A stretch of DNA of 64,000 bases from Candidatus Methylacidiphilum fumarolicum. Its GTDB lineage: Bacteria > Verrucomicrobiota > Verrucomicrobiia > Methylacidiphilales > Methylacidiphilaceae. The stretch covers positions 372,001 to 436,000 of the forward strand of contig NZ_OX458932.1 of NCBI RefSeq assembly GCF_949774925.1, written 5' to 3'. The position numbers and the translations under genes are program-made. Below are positions 1 to 64,000 of the stretch, piece after piece. The notes under the pieces were generated by a model. The model did no database searches. It was given only the letters and a program-made list of their open reading frames with translations, and was not told the origin of the DNA. Every line of letters begins with the position of its first letter. Position 1 is the first letter of the stretch.

Positions 1-483
1 TGGCAACTGGGAACTGTGCAATTGGATTACAACTTGCCTTTGCGCTTTTCTCTTTCCTATGTTGGAGAAGATGGCAATAAAGAGCGTCCTGTAATGATTC
101 ATAGGGCTCCCTTTGGATCGATGGAAAGATTTCTTGCCATTTTGATCGAACATTTCGAAGGGCATTTTCCGCTTTGGTTGGCTCCCGAACAGGTGCGGGT
201 TATTCCTCTTTCCGATGCATTTGTCCCCTATGGCCAAAAGGTGACTGAGCTTTTGCAACAGCATAAATTTCGGGTTACTTTAGATAGAAAAAATGAAACA
301 CTTGGAGCAAAAATTCGTATTGCACAACTTGAAAAAGTGCCTTATATGCTAATCGTTGGGAAAAAAGAAGAACAAATGTCTACAGTTTCGGTAAGAACCG
401 CAAAGAAAGGGAATCTTGGAGAGATGGAACTAGAGGCATTTCTTTCTCTCCTCTTAACTGAGTATAAAGAGCGAAGAATCTAA
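1..483 (+). CDS. thrS: Threonyl-tRNA synthetase, C-terminal part (5' end outside window)
   Basis: Charges tRNA-Thr with threonine in the cytoplasm. The reading frame is open from base 1 (WQLGTVQLDYNLP) to the TAA at 481-483. Only the end of the class II catalytic core (motif 3 region, HRAPFGSMERFLAILIEH) and the anticodon-binding domain (FPLWLAPEQVRVIPLSD onward) are present. A GTG at 16 is internal and not a start, because the family reads straight through it. The gene lies 16 bases before infC, matching the common thrS-infC-rpmI-rplT order, so it is probably part of the same transcript. Family assignment is firm; the true start lies upstream of the window. Confidence 0.96.
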   Translation, partial: WQLGTVQLDYNLPLRFSLSYVGEDGNKERPVMIHRAPFGSMERFLAILIEHFEGHFPLWLAPEQVRVIPLSDAFVPYGQKVTELLQQHKFRVTLDRKNETLGAKIRIAQLEKVPYMLIVGKKEEQMSTVSVRTAKKGNLGEMELEAFLSLLLTEYKERRI

Positions 484-499
484 GAAGACTATATATACT

Positions 500-1117
500 G
501 TGCATCCTTCATCTCGTTTTCAACATAACAGCAAAAAACCATTCGTTAGGATAAACAATGCTATTCGGGCAAGGGAAGTGCTCGTGATCGATTCGACGGG
601 GAAATCTTTAGGTGTCCTTCCCATTCATGAAGCGCAGCAAAGGGCTCAACAGCAAGGGTTGGACCTTGTTGAGGTTTCGCCTCATGCCAATCCCCCTGTC
701 TGTAAGATCCTGGATTATGGGAAATATAAATATTCACTTTCCAAAAAAGAGAAAGATTCAAAAAAAGGGGCGACAAAACTCAAAGAAATCCAGCTCCATG
801 TGAATATCAATGAGCATGATTTTCTCATAAAATTAAAACAGGCTGAAGCTTTCATGGCGAAGGGAATGAAAGTAAAGTTCAATCTTTTTTTAAGAGGCAG
901 AGAAATTACACACCAGGATCTAGCATTGAATTTGATGAAAAGATTGATTCAAGACTTAGCACACGTCGGCCAGACGGATCAGGAGCCGAAACTGGCGGGA
1001 AGAAATATTTCCCTTACTTTTATTCCTTTACCAGCGAACAAAAGACTGCTAAAGTATAACCTCTCTGAGGTTGAAACAAGTAAGCAAAAACCACAAGAAG
1101 AAAAGGATAAAACTTAA
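500..1117 (+). CDS. infC: Translation initiation factor IF-3
   Basis: Binds the 30S subunit, prevents premature 50S joining and checks the initiator tRNA. The N-domain begins near residue 17 (RINNAIRAREVLVID) and includes the conserved GLDLVEVSPHANPPVCKILDYG stretch in two parts; the C-domain starts near residue 95 (KEIQLHVNINEHDF). The protein is 205 aa, slightly longer than usual because of a charged tail. The GTG at 500 is the only ordinary start; infC often uses rare starts, and an ATA at 551 or ATT at 563 are in-frame alternatives without a clear ribosome site. It is followed by rpmI and rplT as in most bacteria. Confidence 0.95.
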   Translation: MHPSSRFQHNSKKPFVRINNAIRAREVLVIDSTGKSLGVLPIHEAQQRAQQQGLDLVEVSPHANPPVCKILDYGKYKYSLSKKEKDSKKGATKLKEIQLHVNINEHDFLIKLKQAEAFMAKGMKVKFNLFLRGREITHQDLALNLMKRLIQDLAHVGQTDQEPKLAGRNISLTFIPLPANKRLLKYNLSEVETSKQKPQEEKDKT

Positions 1118-1156
1118 AAAGTCCTAAAGGGGATTAAAGTGTGGAGGTAAATAAAA

Positions 1157-1372
1157 ATGCCCAAACCTATAGCTCGAAGAAAAACAAAAAAATCTGTCGC
1201 AAAAAGATTCAAAGTATCGGCAAACGGTAAAATTCTTTATCATGGTGCAGGGAGGCGGCATCTGGCATCCTCGAAAAATAGGAAAAGAATGAGAAGAATT
1301 GGCTCAGTAAAACTAGTAGACAGTTCGGATCGAACAAAAATTGAGGAAAGCCTCCCCTTTTCTAATCGCTAA
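1157..1372 (+). CDS. rpmI: 50S ribosomal protein L35
   Basis: A small, very basic 71-residue protein of the large ribosomal subunit. The N-terminal MPKPIARRKTKKSVAKRFKV and the central HLASSKNRKRMRRIG are typical of L35. The usual length is about 65 residues, so the C-terminus is slightly extended (SSDRTKIEESLPFSNR). A strong ribosome-binding site GGAGG (1142-1146) precedes the ATG. It lies between infC and rplT and is presumably cotranscribed with them. No recognisable autoregulatory leader was seen. Confidence 0.96.
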   Translation: MPKPIARRKTKKSVAKRFKVSANGKILYHGAGRRHLASSKNRKRMRRIGSVKLVDSSDRTKIEESLPFSNR

Positions 1373-1407
1373 AAGGATTGTGCTAAGAGACGAAGGGAGG
1401 AAAGCAT

Positions 1408-1770
1408 ATGGCAAGAGCAACAAATTCAGTAGCATCTCGTAAACGACGCAAAAGACTGTTACGGAGTGCGCGTGGGTTTCGTGGGAGAAGGAGTAAACTT
1501 TTTCGATATGCCAAGGATGCCCTCTATAAAGCTAGGTATTGGGCTTATAGGGATAGGAAAACCAGAAAAAGAGAGTTTCGTGCTCTGTGGATTCAACGCA
1601 TTAATGCTGCCTGCAGAAACAGTGGATTAACTTATAGTCGGTTTATGGAGGCTTTAAAGAAGGCTGGAATTATAATGAATAGAAAAATGCTGGCAGAACT
1701 GGCTGTTCGATCTAGTGAAGATTTCAACAGGTTTTTAGAGGTGGCTAAGGAAGGGAAATCTGCTAGTTAA
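1408..1770 (+). CDS. rplT: 50S ribosomal protein L20
   Basis: An assembly protein of the large subunit that binds 23S rRNA. The 120-residue length and the motifs MARATNSVASRKRRKRLLR, ARGFRGRRSKLFRYAKDALYKA and LWIQRINAACR match the family throughout. GGGAGG at about 1395-1400 is a good ribosome-binding site. It is the last gene of the classical thrS-infC-rpmI-rplT run; dxr follows after 32 bases on the same strand. Confidence 0.97.
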   Translation: MARATNSVASRKRRKRLLRSARGFRGRRSKLFRYAKDALYKARYWAYRDRKTRKREFRALWIQRINAACRNSGLTYSRFMEALKKAGIIMNRKMLAELAVRSSEDFNRFLEVAKEGKSAS

Positions 1771-1802
1771 AAATATTAAGGAATTGCTCTTTCCTTCCTT
1801 TC

Positions 1803-2957
1803 ATGAGGAAAAAAGTCGTCATTCTAGGTTCGACTGGTTCGATTGGGCGGAGTGCTCTGGAAGTAGCCAGAAAGCTTTCGGAACGTATTGAAATAGTTGG
1901 TCTTGCGGCAGGGACTCAATCAGAATTACTCCGAAGGCAGTGTCATGAGTTTAAACCCAAAGCCTTTGCTTTGTGGAAAGCTTCTTCAAAACCGGAATGG
2001 TTCAATGAGTTGGCAACATCCAAGGGATTATGGGGCCCAAACAGTCTCAACGAGCTTATAGAGGAGGTAGAGGCCGATATTGTGCTTGTTGCTATTGTGG
2101 GGACTGGAGGACTTGAGCCAACCTTAAGGGCCATAGATAAGAAAGCTCTCCTCGCTCTTGCCAGCAAGGAAATTCTTGTGATGGCTGGATCAGTCGTGAT
2201 GCGAAGGATAAGAGAAAAAAATGTGCAGATCATTCCTGTGGATAGTGAGCATAGCGCGATTTTCCAGTGCATTCGAGGCGAAGATTGCCGGGCCCTCAAA
2301 AGGATTATTCTCACTGCTTCTGGAGGACCGTTTCGAGGCTATACGCTCGAACAGCTTAAAAAAGTGACTGTCGCAGAAGCCTTGAATCATCCCACATGGA
2401 AAATGGGTAAGAAAATCACAATTGATTCGGCTTCCCTTTTCAATAAAGGGCTTGAGATGATCGAAGCCCATCATCTTTTCTTTCTTCCTTATTCTCAGAT
2501 CGATGTCGTCATTCATCCACAAAGCATTGTGCATTCTTTAGTTGAGTTCTGTGACGGTTCTCAAATAGCACAGCTGAGCCATTCCGATATGTGCCTTCCT
2601 ATCCAGTTTTCTTTTACGTTCCCAGAAAGGCTGCCTAGCCCCGTAAGACAATTAAACTTATATGAAGTTGGAACCTTGACATTCGAATCTCCTGATCACA
2701 AAAGTTTTCCTGCTCTTAGGCTGGCAAGATTTGCTGGAGAGGCTGCCGGAACTTATCCGTGTGCCTTGAATGCTGCTAATGAAGTGGCGGTGGAAGCATT
2801 TTTGGAAGGTAAAATTTCTTTCTCTCAAATATGGGAGTGCGTGAGCTATATTCTTGATACCCACCGGCAGATACAGAATCCAGGACTAGAAGAAATTATC
2901 CAAGCCGATGAGCTTTCAAGAATGGCTGCAAGAGAATGGATAAAAAAAAGAAGTTAG
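1803..2957 (+). CDS. dxr: 1-deoxy-D-xylulose 5-phosphate reductoisomerase
   Basis: Converts DXP to MEP using NADPH, the first committed step of the non-mevalonate isoprenoid pathway. Visible signs are the NADPH-binding loop GSTGSIG (residues 9-15), LASKEILVMAG, the metal/substrate motif PVDSEHSAIFQC (D147 and E149) and SASLFNKGLEMIEAHHLF. The 384-aa length is normal. Upstream of the ATG is a pyrimidine-rich tract without a clear Shine-Dalgarno site, so translation may be weak or coupled to rplT. With ispG at 4456 it gives two MEP-pathway enzymes flanking rseP, a neighbourhood also common in other bacteria. Confidence 0.96.
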   Translation: MRKKVVILGSTGSIGRSALEVARKLSERIEIVGLAAGTQSELLRRQCHEFKPKAFALWKASSKPEWFNELATSKGLWGPNSLNELIEEVEADIVLVAIVGTGGLEPTLRAIDKKALLALASKEILVMAGSVVMRRIREKNVQIIPVDSEHSAIFQCIRGEDCRALKRIILTASGGPFRGYTLEQLKKVTVAEALNHPTWKMGKKITIDSASLFNKGLEMIEAHHLFFLPYSQIDVVIHPQSIVHSLVEFCDGSQIAQLSHSDMCLPIQFSFTFPERLPSPVRQLNLYEVGTLTFESPDHKSFPALRLARFAGEAAGTYPCALNAANEVAVEAFLEGKISFSQIWECVSYILDTHRQIQNPGLEEIIQADELSRMAAREWIKKRS

Positions 2958-2999
2958 ACATTAAGCGGTAGTGGAATAAATTTCTTTTTAAATATTGCT

Positions 3000-4436
3000 A
3001 TGGGCTTTAAACCACTCCTTCATTTTCTTGTCATATTGTTCGAAGTAATCCTGCTTTTTAACATTATGATTGTTGTCCATGAGCTTGGCCATTTTTTGGC
3101 AGCAAAATGGAGAGGACTGGTGGTTGAAAGGTTCGGGGTTTGGTTTGGCCATCCTATTTGGAAAAAAGAGATTGGAGGGGTAACCTATAGTTTGGGATGG
3201 ATTCCTGCTGGGGGATTTGTAGCCTTGCCTCAGATGATCCCTAACGACAATAAAGAGGAGAACAATGGCCAAGAGAAAAGTTCTCTGCCTCCGGTCTCTC
3301 CAAAGGACAAAATTATCGTAGCTCTGGCGGGTCCTCTTTTTAGCTTGCTTCTGGCAATCGTCTTTGCTCTGGTCGTCTATGTTGTGGGTCGTCCGGTGAG
3401 TGAAAGCGAAATGACTACGGTTATTGGCTATGTCATGAAAGACTCTCCCGCGTATCGAGCAGGATTGCAACCAGGGGATAAAATAGTATCAATCGATGGT
3501 CATCCTGTTTCTAGATTCCAAGGTATGGATAATGACTCAGTCACATGGAATATCATTCGAAGCGAAGGATCGACGATTGCTGTAGAGGTTGATAGAAACG
3601 GGAAGAAGTTGCGGTTTAATGTTGTTCCTGTCAAGGAAGAAAAATCAGCCTTCCAGAGGAAAGGTTTGAGACAAATCTTTATTATGCCGGCTCAAACTCC
3701 AACGGTTGCTAAGGTGTTTCCTGGGAGTCCTGCCGATGCTGCTTCTATTCAACCAAACGATCAGATTCTAGAAGTAGATGGCCAAAAACTCTATTCGCCC
3801 TTTCTACTTAATGACTATGTGAGTTCCCATCCCCAAAAAGAAATGACATTGTTGATTAAACGGGGGGAGAAGACTTTTTCAGTCCGAATCAAACCCATGA
3901 CTCCCGAAGGGGAAAATGTTCCAAGGATCGGTATTTTGTGGGATTTAAATGGCCAGATGACCCTATCACATCCGACTCCGTTGGAACAGCTCAAAGCGAG
4001 TGTTTCTGCGATGTTCAATGTTTTGCAAGCTCTTTTATCTCCCAAGTCTGACATCAAACCTCAGCATTTGAGTGGACCAATAGGAATTATGAGATTTTAT
4101 TACATGCTCTTTGAAAGCCCTCATGGATGGAGGCTTGCCCTTTGGTTCAGTGTCCTTTTCAATGTTAATGCCGCTCTGATCAATTTATTCCCAATTCCAG
4201 TGCTAGATGGAGGGCATATTCTTTTGGGATTGGTCGAATGGATCCGGGGCCGGCCTCTGAGCCTTAAGTTGCTAGAAGCTTTGCAAACCGTCTTTGCTAC
4301 TCTCCTTATTGGTTATATGCTCTATGTTACCTTTTTCGATGTTCAAGAAATTCCTTGGAAATCTAAAGGAAATATTCCAGAATTAAAATTCCATCCTAAG
4401 GAGGGAGAGCCGGCTCCTCAGCCTCATTCTCCCTAA
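3000..4436 (+). CDS. rseP: Site-2 intramembrane metalloprotease, RseP family
   Basis: A membrane zinc protease that cuts transmembrane segments of anti-sigma factors and signal-peptide remnants. The zinc motif HELGH is at residues 27-31 inside the first membrane helix, and the distal LDGGH motif is near residue 402. Two PDZ domains lie between them (roughly 130-215 and 225-310; GLQPGDKIVSIDG and SIQPNDQILEVDG). The C-terminal helix block (ALINLFPIPVLDGGH) and the 478-aa length fit the family. The cognate sigma/anti-sigma pair is not in the window. It sits between dxr and ispG. Confidence 0.95.
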   Translation: MGFKPLLHFLVILFEVILLFNIMIVVHELGHFLAAKWRGLVVERFGVWFGHPIWKKEIGGVTYSLGWIPAGGFVALPQMIPNDNKEENNGQEKSSLPPVSPKDKIIVALAGPLFSLLLAIVFALVVYVVGRPVSESEMTTVIGYVMKDSPAYRAGLQPGDKIVSIDGHPVSRFQGMDNDSVTWNIIRSEGSTIAVEVDRNGKKLRFNVVPVKEEKSAFQRKGLRQIFIMPAQTPTVAKVFPGSPADAASIQPNDQILEVDGQKLYSPFLLNDYVSSHPQKEMTLLIKRGEKTFSVRIKPMTPEGENVPRIGILWDLNGQMTLSHPTPLEQLKASVSAMFNVLQALLSPKSDIKPQHLSGPIGIMRFYYMLFESPHGWRLALWFSVLFNVNAALINLFPIPVLDGGHILLGLVEWIRGRPLSLKLLEALQTVFATLLIGYMLYVTFFDVQEIPWKSKGNIPELKFHPKEGEPAPQPHSP

Positions 4437-4455
4437 TGAAAATGGAGGAGCAACT

Positions 4456-6210
4456 ATGTTCTCTTATAAACGGAATTTTTTTGAATATACACGAAGACCT
4501 GTTCGAGAAGTTCGGGTGGGTTCAGTGGGATTAGGTGGGCCTCATCCCATAGTCGTTCAATCGATGCTCACCTCTGATACGATGGATACCGATAGCTGTT
4601 TGAAAGAAGCTATGGAGCTTGTAGACTGCGGATGCCAAATTGTCCGGATTACTGCCCCCACGGTTAAGGATGCCTCTAATCTTGAGTTTATTCGCAAGGG
4701 CTTAGATCAGTTGGGATGTAACGTGCCCATTGTTGCTGATATTCATTTTAAACCGGAAGCAGCCATGGAAGCTGCCAAATGGGTGGAAAAAATTAGAATC
4801 AATCCGGGGAATTTCTCCGACCGGAAAAAATTTATCATTCGATCGTATACGGACCAGGAATATAATGAAGAACTTCGAAGGATAGAACAAACGTTCCTGC
4901 CGCTTCTTGAGTTTTGCTCCAAAAGGAAGATAGCGCTGCGTATTGGGACAAATCATGGCTCTCTTTCCGATAGGATAATGAACCGGTATGGAGACACGCC
5001 TCATGGCATGGTCGAGAGTGCTTTGGAGTATGCAACGGTTTGTAGAAAATACGGTTTTCATGACATTGTCTTTTCGATGAAAGCTTCGAATCCTCGAATT
5101 ATGATTGCAGCTTATCGTCTGCTTGTTGAGCGTCTCGAAAAGCTTGGCGAAGATTGGAATTATCCTATCCATGTTGGAGTTACTGAAGCTGGGGATGGGG
5201 AAGATGGTCGGATCAAAAGCGCCATTGGTATCGGTTCTCTGCTAGCCGATGGCATAGGGGATACGATACGGGTATCCTTAACAGAAAGTAGTGTGCACGA
5301 AATTCCTGTGGCCAAAAAACTTATTGCCGTGGTGGAGGAGTTGGCAGCCGCACCCGCTCCAAAAGTCAATGGATTTTCTTTTAAACCTTCCTTCGAATAT
5401 AACAGGCGGCCTACTCTACAGCTTGATTATGGCATAGCGGTAGGAGGAGAAGCACCAGTGCGAGTAGCCGTCCCTTTATCCCATTATGATTATCTTAGAA
5501 ACAATCCGCCTGGTAAAGAGTTTCTTGCAGAATTTCCTTATGATCCTTCTGCTGTGAGCGAGGTTGATCTAGATGATATCCAATCGATTTTAGCTTTAAA
5601 AGAATCACCAACAAAATTAGTGACTATCAAAGATGGCTCACCTTACCCACCGATCTTTGCTTTTAGAGCCTTGGCGTCGATCTTAGGGGACCGGCATCCT
5701 ATCCTTTTGAAAGATACATTTTACCCGGAGAGAGATCAGCAAGCGGCCGATAAGGAAAAAAACCTCATAGCTTCCAGTCTTCATATTGGCTCTTTGCTTT
5801 GTGATGGTATCGGAGATGCCATTCTAATACGACGGGATCCAGATCCTTCCTATGCTCTCGTCTTGGCCTATTCTATTTTACAGGGGGCTGGCAACCGGAT
5901 TGTAAAAACTGAGTATGTGGCTTGTCCTTCTTGTGGAAGAACTTTGTTTGATCTTCAATCGACAACGGCCCGTATAAAAAAAGCAACAGGCCATCTCAAA
6001 GGTCTTAAAATAGCTGTCATGGGTTGTATTGTCAATGGGCCTGGAGAAATGGCAGATGCAGATTTTGGCTATGTTGGTGGGGCTCCGGGGAAGGTGAATT
6101 TGTATGTAGGGAAAAAAGCGGTGAGATTCAATATTCCTGAGGCTGAAGCGGTAGAGGCGTTGATTGAGTTGATAAAAAAGGAAGGAAAGTGGATCGATGC
6201 CGCCTCCTAA
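4456..6210 (+). CDS. ispG: 4-hydroxy-3-methylbut-2-enyl diphosphate synthase, long form
   Basis: A [4Fe-4S] enzyme that converts MEcPP to HMBPP in the MEP pathway. The TIM-barrel part is N-terminal (VVQSMLTSDTMDTDS). The cluster ligands are C490 and C493 (CPSCGRT) and C524 (MGCIVNGPGE, with the conserved Glu near 531). At 584 aa it is much longer than the roughly 370-aa enterobacterial form. The extra middle block (about 300-480) corresponds to the insert domain of the Chlamydia/plant-type enzyme. GGAGG precedes the ATG. The TAA stop coincides with the end of a transposon-end repeat that starts at 6209. Confidence 0.95.
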   Translation: MFSYKRNFFEYTRRPVREVRVGSVGLGGPHPIVVQSMLTSDTMDTDSCLKEAMELVDCGCQIVRITAPTVKDASNLEFIRKGLDQLGCNVPIVADIHFKPEAAMEAAKWVEKIRINPGNFSDRKKFIIRSYTDQEYNEELRRIEQTFLPLLEFCSKRKIALRIGTNHGSLSDRIMNRYGDTPHGMVESALEYATVCRKYGFHDIVFSMKASNPRIMIAAYRLLVERLEKLGEDWNYPIHVGVTEAGDGEDGRIKSAIGIGSLLADGIGDTIRVSLTESSVHEIPVAKKLIAVVEELAAAPAPKVNGFSFKPSFEYNRRPTLQLDYGIAVGGEAPVRVAVPLSHYDYLRNNPPGKEFLAEFPYDPSAVSEVDLDDIQSILALKESPTKLVTIKDGSPYPPIFAFRALASILGDRHPILLKDTFYPERDQQAADKEKNLIASSLHIGSLLCDGIGDAILIRRDPDPSYALVLAYSILQGAGNRIVKTEYVACPSCGRTLFDLQSTTARIKKATGHLKGLKIAVMGCIVNGPGEMADADFGYVGGAPGKVNLYVGKKAVRFNIPEAEAVEALIELIKKEGKWIDAAS

Positions 6211-6270
6211 AAACATACTAGGGACTTGCTTACGCCTGCCACAAATTCGTTCTTTTTTCCTTAGTTTAGG
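6209..6270 (-). repeat. TnpB-element right-end repeat, copy 1
   Basis: About 60 bases sharing the pattern AAAAACATA...GACTTGCTTACGCC...TTCGTTCTTTT with copies at 7936 and 11553. In the third copy this sequence lies directly downstream (minus strand) of a recognisable tnpB remnant, so it marks the right end of an IS200/IS605-type element. The repeat starts inside the ispG stop codon. In active TnpB elements this area encodes the 3' scaffold of the guide RNA. Whether any RNA is made here is unknown. Confidence 0.6.
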
Positions 6271-6660
6271 ACCAGGATGCCCCTGGGATTGCTAAGGCCA
6301 ATTCCTTCTCTGGGGAAGCGGCGTGGTATTGAAGAGCCGGCGCCGCTCCCACAAATCGCGATGGCAATCGCTCCCGCTTCTCGTCCATCCGCTGCAGTTA
6401 GCCCCTGCCTAGAGTGATCCGCCTTGGAATAGTCCTCCCCCTCGTTGGGTTTCCAATCGGGTGGTTTCCCGTTCCTGCGGGAAAACCTTTCTAAAAGAAT
6501 CGCATGCAGCCGGTTCTGCGGCGGCCTCAGGGATATCTTCGGATCTCCAATCCTTTTTTTTGAGGTTGTATACGCCAACCTTGTCCGCGTAGAGGGGGCA
6601 ATGCCGCATGTTAGCAGGGGATCAGTTCCTAATGTCGCTTGACAGAAGCGTGGATTCACT
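6271..6660 (-). pseudogene. tnpB C-terminal remnant (IS200/IS605-type)
   Basis: No intact gene lies between ispG and the cupin gene at 6722. On the minus strand the peptide DSFRKVFPQERETTR occurs here, and DSFRKVFPQQWETAR occurs in the better preserved tnpB remnant at 11553-12240. The DNA around 6450-6490 is also near-identical to 11662-11700 (AATCGGG, GGTTTCCC, CTGCGGGAAAACCTT). Frames are broken and no RuvC catalytic residues can be placed, so this is a dead 3' fragment of an RNA-guided TnpB nuclease gene. The long minus-strand frame 6261-6659 is probably non-functional. Confidence 0.55.
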
Positions 6661-6721
6661 TTACAGTGCTTGTGGATTGGTTTTGTTCAAGAAATAGTCC
6701 GATTTTCAAGGAAACCAAAAG

Positions 6722-7657
6722 ATGAACGCGCAACTCCCGTTGGAACAGCTCTCGGAGGAGGTCTTGGAAAGGGAGGTGGAGCTTCTCGAATACAGCAAGG
6801 CGGCCGATCCACTTTCTTCCGGAGCGACACCCAGGGTGCCGGTAAAACAATTTCTTCCAGATCTCTACACCACCGGGGGAACTCGCTTAATTCCTTTGGA
6901 TCTCTCCGGGGAACTCGGAATAGCCTATCCGGCTACCACCCCAAGCCTGCTTGCACAGTTTATCAGTCTTCGCGGTGGGGATTCTCTGAGGACTGCTCCA
7001 CAGGCGACTAGCGAGCTCTTCTATGTGATTGCGGGCTGTGGCCATACCGAGACCGAATGGGGAGCGATTCCCTGGAAGAAGGGCGATCTTTTCGTGCTTC
7101 CGGGAATCGAGGCGGTCCACCGTGCCGAGGAGGATGCGTTCTTCTATGCAGTGAACGATAGCCCCCTGCTCAACTACTTAGGGGTGGAGAAGCGGGAGAG
7201 CCGGTTTGCTCCCCTTCACGTCCAGGGGGAAGCGCTCCGACAAGCGGTCGAAAAGGTGAAAGCAGAACCGGAAGCGGGAAAAAGAAACCGGGTTAGCGTT
7301 CTTTTAGCAAATCGGAAGTTTCCCCAGACGATGACGGTGACCCATTGCCTATGGGCGATGTTCGGGATCATTCTCCCAGGCACTCGACAGAAACCCCACC
7401 GCCACCAGTCGGTTGCACTTGACTTCGTGGTGGAAGGGAGACCAGGAGTCTATACCCGGATTGGCTGGGAGCTCAATGGGGATGGGTCGATTCGGGAAGC
7501 GGCTCGGATTGATTGGGTATCGGGCTCAGCGTTCGTCACGCCTCCCGGTTGGTGGCACGAGCATGTGAACGAATCGAGCGAGGATGCCTACATCCTGCCG
7601 ATTCAGGATGCGGGCCTCCACACCTATTTGCGGACGCTTGACATTCGCTTTACTTAA
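6722..7657 (+). CDS. Bicupin dioxygenase-like protein (gentisate dioxygenase family type)
   Basis: A 311-residue protein with two cupin folds. The N-terminal cupin contains ATSELFYVIAGCGHTE and WKKGDLFVLPG; the C-terminal cupin has the metal-binding pattern HRHQSVALDFVVEG with a later histidine in TPPGWWHEHVNES. This arrangement resembles gentisate 1,2-dioxygenase and related Fe(II) ring-cleaving enzymes, but the substrate cannot be told. The gene is clearly more GC-rich than its neighbours and sits alone between two transposon-end repeats, suggesting recent transfer. A hairpin with a T-run at 8016-8040 is the nearest candidate terminator. Confidence in the fold is high, in the reaction low. 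Confidence 0.75.
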   Translation: MNAQLPLEQLSEEVLEREVELLEYSKAADPLSSGATPRVPVKQFLPDLYTTGGTRLIPLDLSGELGIAYPATTPSLLAQFISLRGGDSLRTAPQATSELFYVIAGCGHTETEWGAIPWKKGDLFVLPGIEAVHRAEEDAFFYAVNDSPLLNYLGVEKRESRFAPLHVQGEALRQAVEKVKAEPEAGKRNRVSVLLANRKFPQTMTVTHCLWAMFGIILPGTRQKPHRHQSVALDFVVEGRPGVYTRIGWELNGDGSIREAARIDWVSGSAFVTPPGWWHEHVNESSEDAYILPIQDAGLHTYLRTLDIRFT

Positions 7658-7935
7658 CGCTCCTCCGCTGTCCTTTGATGGCGCTGGGTTTAAATACGAT
7701 TTTAACGGGAAAGGTTATGAATCCGTGTGATTCCTCTCCCCCCTCTGAAAGCATCGACTCCCCTTGATCGCCGAGGTTGCAGCGGTTATTGCAGCCTCCT
7801 TCCTGCTGGTCACGATTATCCCTTGCTTTATCAGCAACGAAGCTCTTCGGGCCTGACCCGAACGCTTGATGAACGGTCGACTCAAAGAGCATCGGCCCTA
7901 GATTTCCCGAGCCTATTTCCATCCGCTCTGTTCCT
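7658..7935. other. GC-rich intergenic stretch without a supported gene
   Basis: Between the cupin gene and the second element-end repeat there is GC-rich sequence with an open minus-strand frame (7650-7943). Its translation shows no domain that I recognise. It may be debris of a mobile element, but I see no motif to support that. Confidence 0.3.
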
Positions 7936-8000
7936 AAAAACATATTCGAGACTTGCTTACGCCGGACCCAAGTTCGTTCTTTTCGCCTTGGTTTTGCCCC
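7936..8000 (-). repeat. TnpB-element right-end repeat, copy 2
   Basis: Second copy of the element-end sequence: AAAAACATATTCGAGACTTG then CTTACGCCGG...AAGTTCGTTCTTTT. It aligns base for base over about 55-60 positions with 6209-6270 and 11553-11615. No TnpB coding remnant was found beside this copy. The next gene on the minus strand is the frameshifted ORF at 8182-8714, whose 5' flank also matches the left side of the tnpB remnant at 12307-12358. Confidence 0.55.
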
Positions 8001-8015
8001 GAATCGCTTTCTCCC

Positions 8016-8042
8016 CCCACAAGTTGTGTTTGTGGGTTTTCT
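8016..8042 (+). terminator. Candidate intrinsic terminator
   Basis: A perfect 7-bp stem CCCACAA / TTGTGGG (8016-8022 and 8030-8036) with a 7-base loop is followed by TTTTCTTG. On the plus strand this could end transcripts reading out of the cupin gene 360 bases upstream. From 8043 to 8181 I see nothing else. Confidence 0.45.
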
Positions 8043-8181
8043 TGTATTGAGGGTGGTTATTGGATTACGCCATAGGCGTTTTTACTGCGTGTGGCTGCTA
8101 TCATATGTTTATAGATGATCTGCGGGCATATCATAGTCACTTCTTTTTCACTCTACTGATATTTTAGATGCCTCACATTAC

Positions 8182-8714
8182 CTATTGTCTGTTGTGGTAG
8201 TTTTGCATTTCTACGAACTTCCCATTTTCTTTTTGGATTTTAACATCTACTGAATACGGCTTCCATGCCTTAACAGCAAATGGATCCTATTCGTAATCAA
8301 TTGCTTCGCCGTTGTCTGTAACGATGCTTACGTAAAATTTAAAAGAATGCTCTTTTATGCTAATAGACGCCCCATTCGTACGATAAACGTGCGCAACGCC
8401 GTTACCCATTCTCCATGCCGTTCTAACAGTAAAAAGTCGTCGCACACTGCTTTTAGCAGTTTAGACATCATAGGCCAATCGTCAGGAGAATAATCGTAAT
8501 AATCCGGCGATTTTTTGCTTTTCTGAGCAATCGCATCGCTTGTGCTTGCAGGAGCAGCGTTTGATGCCTTACCCTTCCCGCCCATCATCATGGCGCCAAC
8601 AACCAACCCGATACAGGCTAACCCCAGTCCAATCAATCTCCTCGCCACCACTTTGTTGAATTTATCCTTCACATAGTCTTTCTTTTCTCTGGCGAATATA
8701 GGTTTGCCATACAT
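8182..8714 (-). pseudogene. Frameshifted gene for a small single-pass membrane protein
   Basis: The intact 5' part (8355-8714, 119 aa) starts MYGKPIFAREKK, has one membrane helix (about 26-45, RLIGLGLACIGLVVGAMMM) and then a polar domain. At the A5 run 8431-8435 (T5 on the coding strand) a shift to the next frame gives a convincing continuation: TVRTAWRMGNGVAHVYRTNG, then KEHSFKFYVSIVTDNGEAID. After one in-frame TAG (8287-8289) it continues DPFAVKAWKPYSVDVKIQKE to a stop at 8182. The gene is therefore probably dead, with one frameshift and one nonsense change. I do not recognise the family. Its first codons and 5' flank recur at 12278-12358. Confidence 0.6.
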
Positions 8715-8760
8715 ACATTTAACTAGCTTGGCATCGCAATAGCATTAACTGTTATTTACT
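8680..8760 (-). repeat. 5'-flank repeat, copy A
   Basis: The sequence around the start of the 8714 gene (CATACATTTAACTAGCTTGG and onward to 8760) is about 80% identical over some 50 bases to 12307-12358, with the two ATG positions aligned. Weaker similarity continues about 30 bases into the coding region (ATATTCGCC against CTATTCGCC). It may be the left end of a TnpB-type element or a shared promoter. Confidence 0.5.
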
Positions 8761-8824
8761 CCTCCTAAGTCATTCGATAATTTTGTTTGATTGATAAAAA
8801 ATTTTTTTTTGATATGGTTTTTCT

Positions 8825-9100
8825 ATGACATTTGCATTTGGTTTGCCATCAGGATCGGAATGGTTCTGGATTTTTGTCGTGGTCTTTCTTCTTTTCGGTG
8901 CCAAGAAATTGCCTGAGCTGGCGCGGGGGTTAGGAAAAGCTTTAGGAGAATTCCATAAAGCCAAAGAAGAATTTGAAAAAGAAGTAAGACAGGCAGCAAA
9001 AGTTGAAACAGAAGAGCCTTCTCAGAACATTCCAAAGATTGCTTCTCCAGAAGGCACGGTCTCTAGGATCACAGACAAAGAAGTCAATAAAAGCTCCTAA
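8825..9100 (+). CDS. tatA: Sec-independent protein translocase subunit TatA/TatE
   Basis: A pore-forming subunit of the twin-arginine export system. One N-terminal membrane helix (about 11-26, WFWIFVVVFLLFG) is followed by the conserved FGAKKLPELARGLGKALGEF and an amphipathic helix, then a short charged tail; 91 aa is normal. No tatC is in the window. A Tat substrate is nearby: the ActB protein at 13458 carries an NRRTFLK signal. A T-rich stretch upstream (8790-8820) leaves no clear Shine-Dalgarno site. Confidence 0.92.
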   Translation: MTFAFGLPSGSEWFWIFVVVFLLFGAKKLPELARGLGKALGEFHKAKEEFEKEVRQAAKVETEEPSQNIPKIASPEGTVSRITDKEVNKSS

Positions 9101-9306
9101 TCCAGAAATAGCGCACTTTCCTTTTCAGGCACAGGAAGGATACAGTCTTCGTTTTTTTTTCTAGAGTGGAATAACCGCTGAAGAGTTGATTTTTTTGAGG
9201 AAAAAGGTTTCTCAAAGCCTTTTAAGGTTTTTTCATAATATTTCTATAGAAAAAAACACTATGGCATTGACTTTCTTTTTGTTCTTTTTTATTCTCCCTG
9301 TTCACT

Positions 9307-10314
9307 ATGGTGCCTTTATCTCAAGTTTGGACTGTCGCCAGTTACGTTATTGGGAAAAAACTCAAAGGGGTCAAAAGATATCCCCTTGTGTTAATGTTAG
9401 AACCGCTTTTCCGATGTAATCTGGCTTGTGCAGGTTGCGGAAAAATTCAATATCCGGATCATATTCTTAATCGAAGGCTAACACCGGAGCAGTGTTGGGC
9501 TGCGGCTGAAGAATGTGGCGCTCCCATTGTCAGTATTGCTGGAGGAGAGCCACTCGTCCATAAGGAAATCGATCAGATCGTCGAAGGGTTAATTAGAATG
9601 AAAAGATATATTTATCTTTGTTCCAATGCCCTTCTGTTGAGGAAAAGGCTCGATCTATTCAAGCCAAGCAAGTATTTGACTTTTAGCATTCATCTGGATG
9701 GGCTCAAAGAAGAGCATGACGAATCGGTTTGTCGGGAGGGAGTCTATGAAACAGCCGTCGAAGGAATAAAAGAAGCGGTGAAAAGGGGCTTTCGGGTCAC
9801 GATCAATTCGACCCTTTTTGATGGGGCTAATCCAGAAAGAGTGAAAGCTTTTTTCGATGAAGTGATGCGTTTAGGAATTGAAGGAATAATGGTTTCGCCA
9901 GGATACAGCTATCAAAAAGCGCCGGATCAGGAGCATTTTCTGCAAAGGAATAAAACTAAAGAGCTTTTTAAACAAATTTTAAAAGACAGAAAAAAAAGTT
10001 GGAAATTTAATCTTTCGCCTCTTTTCTTGGAATTTCTTCAAGGAAATATCGAGTATGATTGCACGCCATGGGGAAATCCCACCTATAATGTTTTTGGTTG
10101 GCAGAAGCCATGCTATCTTCTCCAAGATGGATATGCCAAAAGCTTTAAAGAGCTTATGGAGTCTACTCCTTGGGAAAAATATGGTTTTAGGAGTGGCAAT
10201 CCAAAGTGTGCTAACTGTATGGTTCATTCAGGCTATGAGGCAACGGCAGTAAACGATACCTTTGGATCTTGGAGAGGCTTTGCTAAGACAGTTAAAGCTA
10301 CACTATCTTTGTAA
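9307..10314 (+). CDS. hpnH: Adenosyl-hopene transferase HpnH (radical SAM)
   Basis: Attaches the 5'-deoxyadenosyl group to diploptene (hopene), the first step of extended C35 hopanoid synthesis at the membrane. The radical-SAM cluster motif CNLACAGC has cysteines at 37, 41 and 44. It is followed by SIAGGEPLVHKEIDQIV and a C-terminal cysteine-containing region (GNPKCANCMVHSGYEA). The 335-aa length matches HpnH. The family assignment comes from the overall pattern (ILNRRLTPEQCWAAAEECGA, TFSIHLDGLKEEHDESV). No other hopanoid gene is adjacent. A 206-base gap separates it from tatA; the small gene at 10331 follows by 16 bases and may be cotranscribed. Confidence 0.93.
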   Translation: MVPLSQVWTVASYVIGKKLKGVKRYPLVLMLEPLFRCNLACAGCGKIQYPDHILNRRLTPEQCWAAAEECGAPIVSIAGGEPLVHKEIDQIVEGLIRMKRYIYLCSNALLLRKRLDLFKPSKYLTFSIHLDGLKEEHDESVCREGVYETAVEGIKEAVKRGFRVTINSTLFDGANPERVKAFFDEVMRLGIEGIMVSPGYSYQKAPDQEHFLQRNKTKELFKQILKDRKKSWKFNLSPLFLEFLQGNIEYDCTPWGNPTYNVFGWQKPCYLLQDGYAKSFKELMESTPWEKYGFRSGNPKCANCMVHSGYEATAVNDTFGSWRGFAKTVKATLSL

Positions 10315-10330
10315 AGCAGTAGAGTAGAGT

Positions 10331-10705
10331 ATGGGGAAAGAAAAAAAGGTGTTAAGCGGAGAAAAATACGTGTTTTCGAGCGATAGTCAAAAGATAGAAA
10401 TTCTTGAAGCAGCCTTTGATTATCGGGGGGATGTGACTCTTGAACTGGTTCAGGGAGAGACCATCGAAGGCTATCTTTTTAATAGGCAATTGACGGAAGC
10501 TCCTTTTTTTGTCGAAATGCTTGTTCCTGGCGAAGAGTCGGCTCGTCGTATTCCTATCGAACAGATCTGTGCTGTGACGTTCAGTGGAAAAGATCCAGCA
10601 GATGGAAAATCCTATGAAGCATGGAAGGCTAAAAAAGAAAAAGAAAGACGCGAAGAAGCCAAAAAAATCGAGTCAGAAATGAAGCAGGCAGGCTTGCTGG
10701 ACTAA
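10331..10705 (+). CDS. Conserved hypothetical protein downstream of hpnH
   Basis: A 124-residue soluble protein with no signal peptide. The first 85 residues look like a small beta-rich domain (VTLELVQGETIEGYLFNRQL, RRIPIEQICAVTFSGKDPA). The C-terminal 35 residues form a charged, probably coiled helix (YEAWKAKKEKERREEAKKIE). The glycine-containing beta pattern recalls Sm-like/SH3-type folds, but that is only an impression. Its closeness to hpnH suggests cotranscription, not shared function. Confidence 0.7.
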   Translation: MGKEKKVLSGEKYVFSSDSQKIEILEAAFDYRGDVTLELVQGETIEGYLFNRQLTEAPFFVEMLVPGEESARRIPIEQICAVTFSGKDPADGKSYEAWKAKKEKERREEAKKIESEMKQAGLLD

Positions 10706-10760
10706 TGACTTCTCTCTTTGCATGCAGACATGATCCTGAGATTAATTCTGACAATCTTCT

Positions 10761-11402
10761 CTATAGTGGTTGTTTGAGGAGAACGGCCCACATTCTTCCT
10801 GTATTCCCTTTTTCGGCTCTATAAGAAAAATATCGATCGAGATTACAGGCTGTGCAGCTGCCCGCATCGAAAATCTGCTTTACTCCTTCCGATTGAAGTT
10901 GATGGATGATGTCTGAGAGAAAATCAATTTCATAATGAGGAAAGCGAATGCACGGACTTATCTGGACAATTAGGTCGCTGGGCTTCGAACCGAAAACGTT
11001 TGTCAATTGTCGGAGGGCTTTTCTTACGATCTCTAAGTGCGTGCCTTTTTTGCCGGCATGCACAAGCCCTATTGCTGTAGAATGCGGATCGTAGATATAC
11101 AGAGCTGCACAATCAGCTACACGGATACATAGAAGAAGATTGGATAGGTTGGTTAGCAATCCATCGGCTTGCGGAAAGAATAGTTGGTTCCTGCTTTTTA
11201 CAACAGCAATACCATCTCCATGTGGCTGTCCAGCTGTGGCTATGGGAATGGATTCATCAAGGCCAAGGGCCTTCAAAGAAGGTCTTAAAAGATACTCTTC
11301 TTTTGCTGATTGGTTTAACTCTCTTGGATACCGAAGAGAAAAACCATGCTTCAGCGGCAAGGTAGTCAAGGCTGGAAAAAACTCCCATTCTAATGTAGGC
11401 AT
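10761..11402 (-). CDS. YfiH/PgeF family purine nucleoside phosphorylase (laccase domain)
   Basis: This family (Cu-oxidase_4, YfiH/PgeF) cleaves purine nucleosides and corrects peptidoglycan precursor errors in some bacteria. All three positions of the zinc-binding triad seem present: His in AGQPHGDG, Cys in RVADCAALYI, and His in GLVHAGKKGT. SPCIRFPHYEID and CNLDRYFSYRAE complete the family signature. The usual HAGWRG is changed to HAGKKG. At 213 aa it is somewhat shorter than average. It is convergent with the gene at 10331 and stands alone. Confidence 0.85.
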   Translation of the reverse strand: MPTLEWEFFPALTTLPLKHGFSLRYPRELNQSAKEEYLLRPSLKALGLDESIPIATAGQPHGDGIAVVKSRNQLFFPQADGLLTNLSNLLLCIRVADCAALYIYDPHSTAIGLVHAGKKGTHLEIVRKALRQLTNVFGSKPSDLIVQISPCIRFPHYEIDFLSDIIHQLQSEGVKQIFDAGSCTACNLDRYFSYRAEKGNTGRMWAVLLKQPL

Positions 11403-11423
11403 GGAGACTATCCTGTTAGTTAT

Positions 11424-11497
11424 TCGGGCTGCAGGGATTTGAACCCTGGACCTCTTGGTCCCGAACCAAGCGCGCTACCAGTCTGCGCTACAGCCCG
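11424..11497 (-). tRNA. tRNA-Pro (anticodon CGG)
   Basis: Read on the minus strand, the acceptor stem CGGGCTG pairs with CAGCCCG followed by discriminator A. The anticodon stem is CTTGG/CCAAG with loop TTCGGGA, giving anticodon CGG. The T arm is CAGGGTTCAAATCCCTG. The CCA tail is not encoded. The gene lies between the YfiH-type gene and a tnpB remnant. Confidence 0.95.
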
Positions 11498-11552
11498 GAG
11501 CAAATTAATATCGCAGTTTATAATTAATTGGAAAAGTTTTTTTCTGTTCTTC

Positions 11553-11615
11553 AAAATATATTCGGAACTTGTTTACGCCTGGGCTAAGTTCGTTCACCTT
11601 GGTTTTGGATCGGGA
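11553..11615 (-). repeat. TnpB-element right-end repeat, copy 3
   Basis: Third copy of the element end (AAAATATATTCGGAACTTG, then TTTACGCCTGG, AAGTTCGTTC). On the minus strand it lies directly downstream of a recognisable tnpB remnant, which defines the identity of all three copies. Confidence 0.6.
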
Positions 11616-12240
11616 TGTCTTGGGATTAGCATGGCCGATTCGTCCTCCAGAGGGCTCATGGTGGAATCGGGCGGTTTCCCATTGCTGCGGGAAAACCTTC
11701 CGAAAGCTGTCTTTGGCGCGGTTCTTCGGATGGGCATAACCGCACTTCAGACAAGATCAGAGTGCTATAGGCCAGGTTATGCTTCTCTTGAGGGGAACAC
11801 GCCCGCAGCCGCCAGCAATTTGATTCGCTCCCAAAGCACACGGTCCGTAGCTGGATGATACGCTGGAGAAGCTCCTTGCTCGGAGCGCGATCCTGAAAGT
11901 AGAGGGTCATCGAGCCGGTCGCCAATGTCTTTCGTGAGGCAAGAAACCAGCGCAGGCTTGTGTTCAGCTGCCGTTCGATTTTCTTCGGAGCCTTGCGCAG
12001 CAGCTTTTGGCGCTTTTCGTCCCCAGGTTGTTCCTTCGATCCGCTTGGCCTTGGACGTGTCCTTGCCATTCGGCCGGATCGCATGAAGCCTGCCCCGCTT
12101 CTGCCCCTTCTTCTTGTGGACGCATGACAACCGGCTGAATAGCTCGCCAAAACCTATCCCATACCGCTTCTCATGATCATCGGTGAAAACCTTGGAGAGG
12201 CCAGCGTCGATGCCGCCGAATTTGCTTTCCCGCCATCTTT
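11616..12240 (-). pseudogene. Decayed tnpB (RNA-guided nuclease of IS200/IS605-type element)
   Basis: TnpB is the RNA-guided nuclease of IS605-type elements. On the minus strand the RuvC-I motif is clear near 12225 (FGGIDAGLSKVFTDDHEKRY), followed by LSCVHKKKGQKRGRLHAI. In another frame it continues KRQKLLRKAPKKIERQLNTS, and in a third it contains the zinc-finger half CLKCGYAHPKNRAKDSF near 11740. These pieces are in TnpB order but need at least two frame changes, and about 170 N-terminal residues are missing. The gene is dead. The 3' end plus the repeat at 11553 could still encode a guide-RNA scaffold. Confidence 0.75.
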
Positions 12241-12277
12241 CGTTACTGCTTGTTTATGCTCCGAATGGGCAACGCGT

Positions 12278-12358
12278 CAAACTTTTCCGGCGAATAGAGG
12301 GTCGCCTATGCATACATTTGACTAGATTGGCATCACTATATCATTACCTATTCATTTC
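12278..12358 (-). repeat. 5'-flank repeat, copy B
   Basis: Matches 8680-8760: CATACATTTGACTAGATTGG is paired with CATACATTTAACTAGCTTGG, and similarity runs to 12358. Here the segment abuts the truncated tnpB, so it behaves as the left side of that element. From 12359 to 12515 the sequence is AT-rich and I see no gene. Confidence 0.5.
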
Positions 12359-12515
12359 TCTCTCAGAACATTGTTCAACAAAAGAGTGAGCGGTGACTTC
12401 TCAAAGAGAAAGGAATCAATCAAATAGTTATTGAAAAATGAACATTTTTTATACATCATGCCTAAAAGAATTAATAATAAGGCTTATACAAAAAAATATA
12501 ATTAATTATTTTAAT

Positions 12516-12587
<72 letters not shown>

Positions 12588-12724
12588 ATTCTTCTAAATT
12601 GCCTCAATTGTTAGACAAGATACAGAGAAAATTTAGAACCAATTTTCATTTTTCCTTTTTTATTTAAAATGGATTAGCAATAAAGAAATAGAAGCTTATC
12701 TAATTAGATTTATTATTGTTATCA

Positions 12725-13381
12725 ATGGGTAATATATTTAACCGGCAGTCCAACGATTTACCTCCTAAAATACTATTAGGGATTGTAGTCCTGGGTTTTT
12801 TATTTGTGATGGGCATAAGCTATTATTTTACGCCTAAATACTCGAGAGTCGGCTACATGCCCACACAGCCGATACCATTCGATCATTCTCTCCATGCCAA
12901 TCAACTTGGGTTAGATTGCCGTTTTTGTCACAGTTATGTTGAAAAAAGTGGCTTTTCTAATATTCCGACCACACAAACTTGTATGAACTGTCATAGGCAA
13001 ATTAAAATGGACAGCCCTAAATTGGCTCCACTCCGAGAAAGTTGGGAAACAGGAAAGCCTATAAAGTGGGTAAGGATACACCAACTGCCCGATTATGTTT
13101 ATTTTGATCACTCCGCCCATGTCAACCGAGGAATAAGTTGTGTGAGCTGTCATGGTAAGGTCAATCAGATGCAGAAGATCTATCACGACCAGCCTTTGAG
13201 CATGAGCTGGTGTTTAGATTGCCATAGAAACCCTGAATACTTTGTGAGGCCACCGGATAAAGTATTTGATTTGGATTGGAAGCCAGAGAATGAAGGAGAA
13301 ACCCAGCTGCTCCTTGGTAAAAAACTAGTAAAAGAAATGGGAATACATCCACCAGAAAATTGTGATGCCTGTCATAGGTAA
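12725..13381 (+). CDS. actA: Alternative complex III subunit ActA (pentahaem cytochrome c)
   Basis: A membrane-anchored multihaem cytochrome of the quinol:electron acceptor oxidoreductase called alternative complex III. One N-terminal membrane helix (ILLGIVVLGFLFVMGIS) precedes five CXXCH haem sites: CRFCH, CMNCH, CVSCH, CLDCH and CDACH. I place the start at the ATG 12725 (MGNIFNRQSND) in preference to the upstream TTG 12716, though neither has a strong ribosome site. It opens the act gene block; ActB follows after 76 bases. Confidence 0.92.
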   Translation: MGNIFNRQSNDLPPKILLGIVVLGFLFVMGISYYFTPKYSRVGYMPTQPIPFDHSLHANQLGLDCRFCHSYVEKSGFSNIPTTQTCMNCHRQIKMDSPKLAPLRESWETGKPIKWVRIHQLPDYVYFDHSAHVNRGISCVSCHGKVNQMQKIYHDQPLSMSWCLDCHRNPEYFVRPPDKVFDLDWKPENEGETQLLLGKKLVKEMGIHPPENCDACHR

Positions 13382-13457
13382 TTACATGTATTATAGCGTT
13401 ATGGTCTTCACATAAAAATAGCTCTTAAGAGGAAAAGAGGGCTAGAGGTTTTATATT

Positions 13458-16400
13458 ATGGATGCGACGAAAGAAGAAGGGAAGATGAACCGCAGGACTT
13501 TCTTGAAGGCTATGTCGGCGGCGGCTATGGCGACTGGATCAATAGCAGCGACAGGATGCCGACGTCCAGAAGCATTTCTTGTGCCCTATACGAATAGCCC
13601 TGAATGGATTATACCAGGAAAAGCTTTGTTTTATGCTACTTCCAGACCGACTCGAAACGGTGCCGAGCCAATCCTTGTAGAATCTCACGAGGGAAGGCCT
13701 ACGCATATCCATCCTAACCCTTACTTTGCTGATTACGGAGTGTCTACGCAAACACAAGCTTCGATCCTAGATCTCTATGATCCGGATAGGGACGGGCGCA
13801 TTACCCGAAACGGAGAGGTGGTATCCAAAAAAGAGTTCATCGAATTTTTTAAATCTCAAGTCCAACAATGGAATGATAGAAAAGGGGCAGGGCTAGCTAT
13901 ACTTTCTTTTCCAGTGATTTCTCCTACGTTTGATCGGCTAAAAACCGAGTTTTTGGAAAAATGTCCTCATGCAACTTTCGCCTTTTATGACCCAGTGGGT
14001 AATGAGAACAGGAAAGAGGCTATCAAGCGATTTTATGGAGTTTCCTTAAGCCCTGTTTTCCAATGGGAGAAGGCCGATGTCATTCTTTCTGTAGGATGCG
14101 ATTTCTGTTCAGCAGAAGAAGGAGTAGAAGCCATTCGTGGATTTGTGAAATCAAGAAAACTAACAGAAAGCTCCAGTTCGATGAGTCGACTGTATGTAGT
14201 CGAAAATCGGATGACGGTGACTGGGGCGATGGCCGATCATCGGTTGGCTCTAAAAGTCTCCGATGTTGAGCTTTTTTTGCTGACCTTGTGTTACTTCTTG
14301 GCCCAAGAAAAAGGCTTTGAAAATTTAAAGCCCGCCATTGCTTCCTTTAGCATTCCAACAGGTTGGAGTGCGGACTTGATTAATTGGATAAAAGTCTTGG
14401 CTAACGATTTAGCTGCTGCCAACGCGCCACTGGTAGTAATTAGCCGGATGGCTCCAGTATCGCAGCAGCTATTGGTTCTTGCCATCAACGAAGCCTTTGG
14501 AGAAAGACAGGCAGTGCGGATGATCCCTCAGCTAGAATCAGAAGGCGCTAGCTTCCCAGAACTCTGTGAAATGATTAAAAAAGAAGAAATCAAAGATCTT
14601 CTTATCATTGGGGCTAACCCAGTTTATAATGCACCGGGAGACAGCCATTGGCCTGAACTACAGCGTAGCCTTCCTTCTGTTGTTCATTTTGGGCTATTAA
14701 ACGATGAGACAGCTGCCTATGCTAATTGGCATATTCCTCTAAGTCATTACCTAGAATGCTGGGGAGATTCGAAGACCTCCAGCGGGCTCTACGTTAGTCA
14801 ACAGCCTCTAATCGAACCACTTTTTGGATCTATCGGTTTGTTGGAACTTTTCGCTTTTATGAACGGGACGTGGGAGGCTTTGGAAGAGTCTGAACCAACT
14901 CCTCCCTCCATGTTAGCTCAGCCGCCCGTGGCAGGAGCCCCTCCCTTTATTCCTCTACCGCTTGGATTGCGTCTAGTCCGAGATACGTTTTTTAAACTTT
15001 TCCCTGCCGCAGGCTCTGATAAGGATCTTATTTGGAGAAAACTATTGCACGATGGATTTTACAAAGAGTCCTCGCCTCAATTTGTCAATGCTGTTCCAAA
15101 GTGGGAAGAATGGAGCAAGAGTGTCGAAAATCTTAAGGTTCAGAGAACCAACAAGGAGCAGTTGGAACTTGTTTTCTATCCTTGTCCTAAAGTGGATGAA
15201 GGCAGTTTGGCCAATAATGGCTGGCTGCAAGAATTGCCTGATACGGTGACCAAGCTCTGCTGGGACAACGCTCTGTTAATGAGTCCTAATACGGCTAAGC
15301 GTTATGGCATTTTTGCCCGAAAGGCGGATTCAAGAAAGGCAGAAATCGTGCGCATTGTTTCTGGGGAAAAATGGATTGAGGTGGCTGCCTTAGTCGTTCC
15401 TGGTCATGCGGACAATTCTTTATCTTTAGCCCTAGGGTATGGTCGTAAGAAAGAATTAAGAGTGGCCGCAGGGGTGGGCTTTAATGCTTATCCACTTACC
15501 AAAACGGAACAATTTTGGTGGATTAGTGACTGTTCGATCCAAAAAACAAATCGTTTTTATGATTTGGCTAGATCTCAAGAACATCAATTGATGCATGGAA
15601 GACCGCTAGTCAAGATAGCTTCGCTGGAGTATTTCCGAAAGCATCCCGATTTTATTTCAGAGCAGGGGACTGAAGAGATCCCAGAAGTCTCCATTTATGA
15701 AAATCCTTATTCTGGCCAGAAAGAAAAAGGTCCTGCTTATAAAGGAGGGGTTTGGGGAGGGCCCTATCAATGGGGCATGGTCATTGACTTGGGAAGTTGT
15801 GTGGGATGCAACGCCTGCGTTGTGGCTTGTCAGAGCGAAAACAATATTCCGATTGTAGGCAAAGGGCAGGTTATGCGTGGTCGGATTATGCAGTGGATTA
15901 GGATAGATAATTATTATCAAGGGAGCGATGAAAATCTGCAGATGTTTTTTGAACCCATGCTTTGCCAGCATTGTGAGAATGCTCCCTGCGAGTCGGTCTG
16001 CCCAGTCTATGCGACAGTCCATAGTAAAGATGGGTTGAATGTGATGGTTTATAACCGTTGTATTGGCACAAGAGCCTGTGCAGCTAACTGTCCTTATAAG
16101 GTCAGACGATTTAATTTTTTTGATTACAATAAAAGGGATGTGCTGAAGAAAAAGAAGATTGGACCCTTTGAAATAGAAAATTTGTATTTGGGTCCTTTTG
16201 GGGACCTGGGTTCTCCGTTGACCATTCAGCTTCAGAGAAACCCTAATGTTACCGTAAGGATGCGGGGAGTCATGGAGAAGTGCACTTTTTGTGTTCAACG
16301 GATTGAAGAAGCAAAAATAACGGCTCTAGCAAGGTCCAAAGGCACAGAGCCTAAGACTATCCCTACCGATTCTGTAAAAACGGCTTGTCAGCAGGCTTGC

Positions 16401-16595
16401 CCAGCTGGAGCGATCATGTTTGGCAATCTAATGGATCAACAGAGCATGGTTTCTAAATGGAAAAAGAATGAGCGAGCTTATCGTGTTTTGCAAGAGCTGA
16501 ATACTAGACCTAGGATCACTTATTTGGCTAGGATTAACAATCCAAATCCTTCGATTGCTCCTCAAACCCAATTCGAAGGGAAGAAAGAGAACTAA
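13458..16595 (+). CDS. actB: Alternative complex III subunit ActB (molybdopterin-like plus Fe-S)
   Basis: The large periplasmic subunit that relays electrons inside alternative complex III. A Tat signal is visible (NRRTFLKAMSAA, R12-R13), followed by a possible lipobox ending at ATGC. The first 700 residues resemble a molybdopterin-oxidoreductase domain; in this family it has no cofactor. The last 300 residues hold ferredoxin-type clusters: CVGCNACVVACQSE, CQHCENAPCESVCP, CIGTRACAANCPYKVRR, and CTFCVQR with CQQACP. The 1045-aa length fits fused ActB1/ActB2. It lies 6 bases before actC. Confidence 0.93.
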   Translation: MDATKEEGKMNRRTFLKAMSAAAMATGSIAATGCRRPEAFLVPYTNSPEWIIPGKALFYATSRPTRNGAEPILVESHEGRPTHIHPNPYFADYGVSTQTQASILDLYDPDRDGRITRNGEVVSKKEFIEFFKSQVQQWNDRKGAGLAILSFPVISPTFDRLKTEFLEKCPHATFAFYDPVGNENRKEAIKRFYGVSLSPVFQWEKADVILSVGCDFCSAEEGVEAIRGFVKSRKLTESSSSMSRLYVVENRMTVTGAMADHRLALKVSDVELFLLTLCYFLAQEKGFENLKPAIASFSIPTGWSADLINWIKVLANDLAAANAPLVVISRMAPVSQQLLVLAINEAFGERQAVRMIPQLESEGASFPELCEMIKKEEIKDLLIIGANPVYNAPGDSHWPELQRSLPSVVHFGLLNDETAAYANWHIPLSHYLECWGDSKTSSGLYVSQQPLIEPLFGSIGLLELFAFMNGTWEALEESEPTPPSMLAQPPVAGAPPFIPLPLGLRLVRDTFFKLFPAAGSDKDLIWRKLLHDGFYKESSPQFVNAVPKWEEWSKSVENLKVQRTNKEQLELVFYPCPKVDEGSLANNGWLQELPDTVTKLCWDNALLMSPNTAKRYGIFARKADSRKAEIVRIVSGEKWIEVAALVVPGHADNSLSLALGYGRKKELRVAAGVGFNAYPLTKTEQFWWISDCSIQKTNRFYDLARSQEHQLMHGRPLVKIASLEYFRKHPDFISEQGTEEIPEVSIYENPYSGQKEKGPAYKGGVWGGPYQWGMVIDLGSCVGCNACVVACQSENNIPIVGKGQVMRGRIMQWIRIDNYYQGSDENLQMFFEPMLCQHCENAPCESVCPVYATVHSKDGLNVMVYNRCIGTRACAANCPYKVRRFNFFDYNKRDVLKKKKIGPFEIENLYLGPFGDLGSPLTIQLQRNPNVTVRMRGVMEKCTFCVQRIEEAKITALARSKGTEPKTIPTDSVKTACQQACPAGAIMFGNLMDQQSMVSKWKKNERAYRVLQELNTRPRITYLARINNPNPSIAPQTQFEGKKEN

Positions 16596-16601
16596 AGATC
16601 T

Positions 16602-18044
16602 ATGGTAAGCAAATTTGGGCTAGAGAAGAACCTTTCAGAAGAAAAAAAAGCGTTGTTGCTTGAGCAATTAGAGAGGCCTCCTCTTGTGCTGAACAAGAGA
16701 AACTACGGCTGGTTAACCGAAGCGATCTGTTCTATTGTCGAAAAGCCAGCGAAATTGGAATGGTGGATTGCTTTTATACTTTCTTTTCTTCTTTCGCTGC
16801 TGATGCCACTAACAATTGTTTATTTTATCAGTACAGGACTTGGAGTATGGGGTCTGAATAGTCCAGTATTCTGGGGGCTAGCGATTCTTAATTTTGTTTT
16901 TTGGATTGAGATTGGCCATGCAGGCACGCTGATTTCAGCCATCCTTCTTCTTACTAGACAAAAGTGGAGAAACTCTGTGAACAGAGCGGCTGAGGCGATG
17001 ACGATTTTTTCTGTTCTCTGCGCAGCGGTCTTCCCTCTGTTTCATATTGGTAGGCAGTGGATGTTTTGGTATTTGGTTCCTGTTCCAGAGTCGTATGCCG
17101 TATGGCAAAATTTCAGAGCGGCATTACTCTGGGATGAATTTGCTGTGGGCACCTATTTTACGGTTTCCTGTTTGTTCTGGTATTTCGGATTGATCCCGGA
17201 TATTGCTGTTTTAAGAGATAGAGCTGAGAAAGGCTGGAAAAAACGGCTTTATCATATTCTTTGTTGGGGATGGAGCGGTTCGGCTGCTGAATGGCATCAT
17301 TATGAACTTGGTTATCTTTGTTTAGGTGGCATTGCCACGATTTTAGTCGTTTCGGTAGCTTCCGTTGTTTCTACTGATTTTGCGACAACGGTTTTACCAG
17401 GATGGCATGAAACGATTTTCCCTCCTGATTTTATTACGGGTGCGATTTTCAGTGGTTTTGCAATGATCGCTACCTTATTGATTCCTTTACGAGCCCTATA
17501 CCCGCAGCTGAAAGATGTGATCACTCCAAAGCATATCGATAATATGGCTAGAATCATGCTTGCCACCGGTTCCATGGTAGGCTATTCCTATATCATTGAG
17601 CTGTTTGTAGCCTGGTATAGTGCTAATGTTTACGAAAAGTATCTCTTTTTGAATCGTATTTTTGGTCCCTATGCCATCGCCTATTTTTTAATGTTCGGTT
17701 TTAATGTCTTCTTGCCTCAACTCTTTTGGTGGAAAAAAATAAGGTCTAGTCCGTGGGCGGTCTTTTTCATTTCGATTCTTATCAATGTGGGTATGTGGTC
17801 TGAGCGCTTTGTCATCGTTGTTACTGCCCTCTCGAGAGATTTTCTGCCTGGATCCTGGAGAATGTATTATCCGACTTGGGTAGATATTGGATTGTTCGTA
17901 GGAACTGTGGGATTTTTCTTTATGCTATTCCTTCTTTTTACGCGGTTTTTTCCTGTGATATCGATCTCGGAAGTAAAAACTTTAGTCTATGAAATGGAGC
18001 GGAAAGAAGATGATTTGAAGAAAGGAACCCCTTATGGAGCATGA
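16602..18044 (+). CDS. actC: Alternative complex III subunit ActC (NrfD-like quinol-site membrane protein)
   Basis: A polytopic membrane protein of the NrfD/PsrC family, 480 aa with about ten hydrophobic helices. It is expected to bind menaquinol and pass electrons to ActB. The conserved NYGWLTEAICSIVEKP start and the FPLFHIGRQWMFWYLVP region are typical of ActC. It ends 11 bases inside actD, so translation is probably coupled. Confidence 0.93.
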   Translation: MVSKFGLEKNLSEEKKALLLEQLERPPLVLNKRNYGWLTEAICSIVEKPAKLEWWIAFILSFLLSLLMPLTIVYFISTGLGVWGLNSPVFWGLAILNFVFWIEIGHAGTLISAILLLTRQKWRNSVNRAAEAMTIFSVLCAAVFPLFHIGRQWMFWYLVPVPESYAVWQNFRAALLWDEFAVGTYFTVSCLFWYFGLIPDIAVLRDRAEKGWKKRLYHILCWGWSGSAAEWHHYELGYLCLGGIATILVVSVASVVSTDFATTVLPGWHETIFPPDFITGAIFSGFAMIATLLIPLRALYPQLKDVITPKHIDNMARIMLATGSMVGYSYIIELFVAWYSANVYEKYLFLNRIFGPYAIAYFLMFGFNVFLPQLFWWKKIRSSPWAVFFISILINVGMWSERFVIVVTALSRDFLPGSWRMYYPTWVDIGLFVGTVGFFFMLFLLFTRFFPVISISEVKTLVYEMERKEDDLKKGTPYGA

Positions 18045-18630
18045 GAGAAGCGAGGATATTTATGGATTAGGAGCTGAATTTGATTCCATCCATAAACTAA
18101 TGGCTGCGGCCAAGGAGCTTTCTAAATTGGGTTATACGCAATGGGAAGTTTATTCTCCCTTCCCGATCCATGGAATAGCGCATGTAAGGAGACTTGGCAA
18201 ATCGAAAGTTTCTCTCTTTAGTTTAGTGGGAGGCTTGATTGGCTTGTCTATTGCCCTAGTGATGGTAACGGCTATCTCTGCTCCTAGGCCCTCCTTCTTT
18301 AAGGAGGTGTTGAGTAGTCATCTCCAAGGCCTTTTTTATCCTTTGGTAGTCCAAGGTAAACCGTATCTAGGATTTCAAGCTTTTGTTCCCGTGCTAATTG
18401 AAATGACGATTCTTTTTGCTTCTTTCAGCACGGTTATCGGTGTGTTCTTTTTTAACCGTATGCCTTCTCCTTATAAATCGGTCTGGAATTGGGAACGGTT
18501 GTCGCAAAAAGCGATGGATGATCGCTTTTTTTTGGTAGTGGAAAAATCTGATCCACATTTTTCAGAAGATAAAACAAAACTTATTTTAAAAGAATTAGGA
18601 GCCCAAGCCGTTGTGAGCATTCGGAGATAA
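18034..18630 (+). CDS. actD: Alternative complex III subunit ActD (DUF3341)
   Basis: A 198-aa membrane subunit with two helices (VSLFSLVGGLIGLSIALVMV and VLIEMTILFASFSTVIGVFF) and a cytoplasmic N-terminal domain. The motif YTQWEVYSPFPIHGI is diagnostic of the DUF3341/ActD family. The ATG overlaps the end of actC by 11 bases and the stop is 4 bases from actE, so the block is one operon. Confidence 0.91.
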   Translation: MEHERSEDIYGLGAEFDSIHKLMAAAKELSKLGYTQWEVYSPFPIHGIAHVRRLGKSKVSLFSLVGGLIGLSIALVMVTAISAPRPSFFKEVLSSHLQGLFYPLVVQGKPYLGFQAFVPVLIEMTILFASFSTVIGVFFFNRMPSPYKSVWNWERLSQKAMDDRFFLVVEKSDPHFSEDKTKLILKELGAQAVVSIRR

Positions 18631-18634
18631 ATCA

Positions 18635-19252
18635 ATGCGGTATTTCTTTTATATTTGTTTTCTTTTAGTGACATCGGTGATAGCTACAGCGGGGCTACGT
18701 GGATGGAAAAGTCCAAAGCCGCCATTGGAAATTTTTCCTGATATGGTCAGGCAGTTGAAAGTCAAAGAACAGGCCTATAGCGTCTTTTTCCCAGATGGTA
18801 TGGCAGCCCGAATGCCAGTCAATGGAACGGTATGTTGGGAGGAGCCGGTGGAAAACCCTTATCTTTCTACAGGCATTATTGGAGAACAGTGGGGAGAAGG
18901 ATTCCCCATTGCCTTATCGATCGATACGCTTAAGAAAGGAAAAGAGAACTTCGAAATTTACTGCTCGGCTTGCCATGGATTGGCTGGCTATGGTAACGGA
19001 ATAGCAACGCGGTTTAATCTTTTTGGGGTGCCAAACTATCACCAGGATCATACAAGAGAGCTACCCGATGGCCAGATCTTTTATATTATTTCTCATGGCC
19101 AGGGAATGATGCTAGGCTATGGGGCCAATCTGTCTGTGGAAGAAAGATGGGCTATTGTTGCCTATATTAGGGCGTTGCAAAAAAGCCAAAACGTTCCTTT
19201 TGACGCATTACCTGAGGAAAAAAAACAAATTCTGAAGGAGATCCAGCAATGA
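18635..19252 (+). CDS. actE: Alternative complex III subunit ActE (monohaem cytochrome c)
   Basis: A membrane-anchored or lipoprotein-like c-type cytochrome, 205 aa. An N-terminal hydrophobic segment (FFYICFLLVTSVIATAGLRG) is followed by a single haem site CSACHG and a distal region with candidate Met ligands (SHGQGMMLGYG). It probably carries electrons from ActA/ActB to an oxidase or soluble cytochrome. It overlaps actF by 4 bases (ATGA). Confidence 0.9.
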   Translation: MRYFFYICFLLVTSVIATAGLRGWKSPKPPLEIFPDMVRQLKVKEQAYSVFFPDGMAARMPVNGTVCWEEPVENPYLSTGIIGEQWGEGFPIALSIDTLKKGKENFEIYCSACHGLAGYGNGIATRFNLFGVPNYHQDHTRELPDGQIFYIISHGQGMMLGYGANLSVEERWAIVAYIRALQKSQNVPFDALPEEKKQILKEIQQ

Positions 19253-20451
19253 ATGATGCCAGCTACTTTATTCATCAACGGACCATGCTCCCAAAGGAAA
19301 AACTCAATGGTGTTATTCGACTCTTGGGAATAGCTGGAAGCATTGTGCTGTTGATTTCGTTGTTGGGGCTTGCGGTCAACAAATCTGAATTTTTCCATGC
19401 CTGGCTTTTTTCTTTTTTGTTTTATTTTGGTCTATGTACTGGCTCTCTGTTTTGGGTGATCCTTCATTATGTCACGAATGCTGGCTGGGACACCCTTTTA
19501 CGCAGACAGATGGAAAATGTAGCTGCTCTATTCCCATTTGTTGTCCTATTCGCTCTACCGATCTTGTTCGATATTTTTTCCACTCATTATCTTTACGAAT
19601 GGACAAGACCGGAGGTCCAGAAACTCAAGGAGTATTTGGAAAAAGCTCCCTATCTTAATGTCCCATTTTTTAGCCTCCGAGCGGTTCTTTATTTTTGTTT
19701 TTTTAGTATCGTGAGTTGGTTTTTTCGCAAACAGTCCTGTATCCAAGACGGCGATGGCAACCCACTGCATTCACTCAAATTAAAACGCATCGCTTATCCC
19801 GTGGCTGTTCTCTTTGGCTTTCTGTTCACTTTTTTTGCTATCGATTGGGCAATGTCTCTTGAGTTTAGGTGGAGTTCTACCGTTTGGGCTTTTTATCTTT
19901 TTACAGGCGCAGCGGGAGCCAGTTTAAGTCTTTGGATTCTTATTCTTCTTGGTCTTCGAAAGTTTGGTTATCTCCTCCAAATGAACGCTGAGCATTATCA
20001 TCTTCTTGGTAAATTGCTCTTTGCTTTTACAGCCCTGTGGGCCTATCTCGCATTCAGTCAGTACATGTTAATTTGGTATGGGAATATTCCTGAGGAGACC
20101 GATTTTTTTATAAAAAGAAACTATGATGGATGGTTTTACGTTTCCTTGTTACTAGTGATTGGTCGATTTGCTTTGCCTTTCCTATTTCTTCTTCCTCAAG
20201 CTACTAAGAAAAACGAACGGTTTTTGGCAATGGTTGCTAGTTGGGTGTTGTTTATGCAGGCTGTGGAATTGTATTGGATTGTTATGCCCATGGAGTTTGA
20301 GAAAAAACTGGTTGTTGGCTGGATGGAAATATTGATCGTGGTGGGTATGGGATTGGTGTTTTTGTCTGGTTATCTGAGAAATGCTAGCACCGTTTGTTTA
20401 TATCCCATCCATGATCCAAGGCTGCAGGAATCGATAGAAGTATATAACTAA
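19249..20451 (+). CDS. actF: Alternative complex III subunit ActF (second NrfD-like membrane protein)
   Basis: A polytopic membrane protein of about ten helices, 400 aa, paralogous to ActC but shorter. Features include SLFWVILHYVTNAGWDTLLRR near residue 65 and AIDWAMSLEFRWSSTVWAFY in the middle, both usual for ActF. It starts within the actE stop (ATGA). After it, a good ribosome site (AAGGAGG) introduces the next small gene, so transcription probably continues. Confidence 0.91.
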   Translation: MNDASYFIHQRTMLPKEKLNGVIRLLGIAGSIVLLISLLGLAVNKSEFFHAWLFSFLFYFGLCTGSLFWVILHYVTNAGWDTLLRRQMENVAALFPFVVLFALPILFDIFSTHYLYEWTRPEVQKLKEYLEKAPYLNVPFFSLRAVLYFCFFSIVSWFFRKQSCIQDGDGNPLHSLKLKRIAYPVAVLFGFLFTFFAIDWAMSLEFRWSSTVWAFYLFTGAAGASLSLWILILLGLRKFGYLLQMNAEHYHLLGKLLFAFTALWAYLAFSQYMLIWYGNIPEETDFFIKRNYDGWFYVSLLLVIGRFALPFLFLLPQATKKNERFLAMVASWVLFMQAVELYWIVMPMEFEKKLVVGWMEILIVVGMGLVFLSGYLRNASTVCLYPIHDPRLQESIEVYN

Positions 20452-20472
20452 AGGAAGGAGGCAAAAGAAAAG

Positions 20473-20844
20473 ATGAATACCCAGCAGATGGATCAAGAAC
20501 AAAAGCTAAAGAAGCCTCTCATTTTCGAGGATCTGCTCCTGTTCATTGGAATCAGCATTCTTTTCCTTTTGGGGCTTTTATTCTCCTTCCTCTATGCTTC
20601 TTCTATGCAGAATAAGCAAGCATTGGCAGAAAAAAAGAGAGCCGAAGAAATTAGAAAAATGCGGCTTGCTGATCAGTTAGAAGCAAAGAAAAAGCTTTCA
20701 TCTTATGGATGGATTGACAAAGAAAAGCGGATTGTTCATATCCCGATTGAGGAGGCGATGGAGAAGGTAGTGAAAGAGGAGGCATCGAAAAAACCAAAGG
20801 CTTCAGGAGTGTATTTGCCTGGTATACAAAGGCCTGAAAAATAG
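20473..20844 (+). CDS. Small single-pass membrane protein of the respiratory locus
   Basis: A 123-aa protein with one helix (about 20-42, LLLFIGISILFLLGLLFSFLY), a charged linker and the patch SYGWIDKEKRIVHIPIEEAM near residue 77. A similar GWID-x-IPI-AM patch occurs in small proteins encoded beside verrucomicrobial and planctomycete oxidase genes; I know it only as a conserved pattern without an established function. It has a strong AAGGAGG ribosome site at about 20454-20460, and the next gene follows after 13 bases. Confidence 0.8.
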   Translation: MNTQQMDQEQKLKKPLIFEDLLLFIGISILFLLGLLFSFLYASSMQNKQALAEKKRAEEIRKMRLADQLEAKKKLSSYGWIDKEKRIVHIPIEEAMEKVVKEEASKKPKASGVYLPGIQRPEK

Positions 20845-20857
20845 GAGAAAGCGACCG

Positions 20858-22303
20858 ATGAGCCATCCAATGGTAGAGTCTCAGGAGTGGATTGGGAGTG
20901 GAGTTGCTAGACCAATCTCTCTCGACAGATCCTTTTTCATGCCTGTGATATTTATGCTTGTTGCTGCCTTTTTTTGGCTTTTGGTCTCTATGGGATTTGC
21001 TCTTTTGGGTGCGGGTAAGATCGTGATTCCAAGCCTGCTTGGATCGTGGGGATGGTTAACTTTTGGTAGGATCGGATTGGCTTCTTTTCTTGTATTTTCT
21101 TATGGATGGGGAATGAATGGTGGGCTAGCCTACGGCCTCTATCTTGTAGGAAAGAATGCTCAGGAACCCTTTAAGGGCAGCGGCTATTTTCTTTGCTCCG
21201 CTCTTTTTTGGAATCTATCCATTTTTATTGGTATGATGGCCGTTCTCATTGGGGATATTCCTTCTCTATCATGGGCGGGCTGGCCTGATTTTGTGTTATT
21301 CCTGCTTCTTTTGAACTATTCCTTGATGAATTATTGGATTGTAAAGAAGTTGATTGTGAGTGGGAATTTTTTGAAAAACCTTTCCCATAGTTATCTTCTA
21401 ATTGCTTTATTGTGGTTCCCATGGGCGATTGGTAGTCTTTTTGTCTTTTTCCACTGGTTAGTTATTCGAGGTGTTTCTTTTGCAAGCATGGAATGGTGGT
21501 TTAATGAAGGGTTTTTGCATCTTTGGATGGCCCCTGTTGGTTTGTCCATGCTCTATGATTATGTGGAGGGGGGTAACGATCAACGATCTTCGAGTTTTCT
21601 TGGCTGGTTGGGCTTAATCCTATTTTTTCTCTGTTCTAATTTTGCCAGTGCTTCTCATCTGATTGGAGCACCTTTCCCCCTTTGGATCGTAGGTTTAGGT
21701 ATTGCCGCTCGAATCTTGCTCATCCTTGGAGCCGTTGCCATTGGGATCGATCTTTTGCAAAGGCTTAAAAAAAGAGTGCAAGCCAGTAAGCAGAACATCT
21801 TTTCAAGATATTTTATGATTGCTTTCTACTGTTTTTTGATTGCGATCATAGGGGATGGACTTATTGCTATCCCACTCGTTAGCCGGCTCGTTCACTTTAG
21901 TTTTGTAGAAATTGCCTTTCTTGTCCTTTTTATCTATGGCTTTTATTCTTTTGTTCTCATGGGAATGGCGCATTATCTCTATTCAAATTATTTTAGAAAA
22001 CCGTGGCTATCGGAGACCTTTTTAAAGATCACATTTTGGGCAAATATCTATGGGATAAGCTTTCTTTTTGTATTTTTATGTCTGGGCGGGATCATCCAGA
22101 GCGTGGAATTAGAAAATGCTGATCTTCCTTTCTCTCAAGTAGTAGAATCTGTTTTGCCTTATCTGCGAGGAGCTGGTATGTCTGCTACGCTGATACTCTT
22201 CTCTCAGCTTACCTATTGTTTTCTTTTGTTACTCATGTCCCTAATGCCGGTAGAGAAGGAGGGAATCGAAAAGAATGAAAAAAATTTATCGAGAACTATC
22301 TAA
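20858..22303 (+). CDS. CcoN-like (cbb3 subunit I family) membrane protein lacking haem/copper ligands
   Basis: A 481-aa protein with about twelve hydrophobic helices. Its position directly before a CcoO-like gene and its helix layout resemble CcoN. However, the diagnostic histidine motifs of CcoN are gone: the WYGHNAVGF copper-site region reads WWFNEGFLHLWMAP, the GPHHLHYT region reads ASASHLIGAP, and the GHVHSGALGW region reads SFVEIAFLVL. It can hardly reduce oxygen. It may be a structural anchor for the cytochromes encoded next, or a link between complex III and the oxidase. Family placement is inferred from context and weak resemblance. Confidence 0.65.
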   Translation: MSHPMVESQEWIGSGVARPISLDRSFFMPVIFMLVAAFFWLLVSMGFALLGAGKIVIPSLLGSWGWLTFGRIGLASFLVFSYGWGMNGGLAYGLYLVGKNAQEPFKGSGYFLCSALFWNLSIFIGMMAVLIGDIPSLSWAGWPDFVLFLLLLNYSLMNYWIVKKLIVSGNFLKNLSHSYLLIALLWFPWAIGSLFVFFHWLVIRGVSFASMEWWFNEGFLHLWMAPVGLSMLYDYVEGGNDQRSSSFLGWLGLILFFLCSNFASASHLIGAPFPLWIVGLGIAARILLILGAVAIGIDLLQRLKKRVQASKQNIFSRYFMIAFYCFLIAIIGDGLIAIPLVSRLVHFSFVEIAFLVLFIYGFYSFVLMGMAHYLYSNYFRKPWLSETFLKITFWANIYGISFLFVFLCLGGIIQSVELENADLPFSQVVESVLPYLRGAGMSATLILFSQLTYCFLLLLMSLMPVEKEGIEKNEKNLSRTI

Positions 22304-22329
22304 CTCATAATCCATTGTAAAGGTAGTCA

Positions 22330-22926
22330 ATGATAGCACGAATTGTTTGGGTTTTAGGCATCTTTCTCTGTTTTCTGCTTGGATGGTTTGTCTATATCAT
22401 TATCCCTTCGCAGGTTTTAGATCCTTCGCCGGAAGGAGAGGAAACCCCTCCGCCTAATTTTGGGCTTGTTGAAGTGGGCCAACAAGTATATGGAGCTAAT
22501 GGCTGTTCAGGGTGTCATACGCAAATAATCAGGCCAGCCAATATGGGTTCGGACATTGCCAGAGGCTGGGGAAACCGAAGAACCTTCCCTGTGGATTATT
22601 ATCACGAGACCAATCCTTTTCTAGGGATTGTGAGAATAGGACCAGATCTTTCTAATATTGGGAAGAGAAAAAAAGATTCAAGCTGGTTTTATATTCTTTT
22701 ATATGAGCCTAATCAAATTTTTCCTGGAACGATTATGCCCCCTTACAAATATCTTTTTCGTAAAGTCAGAGCGGAAGGAAAAAGGAATCCCGAAGCGCTA
22801 CCTCCAGAACTCGATAGAACCCTTCCTAATGGCATGCAAATCATGCCCTCACCGGAAGCTGTAGCTCTGGTAGCTTACCTGCTTTCTCTTGATAGATCTT
22901 ATCCTACCCAACCAAAAAAGCAATGA
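22330..22926 (+). CDS. CcoO-like membrane-anchored monohaem cytochrome c
   Basis: A 198-aa protein with one N-terminal helix (IVWVLGIFLCFLLGWFVYII) and a c-type haem site in GANGCSGCHTQIIRP. The QIIRP following the haem site is typical of CcoO. The downstream NQIFPGTIMPPYKYLF supplies the probable axial Met. It would transfer electrons within a cbb3-like module, but the partner CcoN-like protein has lost its metal ligands. Its end overlaps the next cytochrome gene by 4 bases. Confidence 0.82.
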   Translation: MIARIVWVLGIFLCFLLGWFVYIIIPSQVLDPSPEGEETPPPNFGLVEVGQQVYGANGCSGCHTQIIRPANMGSDIARGWGNRRTFPVDYYHETNPFLGIVRIGPDLSNIGKRKKDSSWFYILLYEPNQIFPGTIMPPYKYLFRKVRAEGKRNPEALPPELDRTLPNGMQIMPSPEAVALVAYLLSLDRSYPTQPKKQ

Positions 22927-23561
22927 CAGAAAACGAAAAGAATCCACAAAAGACAGTCAGCCCACAACCAGCCCTAGGGGAAGAATCGAATAGAAAAATT
23001 CCTAGTTGGTTTTGGCTCCTATCCTTTATTATTTTGTCAGGGGTAGTGTATATCTTGGTGTTTGAAACAGGGGGATGGCGTTCAACGGTCTTCGACACCA
23101 CAAGCCTCTTTTGGGGATATATGCCAAAAGAGAAACCAAAAGAGAAGGTTTTGCAAAAGACTCAACCTGTCGCTGCTGATCCAATGGCCATCGGGCAGGA
23201 GCAGTACCAAGCGATGTGTTCGGCTTGTCATCAGCCAAGTGGTATGGGTATGGCTGGGCAATATCCTCCGCTGGCAAATTCAGAGTATGTCATTGGGAGT
23301 AAGGCAAGATTGGCGGCGATATTGTTAAACGGTCTTTCTGGAGAGCTTAAGATCAATGGACAAACTTACAATGGGGTAATGCCAGGATGGAAAACGGCCT
23401 TAAACGATGAAAAGCTGGCTGCCGTTATGACCTATATTCGCAATTCTTGGGGCAATCATGGGGATAAAGTCGAGGCTAATGAAGTCAAACAGTTCAGAGA
23501 AAAATATGGAAAAAAAGAGGAAGCGTGGAAGCCAAGTGAGTTATCCACCCTTGGAGAATAG
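22923..23561 (+). CDS. Membrane-anchored class I cytochrome c (CcoP-like position)
   Basis: A 212-aa protein with one membrane helix (about 28-47, FWLLSFIILSGVVYILVFET) and one haem c domain: CSACHQ at about residue 99, then GMAGQYPPLANSEYV and a Met-containing MPGWKTALNDEKLAAVMTYI in two parts. This is a standard class I cytochrome c. With only one haem it is not a full CcoP (usually two). It overlaps the CcoO-like gene by 4 bases and is followed by a 134-base AT-rich gap before the oxidase genes, which may hold a separate promoter. Confidence 0.85.
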   Translation: MTENEKNPQKTVSPQPALGEESNRKIPSWFWLLSFIILSGVVYILVFETGGWRSTVFDTTSLFWGYMPKEKPKEKVLQKTQPVAADPMAIGQEQYQAMCSACHQPSGMGMAGQYPPLANSEYVIGSKARLAAILLNGLSGELKINGQTYNGVMPGWKTALNDEKLAAVMTYIRNSWGNHGDKVEANEVKQFREKYGKKEEAWKPSELSTLGE

Positions 23562-23695
23562 AAAGCAGAAAAAATCGCATTGAATTTTAAATCAAATCAA
23601 TTTTATTAATAAGAAAAAGCATGCATTTTGTGGATTGCTTAAAAAGAGAAAATGAATAGTGTATACATGTTATAACAATTAATGGGAGAACGCGT

Positions 23696-25543
23696 ATGGA
23701 TTCTGAAATGTCAATGACTTCTCAGGCAGCCCATGGTCATCATGAAGGCCATGAAGAAATCTCTTGGATAAGAAAATACGTTTTTTCTACCGATCATAAA
23801 ATGATCGGTTACCAATACATGGTGACCTCTCTGTTTGTGGCCCTTTTTGCCTTTTTCTTGATGGTGTTGATGCGCTGGCAACTTTCTTTTCCTGGAAAAC
23901 CGATTCCTATTTTTGGGCCTATTCTTGAAAAATTGCTAGGCTCTTCAATGGCTCCAGGTGGGGTGATGACCCCTCAGTTGTATAATTCGTTTGGAGCGAT
24001 GCACGGCACCATGATGATATTTATGGCATTGGTGCCTGCGCTTTTTGCTGGTTTTGGCAATTTTGTGGTTCCCTTACAGATTGGAGCCCCCGATATGGCC
24101 TTCCCTCGGCTGAATATGGCCAGTTTTTGGCTGTTTTTTGTGGGGGTGCTCATAATGATGGTTAGTTTTTTTGTGCCGGGAGGTGCTGCGAAATCGGGAT
24201 GGACTTCGTATACGCCACTGGCTGATTTTGCCGATATGGGACCGGGTTTTCACCCCATTTTTAATGGCCAAACCCTTTGGCTTATCGGCATGGTCTTTAA
24301 TATCACAGGAAGTCTGTTAGGCTCAGTGAACATCATTACCACCATCATTCAGTTAAGGACAAAAGGACTCAGTTGGATGCGCCTGCCTGTTTTTGTGTGG
24401 AGTGAATTAGTCACTGCTTTTCTGTTGCTCCTTGCGTTCCCACCATTAGAAGCAGCAGGGGTCATGCAGCTAATGGATAGGCTTTTTGGAACAAGCTTCT
24501 TTTCTCCGGAAGGGTTAATTATTAATGGTAAGCATGCGGATATTAGTGGGGGTGGTTCCTCCATTCTGTGGCAGCATCTTTTCTGGTTTTTGGGTCATCC
24601 TGAAGTCTATGTTCAGATTCTTCCTACCATGGGAATTGTAGGGGAGATCTTTGCGAACAATACCAGAAAACCACTTTGGAGCTATAAGGTATTCGTTTAT
24701 TCGCTTTTGGCGATTGGCTTTTTATCGATGGTTGTTTGGGCCCATCATATGTATATGACGGGCATGGGACAGGCCGTCACCTCGTTCTTCCAGATCTTTA
24801 CAACAATCATCTCTATTCCTTCCGTTCTTTTGGGAACGGTCTTGCTTCTTTCACTCTGGGGAGCTTCTATCCGCTTTAATGTCCCGATGCTTTTTGCCCT
24901 TGCCTGGCTGCCAATGTTTGGCATAGGAGGATTAACGGGTTTGCCCTTGGGATGGACAGCTTCCGATGTGGTGCTCCATGACACCTATTATGTGATTGGA
25001 CATTTCCATTACATGATGGCACCAGCTTCCCTGCTTGCGCTCTTTGCGGGTATTTACTACTGGTTCCCCAAGGCTACGGGCAGATACATGAATGAATTTC
25101 TTGGTAAAATTCATTTTTGGCCCACTTTTATATTTTTCAATGGCATCTTTTTCCCCATGCTCGTGCAGGGGTTTGCGGGCGTGCATAGAAGATGGTACGA
25201 TGGAGGTGCGGGCTGGCAGATGGCCCAGAATGTCTTGTGGTTGAATCAGGTAATGAGTTTTTCTGCCTGGGCTTTAGCGATTGCTCAAATTCCCTTTATT
25301 ATTAACTTTTTCTGGAGTTTGTTTGCAGGCAAAAAGGTAACCGATGATAACCCCTGGCAAGCAACAACTCTTGAATGGGCAACTCCCACCCCTCCAGGAC
25401 ATGGAAATTTCCTGCATCCTGTAGCGGTTTATAGGGATCCTTACGAGTATAGTGTCCCGGGATACAAACAGGATTATTTACCGCAATGGGAATCGGATGA
25501 AAGACTAAGCAAAGAAGGAAAATTGTCCCAGGTTTCTTTTTGA
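23696..25543 (+). CDS. Cytochrome c oxidase subunit I (A-type haem-copper oxidase)
   Basis: The catalytic subunit that reduces oxygen to water and pumps protons. It is 615 aa with about twelve helices. Ligands are visible: the low-spin haem His in FGAMHGTMMIF, the Cu-B His-Tyr motif GHPEVYVQILP, the HH pair in VVWAHHMY, and the haem a3/low-spin pair in VIGHFHYMM. The start WIRKYVFSTDHKMIGYQYM is usual for this oxidase group. A clear AT-rich upstream region and the order subunit I-III-IV-(small)-II follow. GGGAG lies a few bases before the ATG. Confidence 0.95.
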   Translation: MDSEMSMTSQAAHGHHEGHEEISWIRKYVFSTDHKMIGYQYMVTSLFVALFAFFLMVLMRWQLSFPGKPIPIFGPILEKLLGSSMAPGGVMTPQLYNSFGAMHGTMMIFMALVPALFAGFGNFVVPLQIGAPDMAFPRLNMASFWLFFVGVLIMMVSFFVPGGAAKSGWTSYTPLADFADMGPGFHPIFNGQTLWLIGMVFNITGSLLGSVNIITTIIQLRTKGLSWMRLPVFVWSELVTAFLLLLAFPPLEAAGVMQLMDRLFGTSFFSPEGLIINGKHADISGGGSSILWQHLFWFLGHPEVYVQILPTMGIVGEIFANNTRKPLWSYKVFVYSLLAIGFLSMVVWAHHMYMTGMGQAVTSFFQIFTTIISIPSVLLGTVLLLSLWGASIRFNVPMLFALAWLPMFGIGGLTGLPLGWTASDVVLHDTYYVIGHFHYMMAPASLLALFAGIYYWFPKATGRYMNEFLGKIHFWPTFIFFNGIFFPMLVQGFAGVHRRWYDGGAGWQMAQNVLWLNQVMSFSAWALAIAQIPFIINFFWSLFAGKKVTDDNPWQATTLEWATPTPPGHGNFLHPVAVYRDPYEYSVPGYKQDYLPQWESDERLSKEGKLSQVSF

Positions 25544-25598
25544 AAGTAAAAAACATATATAAGAAAGACATATATAAGAAAGAGGAGAGGTTTTTAAA

Positions 25599-26390
25599 AT
25601 GGAGATCCCTTATACAGTGACTGCCAGACCGGATACCGGTCTTTATAATGCAAAGGTTGGTATTTGGTTGTTTTTAGCTTCTGAGGTCATGCTTTTTGGA
25701 GGCCTTTTTTCAGCCTATATTTTTCTGAGGCTAGGTGCTACCCATTGGCCGCATCATATCCTTAATGTTCCAATGGGGCTCTTTAATACCATGGTGCTTA
25801 TTAGTTCGAGTATCACGATGGTGATGGCGTGGAGTTCCTTAAAGATGCGGCAATTTTCTAATTATAGAAAATGGCTTGGGATCACTCTTTTTTGCGGGGT
25901 GTTGTTTCTCAGCGTTAAATCTGTTGAATATAAAGATAAGTTCCATCATTACGGGATCATTTTGAATAGTGGACAGGAAATTACTGGCCATTTGGCGATG
26001 ACAGAAGAGGAAGCCATCCATTCTGATGTATTAAAAATTAAGCCGGATCCTGAAAATGCTGGAGATTTTCTTTTTCAGTTAAAATCCATTTTTTCGAAAC
26101 CTGAGGGAGAAGAGAAAGTCCTAGAAATCCCTAAAAAGGAAATTCGCTGGTGGTCTAATTTCGTTCCAAAGTATAATACCTACCTAGCCACCTATTTTAC
26201 GATGACGGGGATTCATGCGCTGCATATCTTAGGTGGTTTATTAGTCTTGGGTTATTTTTGGGGACCAGGAGCAGCCTTATATAGAACGAATCCAGAACAT
26301 TTAGCCAATAGGGTCGAAGTAGCAGGGCTTTTCTGGCATTTTGTCGATCTAGTGTGGATCTTCCTTTTCCCAACACTCTATTTGTTTTAA
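25599..26390 (+). CDS. Cytochrome c oxidase subunit III
   Basis: A 263-aa membrane subunit that supports stable proton pumping. Helices are recognisable at GIWLFLASEVMLFGGLFSAY (near residue 22), at GLFNTMVLISSSITMVMAWS, and in the C-terminal HALHILGGLLVLGY and GLFWHFVDLVWIFLFPTLY. Between helices there is an unusual soluble insert of about 60 residues (roughly 118-180, SGQEITGHLAMTEEEAIHSD onward). A GAGGAG ribosome site precedes the ATG. A repeated short segment (ACATATATAAGAAAG) occurs twice just upstream. Confidence 0.92.
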   Translation: MEIPYTVTARPDTGLYNAKVGIWLFLASEVMLFGGLFSAYIFLRLGATHWPHHILNVPMGLFNTMVLISSSITMVMAWSSLKMRQFSNYRKWLGITLFCGVLFLSVKSVEYKDKFHHYGIILNSGQEITGHLAMTEEEAIHSDVLKIKPDPENAGDFLFQLKSIFSKPEGEEKVLEIPKKEIRWWSNFVPKYNTYLATYFTMTGIHALHILGGLLVLGYFWGPGAALYRTNPEHLANRVEVAGLFWHFVDLVWIFLFPTLYLF

Positions 26391-26426
26391 TGAGAATTAC
26401 TGCGTTATATAAAGGAGAAGGATACA

Positions 26427-26723
26427 ATGAGTGAAGAAATACATACGGAAAAAAAGAGGATTAAGTCTTATTTTGTCGTTTTTGGATTTTTGGTCATACT
26501 AGCTTTGGTCAATGTGGCCGTTTCATATCTTCATTTAGGGGGAATGAATATTGCTGCAGGATTAGTCATTGCTGGCGTGCAGGCATTGTTGGCTTTAGGG
26601 ATCCTGATGCATATTTTTTGGGAGAAAAAGACTATCCATCATCTTATAGGTCTTGCGATCCTTTTTGTTTTGGCTTTATTTTTATTATTAGTAGCTTCTT
26701 ATTTTGATTCTATAGGAAAATAA
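26427..26723 (+). CDS. Cytochrome c oxidase subunit IV-type small membrane protein
   Basis: 98 aa with three helices (YFVVFGFLVILALVNVAVSY, AAGLVIAGVQALLALGILMH, LIGLAILFVLALFLLLVASY). The helix order and the LMHIFWEKKTIHHL linker match prokaryotic subunit IV (CtaF/CyoD-like). It assists oxidase assembly. AAGGAGAAGG precedes the start. Confidence 0.85.
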   Translation: MSEEIHTEKKRIKSYFVVFGFLVILALVNVAVSYLHLGGMNIAAGLVIAGVQALLALGILMHIFWEKKTIHHLIGLAILFVLALFLLLVASYFDSIGK

Positions 26724-26738
26724 ATAAAGGAAAAATAT

Positions 26739-26945
26739 ATGTCCCTTCGACAATTCCACTTGGTGTTTATAACGCTAGCCACGCTTTTGTTTCTCACTTT
26801 TGGAGCCTGGTCTCTATACAGCTATATACAAAGTCATGAGGTTTTATATGTATGGCTAGGAGGAGGGTCTTTTTTATTTGGCATTTTGGCTGTTATCTAT
26901 GGGATATGGTTCCTATTAAAGATGAAGAAAATGAAAATTTATTAA
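26739..26945 (+). CDS. Small two-helix membrane protein in oxidase operon
   Basis: 68 aa with two hydrophobic segments (LVFITLATLLFLTFGAWSLY and LGGGSFLFGILAVIYGIWFL) and a basic C-terminus. It has no recognised domain. It is positioned 15 bases after the subunit IV gene with an AAAGGAAA ribosome site, so it is likely translated. It could be a small oxidase accessory subunit, by location only. Confidence 0.65.
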   Translation: MSLRQFHLVFITLATLLFLTFGAWSLYSYIQSHEVLYVWLGGGSFLFGILAVIYGIWFLLKMKKMKIY

Positions 26946-26950
26946 ACCTG

Positions 26951-27265
26951 ATGAAAATACACTACCAGAATAGGAAAAATAAGAAAAACTATCTCGTAGC
27001 CCTCACTGCTGTTGTCCTTTTTTTGCTTTATTTTCAATCACTGTGTAATGATCAAAAGATCTTTTCCATGACAGGGGTAACGAGAGGTTTTGAAAAAGAG
27101 GATTGGGCAGGATTTTTTCTGGTAACTATTGTTTTTGTGGTGTGGGCAGCGCTTGGGGTTTTTATCTATTATCTTTTTAAAAAATCAAAAGCTCCCCCTC
27201 CCGATTATGCTGAATTCTTGGATCTACAAGAAGACAATGAAGAAGAGAGACTGTGGAAAAATTAA
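26951..27265 (+). CDS. Small two-helix membrane protein in oxidase operon
   Basis: 104 aa from the ATG at 26951 (MKIHYQNRKNKKNYLVA). A longer frame from 26852 overlaps the previous gene and is less likely. Two helices (YLVALTAVVLFLLYFQSLC and FFLVTIVFVVWAALGVFIYY) flank a short loop, and the acidic tail ends EDNEEERLWKN. No family was recognised. The location suggests a role in the oxidase complex. Confidence 0.65.
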   Translation: MKIHYQNRKNKKNYLVALTAVVLFLLYFQSLCNDQKIFSMTGVTRGFEKEDWAGFFLVTIVFVVWAALGVFIYYLFKKSKAPPPDYAEFLDLQEDNEEERLWKN

Positions 27266-27330
27266 AAAATATAAAAAGTGATTTTTGGGTGTAACAAAAA
27301 AATAAGCAAACCTTAACTAGGAGTTGTCAA

Positions 27331-27615
27331 ATGAAAAGCGGGATCTTTGGATATGTAGGGTTGCTGTTAGCTCTTACTATAGACAAAGCTTTTTCTTGTG
27401 GCATTTGCTCGGTTCCCAACTCACCAGCGACGAAAGGGATGTTACCAGCGGTCCTTTTTCTCCTAGGGTTGTTGGGGGTAGTCTTTGGACTATTCATTTC
27501 GTTTTTTATAAAAATGAATAGAAAAGAAGCGGCTTTGGAGCAAGAAAGACAGGTTGAAGATGCCACCAAGCCTCAAGAAACAAGCCCAGAGTTTAGTGTT
27601 GAACGCGGAATATAG
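27331..27615 (+). CDS. Small exported membrane protein with a CGIC motif
   Basis: 94 aa: an N-terminal signal-like helix (SGIFGYVGLLLALTIDKAFS), the motif CGICSVPNSPATKGM just after the likely cleavage site, one further helix (LPAVLFLLGLLGVVFGLFIS) and a charged tail. The paired cysteines on the outer face could bind metal (for example copper for the oxidase) or haem, but this is a guess. An AGGAG site precedes the ATG, and the gene sits 9 bases before the subunit II gene. Confidence 0.6.
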   Translation: MKSGIFGYVGLLLALTIDKAFSCGICSVPNSPATKGMLPAVLFLLGLLGVVFGLFISFFIKMNRKEAALEQERQVEDATKPQETSPEFSVERGI

Positions 27616-27624
27616 AAAGGAATT

Positions 27625-28416
27625 ATGATCGCACTTTTGTTGGAACTTACAGGTATTTCACCAAATGCTGCTGAACATGGACACCAAGTAGATCAATTCA
27701 TGGAGTTGATCTTATGGTTTATGCTTATTCTTTTTGTTATTTGGTTTTCGTTTTTTGTTTATTCATTGGTGAAGTTTAACAGTAAAAAGCATCCTAAAGC
27801 CAATTATGAAGGGCTGAAAGCTGATTGGCCAAAGCATTTGGAGTGGGGAGTTATTTTTGTTGAGATGGTTTTACTCTTCGGCTTTTCCATCCCACTCTGG
27901 GGGAAACGGGTATTGAATCCACCATCGGTTTCAGAGGCGATTGTAGTAGAGGCTATTGCTCAACAATTTGGATGGCTTTTCCATTATCCTGGAGCGGATG
28001 GGAAGCTGGGGAAACGGGATAATTTTCTTATTGATCCAATGAATCCCATAGGTCTCGATAAAACTGATCCGGCGTCTAAAGATGATATTGTTACGATGAA
28101 CGAAATGCATGTGCCTGTGGGAAAACCTTTACTGGTTCAGATTGGTTCCAAGGATGTAGTCCATAATTTCTATGTTATTCAAATGCGGATTCAAAGGGAT
28201 GCGATTCCTGGATTGACTATACCATTGTGGTTTACTCCTATCAAAACGGGAAGATTTGAGATTGCCTGTGGTCAACTTTGTGGAGTTGGCCATTTTGCCA
28301 TGAAAGGCTATCTGGTGGTTGAGTCTCAGGAGGAGTACAATAATTGGCTCAAACAAATGGCTGAAATGAATGCTGAATCTAACAATCATGCACAACCTTC
28401 TGTGGCCGGCTACTAA
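27625..28416 (+). CDS. Cytochrome c oxidase subunit II (Cu-A)
   Basis: 263 aa with two N-terminal helices and a cupredoxin domain. The Cu-A site is complete: the His in KDVVHNFYVIQM, then CGQLCGVGHFAMKG (C215, C219, the His and Met after it). It accepts electrons from cytochrome c and passes them to subunit I. There is no fused cytochrome c domain, so this is an aa3-type, not a caa3-type, subunit. In most operons this gene comes first; here it is last. Confidence 0.93.
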   Translation: MIALLLELTGISPNAAEHGHQVDQFMELILWFMLILFVIWFSFFVYSLVKFNSKKHPKANYEGLKADWPKHLEWGVIFVEMVLLFGFSIPLWGKRVLNPPSVSEAIVVEAIAQQFGWLFHYPGADGKLGKRDNFLIDPMNPIGLDKTDPASKDDIVTMNEMHVPVGKPLLVQIGSKDVVHNFYVIQMRIQRDAIPGLTIPLWFTPIKTGRFEIACGQLCGVGHFAMKGYLVVESQEEYNNWLKQMAEMNAESNNHAQPSVAGY

Positions 28417-28505
28417 CTGAGTAATTTGAATTTAATGTTGGATAGGGCCACTCTCTCTATATATAGTTAATTCTAAAACCGGCTATAAACTAATTTCTAG
28501 AGAAG

Positions 28506-28955
28506 ATGGATTATGATCCTTTCGATTTAACACAACATCCCCCTCGAAGTCCAAGAGTGCAATTAGGCGGGTTCGTACTACTCCCTAGAGTGATTGACAA
28601 GGGAAGAGCATTGCTCAAAGGAAAGATCGGGGAGTATAAGTACAATTGTCCCATGGATCAAAAGCTCTTTTCTTTCCTCCAGATTAATGAAAAACAGTTT
28701 TTGGAGATTCTCTCTAAAACTTCATCAGATAAAGAGGTTTTGAAAGAAATTTTAAAAATATCGCCTCTTTCATTAGCTTTTTGGCAAATTGAAAACTGGT
28801 CTAGTGTTCTGCAGCGAAGCGGCCCTTCAGATCTTGATTCAAAAAAATTTTTTGTAACCTCTCTTGAGCAAATTGCCCCTGATCGAGAGGATATAGTCAG
28901 TTGGTTTGATCTTTTGGATCTAGACGATTATGTCAGCTTTGGAGGAAAGCCTTAA
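28506..28955 (+). CDS. DUF5069 family protein
   Basis: A 149-aa soluble protein. PRSPRVQLGGFVLLPRVIDKGRALLKGKIGEYKYNCPMDQ (residues about 13-52, read in sections) is the hallmark of the DUF5069 family found in Verrucomicrobia, Planctomycetes and some other phyla. The function is unknown. It is separated from the oxidase genes by 89 bases and is convergent with the minus-strand genes that follow. Confidence 0.75.
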   Translation: MDYDPFDLTQHPPRSPRVQLGGFVLLPRVIDKGRALLKGKIGEYKYNCPMDQKLFSFLQINEKQFLEILSKTSSDKEVLKEILKISPLSLAFWQIENWSSVLQRSGPSDLDSKKFFVTSLEQIAPDREDIVSWFDLLDLDDYVSFGGKP

Positions 28956-29053
28956 TTCTGAACAAGAACGGCATTCTATCCCAGTTCATTGAGGAGACTC
29001 TAAAACCGGTAGCTTTCTAAAGGCATTTCCAAGGCTGGATAACTGCATCTTGA

Positions 29054-29777
29054 TCAAGTGGCTAAATGTTTTGCGGTATTTACAGAATTCCTTATCACTT
29101 CGACTAAGGTTTTTAATTCTTCATGATTGAAATTGAAACTTGTATTGGTTTCTTGAAGGTAATAACGTAACGATTTATTTGGATCTTTATGATATGTAGA
29201 AGCTATAAAGCATTGCACATAAGCCTTATCCCTTTGTTCAGGTGACCACTTTTCAATATTAGTACATTGGGCAAAGTTTCTTATACACGCTTCAATTTCA
29301 GGATGCTGTTCTTTCATTACTTTATAACAAAGAGTTTCCAGTGAGCCTTTTTTATCACAATCCGGAAGGAGATGAATTTTTATAGCCGGATAGCCTTTAT
29401 TAGAAGCAACCTCACAGCAACTCATCGGAAAATTTAAACCCTTTCCTTTTACTGCCTTTTCATTACTCAGTTGGGCTACGAGATTTTCAAAAGTTTTTTT
29501 CGGATCTGCTCCTGCATCAGCAATAAACAATATAAGATTGGGCTTTGTTATATCTTTATAATTCACAATAGCGGAATTGAACATTACAGGAAATTTATCT
29601 ATTCCCTTAGCACTCCGTACCTCATATTCATTGATCTGTTGGTTCTTTCCTAATTTTTTCAGAAACACTTCGTCTGCCTCTCCTTCGCAAATAATAAGAA
29701 GGTCTTTTTCTGTGAGAGGGGTATTTTTTGCTTCTCCGAATCACACATGTGGGGGGAATCCTCTTTACTTTAATCAT
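29054..29777 (-). pseudogene. Toprim-like (DUF3226-type) protein, frameshifted near its start
   Basis: The long open part (GTG 29668 to 29054, 204 aa) is missing its N-terminus. In the same frame just upstream lies a Toprim-like beginning, TEKDLLIICEGEADEVFLKK, followed by LILFIADAGADPKKTFENL. A natural start is the ATG at 29777, which overlaps the stop of the ATPase gene (ATGA). That frame joins the Toprim frame only if one A is removed from the A6 run (T6 at 29724-29729). Either the gene is broken or the run contains a sequence error or a slippage site. The fold suggests a nuclease partner to the ATPase; the family call is tentative. Confidence 0.55.
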
Positions 29778-30901
29778 CGTATTTCAAGCCTGGATCTGAT
29801 GGCTGATTCAGCAAATTCTCCAGGAATTACGGATGCCGAAGGCATATTTGTTTTACGATCCTTTTTTGCATGGATAATGGTAAATTCAGTTTCTTTTCCA
29901 GATTCCTTCATAACATCGACAAAATATTCCAGGCATTCGTAGCTATGAGTGGTTGCAAAAACCTGTATTTGGTTTTTTGTGGTAAAATCATTTAACAGTC
30001 GCCATAAACTGTTCATTCGACTCCAGTGAATGCCATTTTCTATTTCATCAACCAGAATGATCCCTTGTGAGGATCTGGAATCGGCAGCGATGAGCAAAAT
30101 AGTCAGTGATTTGTGGGTTCCAGAAGAATAGAGAGGCGAGGAAATTCTTATATTTGGATCTTTTATTTCAAAAAAAACAGCTCCTAGCGGAAAGTCTGGG
30201 GTTACCAATGGAAAAATATCTGTGACTTCAGGGTATTCCTTTTTAAAAGCATCTAAGAAAATACTCTCTTCTTTTTTTTCAATAAAGGCCGACAAAATTT
30301 TTGCTGAAGCGGATGGATCATAAATAACTGGGGAGCCAAAAAAGAACGTATTGGGCACAATTGCTTTGAAAATAACTCCATCCTGAACCATTTTGTTACC
30401 AATAAATCCAATCCAGTTTTCTTCAGGGTTTTTATTATCTTCTTGGATATGAAATTCTAATCGAGGTAATACATGTTCTGGGTTATACCCTAGGTTCACA
30501 TTGGAAGTTTTTGGAGGAGAAAAAGCTTCTTCTTGAAAAGCAGGGGTATAAGAAGGAGTGCTAAAATCATATAAACGGTGGAGTATCAGCTTAACGCACC
30601 AGTTTTTAGAAGAACCCGCCTGTTTCTTATCAACCTGAAAAGATATAGGCGAAGTCGGATCATTAAAATAACGTCCCATTGAAAAGGCAAAAGCCTCTTT
30701 TTGTAAATAGGATGGAGGCACACGATGCTGAGTTAACCACTGGATTGTTCCTGGATTAGGCTTACAAGCAATATAAATAGCCTCAAGAATCGTCGACTTA
30801 CCGGCCGCGTTATCTCCAGTAATAATATTGATTCTAGAGAGACCCTCTAAAGCGAGATCTTTAAAACAGCGAAAATTCGTTATTTTCAGCGAATTAATCA
30901 T
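29774..30901 (-). CDS. AAA ATPase of the SMC/OLD-like group (AAA_15/AAA_21)
   Basis: 375 aa with an ABC-type ATPase core: Walker A GDNAAGKST at residues 29-37 after the start MINSLKITNFRCFKDL, a signature-like SSGTHKSLTILL, Walker B GIILVDEIENGIH and an H-loop ATTHSYECLEYF. There is no long coiled coil. Such ATPases paired with a Toprim-fold protein are known in OLD-family and PARIS-type anti-phage systems; here the partner gene overlaps by 4 bases. The role is inferred from domain pairing, not shown. Confidence 0.8.
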   Translation of the reverse strand: MINSLKITNFRCFKDLALEGLSRINIITGDNAAGKSTILEAIYIACKPNPGTIQWLTQHRVPPSYLQKEAFAFSMGRYFNDPTSPISFQVDKKQAGSSKNWCVKLILHRLYDFSTPSYTPAFQEEAFSPPKTSNVNLGYNPEHVLPRLEFHIQEDNKNPEENWIGFIGNKMVQDGVIFKAIVPNTFFFGSPVIYDPSASAKILSAFIEKKEESIFLDAFKKEYPEVTDIFPLVTPDFPLGAVFFEIKDPNIRISSPLYSSGTHKSLTILLIAADSRSSQGIILVDEIENGIHWSRMNSLWRLLNDFTTKNQIQVFATTHSYECLEYFVDVMKESGKETEFTIIHAKKDRKTNMPSASVIPGEFAESAIRSRLEIR

Positions 30902-31026
30902 ATTCTTTCTTTGGTAAGTTATACTCGTGCGGTTTATTAAAAAAGAAAGAAATAAACTTTTATAAAGGCAGAATCTTCTCTTTTTTTTGATGCACAGCAG
31001 CCCTGTTCATTGTTTCTTTGAAAGGC
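30902..31026. other. Intergenic region upstream of ATPase gene
   Basis: AT-rich, holding the probable promoter of the ATPase/Toprim pair on the minus strand. I see no clear -35/-10 pair that I would assign. Confidence 0.3.
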
Positions 31027-31269
31027 TTACCCTAGCATTTTCTTTTTTAGGATATTCCTTGCCCTTTCGGTGTGGATACTCTGGCCAATTTTTTTGGATT
31101 GGTCGGAGAATTTCACACTATCGAAACGAGTTCCAGGTAATGCTCCATCTTGATTCCTAAAGGATAGACCATGGGTCGCTTGATTATCGTCAAGACTAGG
31201 AATGTTTAAGCGATATCTTAGACGAGAACGTGTCCTTTTGCTGGATTCAAAGCGTTTTTGAGAAACCAT
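31027..31269 (-). CDS. Small basic hypothetical protein
   Basis: 80 aa, starting MVSQKRFESSKRTRSRLRYR, rich in Arg, Lys and Ser, with no membrane segment and no domain that I recognise. No convincing ribosome site was seen. It is the only reasonable frame in the 630 bases between the ATPase gene and the lipoprotein gene and may not be real. Confidence 0.3.
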   Translation of the reverse strand: MVSQKRFESSKRTRSRLRYRLNIPSLDDNQATHGLSFRNQDGALPGTRFDSVKFSDQSKKIGQSIHTERARNILKKKMLG

Positions 31270-31535
31270 GCAAAAGTTGCCCGTAACATACTTTTAAGAT
31301 CTTAACCAAACGAAGTGCTATGCTTTAGGAGCTGGCCAAGGACCTTCTTTGACCACCAATAATGTGGCTTGGTGTATCGGAGGAATTTGGCAGGCAGATG
31401 AGCCAATACTTTCTTTTATCAATAATGAGCTTGTAGCCAGCCTATCCTTAGGAAAGAGACCAAAGAATAGGCTGGCTAGTAGCTACATACAAAAACACCC
31501 AGTTCCAATCTGGAATGGGTCAATAGCTTGCAGCA
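31270..31535. ncRNA. Structured intergenic region, possible small RNA
   Basis: No gene is supported here. Strong inverted repeats are visible: TAGCCAGCCTAT (31434-31445) with ATAGGCTGGCTA (31467-31478), 12 bp perfect, and CCCAGTTCC...GGAATGGG at about 31499-31519. The latter is close to the 3' end of the lipoprotein gene and could act as its terminator. It does not match tmRNA, SRP RNA or RNase P features that I know. The strand is unknown. Confidence 0.3.
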
Positions 31536-31994
31536 TTAGGGGACAACGAAAATCTTGCCTGTGTAAGGACAACGGACTTCCGTTCCTGGAGGAAATCCCC
31601 TAACATCCACCAAACCCGCATCTGGAGCATAAGGGCTTTTTACATATCCAGGCTTTCCAGGGACTGATATCCCTTTTGGATATTTACTTGTGGTTTGTTG
31701 TGCCTGCGAACCTCCAGAAGATCCCCATGGTTTATATTCTCCAGAAACAGGAGGATTGGAGGTAGAAGGACTACCAGCTGTACTTTCTCCTGTAGTTCCA
31801 GAAGAACCGCCTCCAGGCTGGGGTTCGTTTGCTTTTTCAGGCAATTTCCCAGCTTTGGCGCCTTTAGTTCCTTCTGATTCAATTTTTTTTGATTTATTAG
31901 AGCAAGCTAAAAAAGCCAATGAACAAGAAATGAGTAATAGCAATACTTTTTTCACCTTGACAGGAAGGCTACGAAACTTTTTAAAAAAATTCAA
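31536..31994 (-). CDS. Exported lipoprotein with low-complexity linker
   Basis: 152 aa: a basic N-terminus, a hydrophobic segment ending in the lipobox LAFLAC (Cys near residue 31), a Gly/Ser/Pro-rich linker (about 45-100) and a compact end ([32 protein letters not shown]). The C-terminal patch looks conserved and contains a single Cys. The protein is probably anchored in the membrane facing the periplasm; its function is unknown. It lies just downstream of the GH57 genes on the same strand with almost no gap (1 base), so it may be cotranscribed. Confidence 0.7.
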
Positions 31995-31995
31995 T

Positions 31996-34038
31996 CTAGG
32001 AATTTAGAAATTTTGTAATTATTTTTAATGTCATCTTTTCCTTAGGCTGCAGATGAAAAGATTTAAGGATCTCAAAAGTGGATCCTTGGTAGTCTTTAGC
32101 GAATAATCCCCTTTCATAACTGACCGTATAGATAGGAAAGTGATAAATTTGTAGGGGTTCTTCAGGCAGAATCCATTGCCAAGCAAGATTTCTGGTCTTG
32201 TCATAAATGGTCCATTCGCTCACCTGCTCTTCTTCAAAAATCATGCCTGGGTTAAGCTTTTTATCCTTAATGAGGATATAACGGTCTAGAGAATCAACAG
32301 AAAGGATCGAATAATTGATTTCACAACAATAAAGCAGTTCTATAGGGACGGTATCGTTATTAGTAATGGTGTAATTGACTTGAAGTTCGCCTTGAGGAGA
32401 AAGAAGGTACTCCTTTCTAATGGTAAAATGGAACATTTTGTTTATGAAATACAGCCCTCCATTTCTTTCCAAGACAACGGATAGTCCCTTTGCATTCTGG
32501 ACGAGCTCCACAATGGTGTAGGGCTGATTGACAAAATCCCCATATTCCAAAAAAGAACTGTTGGCAAAATCATAGGCTGAAGTGGATAAAGGAACGAAAT
32601 GATCTAGAAAGAGAGTCCTTTGATGCCAATCTTCGATATACATGTCTGGAGGAACAGGTTCGGGAAAATAACAGGGATGTCGTTGTAAGGTATTGGCTAA
32701 GTTATAAGAGGTGGGGAGGAAATTAAACTCGGTAATAGAGCCACCATATAAAGGTTCGATACATAAGGAGCAGTGGGAAGAGCGGAGGAAAATTTCTGGG
32801 AACTTATCTGCATCAAAATCATTTTGCTCAATAGGCGGTACAAGATGCTCTGCTTTTTCTTTGATCATTTTCTCAGCCTTAAGAATATGATAAAAGGCTG
32901 AATCTCGAATATAATTACCAAAAAGACCATCTTTAAAGGCATGCCAATACACTGTATGTCCTTGACTTGCCAACAGACAGTCAAAGATTTCTTCCTGGAA
33001 TTCCTTGGGCAATAATCGGATTTTGGCACTGACTTGAAGCATTCTTTTATGGATGTGATTAGCTTCAGGATACTTAGAGAGGAAAGTTAACCAGTGGCCT
33101 CCACGAAAAAACTTGAGGAATCTATCAGCATCAAATCTAACCTTTAAGTCATTGAATGCGGAAATGTAATCTAATGTGGCTTTATACGGTAAGCAAAAAG
33201 GTTGTAGTTCTTTTCTTCCACCTGAAGGCAGGGTGATTATTGGCCAGTAGCCATCAATAAATTCTGATGGCAGTCTGGTTTGAATCCAAGAGGCGTTATT
33301 TTCAAGATATTGCAACCAATTTTCCAGTCGACCTCTATGATAAATTTGCTCTCTGGTATCAGGCCAAAAACCGTAGAGCTCTCCATTTTGAGCAATGCAA
33401 AGAAGTTGCATGCCTTCCCTGTGGCTTATTTGGACGAATGAGGAATGGATATCTTTGATATCTTTAAAAGGAATTTCTTTTGAGAAGGATGAATGATAAG
33501 CGAACACATGAATGGCGTGCTGGTTGAATTGAGTAAGAAATGGCTGTTTAATTTCTGCGGGTGTTATACCAGCATTTTCAAAAAGACTGTCCTCTAAAAT
33601 GGTATATTGATACCCAGATCGGCAGAGTAGCTCGACAAAATAAGGTTCCCATATGGATTCAGCTAGCCACACACCCTTAGGAGACTGACCGAAGGTGTTT
33701 TTCAAAAACCGATTCAATTTTTCAAGCTGCAGCAAGCTATCCTCATTGGAAAGATAACAAAAGATGGGTTCATAAAATCCTCCTCCAAGCAGTTCAATCT
33801 GCTTCTCAGTAATCAATTTTTGAATCAGTTCTATAACCTCTATCTCATTTTCTTGGAGATAGACTAGATAGTTACCGCTAAAATGGAGAGAAAGTCGGAC
33901 TTGCGGATGATCCCTAATCGATTGAAGGAAAGGGAGGGTGGCCTTATGAGTAAATTTTTTCTTGGTTTCAGCAAAAACACCTATGGGCTGATGAAAATGG
34001 ACCACCCAAAGAATATCGATCTTTTTTAAATGAACCAT
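31996..34038 (-). CDS. GH57 family protein, 4-alpha-glucanotransferase-like, acid residue missing
   Basis: 680 aa with the GH57 barrel followed by beta-rich C-terminal domains as in Thermococcus-type 4-alpha-glucanotransferases. Motif 1 HFHQP (residues 14-18), motif 2 [12 protein letters not shown] and the nucleophile region [11 protein letters not shown] are present. In the fourth motif, where the archaeal enzyme has DDGEKFGVWP with the catalytic Asp, this protein reads [11 protein letters not shown], so the general acid seems lost. It may bind glucans without cutting them or use another residue. It overlaps the upstream GH57 gene by 13 bases. Confidence 0.82.
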
Positions 34039-36182
34039 TGTTGTAACTCAAAATCCTCAGAAGGAAATAGGAAATCAATAGTCCCTCTTTCAGGATATCT
34101 TTCCAGGCTTAGATGTTCATGATTAAGGATCCTTACAAAAAAACTAACTTGACTATTTTCTTTCCAACCTATGGCAGCTACAGGCAGAGCTAGGACAAAG
34201 AAATCATCCCAAAAGACCTCTATTGTTCCTCCCACAGGCTGAAAAATACCGGCACTGTCCATGGCTTCAATTTTCTTATCCCATAGGTTACTATCTTTGG
34301 CGACACATTCGACTCTATGGATGGCCGGAGAGATAAAGTCAACGACCACAATTTCTGGTTTTGTTGCTAAGTCTAACCGGAGGTAAAAATTATTTTTATC
34401 AAAACCAAAGAACAGTTTTTTGCCGATCCGATTCGATTGGTACATAGCAGTTTGTTGAACCGAAATGTCAAGGAATCCCGCACCAACCCAATCAAAATAA
34501 TTTTCGAGTCTTCCTGTTAATTTTGGGCTTATGTACAATCTGGGAAAAATATAAGGGACCGGGAGAGAAGGAACATTGATAGGCAGGTCTAGATAAGGTG
34601 GTGGGGTGAAGCCTAAAAACCCATACACATTTTTAAGATGTGAGCGGAAGAGCTCATCAAAGAGTTGATCGGAATCAGTGGAAAAATCTGGACCATACCA
34701 CCAGAACCAATCACTGCCTTCAGCAGCATAAAGACATTTCCAACTTTTAAGCTCAGAAGCATTCCCTTCTTTATTTGAATTTTTAGTTAAAAATTCCCTG
34801 GTTTTCCCCAGCCATTCCCAAGCTTTATTCTCCTCGCTATCTCCAATCCATATATCGAAATCAGCGTTGATCCATGAACCGGTATAAAGCTTATAAACAG
34901 TGTTGGCTGGGGGATAGGTATCAAAATACTCAGAAGCGAGGGTGGTTTTTAAATTCCGATGTTCCACAAGTCCCCGGTAGAAGGAACTAAGAAAAGCCTC
35001 TCCCCCATCGTTAAAAGACTCCCAAGCATTTTCTCCATCCAGAGCGATAAGAACTGCCCCTCTTTTGGGATCAATATGTTTGCAAGTATTCTCAAGGCTA
35101 TGGAGAAGAAAATTAGCCGCTTGTCCTGGATCGTTTTGGGAAGCTTTGAATCCAATAAAATCCGACAGGGGTCTTTCTCTGAAGAGGGCACAAAGAGAAG
35201 CCTCTGGCAACTCTACCCGCCAACCCTGAAAAAGAAGGAGATGATCTTCATGTTTCCCACGCCAATGAGGATCAAGTTCAAGGCTACGGAAGAGAATGGA
35301 TTCATCTGTAAAAAAGTAATCAAATCCTGCTTCTTTGAACAGTGGAAGAAGTTCCGGACAGACTGAGCCTTCTGATGGCCAAAGCCCACGGGCAGGTCTA
35401 CCGAAAACACTCTTCATTTTTTCCTGCCCAAGCTTCAGTTGGTTCAATGCGTCTTCGGGAGCTTTGAATTGAGAGGGGAGGTTAACATAGGGCATGCAGC
35501 GGCGAGCAAAATTGGTGTCATAAATAAGAGGCAGGATAGGGTGGTAGAAGGGAGAGGTGGTGATTTCGATCTGGCCTCTGTCCAGAGCCATTTTATACTT
35601 TGGGATGATGGAGGAAAGGATGGAGTGATGAATTTTCAAAAGCTCTTCTTTTTGCTCTTCGGTATAATTTCCGCCCTGTTTTCTTAGTTCGTTTAGAAAA
35701 GGATACTGCTTTCGGGCAGCATAACCGCACCAGACCAGATTATAAAATACTTGTATGTCTAAGTAATCCTGAGGACTAAAGAGCGAAGTTAATTCTTCTA
35801 ATCTTGCGTAATTAACTACCTTGCCTCTTCTTTGCAAGAGTTCATAGTACCGAGGGATAGGCCGAATCATGGTTTCATAATTTGCTTTGAAAAAATTTTC
35901 CAAAATCTTTTGTTTTTGGATCGGAGTAAGTTCGGTCGCGGGGATTCTGGTTAAAATTTCAACGAAGTCTTTTGCTTCTTTTTGTACTAGTTTTTCAATC
36001 TGCTCGAGCAACACCGGCGTAAAATTAAATATCGTTTTGAGTCCTGGAAATCTTTCCACCATTTCTAACATGTCCAGATAGCTATGAACCGAATGAAGCC
36101 TGACCCATGGCATAAGCGCCACATTGGTAGAATGATCAATGTAGTCGGGTTGGTGCATGTGCCAGAGAAGAAGAATATTCAT
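34026..36182 (-). CDS. GH57 glycoside hydrolase (amylopullulanase/alpha-amylase-like)
   Basis: 718 aa. The five GH57 motifs can be followed: HMHQP (8-12), QIEITTSPFYHPILPL, the nucleophile motif RGLWPSEGSV, the acid motif LIALDGENAWE, and a late substrate region. A C-terminal beta domain (about 540-718) follows. It acts on alpha-1,4 or alpha-1,6 glucans, probably cytoplasmic glycogen, as no signal peptide is seen. It is cotranscribed with the second GH57 gene, and a galT-like gene lies 44 bases upstream, giving a glycogen/sugar-phosphate cluster. Confidence 0.87.
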   Translation of the reverse strand: MNILLLWHMHQPDYIDHSTNVALMPWVRLHSVHSYLDMLEMVERFPGLKTIFNFTPVLLEQIEKLVQKEAKDFVEILTRIPATELTPIQKQKILENFFKANYETMIRPIPRYYELLQRRGKVVNYARLEELTSLFSPQDYLDIQVFYNLVWCGYAARKQYPFLNELRKQGGNYTEEQKEELLKIHHSILSSIIPKYKMALDRGQIEITTSPFYHPILPLIYDTNFARRCMPYVNLPSQFKAPEDALNQLKLGQEKMKSVFGRPARGLWPSEGSVCPELLPLFKEAGFDYFFTDESILFRSLELDPHWRGKHEDHLLLFQGWRVELPEASLCALFRERPLSDFIGFKASQNDPGQAANFLLHSLENTCKHIDPKRGAVLIALDGENAWESFNDGGEAFLSSFYRGLVEHRNLKTTLASEYFDTYPPANTVYKLYTGSWINADFDIWIGDSEENKAWEWLGKTREFLTKNSNKEGNASELKSWKCLYAAEGSDWFWWYGPDFSTDSDQLFDELFRSHLKNVYGFLGFTPPPYLDLPINVPSLPVPYIFPRLYISPKLTGRLENYFDWVGAGFLDISVQQTAMYQSNRIGKKLFFGFDKNNFYLRLDLATKPEIVVVDFISPAIHRVECVAKDSNLWDKKIEAMDSAGIFQPVGGTIEVFWDDFFVLALPVAAIGWKENSQVSFFVRILNHEHLSLERYPERGTIDFLFPSEDFELQQWFI

Positions 36183-36226
36183 GACAATTAAAATTGTTTA
36201 TTGGCTATCATACAAAACTATACAAA

Positions 36227-37255
36227 CTATATCTTACGAATTTGTCGAAGAAAATCGGCTGCTTCTTCCGGATAGACTGGATTGATGAAAAATTCACTAC
36301 CTAATTCAAATCCTGCCAGGAAAGAAATCCTTGGTAGAATTTCAATGTGCCACCGGTAATCGACTTCTACGGCAGTCATATACTCGCGTCGAGAACTACG
36401 AAGCGGAGCTGTCTGCAGCACAAGATTATAGTCAGGATTTTCTAAGCCTTTTTTCAATCGTTTCAAAAGATTTTGAAGAATATCGCTTAAAAGCATGATC
36501 TGATTATCGTCAAGAGAAGAAAAATCCAAGGAAGAGAATTTTGGCATTATCCAAGATTCAAATGGGAAACGGCTCGCCCATGGGCAAAAAGCTGCAAAAA
36601 AAGAGTTTTCTAAAACAATCCTTTTCCCAGTGCTCAGTTCCTCATGTAATACGTCGGCAAAAAGGCTTCTTTCTTTCATTTCAAAATGCCTTTTAGCTTG
36701 CTCAATTTTTTCCTTCACTTCGCGAGGGACTATGGGCAGGGCAATCAATTGAGAATGCGGATGAATGATTGTAGCTCCGGCCATCCTGCCTTTGTTTTTA
36801 AAGATGAGAATGTACCGAAAGCGAATGTCTTGTTGTAAATCAAGAATCCGCTCCCTATAGGCTTTCAGTACTAATGAAACGCCTTCGACTGTTTGATCGG
36901 CAAGCTCGACTGTTGGATCGGGATTTTCGATGATGACTTCATGAGCACCTATCCCATTCATGCGATCAAACATTCCAATACCCTCGGCTTGGAGATCTCC
37001 TTCAATCCGTAAAGCGGGATACTTGTTGGGGACAACGCGTACAAGCCAACCAGGGGAATCGGAGGGACTATCCTTAGGTCTAAAAGCAAAAACTTCATGA
37101 GGAGTGAGTTTTTCTTTTCCCCAAGAAAAGGCATCGAAAATTTCTCTGTGATTGTTTTGAGCCACTACAGTGTATTCTACAGGCCTTTGTTTTCTTTCAG
37201 GCGAAAAAACGACCCATCGATTTGGCACAAAAGGATCTTTACGAAGTTCTGGCAT
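36227..37255 (-). CDS. Galactose-1-phosphate uridylyltransferase-like protein
   Basis: A 342-aa HIT-superfamily nucleotidyltransferase. Key motifs are the catalytic HPHSQLIALP, the N-terminal DPFVPNRWVVFSPERKQRP and the late YRWHIEILPR. The zinc-binding Cys pair of E. coli GalT (CXXC near residue 52) is absent; the region reads FDAFSWGKEKLTP. This zinc-free form is seen in other phyla, and the true sugar may be glucose- or galactose-1-phosphate or ADP-linked. It is the first gene of the minus-strand glucan cluster. Confidence 0.85.
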   Translation of the reverse strand: MPELRKDPFVPNRWVVFSPERKQRPVEYTVVAQNNHREIFDAFSWGKEKLTPHEVFAFRPKDSPSDSPGWLVRVVPNKYPALRIEGDLQAEGIGMFDRMNGIGAHEVIIENPDPTVELADQTVEGVSLVLKAYRERILDLQQDIRFRYILIFKNKGRMAGATIIHPHSQLIALPIVPREVKEKIEQAKRHFEMKERSLFADVLHEELSTGKRIVLENSFFAAFCPWASRFPFESWIMPKFSSLDFSSLDDNQIMLLSDILQNLLKRLKKGLENPDYNLVLQTAPLRSSRREYMTAVEVDYRWHIEILPRISFLAGFELGSEFFINPVYPEEAADFLRQIRKI

Positions 37256-37479
37256 AAAGTTAATTATTTCATCTTTGCTTCGGTGATTTCCGAAAAAAAG
37301 ATACCCATTATGTTAACTGCAAACTGTCTAGGTATGTTTTTTTTGATTTTATTTTGGCATAAATGCAATTCTTTTTTTGTACCAATGGTTGGCATAGGGG
37401 CAAGAACAAAATGGATTGCAGTTCTATAGTCTACAGTTGGCTTAGAGATCCAACCGTCTTTTTTTAAATAACAGAAATA

Positions 37480-38622
37480 ATGGTGATGAAATTTGAAGTC
37501 ATTAAAAAGGTAGAGGGTTCGAAGGCTAGGTTAGGCAGGCTATTTACCCCGCATGGGGAAGTGTCTACTCCCTGTTTTATGCCTGTGGGAACAGCAGCGA
37601 CTGTCAGGGCGGTCTTCCCAAAAGATCTAGAAAAAGATGGCGTCCAGATGGTTTTGGCCAATGTCTATCATCTCATTCTTCGTCCTGGAATCCAGATTAT
37701 TAAGGAGGCAGGAGGCCTCCATAAATTCATGGGATGGGAAGGAGCGATTCTTACTGATAGTGGAGGTTTTCAGGTCTTTAGCCTCTCTTCTTTCTGTAAA
37801 ATTTTACCCGAAGGGGTACGGTTCAAATCCCCGATTGATGGTTCTTCATTGTTGCTGACTCCTGAATCGGTAATCGATGCTCAAATGGAACTGGGAGCCG
37901 ATATTGTAATGAGTCTTGATCATTGCCCGCCTTGGCCTTCTAAGGAAAAGGATTTAGTTGAGGCAACTCGAAGAACGATAGGTTGGGCTAAAATGGGCAA
38001 AGAACGCTGGGAAAAGCATTGGGGGACTAAAATGGTGGAACGTTCTACAAACCCTATGCTCTTTGGCATTGTTCAAGGAGGCACGAAGAAAGAATTGCGT
38101 CAGGATTGCTTTGAAGAACTTTTGAAAATAGGTTTTGATGGATTTGCGATTGGAGGCTTAAGCGTTGGAGAACCGCAAGAGGAAAGCCTGAAGACTATCG
38201 AAGCCCTTAGCCCTTTTATGGATAGTTCCTATCCAAAGTATGTCATGGGGATGGGCCATCCATGGCAAATCATCCAGATGGTGGATTTGGGTATAGATCT
38301 TTTTGATTGTGTCTTACCTACTCGGCTAGCCAGACATGGATCAGCCTATGTTGAGGAAGGAATCCTCCATTTAAAAAATGCTAGGTTTAAAAAAGATGGA
38401 TTGCCTATAGAGGAAAAATGTTCCTGTTATGCTTGTCGAAAATTTAGTAGAGCCTATATCCATCATCTGTTAAAATCTCAAGAAATTCTTGGTATAATGC
38501 TCTTGTCTATGCATAATCTCTCATTTTACAACAGATTGATGAAGGAAATGAGACTATCCATTGGCAATGGACAATGGATTGATATGTTGACTAGATGGAA
38601 AAATAAAAAGATAACAAAGTAA
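37480..38622 (+). CDS. tgt: Queuine tRNA-ribosyltransferase
   Basis: Exchanges guanine for preQ1 at the wobble position of GUN-anticodon tRNAs. Evidence: TPCFMPVGTAATVRAV, the catalytic-Asp region LTDSGGFQVFSL, MSLDHCPPWP, the ATP-free core GGLSVGEPQEE and the zinc ligands in CSCYACRKFSRAYIHHL. The length of 380 aa is normal. ATG 37480 or 37486 could start it; no strong ribosome site was seen. yajC and secDF follow on the same strand, a frequent bacterial order (tgt-yajC-secD-secF). Confidence 0.95.
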   Translation: MVMKFEVIKKVEGSKARLGRLFTPHGEVSTPCFMPVGTAATVRAVFPKDLEKDGVQMVLANVYHLILRPGIQIIKEAGGLHKFMGWEGAILTDSGGFQVFSLSSFCKILPEGVRFKSPIDGSSLLLTPESVIDAQMELGADIVMSLDHCPPWPSKEKDLVEATRRTIGWAKMGKERWEKHWGTKMVERSTNPMLFGIVQGGTKKELRQDCFEELLKIGFDGFAIGGLSVGEPQEESLKTIEALSPFMDSSYPKYVMGMGHPWQIIQMVDLGIDLFDCVLPTRLARHGSAYVEEGILHLKNARFKKDGLPIEEKCSCYACRKFSRAYIHHLLKSQEILGIMLLSMHNLSFYNRLMKEMRLSIGNGQWIDMLTRWKNKKITK

Positions 38623-38644
38623 ATTTAAAACGAAGAGAAATTCT

Positions 38645-39067
38645 ATGAAAAGTAATGTTGAACTCTACTTTAGTATGGCGCCACCTCCTCCCCCTCAACC
38701 CCATGGTCGCCCAGGGGCCAACCAACAAGTTCCAGAAGGCCCTCCCCCCATGACCTTTTTTGTAACGACGATTCTCATATTTGGGATCTTCTACTTTCTG
38801 CTTATTCGGCCTCAGCAGAAACAAAAAAAGGAGCAAGAAAAGCTCATAGCCAGTCTTGAAACCGGGGACAGAGTGATTACTTCTGGAGGCATTTTAGGAG
38901 TAGTGACGAATGTCAAGGAAAAAACCGTTGTCATTCGGGTCGCTGAAAATGTCAAAATTGAAGTATTGAAAAGTGCGCTGACAACCGTAACAAAAACGGT
39001 AAAAGAAGAACCCAAAGAAACAAAAGAAACAAAAGAATCGAAGGATGCCAAAGGTAAAGCTGGATGA
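38645..39067 (+). CDS. yajC: Preprotein translocase subunit YajC
   Basis: A small accessory membrane protein of the SecDF-YajC complex, 140 aa. A Pro/Gly-rich N-terminal stretch is followed by one helix (TFFVTTILIFGIFYFLLIRP), then QQKQKKEQEKLIASLETGDR and VITSGGILGVVTNV as in the family. The C-terminal tail is a simple Lys/Glu/Thr repeat (KETKETKESKDAK). It is located between tgt and secDF. Confidence 0.93.
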   Translation: MKSNVELYFSMAPPPPPQPHGRPGANQQVPEGPPPMTFFVTTILIFGIFYFLLIRPQQKQKKEQEKLIASLETGDRVITSGGILGVVTNVKEKTVVIRVAENVKIEVLKSALTTVTKTVKEEPKETKETKESKDAKGKAG

Positions 39068-39181
39068 GGGATGGTTTGCTTATCAAAAAAAGAGATTTGC
39101 AAAAGCTTCCAAACATTAGGACTGTTTATATAATCGATCGTGGGAAGCTTATTTTGAAATTTGATAAGGGGTATTGGTAAC

Positions 39182-41476
39182 ATGCTGTTTTTTTCTTTTG
39201 CTACAGCCCTTTTTTTCCTTATTACCCTCATCTGGTATTTTACTGCTGTCGAGGACAGAATCAAAAGATGGGTAGGATTGGCTTCTACCCTCTCGATTCT
39301 CTTCAACGCAATATTTTCCCTTTATCCGCTAGAAAAAAAGATAAGGCTTGGGCTAGATCTAAAAGGAGGAACAGCTTTTTTGTTAGAACTACAAGGAGAA
39401 CCCACCTCCGGGGCGCTCGATCAGGCTATCGGGGTCATTCGCAAGCGGGTTGACAAGTTTGGTCTTTCTGAACCAATTATTCAACCGGTAGGCAAACGGC
39501 GAATCAGTGTGCAAATTCCAGGCCTATCCGAATCAGAGAAGGCTGCGGCCAAAGAACAGCTTTCCAAAGTCGCTAAACTGGAATTTAGGCTAGTGCATCC
39601 TGACTCGGATAAGCTTTTAGCTGCCGTCCAATCTGGACAAGAAAAAATCCCGCCTGGCTATGAGATCCTTCCTTTTTCTCAGGAGATATCAAAAGGGAAT
39701 AAAACGGAAGCATTGATCCTTGTAAAGAAAAGGGAAGAGATGGGGGGGAAGTATGTCAAACGGGCTTTTAGAGGATTTGATGAAGTAGGTCGACCTACCG
39801 TGGTGATCGAATTCAACGAGGCGGGGGCAAAGAGATTTGGGGAGATCACCTCAAATAATATCGGGAAAAGGTTAGCCATTGTCCTAGATGGGGAAGTGAA
39901 AAGTGCTCCAGTCATCCAAACGGCTATTTTTAAAAGCGCTGTCATTTCTGGTGGGAATATGAGTCCCAAAGAAGCGGAAGATCTTGCCAGTGTTCTTGAG
40001 AATCCGCTTGAGACCCCCGTAAAGATTTTAGAAGAAAGGGGAGTGGATCCCTCTCTTGGGAGAGATTCTATAGTCAGCGGCATCAATGCTGCCCTAGCTG
40101 CCTTTGCCTCTGTAGTCCTTTTTATGGTGTTTTATTACAGGCTGGCAGGGCTGGTTTCCATCATTGCCTTGTTAGTCAATCTCCTCTTGCTTCTGGGCTT
40201 ACTGGCCCAGTTTCATTTTACTCTTACTCTGCCGGGGATTGCGGGCATTATTTTGACGATAGGCATGGCGGTTGATGCGAATGTGCTTATTTATGAACGG
40301 ATTAGAGATGAGCTGGAGGTGGGAGTTCCTGTCAGGCAAGCCATTTTTATTGGCTTCAATAAGGCCTTTAGTGCCATTTTTGATTCTAACGTTAGTTTGA
40401 TTATTCCCTCGGTCATTCTCATGGAGCTTGGGAGTGGTCCTTTACAGGGATTTGCTGTAACGCTCGTTCTCGGTATCGTTGCCAATCTTTTTGCTGCTCT
40501 TGTCTTGAGTCGTAATGTGTTTGAATGGCTTCTGTCTTGGGGGATGCTGAAGAAACTTTCCATGATGAAATTCCTGCACAAACCAAATTTTGATTTTATA
40601 AAATTCAGTTGGCTGACGGTCCCAGCGGCTGCTATTCTACTGATAGTAGGAATGTCTACTTTCTTTTTGAGAAGCGGGGAGCTTCTTGGAGTTGATTTTG
40701 CTGGAGGCGATGCGCTGACGGTTGCCTATAAGGAAATGATTCCAGTCGCTAGCGTCAGACAGGTTTTAGAAGAAGCAAAAATCCATCCAAGCTTACTGCA
40801 GTATGCGAAAGAGTCCAAGCAGCTTATCTATCAAGTTCGTTATGGGGAAGGGGAAAAAAGTGTTGGGGTACTGAAAGAAAAATTTCCACACGCTGGCTTT
40901 AGTCTATCCAGAATGGATAGTGTGGGTCCAGTGGTTGGCGAGGAACTTAAAAATCGAGCGGCTTTAGCCCTTTCCCTAGGTCTATTAGCCATTCTCCTTT
41001 ATGTATCTTTCCGTTATGAATGGTCTTTTGCTTTGGCTGCTGGGATTGGGCAGCTCCACGATGTGTTGCTAGCCATAGGTCTTATGGCCATATTTGGTAA
41101 GGAATTTGATATGTACTTAATTGGCGCTTTTTTAACGATTCTTGGCTATTCGATTAACGAAAAGATCGTTATTTCTGATAGAATCCGAGAAACATTGAAG
41201 TATAAAAGCAGTTTGACATTCAAAGAAATTATTAATGAAGGTATTAACAAAACCCTTGCCCGGACGATTATGACTGGAGGCACGGTTGTGTTAGCGACCG
41301 TATCGATGCTCCTCCTTGGAGGCCCAGTGATTTCTGTTTTTTCCTTAGCCATTTTGATTGGGGTGCTTGGGGGAATGTTTTCTTCTCATTTTATAAGTCC
41401 AGCTCTGTTGTACTGGTTTCATCGACTAACGGAGAAGAGAGGGAAAAAGATTCCTATTCAGTCCCAAGCCGTTTAA
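39182..41476 (+). CDS. secDF: Fused protein-export membrane protein SecD-SecF
   Basis: Uses the proton gradient to pull secreted proteins through SecYEG. SecD and SecF are one chain of 764 aa with twelve helices. The SecD half has LGLDLKGGTAFLLEL, the periplasmic domain and GMAVDANVLIYERIRDELE; the SecF half has LLGVDFAGGDALTV and GYSINEKIVISDRIRETL. I choose the ATG at 39182 (AAGGGG upstream) over the TTG at 39161. It follows yajC by 114 bases. Confidence 0.94.
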   Translation: MLFFSFATALFFLITLIWYFTAVEDRIKRWVGLASTLSILFNAIFSLYPLEKKIRLGLDLKGGTAFLLELQGEPTSGALDQAIGVIRKRVDKFGLSEPIIQPVGKRRISVQIPGLSESEKAAAKEQLSKVAKLEFRLVHPDSDKLLAAVQSGQEKIPPGYEILPFSQEISKGNKTEALILVKKREEMGGKYVKRAFRGFDEVGRPTVVIEFNEAGAKRFGEITSNNIGKRLAIVLDGEVKSAPVIQTAIFKSAVISGGNMSPKEAEDLASVLENPLETPVKILEERGVDPSLGRDSIVSGINAALAAFASVVLFMVFYYRLAGLVSIIALLVNLLLLLGLLAQFHFTLTLPGIAGIILTIGMAVDANVLIYERIRDELEVGVPVRQAIFIGFNKAFSAIFDSNVSLIIPSVILMELGSGPLQGFAVTLVLGIVANLFAALVLSRNVFEWLLSWGMLKKLSMMKFLHKPNFDFIKFSWLTVPAAAILLIVGMSTFFLRSGELLGVDFAGGDALTVAYKEMIPVASVRQVLEEAKIHPSLLQYAKESKQLIYQVRYGEGEKSVGVLKEKFPHAGFSLSRMDSVGPVVGEELKNRAALALSLGLLAILLYVSFRYEWSFALAAGIGQLHDVLLAIGLMAIFGKEFDMYLIGAFLTILGYSINEKIVISDRIRETLKYKSSLTFKEIINEGINKTLARTIMTGGTVVLATVSMLLLGGPVISVFSLAILIGVLGGMFSSHFISPALLYWFHRLTEKRGKKIPIQSQAV

Positions 41477-41491
41477 CAACCCATCCGTCTT

Positions 41492-42232
41492 ATGAGCAAA
41501 ATGTTCTACCCAACAATAGGTTCTGTTCCTTATCTCAATGCCAAGCCTTTAATCTATGGACTTAATAACCACATTGTTTTTGCAGCCCCTGCTCAACTTT
41601 CCCTGTTGCTCAAAGAGGGGAAAGTTGATGTGGCGCTCTGTCCGCTTGGAGCATCGCTGATTGAGGGATGGAGCTATTTTGTCGATGGCATAGGCATTGT
41701 AGCCGATGGGGATGTCTACAGTGTCATCCTAGTTAACGATAAACCTTTAGATGCCTTACGAACCGTTCGGGCCGACTTTGAAAGCCGTAGTTCGGTGCTG
41801 CTTTTACGTGTTATTTTTGAATGTTTCTTTGGTAAACCCCTCCGGTTTGTTTCTGCAGAGGAGGAGGCCGATGGTTTTCTTTTGATTGGAGACAAGGCTT
41901 TACAGTATCGGAAAGAGCATCCAGACAGAACGGTGATTGATCTGGGTGGTCTTTGGAAAAAACTGACGGGTCTGCCGTTTGTCTTTGCCCTGTGGACGAT
42001 CAGATCGGGTTATGAGGAGAAAGAAAAGATAAAAGAACTTTTAACCCAAGCCAAAGAAAGAGGCTTAGCTTCCATAGAAAAAATCGCTCAATCCCCACAG
42101 GAGATTACCTACTTGACCCATTTCATTCATTATGAAGTTAAAGGAAAAGAAAAAATGGGCATTGAAGAGTTTTCTAAAAAATTGGTACAATTAAAATTAA
42201 TAAATCAGGTTAACCCTTTTCATTGGGTATGA
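41492..42232 (+). CDS. mqnA: Chorismate dehydratase MqnA (futalosine pathway)
   Basis: Removes water from chorismate to give 3-enolpyruvylbenzoate, the first step of the futalosine route to menaquinone. It is 246 aa with a periplasmic-binding-protein-like fold. VPYLNAKPLIYGL, DVALCPLGASLIE and LFVIDLGGLWKKLTGLPFVF (the last read as DLGGLWKKLTGLPFVFALW) fit MqnA/MqnD proteins. It overlaps mqnC by 10 bases, so the two are made together. The menaquinol produced is the likely donor for alternative complex III. Confidence 0.9.
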   Translation: MSKMFYPTIGSVPYLNAKPLIYGLNNHIVFAAPAQLSLLLKEGKVDVALCPLGASLIEGWSYFVDGIGIVADGDVYSVILVNDKPLDALRTVRADFESRSSVLLLRVIFECFFGKPLRFVSAEEEADGFLLIGDKALQYRKEHPDRTVIDLGGLWKKLTGLPFVFALWTIRSGYEEKEKIKELLTQAKERGLASIEKIAQSPQEITYLTHFIHYEVKGKEKMGIEEFSKKLVQLKLINQVNPFHWV

Positions 42233-43338
42233 ATACGATGGAATATGGTGCAGCGGAACAGTTGATAGACAAAGTCAGAAGAAAAATAGAGAATTTTGAA
42301 AGAATAAACCTTGAAGAAGCTAGATCGCTTTATTTCCTTCCTCTAGCTGAGCTTGGGATGTTGGCGGATTTAAGGAGAAAGCAGATCAAATCCCAAGCAT
42401 ATGGTGGGAATGGGGCTGAAATTGTAACCTATATTATCGATAGGAACATCAATTATACCAATGTCTGCAACACCTATTGCAAATTTTGTGCCTTCTATCG
42501 CACACTCAAAGATCCTGATCATTATGTGCTTTCTATAGAGCAAATTGAAGAGAAAATAAAGGAATTGGAGGCTATTGGCGGGGTGCAGATCCTTTTACAG
42601 GGAGGCCATCATCCTGGGCTCGGCATCGATTATTATCTGGATTTGCTTTTTTCTATCCGTAAAAAGTTTCCCCACATTAATATTCATGGGTTTTCGCCTC
42701 CTGAGTTTCTTCACTTTTCCAAAACCTTTCGCCTTCCTGTAGAGGAGATTATCAAGCGGTTCATGGAAGCCGGACTTGGCTCCATACCAGGTGGTGGGGG
42801 GGAAATCCTTGTTGATTCTGTCAGAAAAAAAATTGCTCCTTTAAAATGCTCTTCAGAAGAATGGTTGGGAGTCATGAGAACGGCGCACCATCTCGGGTTA
42901 AAGTCTAGCGCGACGATGATGTTTGGGCATGTGGAACAACTAGAGGATCGGTTGGAGCATCTTGAGAAAATTAGAAAGCTACAAGATGAAACAAGCGGTT
43001 TTACTGCTTTTATCTGTTGGACATTTCAGCCAGAAAATACAAAACTCAAAGCGACAAAAAAAGGACCGTCAGAATATCTGCGCATGCAGGCACTGGCTAG
43101 AATTTTTCTGGATAATATTGAAAACATTCAATCTTCTTGGGTAACTCAAGGAGTAGAGGTCGGACAAATTGCCCTGTATTATGGGGCCAATGATTTTGGC
43201 AGTGTGATGATGGAAGAAAATGTAGTTTCTTCGGCGGGAACCACCTATAGAACTACGGTAAAAGAAATCGAAGAAGCTATTACGAGCAGTGGATTTAAAC
43301 CTAAAAGAAGAAACAATTGGTATCAGCTGTTGAATTAA
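42223..43338 (+). CDS. mqnC: Cyclic dehypoxanthinyl futalosine synthase MqnC (radical SAM)
   Basis: A radical-SAM enzyme that cyclises dehypoxanthine futalosine in menaquinone synthesis. The cluster motif CNTYCKFCAFYR has the three Cys in CXXXCXXC spacing. INYTNVCNTYCKFC, ILLQGGHHPGLGIDYY and IPGGGGEILVDSVRKKI follow the MqnC pattern; 371 aa is normal. The start could be ATG 42223 or 42229. Translation is coupled to mqnA. Confidence 0.93.
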   Translation: MGMNTMEYGAAEQLIDKVRRKIENFERINLEEARSLYFLPLAELGMLADLRRKQIKSQAYGGNGAEIVTYIIDRNINYTNVCNTYCKFCAFYRTLKDPDHYVLSIEQIEEKIKELEAIGGVQILLQGGHHPGLGIDYYLDLLFSIRKKFPHINIHGFSPPEFLHFSKTFRLPVEEIIKRFMEAGLGSIPGGGGEILVDSVRKKIAPLKCSSEEWLGVMRTAHHLGLKSSATMMFGHVEQLEDRLEHLEKIRKLQDETSGFTAFICWTFQPENTKLKATKKGPSEYLRMQALARIFLDNIENIQSSWVTQGVEVGQIALYYGANDFGSVMMEENVVSSAGTTYRTTVKEIEEAITSSGFKPKRRNNWYQLLN

Positions 43339-43434
43339 TCTTTGTAAAAGGTCTCTGCTTGCGATTTGCCTTGCAATGGATGATAAAAATATTCAAGAGA
43401 AGGCCTTTGGGTTCATTTTTTATCAGAAAGTATC

Positions 43435-46400
43435 ATGGGTAAAAGAACGGACATAGAGTCGATTTTAGTGATCGGCAGTGGGCCGATCGTTATTGGGCAG
43501 GCTGCCGAATTTGATTATTCTGGGGTTCAAGCTTGCAAGGCGCTAAAAGAGGAAGGGTTCAGGGTCATCCTCATCAACAGCAATCCAGCGACCATCATGA
43601 CCGATCCGGAGTTTTCTGACAAAACTTATATTGAGCCTATCACTGCCGATTTTCTAGAGAAGATCATCAGGCTAGAAAAACCCGATGCTATTTTGCCAAC
43701 TTTAGGAGGTCAAACCGCTTTGAATGTAGGCGTGGAGCTTGCCCGGAGGGGAATTTTAGAAGAGCTTGGCATAGAAATGCTTGGAGCGAATGTTCAGGCC
43801 ATAAAGAAGGCCGAAGACAGGCAGCTTTTTAAGGAGGAAATGCTTCGGATCGGGCTGGACGTTCCCCAATCGGGTATTGCTAGAAACATGGAAGAAGCAA
43901 AAGCGGTGGCTGCGCAAATTAACCGGTATCCTTTGATTATTAGGCCTGCTTTTACTCTGGGTGGCCAGGGCGGGGGGATCGCCTATAACCGGGAAGAATT
44001 TGAAGCAATAGCTGCACGGGGGTTGAGTGTTTCCCCGATCGGCGAAATTCTGATTGAAGAAGGCCTGGTTGGGTGGAAAGAATTTGAAATGGAGGTGATG
44101 AGGGACAGAAAGGATAGCTGTGTGCTGATATGTTCGATAGAAAATCTTGATCCAATGGGAGTCCATACCGGGGACAGTATCACAGTAGCACCCGCTCAAA
44201 CTCTTAGCGATGAAGAGTTCCAAAAGATGCGGGATTGGTCTTTTGCAGTCATTAGACAAATTGGGGTAGAGACAGGAGGGTCTAACATCCAGTTTGCCGT
44301 TGATCCGAAAACTGGAAGAATGGTGGTCATTGAGATGAACCCTAGGGTGTCCCGTTCTTCTGCGTTGGCTTCTAAAGCAACGGGATTTCCTATAGCCAAA
44401 ATTGCGGCTAAACTTGCTATTGGCTATACGCTTGATGAATTGCCCAACGATATTACAAAAAAGACCTTAGCCTGCTTTGAACCCGCCATCGACTATGTAG
44501 TCGTCAAAATCCCACGGTTTACTTTTGAAAAGTTTCCAGAAGCTGATCCGACGCTTAGCTCCTCCATGAAAAGTGTTGGAGAGGTGATGGCTATTGGAAG
44601 AACCTTCAAGGAGTCGCTGCAGAAAGCTTTAAGATCCTTAGAGATTGGGGCATTTGGGATTACTGGGGGCATCCATGGGCATGATCAGGTGCTTTCCGAA
44701 GAACAAATTCGGTATTTTCTGCTCACCCCTCGAGCGGAACGGATTTTTTATCTTCGTCATGCTTTTCGCTGCGGCATGGATATAAAAACCGTTGCTTCTC
44801 TGAGTGGGATTGATCCATGGTTTCTTAGTCAAGTGGAAGAACTTGTCAAAGAAGAACAAAAATTAAGGACTAGCCCTGACCCCTCTTTATTGCTTGAAGC
44901 AAAGATGGATGGTTTTTCTGATAGACAACTTGCGCATCTCTGGAACCTTTCCGAAGAAGAGGTCAGAGCTTTAAGAAAAAGTCAAAATTGTCTGCCTTCG
45001 TATCGATTAGTGGACAGCTGTGCGGCTGAATTTGAAGCTTCTACCCCTTATTATTATTCCACTTACGAACCGGGGCAGAGTGAACTGATAAAGGCCGAAG
45101 AGAAAGAAAAAATCATCATTTTAGGAGCTGGACCGAATAGGATAGGGCAGGGCATCGAATTTGATTACTGCTGTGTGCATGCGCTCATGGCTTTGCGAGA
45201 GCTTGGCTATAGGACCATCATGATCAATTCCAATCCTGAAACGGTTTCTACCGATTATGATAGCTCGGATGAACTGTTTTTTGAACCGCTTACTACCGAA
45301 GACGTTCTCCAAGTTTACGAACGAACGAATGCCGCTGGGGTGATCATACAGTTTGGGGGACAAACCCCACTGAACCTTTCCTTGTCATTAAAAAAAGCTG
45401 GCGTAAAGATTCTTGGGACCTCGGTGGAATCCATTGAGATGGCCGAAGATAGAAGGCTTTTTTCCAGGCTAATTGCAAAACTTGGGCTGCGCCAACCGCA
45501 AAGCCGGATTATTTCAAATGTACAAGAATCCATTGAAGCTGCAAAAACAATAGGCTATCCAGTGCTTTTGCGTCCTTCTTATGTATTAGGTGGAAGGGCG
45601 ATGCATATCGTTTATACAGAGAATGATCTGGTGAGATTTGTAGAAGAGGCAATAGAAGCGGCTCCAGACAAGCCAGTGTTGCTTGATCATTTTTTAGAAG
45701 ATGCCATAGAAGTGGACATCGATTGTGTGAGTGACGGCGAAGATGTCTTTATTGGAGCTATTTTGGAGCATGTGGAATTGGCTGGCGTCCATTCCGGAGA
45801 CAGTGCCTGTGTGATTCCACCTTTCAGTCTTTCAGAACCCATTAAAGAAGAAATTCGACAGACTGTTTATTTGTTAGCTCGGGAATTAAAAGTCTTGGGG
45901 CTGATGAACGTACAGTTTGCTGTGCAAAAAAACAATCTTTACGTGCTAGAGGTTAATCCGAGGGCCTCTCGGACCGTTCCATTCATAAGCAAGGCAATCG
46001 GAATCCCTCTGGCTAAGTTGGCGACTCAAGTGATTATGGGAAAAAAGCTTAAGGACCTTGGATATGTTGGCTCTGAGCTTACCCCTTCTTATTTCTGTAT
46101 CAAAGAAGCGGTTTTCCCATTTGACCGGTTTGCTGGGGTGGATATCCTGCTAGGGCCAGAAATGAAATCCACTGGGGAAGTCATGGGAATAGATGATGAT
46201 TTTGGGATTGCTTATGCTAAAACCCAGATTGCTTTGAATGCGCCCTTGCCGCTGCGAGGAAAAGTTTTTATAAGTGTCCGCGATCAAGATAAAAAAGATG
46301 GGATTGAGATTGCCCGTGCCCTTAACAAGCTTGGGTTTGAAATTGTAGCTACAGAAGGTACAGCCCGTGCGCTTAACGAAGCCGGTGTCGCCTGCATGAA

Positions 46401-46668
46401 ACTCTATAAGTTATCCGAAGGCAGACCGAATGTATTGGATATGATCAAAAACGGGGAGATAGCCCTTGTAATCAATACCCCTTCTGGTCCAACGGCTAGA
46501 AAAGACGAGATTCGGATAAGAACGACCTCTCTTTATAGTAAAATTCCTGTCATGACAACTATAGCCGCCGCGCGTGCGACCGTTGAAGCCATCCGATCGC
46601 TCCAGTCTAGAGAAATCCATGTGAAAGCGCTCCAGGAGTATCATCATGGTTTGGCAACCGCTAGATGA
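43435..46668 (+). CDS. carB: Carbamoyl-phosphate synthase large subunit
   Basis: Makes carbamoyl phosphate for pyrimidine and arginine synthesis. Two homologous ATP-grasp halves are seen: first [20 protein letters not shown] and later [20 protein letters not shown], each with GGQT and EMNPR/EVNPR motifs. The C-terminal allosteric MGS-like domain ends with [12 protein letters not shown]. The 1077-aa length is standard. carA is not in the window. The ATG at 43435 fits the family start. Confidence 0.97.
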
Positions 46669-46677
46669 ATTTTTCCT

Positions 46678-47148
46678 ATGAAGGGAAATAGTAAGGTAGC
46701 TTTTATTATGTATTATATTTTAAGAACCACTCCTTCTTTTGCCTTCTTGCCTTTGAGACTGGTCCTTAGCCTCATTTTTTTTGCTCATGGATCTCAAAAG
46801 CTCTTCGGATGGTTTGGTGGCAAAGGGCTAGAGGCTACGGCATTGAGTTTTGCTGAAAAATTTCATTTGGTTCCAGGGATCCTTTGGGCATCATTGGCTG
46901 GTGGAGGAGAATTTCTTGGAGCCATCCTTCTAGCCCTGGGGCTGGCGACGCGTCTTGCCGCTTTCAATTTGGTCGTAATTATGAGCGTGGCCATTCTTGT
47001 TGTGCATAGGCATGCTTTTTTTGTGCATGATGGAGGGATGGAATATGCATTGAGCCTTTGGGCGGGGGCTTTGTCTTTAGTAGTTGGCGGGGGTGGCTTT
47101 TTTTCCCTGGATCGACAAATCTCGCGGAGGATGGGTGGAGCGCAGTAG
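46678..47148 (+). CDS. DoxX family membrane protein
   Basis: 156 aa, four helices. RLVLSLIFFAHGSQKLFGWF, GGGEFLGAILLALGLATRLA and the following helices fit DoxX/DoxD-type proteins. These are linked to thiosulfate:quinone oxidoreductase or redox stress responses in some microbes, but the role here cannot be derived. It follows carB by 9 bases on the same strand. Confidence 0.85.
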   Translation: MKGNSKVAFIMYYILRTTPSFAFLPLRLVLSLIFFAHGSQKLFGWFGGKGLEATALSFAEKFHLVPGILWASLAGGGEFLGAILLALGLATRLAAFNLVVIMSVAILVVHRHAFFVHDGGMEYALSLWAGALSLVVGGGGFFSLDRQISRRMGGAQ

Positions 47149-47237
47149 TTTAAAGTTCTAAAAAAACGAAGCATGAGACGCAGTTTTTTTTTGTCCTTTT
47201 TTATGGCACTAGTGGATACGTCATTTTCCGTGGTTTC

Positions 47238-48296
47238 TTGCTGTTGCCCCACCATTTCGTTCTTCAGCTTGTTTACTTGACCATTGGCGCTTTTGTTGTC
47301 TTTGGTTATTCTCTAGGCTCTTATTTGAAATCCCACTACTATCCACCTGGGGTGAACTGGATCATGTCCATATCCAGTCTTTGGATGCCCGCAGTCATCT
47401 ATTTATTCATAGGAATATGCCTGGTGGATATTAGTCGGCCATGGCTCCCTGCACCAGTCCGCTCTTTTTTTGTGGGGAGAGAATGGATGGTTGGGTTTGG
47501 GATTGTGGGAGCTGTCAGTCTGATGTTGATCAAGGGCTATGTGAATACTCTAAATATAGAGCTTAAAAAATTGGAGCTTGTCATTAAGAAACAAAGCCTA
47601 CATCCCTTCTTAAGATTAGTGGTGGCGTCGGACATCCATGCAGGAGGGACAATTGGGAAAAGAAGGCTTTCAAGAATAATTAACAAAATTCAGTCCCTAG
47701 AGCCTGATCTTATTCTTCTTCCAGGAGATTTGCTTGATGGCAGTAGAACAGCTCTAGAAAAAGAAGGGATAGATAAGGTTTTTATGAGCCTTTCTGCCCC
47801 TTATGGAGTCTATGGCTGTATTGGAAATCATGAGTGTTTTTACGGTTCCGATAGTCTTGCTGCTTTTCTTGAAAAATGCGGTATTACTATTCTCAAAGAT
47901 GAAATAAAAGAAGTCGATCAGTTTTTATACATTGTGGGTAGGAATGACAGGGCGGTGGAAGTCCTCGAAGGCAAAGAAAAAAGGAAACCACTGAAGGTCA
48001 TTCTTCAAGGAATAGATAGATCCAAAGCTATATTTGTGATGGATCATAGGCCGACGGCTATAGAAGAAGCCGTGGAGAATCAAGTCGATCTGCTTGTTTG
48101 TGGACATACGCATCAAGGACAATTTTGGCCAATCAATCTTATTGTGAAGAGAATTTTTGCTTTTAGCTACGGATACCAACAAATAGGCTCGACGCATGTG
48201 ATAGTCACCCGAGGGGCAGGGACATGGGGGCCTCCGGTAAGGGTGGGACAGCGATCGGAAGTGGTCCTGGTGGAGATTCGGTTTATAGAAAAATGA
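47238..48296 (+). CDS. Membrane-anchored metallophosphoesterase (YaeI/UDP-sugar hydrolase-like)
   Basis: 352 aa with three N-terminal helices and a calcineurin-like phosphoesterase domain. Metal motifs in order are ASDIHAGGTIG, LLPGDLLDG, CIGNHECFYG, DHRPTAIEEA and LLVCGHTHQGQFWP. The substrate is unknown. The only in-frame start near the family N-terminus is TTG 47238. An upstream ATG (47173) is out of frame across a T9 run (47184-47192), so the start is uncertain. Confidence 0.82.
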   Translation: MLLPHHFVLQLVYLTIGAFVVFGYSLGSYLKSHYYPPGVNWIMSISSLWMPAVIYLFIGICLVDISRPWLPAPVRSFFVGREWMVGFGIVGAVSLMLIKGYVNTLNIELKKLELVIKKQSLHPFLRLVVASDIHAGGTIGKRRLSRIINKIQSLEPDLILLPGDLLDGSRTALEKEGIDKVFMSLSAPYGVYGCIGNHECFYGSDSLAAFLEKCGITILKDEIKEVDQFLYIVGRNDRAVEVLEGKEKRKPLKVILQGIDRSKAIFVMDHRPTAIEEAVENQVDLLVCGHTHQGQFWPINLIVKRIFAFSYGYQQIGSTHVIVTRGAGTWGPPVRVGQRSEVVLVEIRFIEK

Positions 48297-48314
48297 ACCA
48301 GTCTTTTGGTAGGA

Positions 48315-50720
48315 TCAGAAGAATATCCGAAGGGTTCCTTGCACCCAGAAAGGAAGTTGTGGAGTGATAAAATCATAATTGAAAGATCTAGCACTGATAA
48401 AGCCAGGTGCTCCCGGAGCCCAGTATTTTTCGTCTGTAAAATTGTAAAAATAAAGGCTTACTTCCCATTTTGAGGTGGTATAGAAAATCCGTGCATTGAG
48501 CGTATACCATGTGGGGATTCTAACGGTATAGTCATAATTTAAGAACTGCCCACTTTGCACAATAGACCAGAGTGAAAATCCTAGGCCTTTTTCAGTTTGA
48601 TAAGTAATGACCGTGTTGGCGTAGTTTCTTGGAAATCCAATGAATGGATAATTGAGAGGAGCAAGAAAAACGTATGGATCCACGCGTAAACCGAATTGAT
48701 CGGCTATGTTGGAAGGATACGGCTGGGTAGTCAACGGACCAATAGGAGAGCCAATCCAATTTTCATGAGCATCAATGAATGCATAGCCAACATTGATAGA
48801 AAGATTGTGCAGGGGTGTCCAGATAGCTTGGAGTTGGCCGCCTTTGAGATAGGCTTGCGTGGTAGCTACCGATCCTTGTGGAAGCACATAGGCGGGAATG
48901 AATCCGTCTTGATAAAATCCTGAAAGATCGATCGATACTTTGTCTTTATAGAGGTTAAATTTTGTGCCGATTTCGAAGTATTGGTTGGTAAGATGGTAAT
49001 AGGTAGAAGAGAAGTCTGGAGCGAAGCTCCCAAAGGCACTAGGAAAAGGATTTTGGCCGAAAAAATAGGTAAAATGGGAGTTCATCCAAGAAAAAGGATC
49101 GTAAGTGAGGCTCATGGAAAGTTGGGGGAGAACAGCGGTCATGTTATTTTCTAAAAATAATGGCAGAGGAGTACCTGGAGGACTGGAGGCGTGTACGGAA
49201 TAAAAATCGGCTCGTCCTCCAAAAATTAGGCTGCATTTTTCGCTCAGATCGATCTTATGTTGATAAAATGGGGAAAGTTTATAGAAAGTCGAAGCGGTTG
49301 TTACAAAATTATGGGAATTATAATAAAAACCAGGATAGCCAGGAACTGGAATGTCAGTAAGGTAAGGATTGCCAAAGAGCAAGGCTTGATTGTAGGAAAC
49401 TATTGGAGTAAAAAAATTGTCCAATAAAGGTTTTGTTAGATCCCAGGTATTAACAGGAGAATGCCATACTCCAGAATATTCGTTGTCGCTAAAATAACGA
49501 AATTCAAGGCCGCAATCGATGCTATTTTGGGTTAACAGACTGCCTATTGGAGCTTGGAAATTCCATTGATTTTCTATTCTATCATCAAAATTATACCCTG
49601 CAGGAAGGACCGTCCAAAAATCGACAGGAATCATTTGATCGATGAACGTGCTATAGTACTCGAAGAGGGAGTTGTTGAGGATTTTGAAGTTGTCTAAAAT
49701 TTCCAGAGTTTCTATGAGCTGAGAAACGGCATAAAACTGTTCGGTGCTATCGATAGGATTATTCAGAATGTTGGTTCTTGGATCGATAGGGACAGCAGCT
49801 CCCCAGTTCACCGCATAGCCTTGCCCAGGAGGAGAAGTGCCTATCCCTTTGTGAAATACCCCGTTTTGGTCGAACCAGCCTGCAAAAGGGCCAGTCAGAT
49901 AGAGCCTATTATTGATTAGTGCCTGAGTAGGTCGATTGAGACCAGCCGGAGGATTTAGGCTGTTAGAATCGATTTCTCCATTAAAATCGATTGTCAATTT
50001 TTCGTAAGGTTTATAACTCAAGGCCATGTATCCAGACTCTCTTCTTAGATAGGAGCCATAGTAGTAGTTGTAATAGGAAGAGCCATCTTGACCAAAATAG
50101 TCAAGCCGGTACGCCAGGTTATTCTTAATGGGGCCTCCAAAGTCTAAATTCCAGAAATTCGTTCCATACATTCCTGCCGTATAGGAAGCCTCTCCTTGGA
50201 ACCGATCAAAGTGCGGTGATTTGGTTATCTCATTAAGGTATCCTCCCGCCAATTCTTGAGGTCCAAAGATGATATTGGATGGACCTGTTACCATATCCAG
50301 ATTTTCATCCATATTCGGATTCATTAGAGGCCCATATTGAGCATCTCTACTGAATCCAACAAGCATGCCATTTCTATACCTTGTAGCTGGCAGTCCCCTT
50401 AATATGGGTTCCGCTTGCGGACTGCCGGTCATCTGGGTTTGATTGATGCCAACTTGATAGGCGGAAAGCTCATTGACATTCTGGAAATTAACGGTTTGTA
50501 AACTCCTTCTAGAAACGATCTGAGCCGTTCGTGTTGTTTCTTCGATCTCTGTTTGATCGCTAGTGGCTTCGATAGATTGGTTTTCCTTGGGTTTTTTCGA
50601 TCGACCAGTAGATGGCTGCAGGGGATATTCAGGGGCTATTTCTTCGGGAATGGTAGAAGCCAAGGGACTTAGCGTGTCATTATTGTCACTAGATTGAGCC
50701 TGCAGCAAGCAGTTAAGCAA
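48315..50720 (-). CDS. TonB-dependent outer-membrane receptor, signal peptide out of frame
   Basis: A large beta-barrel receptor for uptake of an iron chelate, cobalamin or another scarce nutrient. The plug domain lies near residues 70-190 (PILRGLPATRYRNGMLVG, DMVTGPSNIIFGPQELAGGY), and the chain ends in a typical aromatic terminus (WVQGTLRIFF). The frame opens at TTG 50720, which lacks a signal peptide. Upstream in the same frame is an ideal signal (KKRALLKISTC, then FYFFATFSLLNCLLQA), but it has no start codon. Start codons (GTG 50832 or an upstream ATG) lie in another frame separated by an A10 tract (50789-50798). Confidence 0.85.
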   Translation of the reverse strand: MLNCLLQAQSSDNNDTLSPLASTIPEEIAPEYPLQPSTGRSKKPKENQSIEATSDQTEIEETTRTAQIVSRRSLQTVNFQNVNELSAYQVGINQTQMTGSPQAEPILRGLPATRYRNGMLVGFSRDAQYGPLMNPNMDENLDMVTGPSNIIFGPQELAGGYLNEITKSPHFDRFQGEASYTAGMYGTNFWNLDFGGPIKNNLAYRLDYFGQDGSSYYNYYYGSYLRRESGYMALSYKPYEKLTIDFNGEIDSNSLNPPAGLNRPTQALINNRLYLTGPFAGWFDQNGVFHKGIGTSPPGQGYAVNWGAAVPIDPRTNILNNPIDSTEQFYAVSQLIETLEILDNFKILNNSLFEYYSTFIDQMIPVDFWTVLPAGYNFDDRIENQWNFQAPIGSLLTQNSIDCGLEFRYFSDNEYSGVWHSPVNTWDLTKPLLDNFFTPIVSYNQALLFGNPYLTDIPVPGYPGFYYNSHNFVTTASTFYKLSPFYQHKIDLSEKCSLIFGGRADFYSVHASSPPGTPLPLFLENNMTAVLPQLSMSLTYDPFSWMNSHFTYFFGQNPFPSAFGSFAPDFSSTYYHLTNQYFEIGTKFNLYKDKVSIDLSGFYQDGFIPAYVLPQGSVATTQAYLKGGQLQAIWTPLHNLSINVGYAFIDAHENWIGSPIGPLTTQPYPSNIADQFGLRVDPYVFLAPLNYPFIGFPRNYANTVITYQTEKGLGFSLWSIVQSGQFLNYDYTVRIPTWYTLNARIFYTTSKWEVSLYFYNFTDEKYWAPGAPGFISARSFNYDFITPQLPFWVQGTLRIFF

Positions 50721-50788
50721 ACTGAAAGTGGCAAAAAAGTAAAAAGAAAGATAAAAATAAGAGCAGGTAGATATTTTTAATAAGGCTC

Positions 50789-50798
50789 TTTTTTTTTT
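50789..50798 (-). repeat. A10 homopolymer tract at TonB-receptor start
   Basis: Ten T on the plus strand (A10 in the coding sense) lie between an upstream start (GTG at 50830-50832) and the receptor frame. Removing one A would join start, signal peptide and receptor. A second A9 tract (50821-50829) lies directly after the GTG. Such tracts are classical sites of phase variation. Confidence 0.6.
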
Positions 50799-50964
50799 GA
50801 TAACTTTTTTGCCCCCACTCTTTTTTTTTCACAAAAAGTCGGCAAGGACGCAACATTATGTGGAAGAAAAGACAAGCATATCTTTTTAAGAGCCGAAATT
50901 CAAAATACAAATCGTTTTCTTATATTTTCTTGTATAGAAAAACAGTAGCTAAAAAGGAAGATCC

Positions 50965-51684
50965 CTATCCAGAGATGTTTTTGATTGTTTGGATGGAAAT
51001 TTTTTTTTCGTACAAACTCTTTCCAAGAATGGCTCCATAGAGGCCTTTTATCTTTTGAAGTTCCTCCACATCTCTAAGGCAACCTATTCCACCAGAAGCA
51101 AAAACAGGCAAAGCACTATTTTCTACTAGTTTTTTAGTGCCCTGAATATCGGGTCCTTCTAGGGTACCATCCGTCAGGACGTTCGTGTACAATAAGAAAC
51201 CAGCACCAGATTTTTCGAGTATTTTTACAAAAGTTTCCATTCGGTAGGTGCTTTCTTTCGTCCAACCTTCCATTAAGATTTGACCATCCTTGGCATCAAT
51301 AGCGGCTACAATTCTTTCGCTGCCTACGGCTCCAGAAATTTTTTCTAGAAAGCTTGGATCAGTAAGAAGCCGACTCCCGATGACCACTCGTTGAGCCCCA
51401 TTCTCTATGGCTTTAAAGACGTCCTCTTCTGTTCTTAACCCGCCCCCGTATTGGATGGGTAAATGAGTCTGTTGCGCTATTTTTTCTAAGACCGAAAGTT
51501 GTTTTGGTTTGCCTTCAAAGGCGCCTTCTAAATCAACTATATGTAACCCATCGGCGCCTTGGTCTTCCCATAACTGGGCAGTTTGGAGAGGATCCGATGA
51601 ATAGACAGTCAGCGCCTCCAATTTCCCTTGTCTTAACCGGACGACTTGGCCTTTATAAAGGTCAATGGCAGCATAGATTTTCAT
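50965..51684 (-). CDS. hisA: Phosphoribosylformimino-5-aminoimidazole carboxamide ribotide isomerase
   Basis: A histidine-biosynthesis isomerase with a TIM barrel. Catalytic Asp8 is in AAIDLYKGQVVRL and the second Asp in VAAIDAKDG. Phosphate-binding loops are IQYGGGLRTEEDV and VFASGGIGCLRDVEEL. The 239-aa length is normal. hisH lies 7 bases upstream on the same strand, forming a small hisH-hisA unit; other his genes are elsewhere. Confidence 0.95.
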   Translation of the reverse strand: MKIYAAIDLYKGQVVRLRQGKLEALTVYSSDPLQTAQLWEDQGADGLHIVDLEGAFEGKPKQLSVLEKIAQQTHLPIQYGGGLRTEEDVFKAIENGAQRVVIGSRLLTDPSFLEKISGAVGSERIVAAIDAKDGQILMEGWTKESTYRMETFVKILEKSGAGFLLYTNVLTDGTLEGPDIQGTKKLVENSALPVFASGGIGCLRDVEELQKIKGLYGAILGKSLYEKKISIQTIKNISG

Positions 51685-51691
51685 TGGACTA

Positions 51692-52330
51692 TTAGATCGA
51701 AAGTAAAGGTCTGTGGATGGTTGAGTGGATCAAAAAATTTTTTAGAAGTTGGATTCCTTTCTTATGGCTTTTTTCAGGATGGAATTGAGTGGCTAGAAGA
51801 TTTCCTCTAGCGATGGCACTGGCAAAAGGGACACAATAGGTTGTTTGCAAAAGAATAATCTCTTTTTGAATGACTTCGGGATAATAGCTATGCACAAAAT
51901 AAAAGTAATCACCAGAGGATATCCCGTCCAAATAAGCTGATTTTTTCAACACTTCTACCGAATTCCAACCGATATGAGGTACTTTTTCTTTGCTTTCAGG
52001 GAACCGGACAACTTTTCCTTTAAAAATACCGATTCCTTTGGCCCCCTTAGATTCTAAACTTTCTTCAAAGAGCAGTTGATACCCAAGACAAATACCCAAA
52101 AAGGGTAAATCCTTGGATATCCAATTCTCCAGGAAGGGGAGGAACCCTTTAGCCTCTAGGCCTTTAATTCCGTCTCCAAAAGCCCCTACTCCAGGGAGGA
52201 CAATAGCAAGAAAATTATAGTGGTTTGGAGGAGAAAAGAGCCTTTCTACTTTACAAGATAAGGATTCAAATGCTTTTTCGACACTCTGAAGGTTGCCCAT
52301 GCCATAATCAATAATTCCAACGGGAAGCAC
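51692..52330 (-). CDS. hisH: Imidazole glycerol phosphate synthase glutaminase subunit
   Basis: Supplies ammonia to HisF in histidine synthesis. Class I glutamine amidotransferase motifs are GIIDYGMGNLQSVEKAF, the nucleophile in GICLGYQLLFEES and the His-Glu pair in QFHPEKSHKKG. I take the GTG at 52330 as start (212 aa, LPVGIIDYGMGN), because the longer frame to 52459 overlaps dapF on the other strand and adds an unrelated basic leader. A TTG a few codons upstream is another option. Confidence 0.9.
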   Translation of the reverse strand: MLPVGIIDYGMGNLQSVEKAFESLSCKVERLFSPPNHYNFLAIVLPGVGAFGDGIKGLEAKGFLPFLENWISKDLPFLGICLGYQLLFEESLESKGAKGIGIFKGKVVRFPESKEKVPHIGWNSVEVLKKSAYLDGISSGDYFYFVHSYYPEVIQKEIILLQTTYCVPFASAIARGNLLATQFHPEKSHKKGIQLLKNFLIHSTIHRPLLSI

Positions 52331-52421
52331 TGGTTGACTTTTCTGTTCGAATCTATTTTGCAATTCTTTACGTTTTTTTCTATCAATTCTGTATAATAAT
52401 AACTGAAAAACAAATTTTTTT

Positions 52422-53243
52422 ATGACCCTTTTTTTTACCAAAATGAATGGGGCGGGCAATGATTTTATTCTACTTGATAACCGCCAAGGACTTCTCAGTT
52501 TGGATGCTTCTTCTATAGCTTATCTCTGTGATCGTCATAGAGGGATTGGAGCTGATGGCATTTTGCTCGTTGAATGGGCAGAGAAGGAAGGGCTCCGAAT
52601 GGTTTATTTTAATGCAGATGGCAGCCGGGCAAGCTTCTGTGGGAATGGGGCAAGATGTTTTGCTAGGTTTGCATGGGAAACGGAACATAAAAACGTAGGT
52701 TGCGGAAGGCTTTCTTTTTTGACGGATTGTGGAACAGTCGAGGCTTGGGTGGAGGGAGAAAGGGTGAAGATTACAATGCCTTCTGCAAAAAACCTCAGGC
52801 TGGATGTCCCAATCAGCCTTAGCGACCGCACGCTTAACGGCCATGCCATTGATACTGGGGTCCCCCATGTGGTCCTTTTTGGAGATTATGAAAAATGGAC
52901 AGAAGCTGCGCTTCAGGATTTGGGCTATGAAATTAGATGGCATAAGGCATTTCAGCCGGAAGGAACGAATGTGAATTTTGTCTGGAAGGCAGGAGAGCAA
53001 GCAATAAAAGTAAGGACGTATGAACGGGGGGTGGAAGGAGAAACACTGGCTTGCGGATCAGGAGTTACGGCTTCAGCTCTTATTTCTAGTGTGATCCTAG
53101 GCATGGAACCGCCAATCGACGTTTACGTTCGGAGTGGGGAGAGGTTGCAGGTGCATTTTAGAAGAACCGAAAAGGGCTTTGAGGAGGTTTTTCTTGAAGG
53201 CCCGGCCAAAAAAGTCTTTGTTGGGCAAATAGAATTGCCTTAA
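52422..53243 (+). CDS. dapF: Diaminopimelate epimerase
   Basis: Interconverts LL- and meso-diaminopimelate for lysine and peptidoglycan. The two catalytic cysteines are in ASFCGNGARCFARFA and TLACGSGVTASA. The start MTLFFTKMNGAGNDFILLDN is typical. 273 aa is normal. It is divergent from hisH, with a short AT-rich region between (52331-52421) that must hold both promoters, and it begins a dapF-dapA-dapB run. Confidence 0.95.
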   Translation: MTLFFTKMNGAGNDFILLDNRQGLLSLDASSIAYLCDRHRGIGADGILLVEWAEKEGLRMVYFNADGSRASFCGNGARCFARFAWETEHKNVGCGRLSFLTDCGTVEAWVEGERVKITMPSAKNLRLDVPISLSDRTLNGHAIDTGVPHVVLFGDYEKWTEAALQDLGYEIRWHKAFQPEGTNVNFVWKAGEQAIKVRTYERGVEGETLACGSGVTASALISSVILGMEPPIDVYVRSGERLQVHFRRTEKGFEEVFLEGPAKKVFVGQIELP

Positions 53244-53256
53244 AAAAAAGAATATT

Positions 53257-54162
53257 ATGAAAATCCAAGGAACCTATACGGCTATTATTAGCCCATTTCA
53301 TAATGGGCAGATTGATAGAAAAGCTTTAGAGCGACTGCTAGAACATCAAATCGAGAATCGTATCGATGGGATAGTCCCTGTTGGGACAACGGGAGAATCG
53401 CCAACGCTTTCCTATGAAGAGCATATTGAGCTCGTCCGATTGACTGCGGAAATTGTGGAGAAACGAATAAAGATTTTCGCTGGTACTGGCTCAAACAGTA
53501 CCGCGGAAGCCATTCACCTGACAAAAGAAGCTGAAAAGATAGGAGTGGATGGCGTGCTCTTAGTTTCTCCCTATTATAACCGTCCTTCTCAGGAAGGGCT
53601 CTTCCGCCATTTTTCGGCAATTGCGGCTTCAACTTCCTTGCCGATTCTCCTTTATAATATTCCTTCCAGATGTGGAGTGGATATTGCTGTAGATACCGTC
53701 AAGCGGTTGGTAGAAAAAAATAAGAATATTGTGGGCATAAAAGAAGCCGGAGGGAGTGTGGATAGGGTAAGTCAGTTGGTAGAAGCACTTCCTGGGGAGT
53801 TTTCTATTCTCAGTGGGGATGATGCGCTGACTTTACCTTTCTTAAGTGTTGGGGCAGTTGGAGTCGTCAGTGTGGCTTCCAATCTTTTCCCTAGGCCGGT
53901 GTCAGCACTCGTCCGATTGTATCTAGAAGGAAAGCCATTTGAAGCACGCCAGCTCCATCAGACCCTCTATCCGTTATTTAGGGATCTCATGATTGAAACC
54001 AATCCGGTGCCTGTAAAAACAGCACTGGCAATGGAAGGCTTAACGGATTTGGAACTTAGGCTGCCACTGGCTCCCCTCCAACCTCAGAATCTTGAAAAAT
54101 TAAAAACAACCTTATCGCGCACGAAAGAAAAACTAGCCAAAGTAGAACATTTATGGGCTTGA
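53257..54162 (+). CDS. dapA: 4-hydroxy-tetrahydrodipicolinate synthase
   Basis: Condenses pyruvate with aspartate semialdehyde. Recognisable are the VPVGTTGESPTLSYEEH loop, the Tyr in VSPYYNRPSQEGLFRHF, and the Schiff-base Lys in NIVGIKEAGGSVDRV. 301 aa is slightly above average. It follows dapF by 13 bases and precedes dapB by a few bases, so the three are cotranscribed. Confidence 0.96.
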   Translation: MKIQGTYTAIISPFHNGQIDRKALERLLEHQIENRIDGIVPVGTTGESPTLSYEEHIELVRLTAEIVEKRIKIFAGTGSNSTAEAIHLTKEAEKIGVDGVLLVSPYYNRPSQEGLFRHFSAIAASTSLPILLYNIPSRCGVDIAVDTVKRLVEKNKNIVGIKEAGGSVDRVSQLVEALPGEFSILSGDDALTLPFLSVGAVGVVSVASNLFPRPVSALVRLYLEGKPFEARQLHQTLYPLFRDLMIETNPVPVKTALAMEGLTDLELRLPLAPLQPQNLEKLKTTLSRTKEKLAKVEHLWA

Positions 54163-54169
54163 GGTGAGG

Positions 54170-54913
54170 ATGAACAGGCAAGGAAGGATAACAAGGATTC
54201 TTTTGACAGGGGCACAGGGGAAAATGGGACAGACTGTTGTTCAGGCTGCCGCATTAGATCCAGAAGTCAAAATAGTAGGGTTGATCGATAAGGAAGACAG
54301 GCTAGAAGAAGCTTTCAAGATAGCGGCTGATTGTATCATTGATTTTTCGGTACATCATTTTAGCCAGGAACTGGTGGAAGCTGCTCTTAGTCATTCTCTT
54401 CCCTTGGTTATTGGCACAACAGGGCATACTCCTGAGGAGCTTGAAAGAATAAAAGAAGCTTCACAAAAAATCCCTATTGTGATGTCTCCTAATTTTTCTT
54501 TGGGAGTGAATCTTCTGGAATTGATGGTGCACACTGCTACGGTGGTGCTGGGTAAAAGCTATGATAAAGCCATTATTGATATTCATCACAATACCAAGCT
54601 TGATGCTCCCAGTGGAACGGCAAAAAGGCTTTTGGAAGTCCTCATGGCCGCAGAAAAAATAATCGAGGAGGCTTCTAAAGACTTTTCATCGCAAGAAAAG
54701 CTGCCTCAAGTCCATTCTATCAGGGCTGGGACAGTGGTGGGAGTCCATACGGTTTTGTATTGTGGGCCTGGAGAAGTCATAGAATTAACCCATAGGGCAG
54801 AAAACCGGTTCCCTTTTGCTCATGGCTCACTCAAAGCGGCGAAGTGGATAGTCGGAAAACCGCCTGCCATTTATTCTATGAGGGATGTGCTCGGATTGGG
54901 GCAATTACTGTAG
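54170..54913 (+). CDS. dapB: 4-hydroxy-tetrahydrodipicolinate reductase
   Basis: Reduces HTPA to tetrahydrodipicolinate. The nucleotide loop LLTGAQGKMGQTVVQAA, VIGTTGHTPEEL, the catalytic DIHHNTKLDAPSGTAKRL and TVVGVHTVLYCGPGE match DapB. I prefer ATG 54170, which has GAGG at 54161-54164 as ribosome site, to the GTG at 54164. At 247 aa it is complete. Confidence 0.95.
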   Translation: MNRQGRITRILLTGAQGKMGQTVVQAAALDPEVKIVGLIDKEDRLEEAFKIAADCIIDFSVHHFSQELVEAALSHSLPLVIGTTGHTPEELERIKEASQKIPIVMSPNFSLGVNLLELMVHTATVVLGKSYDKAIIDIHHNTKLDAPSGTAKRLLEVLMAAEKIIEEASKDFSSQEKLPQVHSIRAGTVVGVHTVLYCGPGEVIELTHRAENRFPFAHGSLKAAKWIVGKPPAIYSMRDVLGLGQLL

Positions 54914-54931
54914 GCAACTCTTACTCTTAGA

Positions 54932-55642
54932 TTACTTGCTAGAAGCGATCGATGTGGGCTTGAATTCTAGAAAATATTGATAGGGTAAAAAACCAAACTC
55001 TTTGTCAAGACTAAAGCCTGCTTGCTTGAAGTCTGCCACGACTGCTTGAGCTGAGAGTTTTATATGCCTTTTGAATCGTGCGGTGGCTGGGAAAAGACGC
55101 GGGGCATTCGGCTTGATGTCGATGACAGCTACCTTTCCATTTTTTTTGAGTGCCTTCGCTAAGGCTTTGAGATAGTTTGGATTGTGAATATGATGATAGC
55201 TATTACAGAAAAAAATCAGATCCACACTCTGCTTTTCAAGCCCAGGATTGTTTTTGGGCGATTTTCGGACTATCAGATTGTTTAAGCTCTCCTTTTTTGC
55301 CCGCTTTTTTAAATATCTCACCATGGAGGATTCTCTATCCAAAGCTATGACTCTGCCTTGAGGGCCCACAACACGGGCGAATTTTATAGCAAAATATCCA
55401 GTCCCAGCGCCAATATCCGCAACCGTTTGCCCCGGTTTTAATTGGAGGGCCTGGATAACGGCTTGTGGCTTTTGCCATTTGTCCCTAGAAGGCGCATCAA
55501 ATTGTTCAGCCCATAAGGCAGGCTCTTTGAACCGATACTCGTCTTGCTCCCTAATCGAAGTGGTGGCGTAGCCAGCTTGGAAGAAACCATAAAATAAAAA
55601 GCAAAGGAGCACACAAAATGCTCGTAAAAAAAGAGAGTTCAT
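54932..55642 (-). CDS. Exported class I SAM-dependent methyltransferase
   Basis: 236 aa. A signal peptide (SLFLRAFCVLLCFLFYGFFQ, cleavage near AGYA) precedes a Rossmann methyltransferase: motif I TVADIGAGTGYFAIK (about 73-87), the acidic loop VIALDRESSM, and DLIFFCNSYHHIHNP. Export of a SAM-dependent enzyme is odd, since SAM is cytoplasmic. A family of such predicted periplasmic methyltransferases exists, but the substrate is unknown. It stands alone, convergent with dapB. A hairpin at 55697-55721 lies in its upstream region. Confidence 0.8.
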   Translation of the reverse strand: MNSLFLRAFCVLLCFLFYGFFQAGYATTSIREQDEYRFKEPALWAEQFDAPSRDKWQKPQAVIQALQLKPGQTVADIGAGTGYFAIKFARVVGPQGRVIALDRESSMVRYLKKRAKKESLNNLIVRKSPKNNPGLEKQSVDLIFFCNSYHHIHNPNYLKALAKALKKNGKVAVIDIKPNAPRLFPATARFKRHIKLSAQAVVADFKQAGFSLDKEFGFLPYQYFLEFKPTSIASSK

Positions 55643-55696
55643 AGAAAGTTTAAAGATATTTCACTAAGATTAAGTGTTTCTAAACTATGTCCCCAG

Positions 55697-55721
55697 CGTT
55701 GATTTAATCTTAAAATCAACG
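55697..55721. promoter_or_regulatory. Perfect 9-bp inverted repeat upstream of methyltransferase gene
   Basis: CGTTGATTT (55697-55705) pairs with AAATCAACG (55713-55721) around a 7-base loop; a T7 run follows about 16 bases later on the plus strand. It lies 55 bases upstream of the exported methyltransferase and may be an operator or a terminator for plus-strand transcripts. Confidence 0.35.
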
Positions 55722-55903
55722 AGCAAAGTTGAAAAGTTTTTTTCTGGCTAAGGCTCAGGTGTCAAACGAGTAGTAGGAGCCTATGGGCAGGGGAGCTAAA
55801 CTAAGACTCATGGAAGTGGCCAATCCCAGGAAATGGAAGTATAGATAAGATGTGATTTTAGAATGACAGCAGAGAATTCCCTGACTCCTTCCCATTATCC
55901 CAT

Positions 55904-56040
55904 TCAATCAGACACCGAAACGGGCTTATTGAGCTTGGGGCATTCTGAGACAAAACCAATGTGTAAAGCATGAATTCCCGAGCAAATGCTGCATTCAGAA
56001 CGTTTGTAGGATCGGATATGCTTGTTAGTATCATCAATCT
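55904..56040 (-). other. Short open coding-like segment, unidentified
   Basis: A minus-strand frame without its own start reads KHIRSYKRSECSICSGIHAL and ends at a TGA at 55904. It has two close Cys pairs but no recognised domain. It may be debris of a mobile gene. The rest of 55722-56061 shows nothing else. Confidence 0.25.
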
Positions 56041-56061
56041 CTCATGTTATAGTTAAATTTA

Positions 56062-56097
56062 GTCTCAATTGTCTTTTGACTGCATCTCAATTCCGAC
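56062..56097 (-). repeat. Solitary degenerate CRISPR repeat
   Basis: 36 bases matching the 37-base repeat of the array at 60445-62675 at 29 positions with one gap. The first ten (GTCTCAATTG) and last eight (ATTCCGAC) bases are identical. On the minus strand the array repeat has a GCC-GAAA-GGC hairpin before AATTGAGAC. The solitary copy has GTC-AAAA-GAC before the same AATTGAGAC, so both arms changed together and pairing is kept. No second repeat was found within about 100 bases on either side. It could be an orphan crRNA-like gene, a regulatory anti-repeat RNA or an array relic. Confidence 0.7.
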
Positions 56098-56320
56098 TTC
56101 CGGTATCCCTTCCAGAGTAGAATGACGAACCGACTCATCGAAGTGATTCATAGGATCATACAGCTTGCCAAAAGAATGGCCAGAGGCCTTCAAAGCTTCC
56201 GCTATCTCAGAATTGCTGCATTCTTTAAAGCAGACAAACTGATTCTCGGTATTCCGGCTCTACCCACTTAAAACAGCGATGAGGCAATAAATAATCCTAC
56301 TGCATTTAACAAATGATGTT
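56098..56320 (-). other. Coding-like remnant beside the solitary repeat
   Basis: The minus-strand frame reads FVCFKECSNSEIAEALKASG then HSFGKLYDPMNHFDESVRHS and runs through the solitary repeat to a TGA at 56065. It is preceded by an in-frame stop near 56260 and has no start. The translation looks protein-like, but I do not recognise it. It is probably the 3' piece of a lost gene. Confidence 0.3.
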
Positions 56321-57277
56321 TCATTCCGAAACTCCTACACGAAGGTAGATTGATGAAGGGAAGTGGCCGGGAGGGGTAGTAAATGCAGCCACTCGCTCCT
56401 CAACCAGGCCATCCTGACCACCTTGTGGGATGTATTCTGGAAACACCTCGGTAAGTACCTTCGGACATTTATAGTGGAGCAGACTCATACAGAAAATGAT
56501 CCTAAACCTATGATTAAACGCAAGAAAGGCATGCAACAGAGAAGACTCCGTACTGGGAAAGAACGTTTTTAGTAGATCTCGAGGGTAATCATATGGAAAG
56601 TAAATATCATGAAAATGAACAACCACTCCCTCTCGAAGCCTTGGTAACACCTCCAGAATAAGGAAGTTCACATCGCCGCCGGCTTTCACCACATGCGACG
56701 AATCGATGAATAGAAGATCATCTTTCCGCAGAGCCTCAAACAGTTCCTATCCTGTATCCTGTACCCGCTGAGCAAGCAGCCGAATACCGGCCATCGCACG
56801 GAGGGCAGGCGACGGATTCGGTTCAATCGCGGTAATTTCCACCCTTTCTCCCCCGTTCTCTTCATTCCTGCGTGCCGCCTCCCGCATGCAGAACGTAGAA
56901 ACTCCAGACCCCACCTCGATAATCCGTCGCGGCTTCAAGTACCTAACCATAGCATGTAGAGCCTGCGCCTCAATATATCCGTAGCCTGGGCCGAATCCCA
57001 TACTACTGGCGTATTTGTACACAGCATTCCCGGCGTACTCTCCAACAAAAGGCAGGCATATCTGTCGAAAATTTTTTACTTGGCTCTCCAGGTCCACTTC
57101 AACCCCACGCATCTTGGATGGCCGCATCCAACTCTTCTGCGTCTTCTCAAGCTCAATGGGATCTGGGAGAGGACAATAGTAATGAACAGGTACGACGTGA
57201 AGGCCGCACAGGCGTCGCATCGCTCTGTAAGCATACAATAGAGCTCGTTTCAGGAAGATCCTTATCTGTCTTTTCAT
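56321..57277 (-). pseudogene. Class I SAM methyltransferase gene interrupted by one in-frame stop
   Basis: The 5' part (56747-57277) starts MKRQIRIFLKRALLYAYRAM and contains the SAM motif RRIIEVGSGVSTFCMREAA and ITAIEPNPSPALRAM. The 3' part continues in the same frame: ELFEALRKDDLLFIDSSHVV, GDVNFLILEVLPRL and VVHFHDIYFPYDYPRDLL. Only a TAG at 56747-56749 separates them, within the short repeat GGATACAGGATAG, so a small duplication or substitution made the stop. The full protein would be 318 residues of the Methyltransf_24 type often found in glycan or natural-product loci. The IS element at 57361 lies just upstream of its start. Confidence 0.8.
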
Positions 57278-57360
57278 TGCATCCTTATCTGTTTTTTTTT
57301 ATTACATTGCGCCCCTCCCGTAGCTGAATCATACAGAAGTGCAGCTTCCACGAGGGCTAG

Positions 57361-59103
57361 CCTGACTTCCAATGACATGCGGCACAACTCATAGATGCGA
57401 AAGGATGGGACTTTCAGCTACTGTCTCCAGGGTTGCCCAATCCCGCGGCTGGGAGAAAAGCGGGAAGAGACGCAGTTTTTTCCAGCAGTCGATTCAGCTT
57501 CCGAGAAATCTTGATCAAAAGACAAGCAGCTGGTTTGCCTTTGACAGAAAGAAGGCTGGGGCGGATAGTCTGGAGGCGACGCAAGAGCCTGGGAACATGC
57601 TTGAAAACGCCACGCTTGCTCCACTCGGCGACCAAACGAGCCGTCATCCAGTACGCCGGGAAGCGTCTGCAAAAGGCCTGATTTGCCTCACAGAGGTTCT
57701 TATAGTGAGCCAGGACCTTCTTGGCAGAGTACTCGGTGGGAAGAAGATTCGTTTCCAACAAATACCTGTCATCGGTGGCTTCTTCCTTTGCGCTCTCCTC
57801 CTCGTGAAGCTTCCACCAGAATCGAACTTTTCGGTCGATTCCGTATCGGATGTACTTGTGCGCCTTGCAACGCTCCAACATCCGGCCAACCCGGCTATCC
57901 AAGCAAAACGCATCCTCGCCCTTACGGGCGTTTCGTTTGAATTCCTCCAGCAAAAGCTTCGTCTTGCCGATTCGAGCCTCCTGTCTCTCCAGATACCGTT
58001 TAGCCAGCCACTCTCTTTCCGCAATGATGTACCAAAGGCCGTCTTTCTCCACATCCATCCTTTTTGTCCGGTCCCACAGCTCCGGCTGCCGATCCAAAGA
58101 CAACTTGTCCATTAGCTCCTGGAATTGAGCCCAAGTCGCTCGGGCCACGGATCCCCGCTCCATTCCCATCAACACCTCGAGACTCAACAAGCTTCGGGTA
58201 CCGCAGTCAAAAACAAAGACCGCCTTGGCAATCCCTAAACGTCGCCACAAGGTGACCAGAAGCTTGGGGATCGTCGTCGAATCGGACCGGTTGTCTCGGT
58301 GAACCTCCACATGGACCGCGATTCCCTCAGCATCGGTAGCCATCGACAAAATTACCGTTGGCTGCTCTTCCTGGTAATCTCGACTATAGCCATAGCGAGC
58401 CAACCTATTCGGATCCTCTCCATCAAAATAGGTGCTTGAAAGATCGTATAGCACCAGACGCACCCTGCCGTGAGAGGCTCTCCGAAAAAGCTCATGCTCA
58501 ATCCGGCTCCAAACCCCAGCAGAGCCCATCCACTCCCGGTAGAAACCCTCTTCTTCGAATCCTTCGCTCTTCTCTAATGAGCAGGCCTGCTCCAGAAGTG
58601 TCCCCCAAGCCTCCTCCTTCAAGAAAAGCTTTGAACAGAGAAAGAGAATTCTGCCAAAGATCAGAGCCTGCAAATGCTTCGTCTTGTTCGGATCCTTCAC
58701 TGAGGCTAAGACGTCCTCGAGGCCCCACCAATCCCAAGTCTCCCGCAATACCGCAAGATCTCTGAAGTTCGACTGTTCCTCAAGTCTCAGATCTTCGATT
58801 TCGGAGATCCTCTTTCTATGCAAGTCCAAACGCATCAGCTCTTGGATCTCTTCGGATAATGCAGCGACATTGTAGATTGTCTGGGCACGAAGTCCTTTCT
58901 TGTTCCGATACGATTCTTGGATAAAGTAACTCTTATAGTCCTTACTCCTTTGCTGGGATTTGACTTCCCGCAGGCACATTACGCATTCTTTTTCCCATAT
59001 CCCATTGCTTTTTGTCAACACATTAATGCATATGTTACCTCCTACATGACTATTGTAAATCATTGGTAAATTGTACTGTCAGCAAGAAGTGCTGAAATCA
59101 GGC
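57361..59103 (-). mobile_element. IS1634-type insertion sequence with terminal inverted repeats
   Basis: The outermost bases read CCTGACTTCC on the left (57361-57370) and the complement of CCTGATTTC on the right (59094-59102). Each is flanked by the palindrome CTAG, giving an extended match GCTAGCCTGAYTTC (57356-57369 and 59094-59107). CTAG may be the duplicated target. The element is about 1.74 kb and carries one transposase gene on the minus strand. It is more GC-rich than the surrounding chromosome, which points to recent arrival. Confidence 0.65.
57414..58979 (-). CDS. IS1634-family (IS4-like DDE) transposase
   Basis: 521 aa from the ATG at 58979 (MCLREVKSQQRSKDYKSYFI); the frame also stays open upstream to 59063. 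Signs are the N-terminal ESYRNKKGLRAQTIYNVAAL, the first catalytic Asp in RLVLYDLSSTYFDGED, the second in AKAVFVFDCGTRSL and the Glu-containing DDRYLLETNLLP, followed by the end region LSVKGKPAACLLIKISRKLN. It is apparently intact, so the element may be mobile. It is bounded by the inverted repeats at 57361 and 59103. Confidence 0.85.
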   Translation of the reverse strand: MCLREVKSQQRSKDYKSYFIQESYRNKKGLRAQTIYNVAALSEEIQELMRLDLHRKRISEIEDLRLEEQSNFRDLAVLRETWDWWGLEDVLASVKDPNKTKHLQALIFGRILFLCSKLFLKEEAWGTLLEQACSLEKSEGFEEEGFYREWMGSAGVWSRIEHELFRRASHGRVRLVLYDLSSTYFDGEDPNRLARYGYSRDYQEEQPTVILSMATDAEGIAVHVEVHRDNRSDSTTIPKLLVTLWRRLGIAKAVFVFDCGTRSLLSLEVLMGMERGSVARATWAQFQELMDKLSLDRQPELWDRTKRMDVEKDGLWYIIAEREWLAKRYLERQEARIGKTKLLLEEFKRNARKGEDAFCLDSRVGRMLERCKAHKYIRYGIDRKVRFWWKLHEEESAKEEATDDRYLLETNLLPTEYSAKKVLAHYKNLCEANQAFCRRFPAYWMTARLVAEWSKRGVFKHVPRLLRRLQTIRPSLLSVKGKPAACLLIKISRKLNRLLEKTASLPAFLPAAGLGNPGDSS

Positions 59104-59114
59104 TAGCTCCCGGG

Positions 59115-59560
59115 TCACAGATGATTGCGAACTGATTTTTGTAAGAGGTTCTGGTGAGAGCATTGACATTTTTTAAGAACTTCAATCGAGGCTTGATGAT
59201 TGGAGGGCTTTTGAGCTAGGTGATTGTTGTAGAGCCAGATGTAGCGGTGGATAGGGGCTCTAAGTCCAAGGAATGCTCGATGTGGTGAGTTCGGAGAAGC
59301 TGGTTGAATCTGCCTTTGAAGCGTTCAACTATGCCATTAACCGGTATGTAAGGAATGGTGCCTTGTCTGTCCAACTGTGTTTTCCAAAGAATAGTGTTAT
59401 GGTGTGATCATCTGGGAAATGAGGCCCTGGAAGCATCAAGGGTAAGCATGACATCGATGGGCCTTGGACTGAGAGCCAAAACTCTTTATATAGCCGCCAC
59501 TTGCGACTTCCCCGGATGTGCCGCGAGCGCGGATCAGTAAATGGCATGTTGCCCTACGGT
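59115..59560 (-). pseudogene. Remnant of an integrase-core (DDE) transposase
   Basis: Several minus-strand frames give pieces in the right order: TQLDRQGTIPYIPVNGIVER, then ERFKGRFNQLLRTHHIEHSL near 59340-59280. After a frame change come HRYIWLYNNHLAQKPSNHQA and SIEVLKKCQCSHQNLLQKSV to a stop at 59115. This is the C-terminal half of an rve-type transposase (IS481/IS3-like; I cannot decide which). Frames are broken in at least two places. Confidence 0.6.
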
Positions 59561-59595
59561 TCCCATTGGGAAGAAGCAGATGAAGGGAGGCAAGT

Positions 59596-60360
59596 ATGCG
59601 GATTATTGGTTTGTACATCCACCGGTCCTTTGCGAAGGCTATCGATTAGAAGGATGAAAACTTCTTCGACTTGGCCGCGTCGACATGAGACGTCCATGCT
59701 TGTAAGCATTTGTCATAACTCTATCGTTGGAGGATATCCTAGTTGTAGATGTGACCGGTAACACTGCGGTGGAGGCGGTCGTGAACAGCTCTCATGTAAA
59801 ACGCGTGATCGTCATCTACCACATGCAGGTGCACTTGATTACCCATGTCAAGATTAAGATAGACACGATTGACTCTGGGGTGATCTCTTAGCTTTACACG
59901 AGAAGCTTCCTTGCAGAACTATGGATTCGAGACGAAGCGACGCAAGCCCTGCACAGACAGGGAAATAGCCGCAAACAGATCGTTCGTCAGCGATCGCGAT
60001 TGAAGAGCACCATTCAATCGATCAAGCAAGCACACCTCATTCCCGCTTGTCCTGCTGCCGACCTATGCGTCATAAGGAGAGAACCTGGTTGTAGCTGCAT
60101 GTCTTGTTGACGGATGATGGTCCTCGTCTTCTCCCTTCTCACACCCATTGGGAGAGCGGGAGCTTCCGGGGATCTCAAAAGCTCGAAAGCTACCTCTGGC
60201 TGTACTCGAGCGTTCGACATTGGGGCCAGATCCCGTCTATCACGGCTGGATTACAAAGCGAAACCGGAGACATGCGAGCAATATGCTGGTCGAGGATGTC
60301 TGGGTAGGGCCAGAAATCTTCCTAATCAAGATCCGCAGCATCGAGATTAAGGCAGGATAA
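59596..60360 (+). pseudogene. Decayed IS110-family transposase
   Basis: Starting at ATG 59596 the order of pieces matches IS110 DEDD transposases: MRIIGLYIHRSFAKAI, RLGRVDMRRPCL, LVVDVTGNTAVEAVVNSSHV, HMQVHLITHVKIKIDTIDSG, ELWIRDEATQALHRQ, IVRQRSRLKSTIQSI and AHLIPACPAADL. A C-terminal ITKRNRRHASNMLVEDVWV follows near 60250. Frames are interrupted several times, the expected catalytic Asp in GLDVHR is Tyr, and the middle is shortened. The gene is dead. It lies between the integrase remnant and the distal end of the CRISPR array. Confidence 0.7.
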
Positions 60361-60444
60361 CCAGCAAGAAGAGGCCGGAAAGGAGTCGTCCATGCCTATA
60401 ATCCCCAAATTTGCCAGGAAGCGGAATGCCAGTTCGCAGAGAAA

Positions 60445-62675
60445 GTCTCAATCATCTTTCGGCTTCATCCATTATTCCGACTATGAGTTACCAAAATATT
60501 GTGACGAGCCCCCAGTTCCTGGGTCTCAATTGCCTTTCGGCTTCATCCATTATTCCGACAATCTTCCCTCATTTTTACCTCCTTTATCTTTATTGTAGTC
60601 TCAATTGCCTTTCGGCTTCATCCATTATTCCGACCAGGAAGCATTGAAGAAGTCTATTGGGGTTGAGTTTTGTCTCAATTGCCTTTCGGCTTCATCCATT
60701 ATTCCGACACATTTTATATGTATTCCCCTTGCCTGAAGCTTCTTGGTGTCTCAATTGCCTTTCGGCTTCATCCATTATTCCGACATGTTAACAGACTGGG
60801 AAATTAAGATGATTCGAGACATTGTCTCAATTGCCTTTCGGCTTCATCCATTATTCCGACTTGGGATGAGGATATGAAGAGATACTACCTCACTCCTGAA
60901 GTCTCAATTGCCTTTCGGCTTCATCCATTATTCCGACAGTCAACTACTCTGACGAGGAAGTGATAGTGTATGGTCTGTCTCAATTGCCTTTCGGCTTCAT
61001 CCATTATTCCGACAGAAGTCATGCTTATCGGGCCAGAAATGCTCGCTGGTATGTCTCAATTGCCTTTCGGCTTCATCCATTATTCCGACCTTTAGGGTTC
61101 AATCCCCTAGAGCCAAGAAGTTTATCTGTCTCAATTGCCTTTCGGCTTCATCCATTATTCCGACGAGTATCCGGAATATAGCAGGTCGAAATATTTGGTT
61201 TTGTCTCAATTGCCTTTCGGCTTCATCCATTATTCCGACAGACCACAATTGGGAGTCTTTGTTGAAAGAATTAATCGAGTCTCAATTGCCTTTCGGCTTC
61301 ATCCATTATTCCGACCATATCTTCCCTTAGGGGAGGATATGTATTGGCATTTATTTGTCTCAATTGCCTTTCGGCTTCATCCATTATTCCGACTTCTTCG
61401 CCAGTGGTCGAATTTTGACCCTGTAACAAAGGAAAGTCTCAATTGCCTTTCGGCTTCATCCATTATTCCGACTACCAGAGGGTAAGCCAGAGTTCCAAAA
61501 CTGGAATGAGTTGTCTCAATTGCCTTTCGGCTTCATCCATTATTCCGACTACAGCAGGAAGTTTCTCCTGCTGTACCAAACATTTAAGTCTCAATTGCCT
61601 TTCGGCTTCATCCATTATTCCGACTAATGGCTTATATTCGACTATTAAAGGAAGAGAAGGTGTCTCAATTGCCTTTCGGCTTCATCCATTATTCCGACGG
61701 AAAAACTTATGGAAGTGGCCAGAAGATGAGAAAGTCTCAATTGCCTTTCGGCTTCATCCATTATTCCGACGGGAACACAAAATCCCCATGAAATATTATC
61801 ATAACAACATGTCTCAATTGCCTTTCGGCTTCATCCATTATTCCGACGAGTGAGTGAGAAGAATAAAGGCAAACTTGAAAAGGAATGTCTCAATTGCCTT
61901 TCGGCTTCATCCATTATTCCGACAAGGGAGGATATATGACGAAAAGAGACTGGGACTTGAGTCTCAATTGCCTTTCGGCTTCATCCATTATTCCGACTTA
62001 ACGCTATGTATCGTGAATGGGGAGCTTTAGATGAGGGTCTCAATTGCCTTTCGGCTTCATCCATTATTCCGACGAGAAGCGGTTCAAGTTAGAAGGTGAA
62101 GGTGAAATAGCAGGTCTCAATTGCCTTTCGGCTTCATCCATTATTCCGACGACTTTATCAGGAAAAAGTCTTCACCCTCAGGGCTTGGTCTCAATTGCCT
62201 TTCGGCTTCATCCATTATTCCGACTATCTATCGAAAATTGGATGGGATTTACTTTGAACTTGTCTCAATTGCCTTTCGGCTTCATCCATTATTCCGACCT
62301 TAAGCGGGGAAAACGGTCAGCAATCAAGATTAGAAGGTCTCAATTGCCTTTCGGCTTCATCCATTATTCCGACAAGTATTATTTCAATAACATATCATAT
62401 GAGATCATGGGCAGTCTCAATTGCCTTTCGGCTTCATCCATTATTCCGACAAGAAGAAGTTACTCTGAAGTATGAGTGGGATAAATTGTCTCAATTGCCT
62501 TTCGGCTTCATCCATTATTCCGACAGAGCTCATATGCTAACAAAAGGTGGGGTGATTTACGGGGTCTCAATTGCCTTTCGGCTTCATCCATTATTCCGAC
62601 TTAAAGGAAGGCTTCATCAACTGAAAGCCGAAAAAGAAGTCTCAATTGCCTTTCGGCTTCATCCATTATTCCGAC
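60445..62675 (-). CRISPR. CRISPR array: 30 repeats of 37 bases, 29 spacers
   Basis: The repeat on the plus strand begins GTCTCAATTGCCTTTCGG and ends CATCCATTATTCCGAC (for example 60523-60559). Starts run at 60445, 60523, 60598, 60672 and so on to 62639. Spacers are 35-42 bases, mostly 37-40, all different. The leftmost repeat (60445-60481) differs at positions 9-11, which marks the leader-distal end. The leader and cas genes lie to the right, so the array is read on the minus strand. There each repeat has a GCC-GAAA-GGC hairpin followed by AATTGAGAC, consistent with an 8-base ATTGAGAC 5' handle on crRNAs. Confidence 0.98.
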
Positions 62676-62974
62676 TGCGGTCTTCTAACATCTTGATTAT
62701 CAAAAAATAAAAAACCTCATAGGCATTGATTCCAATTTTATGTTGGTACAGTTTATGCTTTATATTAGCCCAAAAACACAGAAAGTTTAATAAGTCATTT
62801 ATATTCAATAATATAACTTTAGGTATTGGCATGGCTATTTTTTAGTGGTTTGGTGTTAATACCTAAAAAACCATTTTTGCATTTTTAAACACAAAAAAAC
62901 TACCGTCATTCTTTATGCAAGTAGAAGATACAAGCTAGGTAAATATAAAAATTTCTTCCAATTTGCAATAGAGT
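62676..62974 (-). promoter_or_regulatory. AT-rich CRISPR leader with inverted repeat
   Basis: A very AT-rich 299-base stretch between cas2 and the first repeat, the position expected for the leader that holds the array promoter and the spacer-integration signals. A perfect 10-bp inverted repeat TTTAGGTATT (62818-62827) / AATACCTAAA (62858-62867) with a 30-base loop stands out. No gene is seen. Confidence 0.65.
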
Positions 62975-63352
62975 TTATACCAAAAAGCAGATTACTTTTT
63001 CAGAACACACCATTGTTCCAGCAGTTCTAATCTCCTTTGCTAGTCTAGCATCTATTTTATAGGCGACAATCCTGTCTTCTTTAGGATCAATTTCCGCAAG
63101 CAGCTTTTGCCACAATTCTTCTAGTTCTGATTCTTCAAGATAACATTCGAAAACGCTAAACTGGACTCTTATTCCAAAATCTTCACAGATTTTGGCTATT
63201 TTATGTAGCCTTCGGTCATCACACACATCGTAAGCTATAACAGTAAGCATCTTATTATCTCCAGGAGGTTTTTTTTCTCTAGGTGCAGGTGCAAAAGCTT
63301 CATACCACCAATATGATGGATCTTCGTTCATTTTTTCTGTAGTTTTTTCCAT
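62975..63352 (-). CDS. cas2: CRISPR-associated endonuclease Cas2 (possible N-terminal extension)
   Basis: Works with Cas1 in spacer capture. The Cas2 core is LTVIAYDVCDDRRLHKIAKI, followed by DFGIRVQFSVFECYLE and the end TMVCSEKVICFLV. The frame starts 5 bases after the cas1 stop and gives 125 aa, with a 34-residue leader (DPSYWWYEAFAPAPREKKPP) before the core. An internal ATG at 63250 has a GGAG site at the usual distance and would give a normal 91-aa Cas2. Both starts are possible. It is the last cas gene before the leader. Confidence 0.93.
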   Translation of the reverse strand: MEKTTEKMNEDPSYWWYEAFAPAPREKKPPGDNKMLTVIAYDVCDDRRLHKIAKICEDFGIRVQFSVFECYLEESELEELWQKLLAEIDPKEDRIVAYKIDARLAKEIRTAGTMVCSEKVICFLV

Positions 63353-63357
63353 TGTAG

Positions 63358-64000
63358 TTAATTCATTAAAAATGGTTCAAACTTGCTTGGATCTTCCAAA
63401 GCAGCTTTAAAAGAGCAAACACATCCTTCTAGTTGTGCTCTTAGAGTCGTTCTGGAGCCAGAAAATTCAGATTGAAACTGTCTTTCAAGTCTTGTTTCAT
63501 ATTGCGCAAGAAATTTTTTTCTTCCCAATTCGTTTAAATAACAGCCTCCATTTTTCTTTTCGAAATGTTCTTTATTGAGGATCTTATGGCTGAAAAGATC
63601 TAGTGCTAATGCTTCTACAATTACCGGTCTAAATGGCTCAATGAGATCTAAGGCAAGAGACCATCTTTCATTTTCTGGAGCATGCAAAAATCCTAAAGCT
63701 GGATCAAGACCATGAAGATGAATAAGAGCAGTCATTTCATTATAAAGAAGTGTTGCCCCGAATGAAATGCAGGCATTAACAGGATTGAGAGGAGGACGAT
63801 TTGATCGACGTTCGAAAGGAAATTCTTGTGGTAGAAATGTCGCCCAACATTGGAAGTAACGTGCTGTAGAGGCTCCTTCATAGCCTCTAATTTCGTCTAC
63901 GGTTGCTGCTGAAGCTACTTTAAAAAGAAGATGGTTAAGCCACTCGATATCGTTTTCATTATTAATTTTTCTATTTGAACTGAGTCTTTGAAGAGAGCGT
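63358..64000 (-). CDS. cas1: CRISPR-associated endonuclease Cas1 (5' end outside window)
   Basis: The integrase of spacer acquisition. The frame is open from the window edge (RSLQRLSSNRKINNENDIEW) to the stop at 63358. The catalytic Glu is in IRGYEGASTARYFQCWATFL, then NPVNACISFGATLLYNEMTA, the catalytic His and Asp in DPALGFLHAPENERWSLALD, and LIEPFRPVIVEALALDLF. About 213 residues are visible. Whether a Cas4 domain is fused at the N-terminus cannot be seen, and the CRISPR subtype is therefore open. Confidence 0.95.
   Translation of the reverse strand, partial: RSLQRLSSNRKINNENDIEWLNHLLFKVASAATVDEIRGYEGASTARYFQCWATFLPQEFPFERRSNRPPLNPVNACISFGATLLYNEMTALIHLHGLDPALGFLHAPENERWSLALDLIEPFRPVIVEALALDLFSHKILNKEHFEKKNGGCYLNELGRKKFLAQYETRLERQFQSEFSGSRTTLRAQLEGCVCSFKAALEDPSKFEPFLMN

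Follow-up and report, generated by a model that had tools for sequence, protein, structure and literature searches.

Gene organization

The window, by which we mean the whole stretch of 64,000 nucleotides that was analyzed, comes from Candidatus Methylacidiphilum fumarolicum (phylum Verrucomicrobiota, class Verrucomicrobiia, family Methylacidiphilaceae), whose 2.48 Mb genome is a single contig. On one strand, genes follow each other in the order act cluster, encoding alternative complex III (ACIII), a gene for a 123-aa protein, a trio of genes whose products have 481, 198 and 212 aa, coxA, coxC, a COX4-like gene, two small ORFs and coxB (Table 1). The trio is therefore bracketed by actABCDEF and the small ORF (12716-20844) and by CoxA (23696-25543), and act genes are followed by cox genes, as would be expected for an ACIII-aa3 supercomplex. 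The original prediction, made from the sequence of the window, had placed the trio between the genes of ACIII and those of an aa3 oxidase, which gene order and the common strand confirm; the coordinates and reading frames were also correct.

The 123-aa protein matched no family above the cut-off in a profile search. It recurs in the class, where its gene is often placed between actF and the trio. The closest named relative of the 481-aa protein belongs to Methylacidiphilum sp. Yel (94% protein identity).

Table 1. Genes of the act, trio and cox region, in window coordinates
Feature	Coordinates	Strand	Basis
ActA, penta-haem cytochrome c of ACIII	12716..13381	+	five CxxCH in orthologues; heads conserved act cluster; TTG start (ORF list)
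ActB, iron-sulfur / molybdoenzyme-like ACIII subunit	13458..16595	+	gene order; genome-wide ActB search
ActC, NrfD-like membrane subunit	16602..18044	+	gene order, orthologues
ActD	18034..18630	+	gene order, orthologues
ActE, mono-haem cytochrome c	18635..19252	+	one CxxCH, gene order
ActF, NrfD-like membrane subunit	19249..20451	+	gene order, orthologues
Small 123-aa protein, hydrophobic N-terminal stretch	20473..20844	+	orthologues in many ACIII loci
CcoN-fold protein, 481 aa, without haem b, haem b3 or CuB ligands except H267	20858..22303	+	
CcoO/FixO-type mono-haem cytochrome c, 198 aa	22330..22926	+	FixO 1e-19; model match; CxxCH and axial Met kept
Cytochrome c, 212 aa, N-terminal hydrophobic stretch, one haem domain, not di-haem CcoP	22923..23561	+	one CxxCH
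CoxA, genuine A-type (aa3) oxidase subunit I	23696..25543	+	COX1 5.5e-129
CoxC, subunit III	25599..26390	+	orthologues, gene order
Subunit IV-like small membrane protein	26427..26723	+	Pfam COX4_pro 1.4e-06
CoxB, subunit II, CuA domain, no fused cytochrome c	27625..28416	+	Pfam COX2; no CxxCH

Fold of the CcoN-like protein

The 481-aa protein matches COX1 in Pfam (2.4e-13), and its sole sequence matches in the PDB are CcoN chains, namely 9g6b_A (3e-5) and, weakly, 3mk7_A (0.13). An AlphaFold (AF2) model of the protein has a mean pLDDT of 84 and a pTM of 0.86. The best seven Foldseek matches of this model are all CcoN, with TM scores of 0.80-0.86. Using VIA-align, the model aligns to solved CcoN structures with Z 45-46 at 2.2-2.9 A over 440-446 residues, and scores lower with cNOR (Z 40-42) and with A-type oxidases (Z about 32-36). 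Because relatives that retain all six ligand histidines were part of the alignment given to AF2, the model was built with knowledge of them; the PDB sequence matches are independent of the model. The protein has the 12-helix CcoN fold and scores 23.4 bits with the CcoN family model TIGR00780, the cut-off of which is 583. Structural comparison with CcoN, as the original prediction had proposed, brought out no other fold, and its description of the protein as CcoN-like is borne out by Foldseek, VIA-align and the sequence matches.

Loss of the metal ligands

We identified the ligand columns, given here in P. stutzeri numbering, from multiple alignments that included genuine CcoN proteins of the same order (above the TIGR00780 cut-off). 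Five of the six histidines that bind haem b, haem b3 and CuB are replaced in the 481-aa protein: H60 by S76, H207 by E217, H257 by S266, H347 by F354 and H349 by V356. The single ligand retained is H258, which is H267 in this protein. In addition, the active-site Tyr251 is replaced by Ser and the conserved Glu323 by Gly. Because the identical ligand replacements occur in all five aligned Methylacidiphilum members, they are not sequencing errors. The expectation that the histidine motifs are replaced was thus right for five histidines and wrong for the second one of the HH pair.

Displaced histidines might rebuild the haem sites, and we therefore looked for them. No histidine is invariant in an alignment of 19 sequences of the CcoN-like family, and none is common to all lineages that have lost ligands, some of which retain only one or two. 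Among ten Methylacidiphilaceae proteins, only H199, H267 and H346 are invariant. Near CuB, H221 was the only candidate for a rescue, and we rejected it because the second genus of Methylacidiphilaceae (g2) has Tyr at this position. The combination of a CcoN fold, missing ligands and no shared set of displaced histidines strongly supports the idea of a non-catalytic CcoN. In our best explanation, the protein would hold neither haem b nor CuB, and would be unable to reduce oxygen or to carry electrons across the membrane.

Partner cytochromes

The protein was predicted to occupy the CcoN position before a CcoO-like cytochrome and a second cytochrome c, and the profile matches of both downstream products agree with this. 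In a comparison of a structural model of the 198-aa product (pLDDT 78), five CcoO chains rank ahead of all other matches, and both the CxxCH motif and the axial Met of CcoO are present. The 212-aa product matches Cytochrom_C in Pfam (5e-11). It is not a di-haem CcoP, given its one CxxCH motif, a FixP_N match of 0.087 that is below the cut-off, and a ccoP score of 32 bits versus 180; it is closer to Thermus cytochrome c552 and to the cytochrome domain of NirK than to CcoP. Thermus c552 donates electrons to a CuA site.

The haem motifs of both cytochromes persist where the CcoN ligands are lost, which supports the proposal that they are the retained working part. Among ACIII-linked loci with ligand loss, the CxxCH motif is intact in CcoO in 71 of 71 cases and in the cytochrome c in 69 of 69, and the latter also keeps its axial Met in 67 of 69. 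The axial Met of CcoO is present in all 34 loci with the full set of histidines versus 41 of 71 ligand-lost loci, the other 30 having Cys (19), His (4) or other residues. The CcoO haem may thus be retuned or sidelined in some of these lineages, although Methylacidiphilum retains the Met.

Compared with strain Yel, dN/dS is 0.15 for the CcoN-like gene, 0.07 for the CcoO-like gene, 0.13 for the cytochrome c gene and 0.02 for coxA. The value of 0.15 indicates purifying selection and argues against a dying gene. The open reading frame of the CcoN-like protein also stays at about 460-520 residues in nearly all members with ligand loss. Given the kept c-haem motifs and the low dN/dS, selection therefore keeps the c-haems and the body of CcoN, and not the haem b and copper core.

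COX1-family genes in the genome

The genome has six COX1-family genes: two A-type-like genes, two of a second type, one of 476 aa that is probably NorB-like, and the CcoN-like gene of the trio. None of the six reaches the TIGR00780 cut-off for CcoN, and the only FixO in the genome is the one beside the CcoN-like gene. A cbb3-type oxidase has been listed in verrucomicrobial methanotrophs (PMC6688271, PMC8498564, PMC10205796, PMC11102522) and placed beside ACIII (PMC6688271, PMC8498564, PMC11102522), and one study links it to high oxygen affinity (PMC6688271). With no genuine CcoN and one FixO in the genome, the "cbb3 oxidase" of the genus rests on the CcoN-like protein of the trio and needs re-annotation. 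By its sequence, this protein cannot be an oxygen reductase, which leaves the aa3 and ba3 enzymes as the necessary source of the oxygen affinity.

Distribution and association with ACIII

We surveyed family alignments covering 387 genomes of the phylum. In the class, 94 genomes have the CcoN-like gene, 92 have ActB and 88 have both. The search for the same trio beside act operons that had been suggested therefore found a linkage, in that 88 of the 92 ActB genomes of the class also carry the CcoN-like gene. Where a genome has this gene only, act genes adjoin it or the sequence is a short fragment in five of six cases, G007 being the exception.

In four inspected loci outside the class (L213, L215, L216 and L217), cox genes come after ACIII and the trio is missing; the remaining ACIII loci inspected there either break off too soon or have no visible cox genes. 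CoxB carries a fused cytochrome c in three of these four loci, a small sample, versus none of 33 beside the trio. CoxA is out of reach in 45 of 74 ligand-lost loci, and near in about two fifths. In the other inspected Methylacidiphilaceae, the trio lies directly before coxACDB on the same strand.

Several individual loci differ from this picture. In one genome of the same family (G028, locus L209), coxC directly follows the small ORF; the CcoN-like protein, the CcoO-like protein, the cytochrome c and CoxA are absent there, and coxC and coxB remain. In L059 (G024), a gene block at about 8479-14500 lies between actF and the small ORF preceding the trio; according to the literature, a nos (N2O reductase) cluster lies within the act genes of M. 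caldifontis IT6. Another locus (L074 of G003, 8282-13100) has a second, very divergent pair of CcoN-like and CcoO-like genes, which adjoins a genuine CcoNO fusion gene in back-to-back orientation and has no act cluster nearby. Outside the class, a related CcoN-like gene that keeps the ligand histidines and has Q at position 323 adjoins a CcoO gene (L172-L180, L205, L206), and a protein of roughly 600 aa with seven CxxCH motifs usually adjoins where the flank is covered. A Parvibaculum match (L003) was rejected as a relative of the trio's type, since it is a genuine CcoN.

Repeated ligand loss in the class

All six histidines are kept in 37 ACIII-linked rows of our alignment, and one or more are lost in 82 tree rows. 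E323 is absent from every member of the family, including those with all histidines. The clade with the full set (L061-L065, L181-L204 and others) also keeps Tyr251, has Q, I, A, L, F, T or M at position 323 and scores far below the CcoN cut-off; it may be a distinct C-type-like enzyme.

We compared two trees. On a tree of ActB and ActC, which is independent of CcoN, ligand state needs 13 changes, at least 10 of which are forced by supported branches; under irreversible loss from a root with all ligands, there are 13 losses. On the CcoN gene tree, 4 changes suffice and 78 ligand-lost rows fall together, but this tree carries long-branch warnings. For the mixed family f12, which contains full and lost members, the CcoN data do not reject a single clade (AU p 0.095, two f12 rows left out). 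Closely placed genera can differ on both trees, e.g., L115, which has lost ligands among full relatives in f10. We rejected a single loss event because of the long-branch warnings, the f12 result, the different histidines kept by different clades, and the strong disagreement of the ActB and ActC tree. Transfer of lost-type trios between lineages could still be the cause of the conflict between the trees. We also rejected the idea that loss is driven by a neighboring CoxA: Fisher's test gives p 0.02, yet there is no association in phylogenetic pairs.

In families f11 and f15 (e.g., L131 and L126), H60 is kept together with Q257 and mostly K258, a fixed pattern that may mark a different cofactor or function. 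In L131 of f11, the axial Met of CcoO is also replaced by Cys.

Such a conversion of an oxidase to a haem-less protein has apparently taken place about a dozen times within the class. Our overall proposal, to which we give slightly less than even confidence, is that a C-type-like oxidase became a fixed partner of ACIII in one class and was turned, around a dozen times independently, into a scaffold free of haem b and copper that solely holds two c-haems as an electron bridge from ACIII.

Proposed function and alternatives

For the Methylacidiphilum trio, we somewhat favor a haem-b-free scaffold whose two c-haems serve as an electron outlet of ACIII, most likely feeding the CuA of the adjacent aa3 oxidase. 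The trio would be a membrane module of ACIII. Its CcoN-like protein would keep the 12-helix fold, bind no haem b or CuB, and serve as a periplasmic-side anchor for two mono-haem proteins, the CcoO-like cytochrome and the tethered cytochrome c. Menaquinol electrons would flow through the ActA and ActE haems to the haems of the CcoO-like cytochrome and the cytochrome c. Their most likely acceptor would then be the CuA site of the neighboring aa3 oxidase, in which CoxB lacks a fused cytochrome c. The binding to ACIII, the electron order and the delivery to this oxidase are steps that we infer.

It is important to consider how far the final step extends. Delivery to aa3 fits the Methylacidiphilum locus, where the genes are adjacent, CoxB lacks a cytochrome of its own, and the trio and CoxA are missing together in G028. 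However, it is not general, because CoxA is missing from the surroundings of so many ligand-lost loci and adjacency is untied to loss in phylogenetic pairs. Moreover, ACIII of F. johnsoniae reaches aa3 even without ActE (PMC8552683), which shows that additional cytochromes can be dispensable. The originally suggested supercomplex, in which the trio bridges ACIII and the adjacent aa3 oxidase, is therefore plausible, with the caveat that the constant neighbor of the trio is ACIII and not the oxidase.

The constant linkage to ACIII, the many loci that lack a nearby CoxA and the missing correlation between adjacency and loss within the phylogeny favor the main rival. Here the trio would provide ACIII with an electron outlet or a docking site for soluble partners (periplasmic cytochromes, other oxidases, N2O reductase, or electrons that enter from methanol oxidation) and would not be a bridge to the adjacent aa3 oxidase. 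It is also in keeping with three further oxygen-reductase subunit I genes elsewhere in the genome, one A-type-like and two of another type, and with the nos cluster inside the act cluster of the relative at L059. Against it stand the position of the trio directly before coxACDB in the inspected Methylacidiphilaceae and the joint absence in G028, and we consider delivery to soluble partners rather unlikely for this locus, if by no means negligible.

A new membrane role for the CcoN-like protein, e.g., in quinone binding, as a proton path or through another cofactor site formed by H199, H267 and H346, is improbable. The invariance of these histidines in the ten Methylacidiphilaceae proteins and the lineage-specific fixed replacements elsewhere, e.g., those accompanying H60 in f11 and f15, speak for such a role, but a common rebuilt site is excluded by the histidine comparison described above. 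Still less probable is that the CcoN-like gene is decaying and persists as a passenger of a useful operon. It does evolve faster than coxA, and its branches are long in lost lineages; nevertheless, its reading frame is kept, dN/dS is well below 1, and the gene has held its place next to ACIII although ligands were lost on about a dozen separate occasions. Finally, it is scarcely credible that the three genes encode a genuine high-affinity oxygen reductase of the cbb3 type (C-type), as annotated in four papers and as the presence of CcoN and CcoO folds might suggest. This reading is contradicted by the missing ligands, tyrosine and glutamate, the low family-model score, the lack of an adjoining di-haem CcoP, and a genome with no other CcoN or FixO.

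Comparison with known systems

The favored reading, a scaffold with two c-haems at the outlet of ACIII, can be compared to several known systems. The trio resembles cbb3 oxidases in the CcoN and CcoO folds and in the gene order N, O and then a cytochrome c. It differs in lacking the metal ligands and E323, so that no catalytic site is possible, and in having a mono-haem cytochrome c instead of a di-haem CcoP. The locus shares with the ACIII-aa3 and ACIII-caa3 supercomplexes of Flavobacterium johnsoniae and Rhodothermus marinus an ACIII cluster followed by an A-type oxidase, for which direct electron channeling is proposed. However, Methylacidiphilum has three extra genes in between and a CoxB without a fused cytochrome c. 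We know of no CcoN-like partner reported in the solved ACIII supercomplex structures of F. johnsoniae or R. marinus.

Haem-copper folds with altered metal sites exist, as do ACIII supercomplexes. NnrS, for instance, is reportedly a ligand-poor relative of the haem-copper oxidases with an altered metal site. It is similar in having a haem-copper-like fold, but is a distant, stand-alone family, whereas the protein studied here is a recognizable CcoN with a CcoO partner in a respiratory operon.

Another known system is the "C-type oxidase next to ACIII" described for Opitutaceae and for verrucomicrobial methanotrophs (PMC8498564, which cites Refojo 2010). This is the same type of locus, and some members keep all six histidines and may be real enzymes. 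However, that account is silent on the loss of the haem-copper site in Methylacidiphilum and many other lineages of the class. In the open-access literature that we searched, there is no earlier description of a CcoN that remains associated with CcoO and ACIII after repeated loss of its metals. Across the class, the number of ligands kept ranges from six to zero, so that nature provides graded examples of an oxidase whose catalytic core disappears although the electron-carrying subunits next to ACIII persist. With these examples, it becomes possible to test how electrons move from ACIII to oxidases, and of what use a haem-copper fold remains once its metals are gone.
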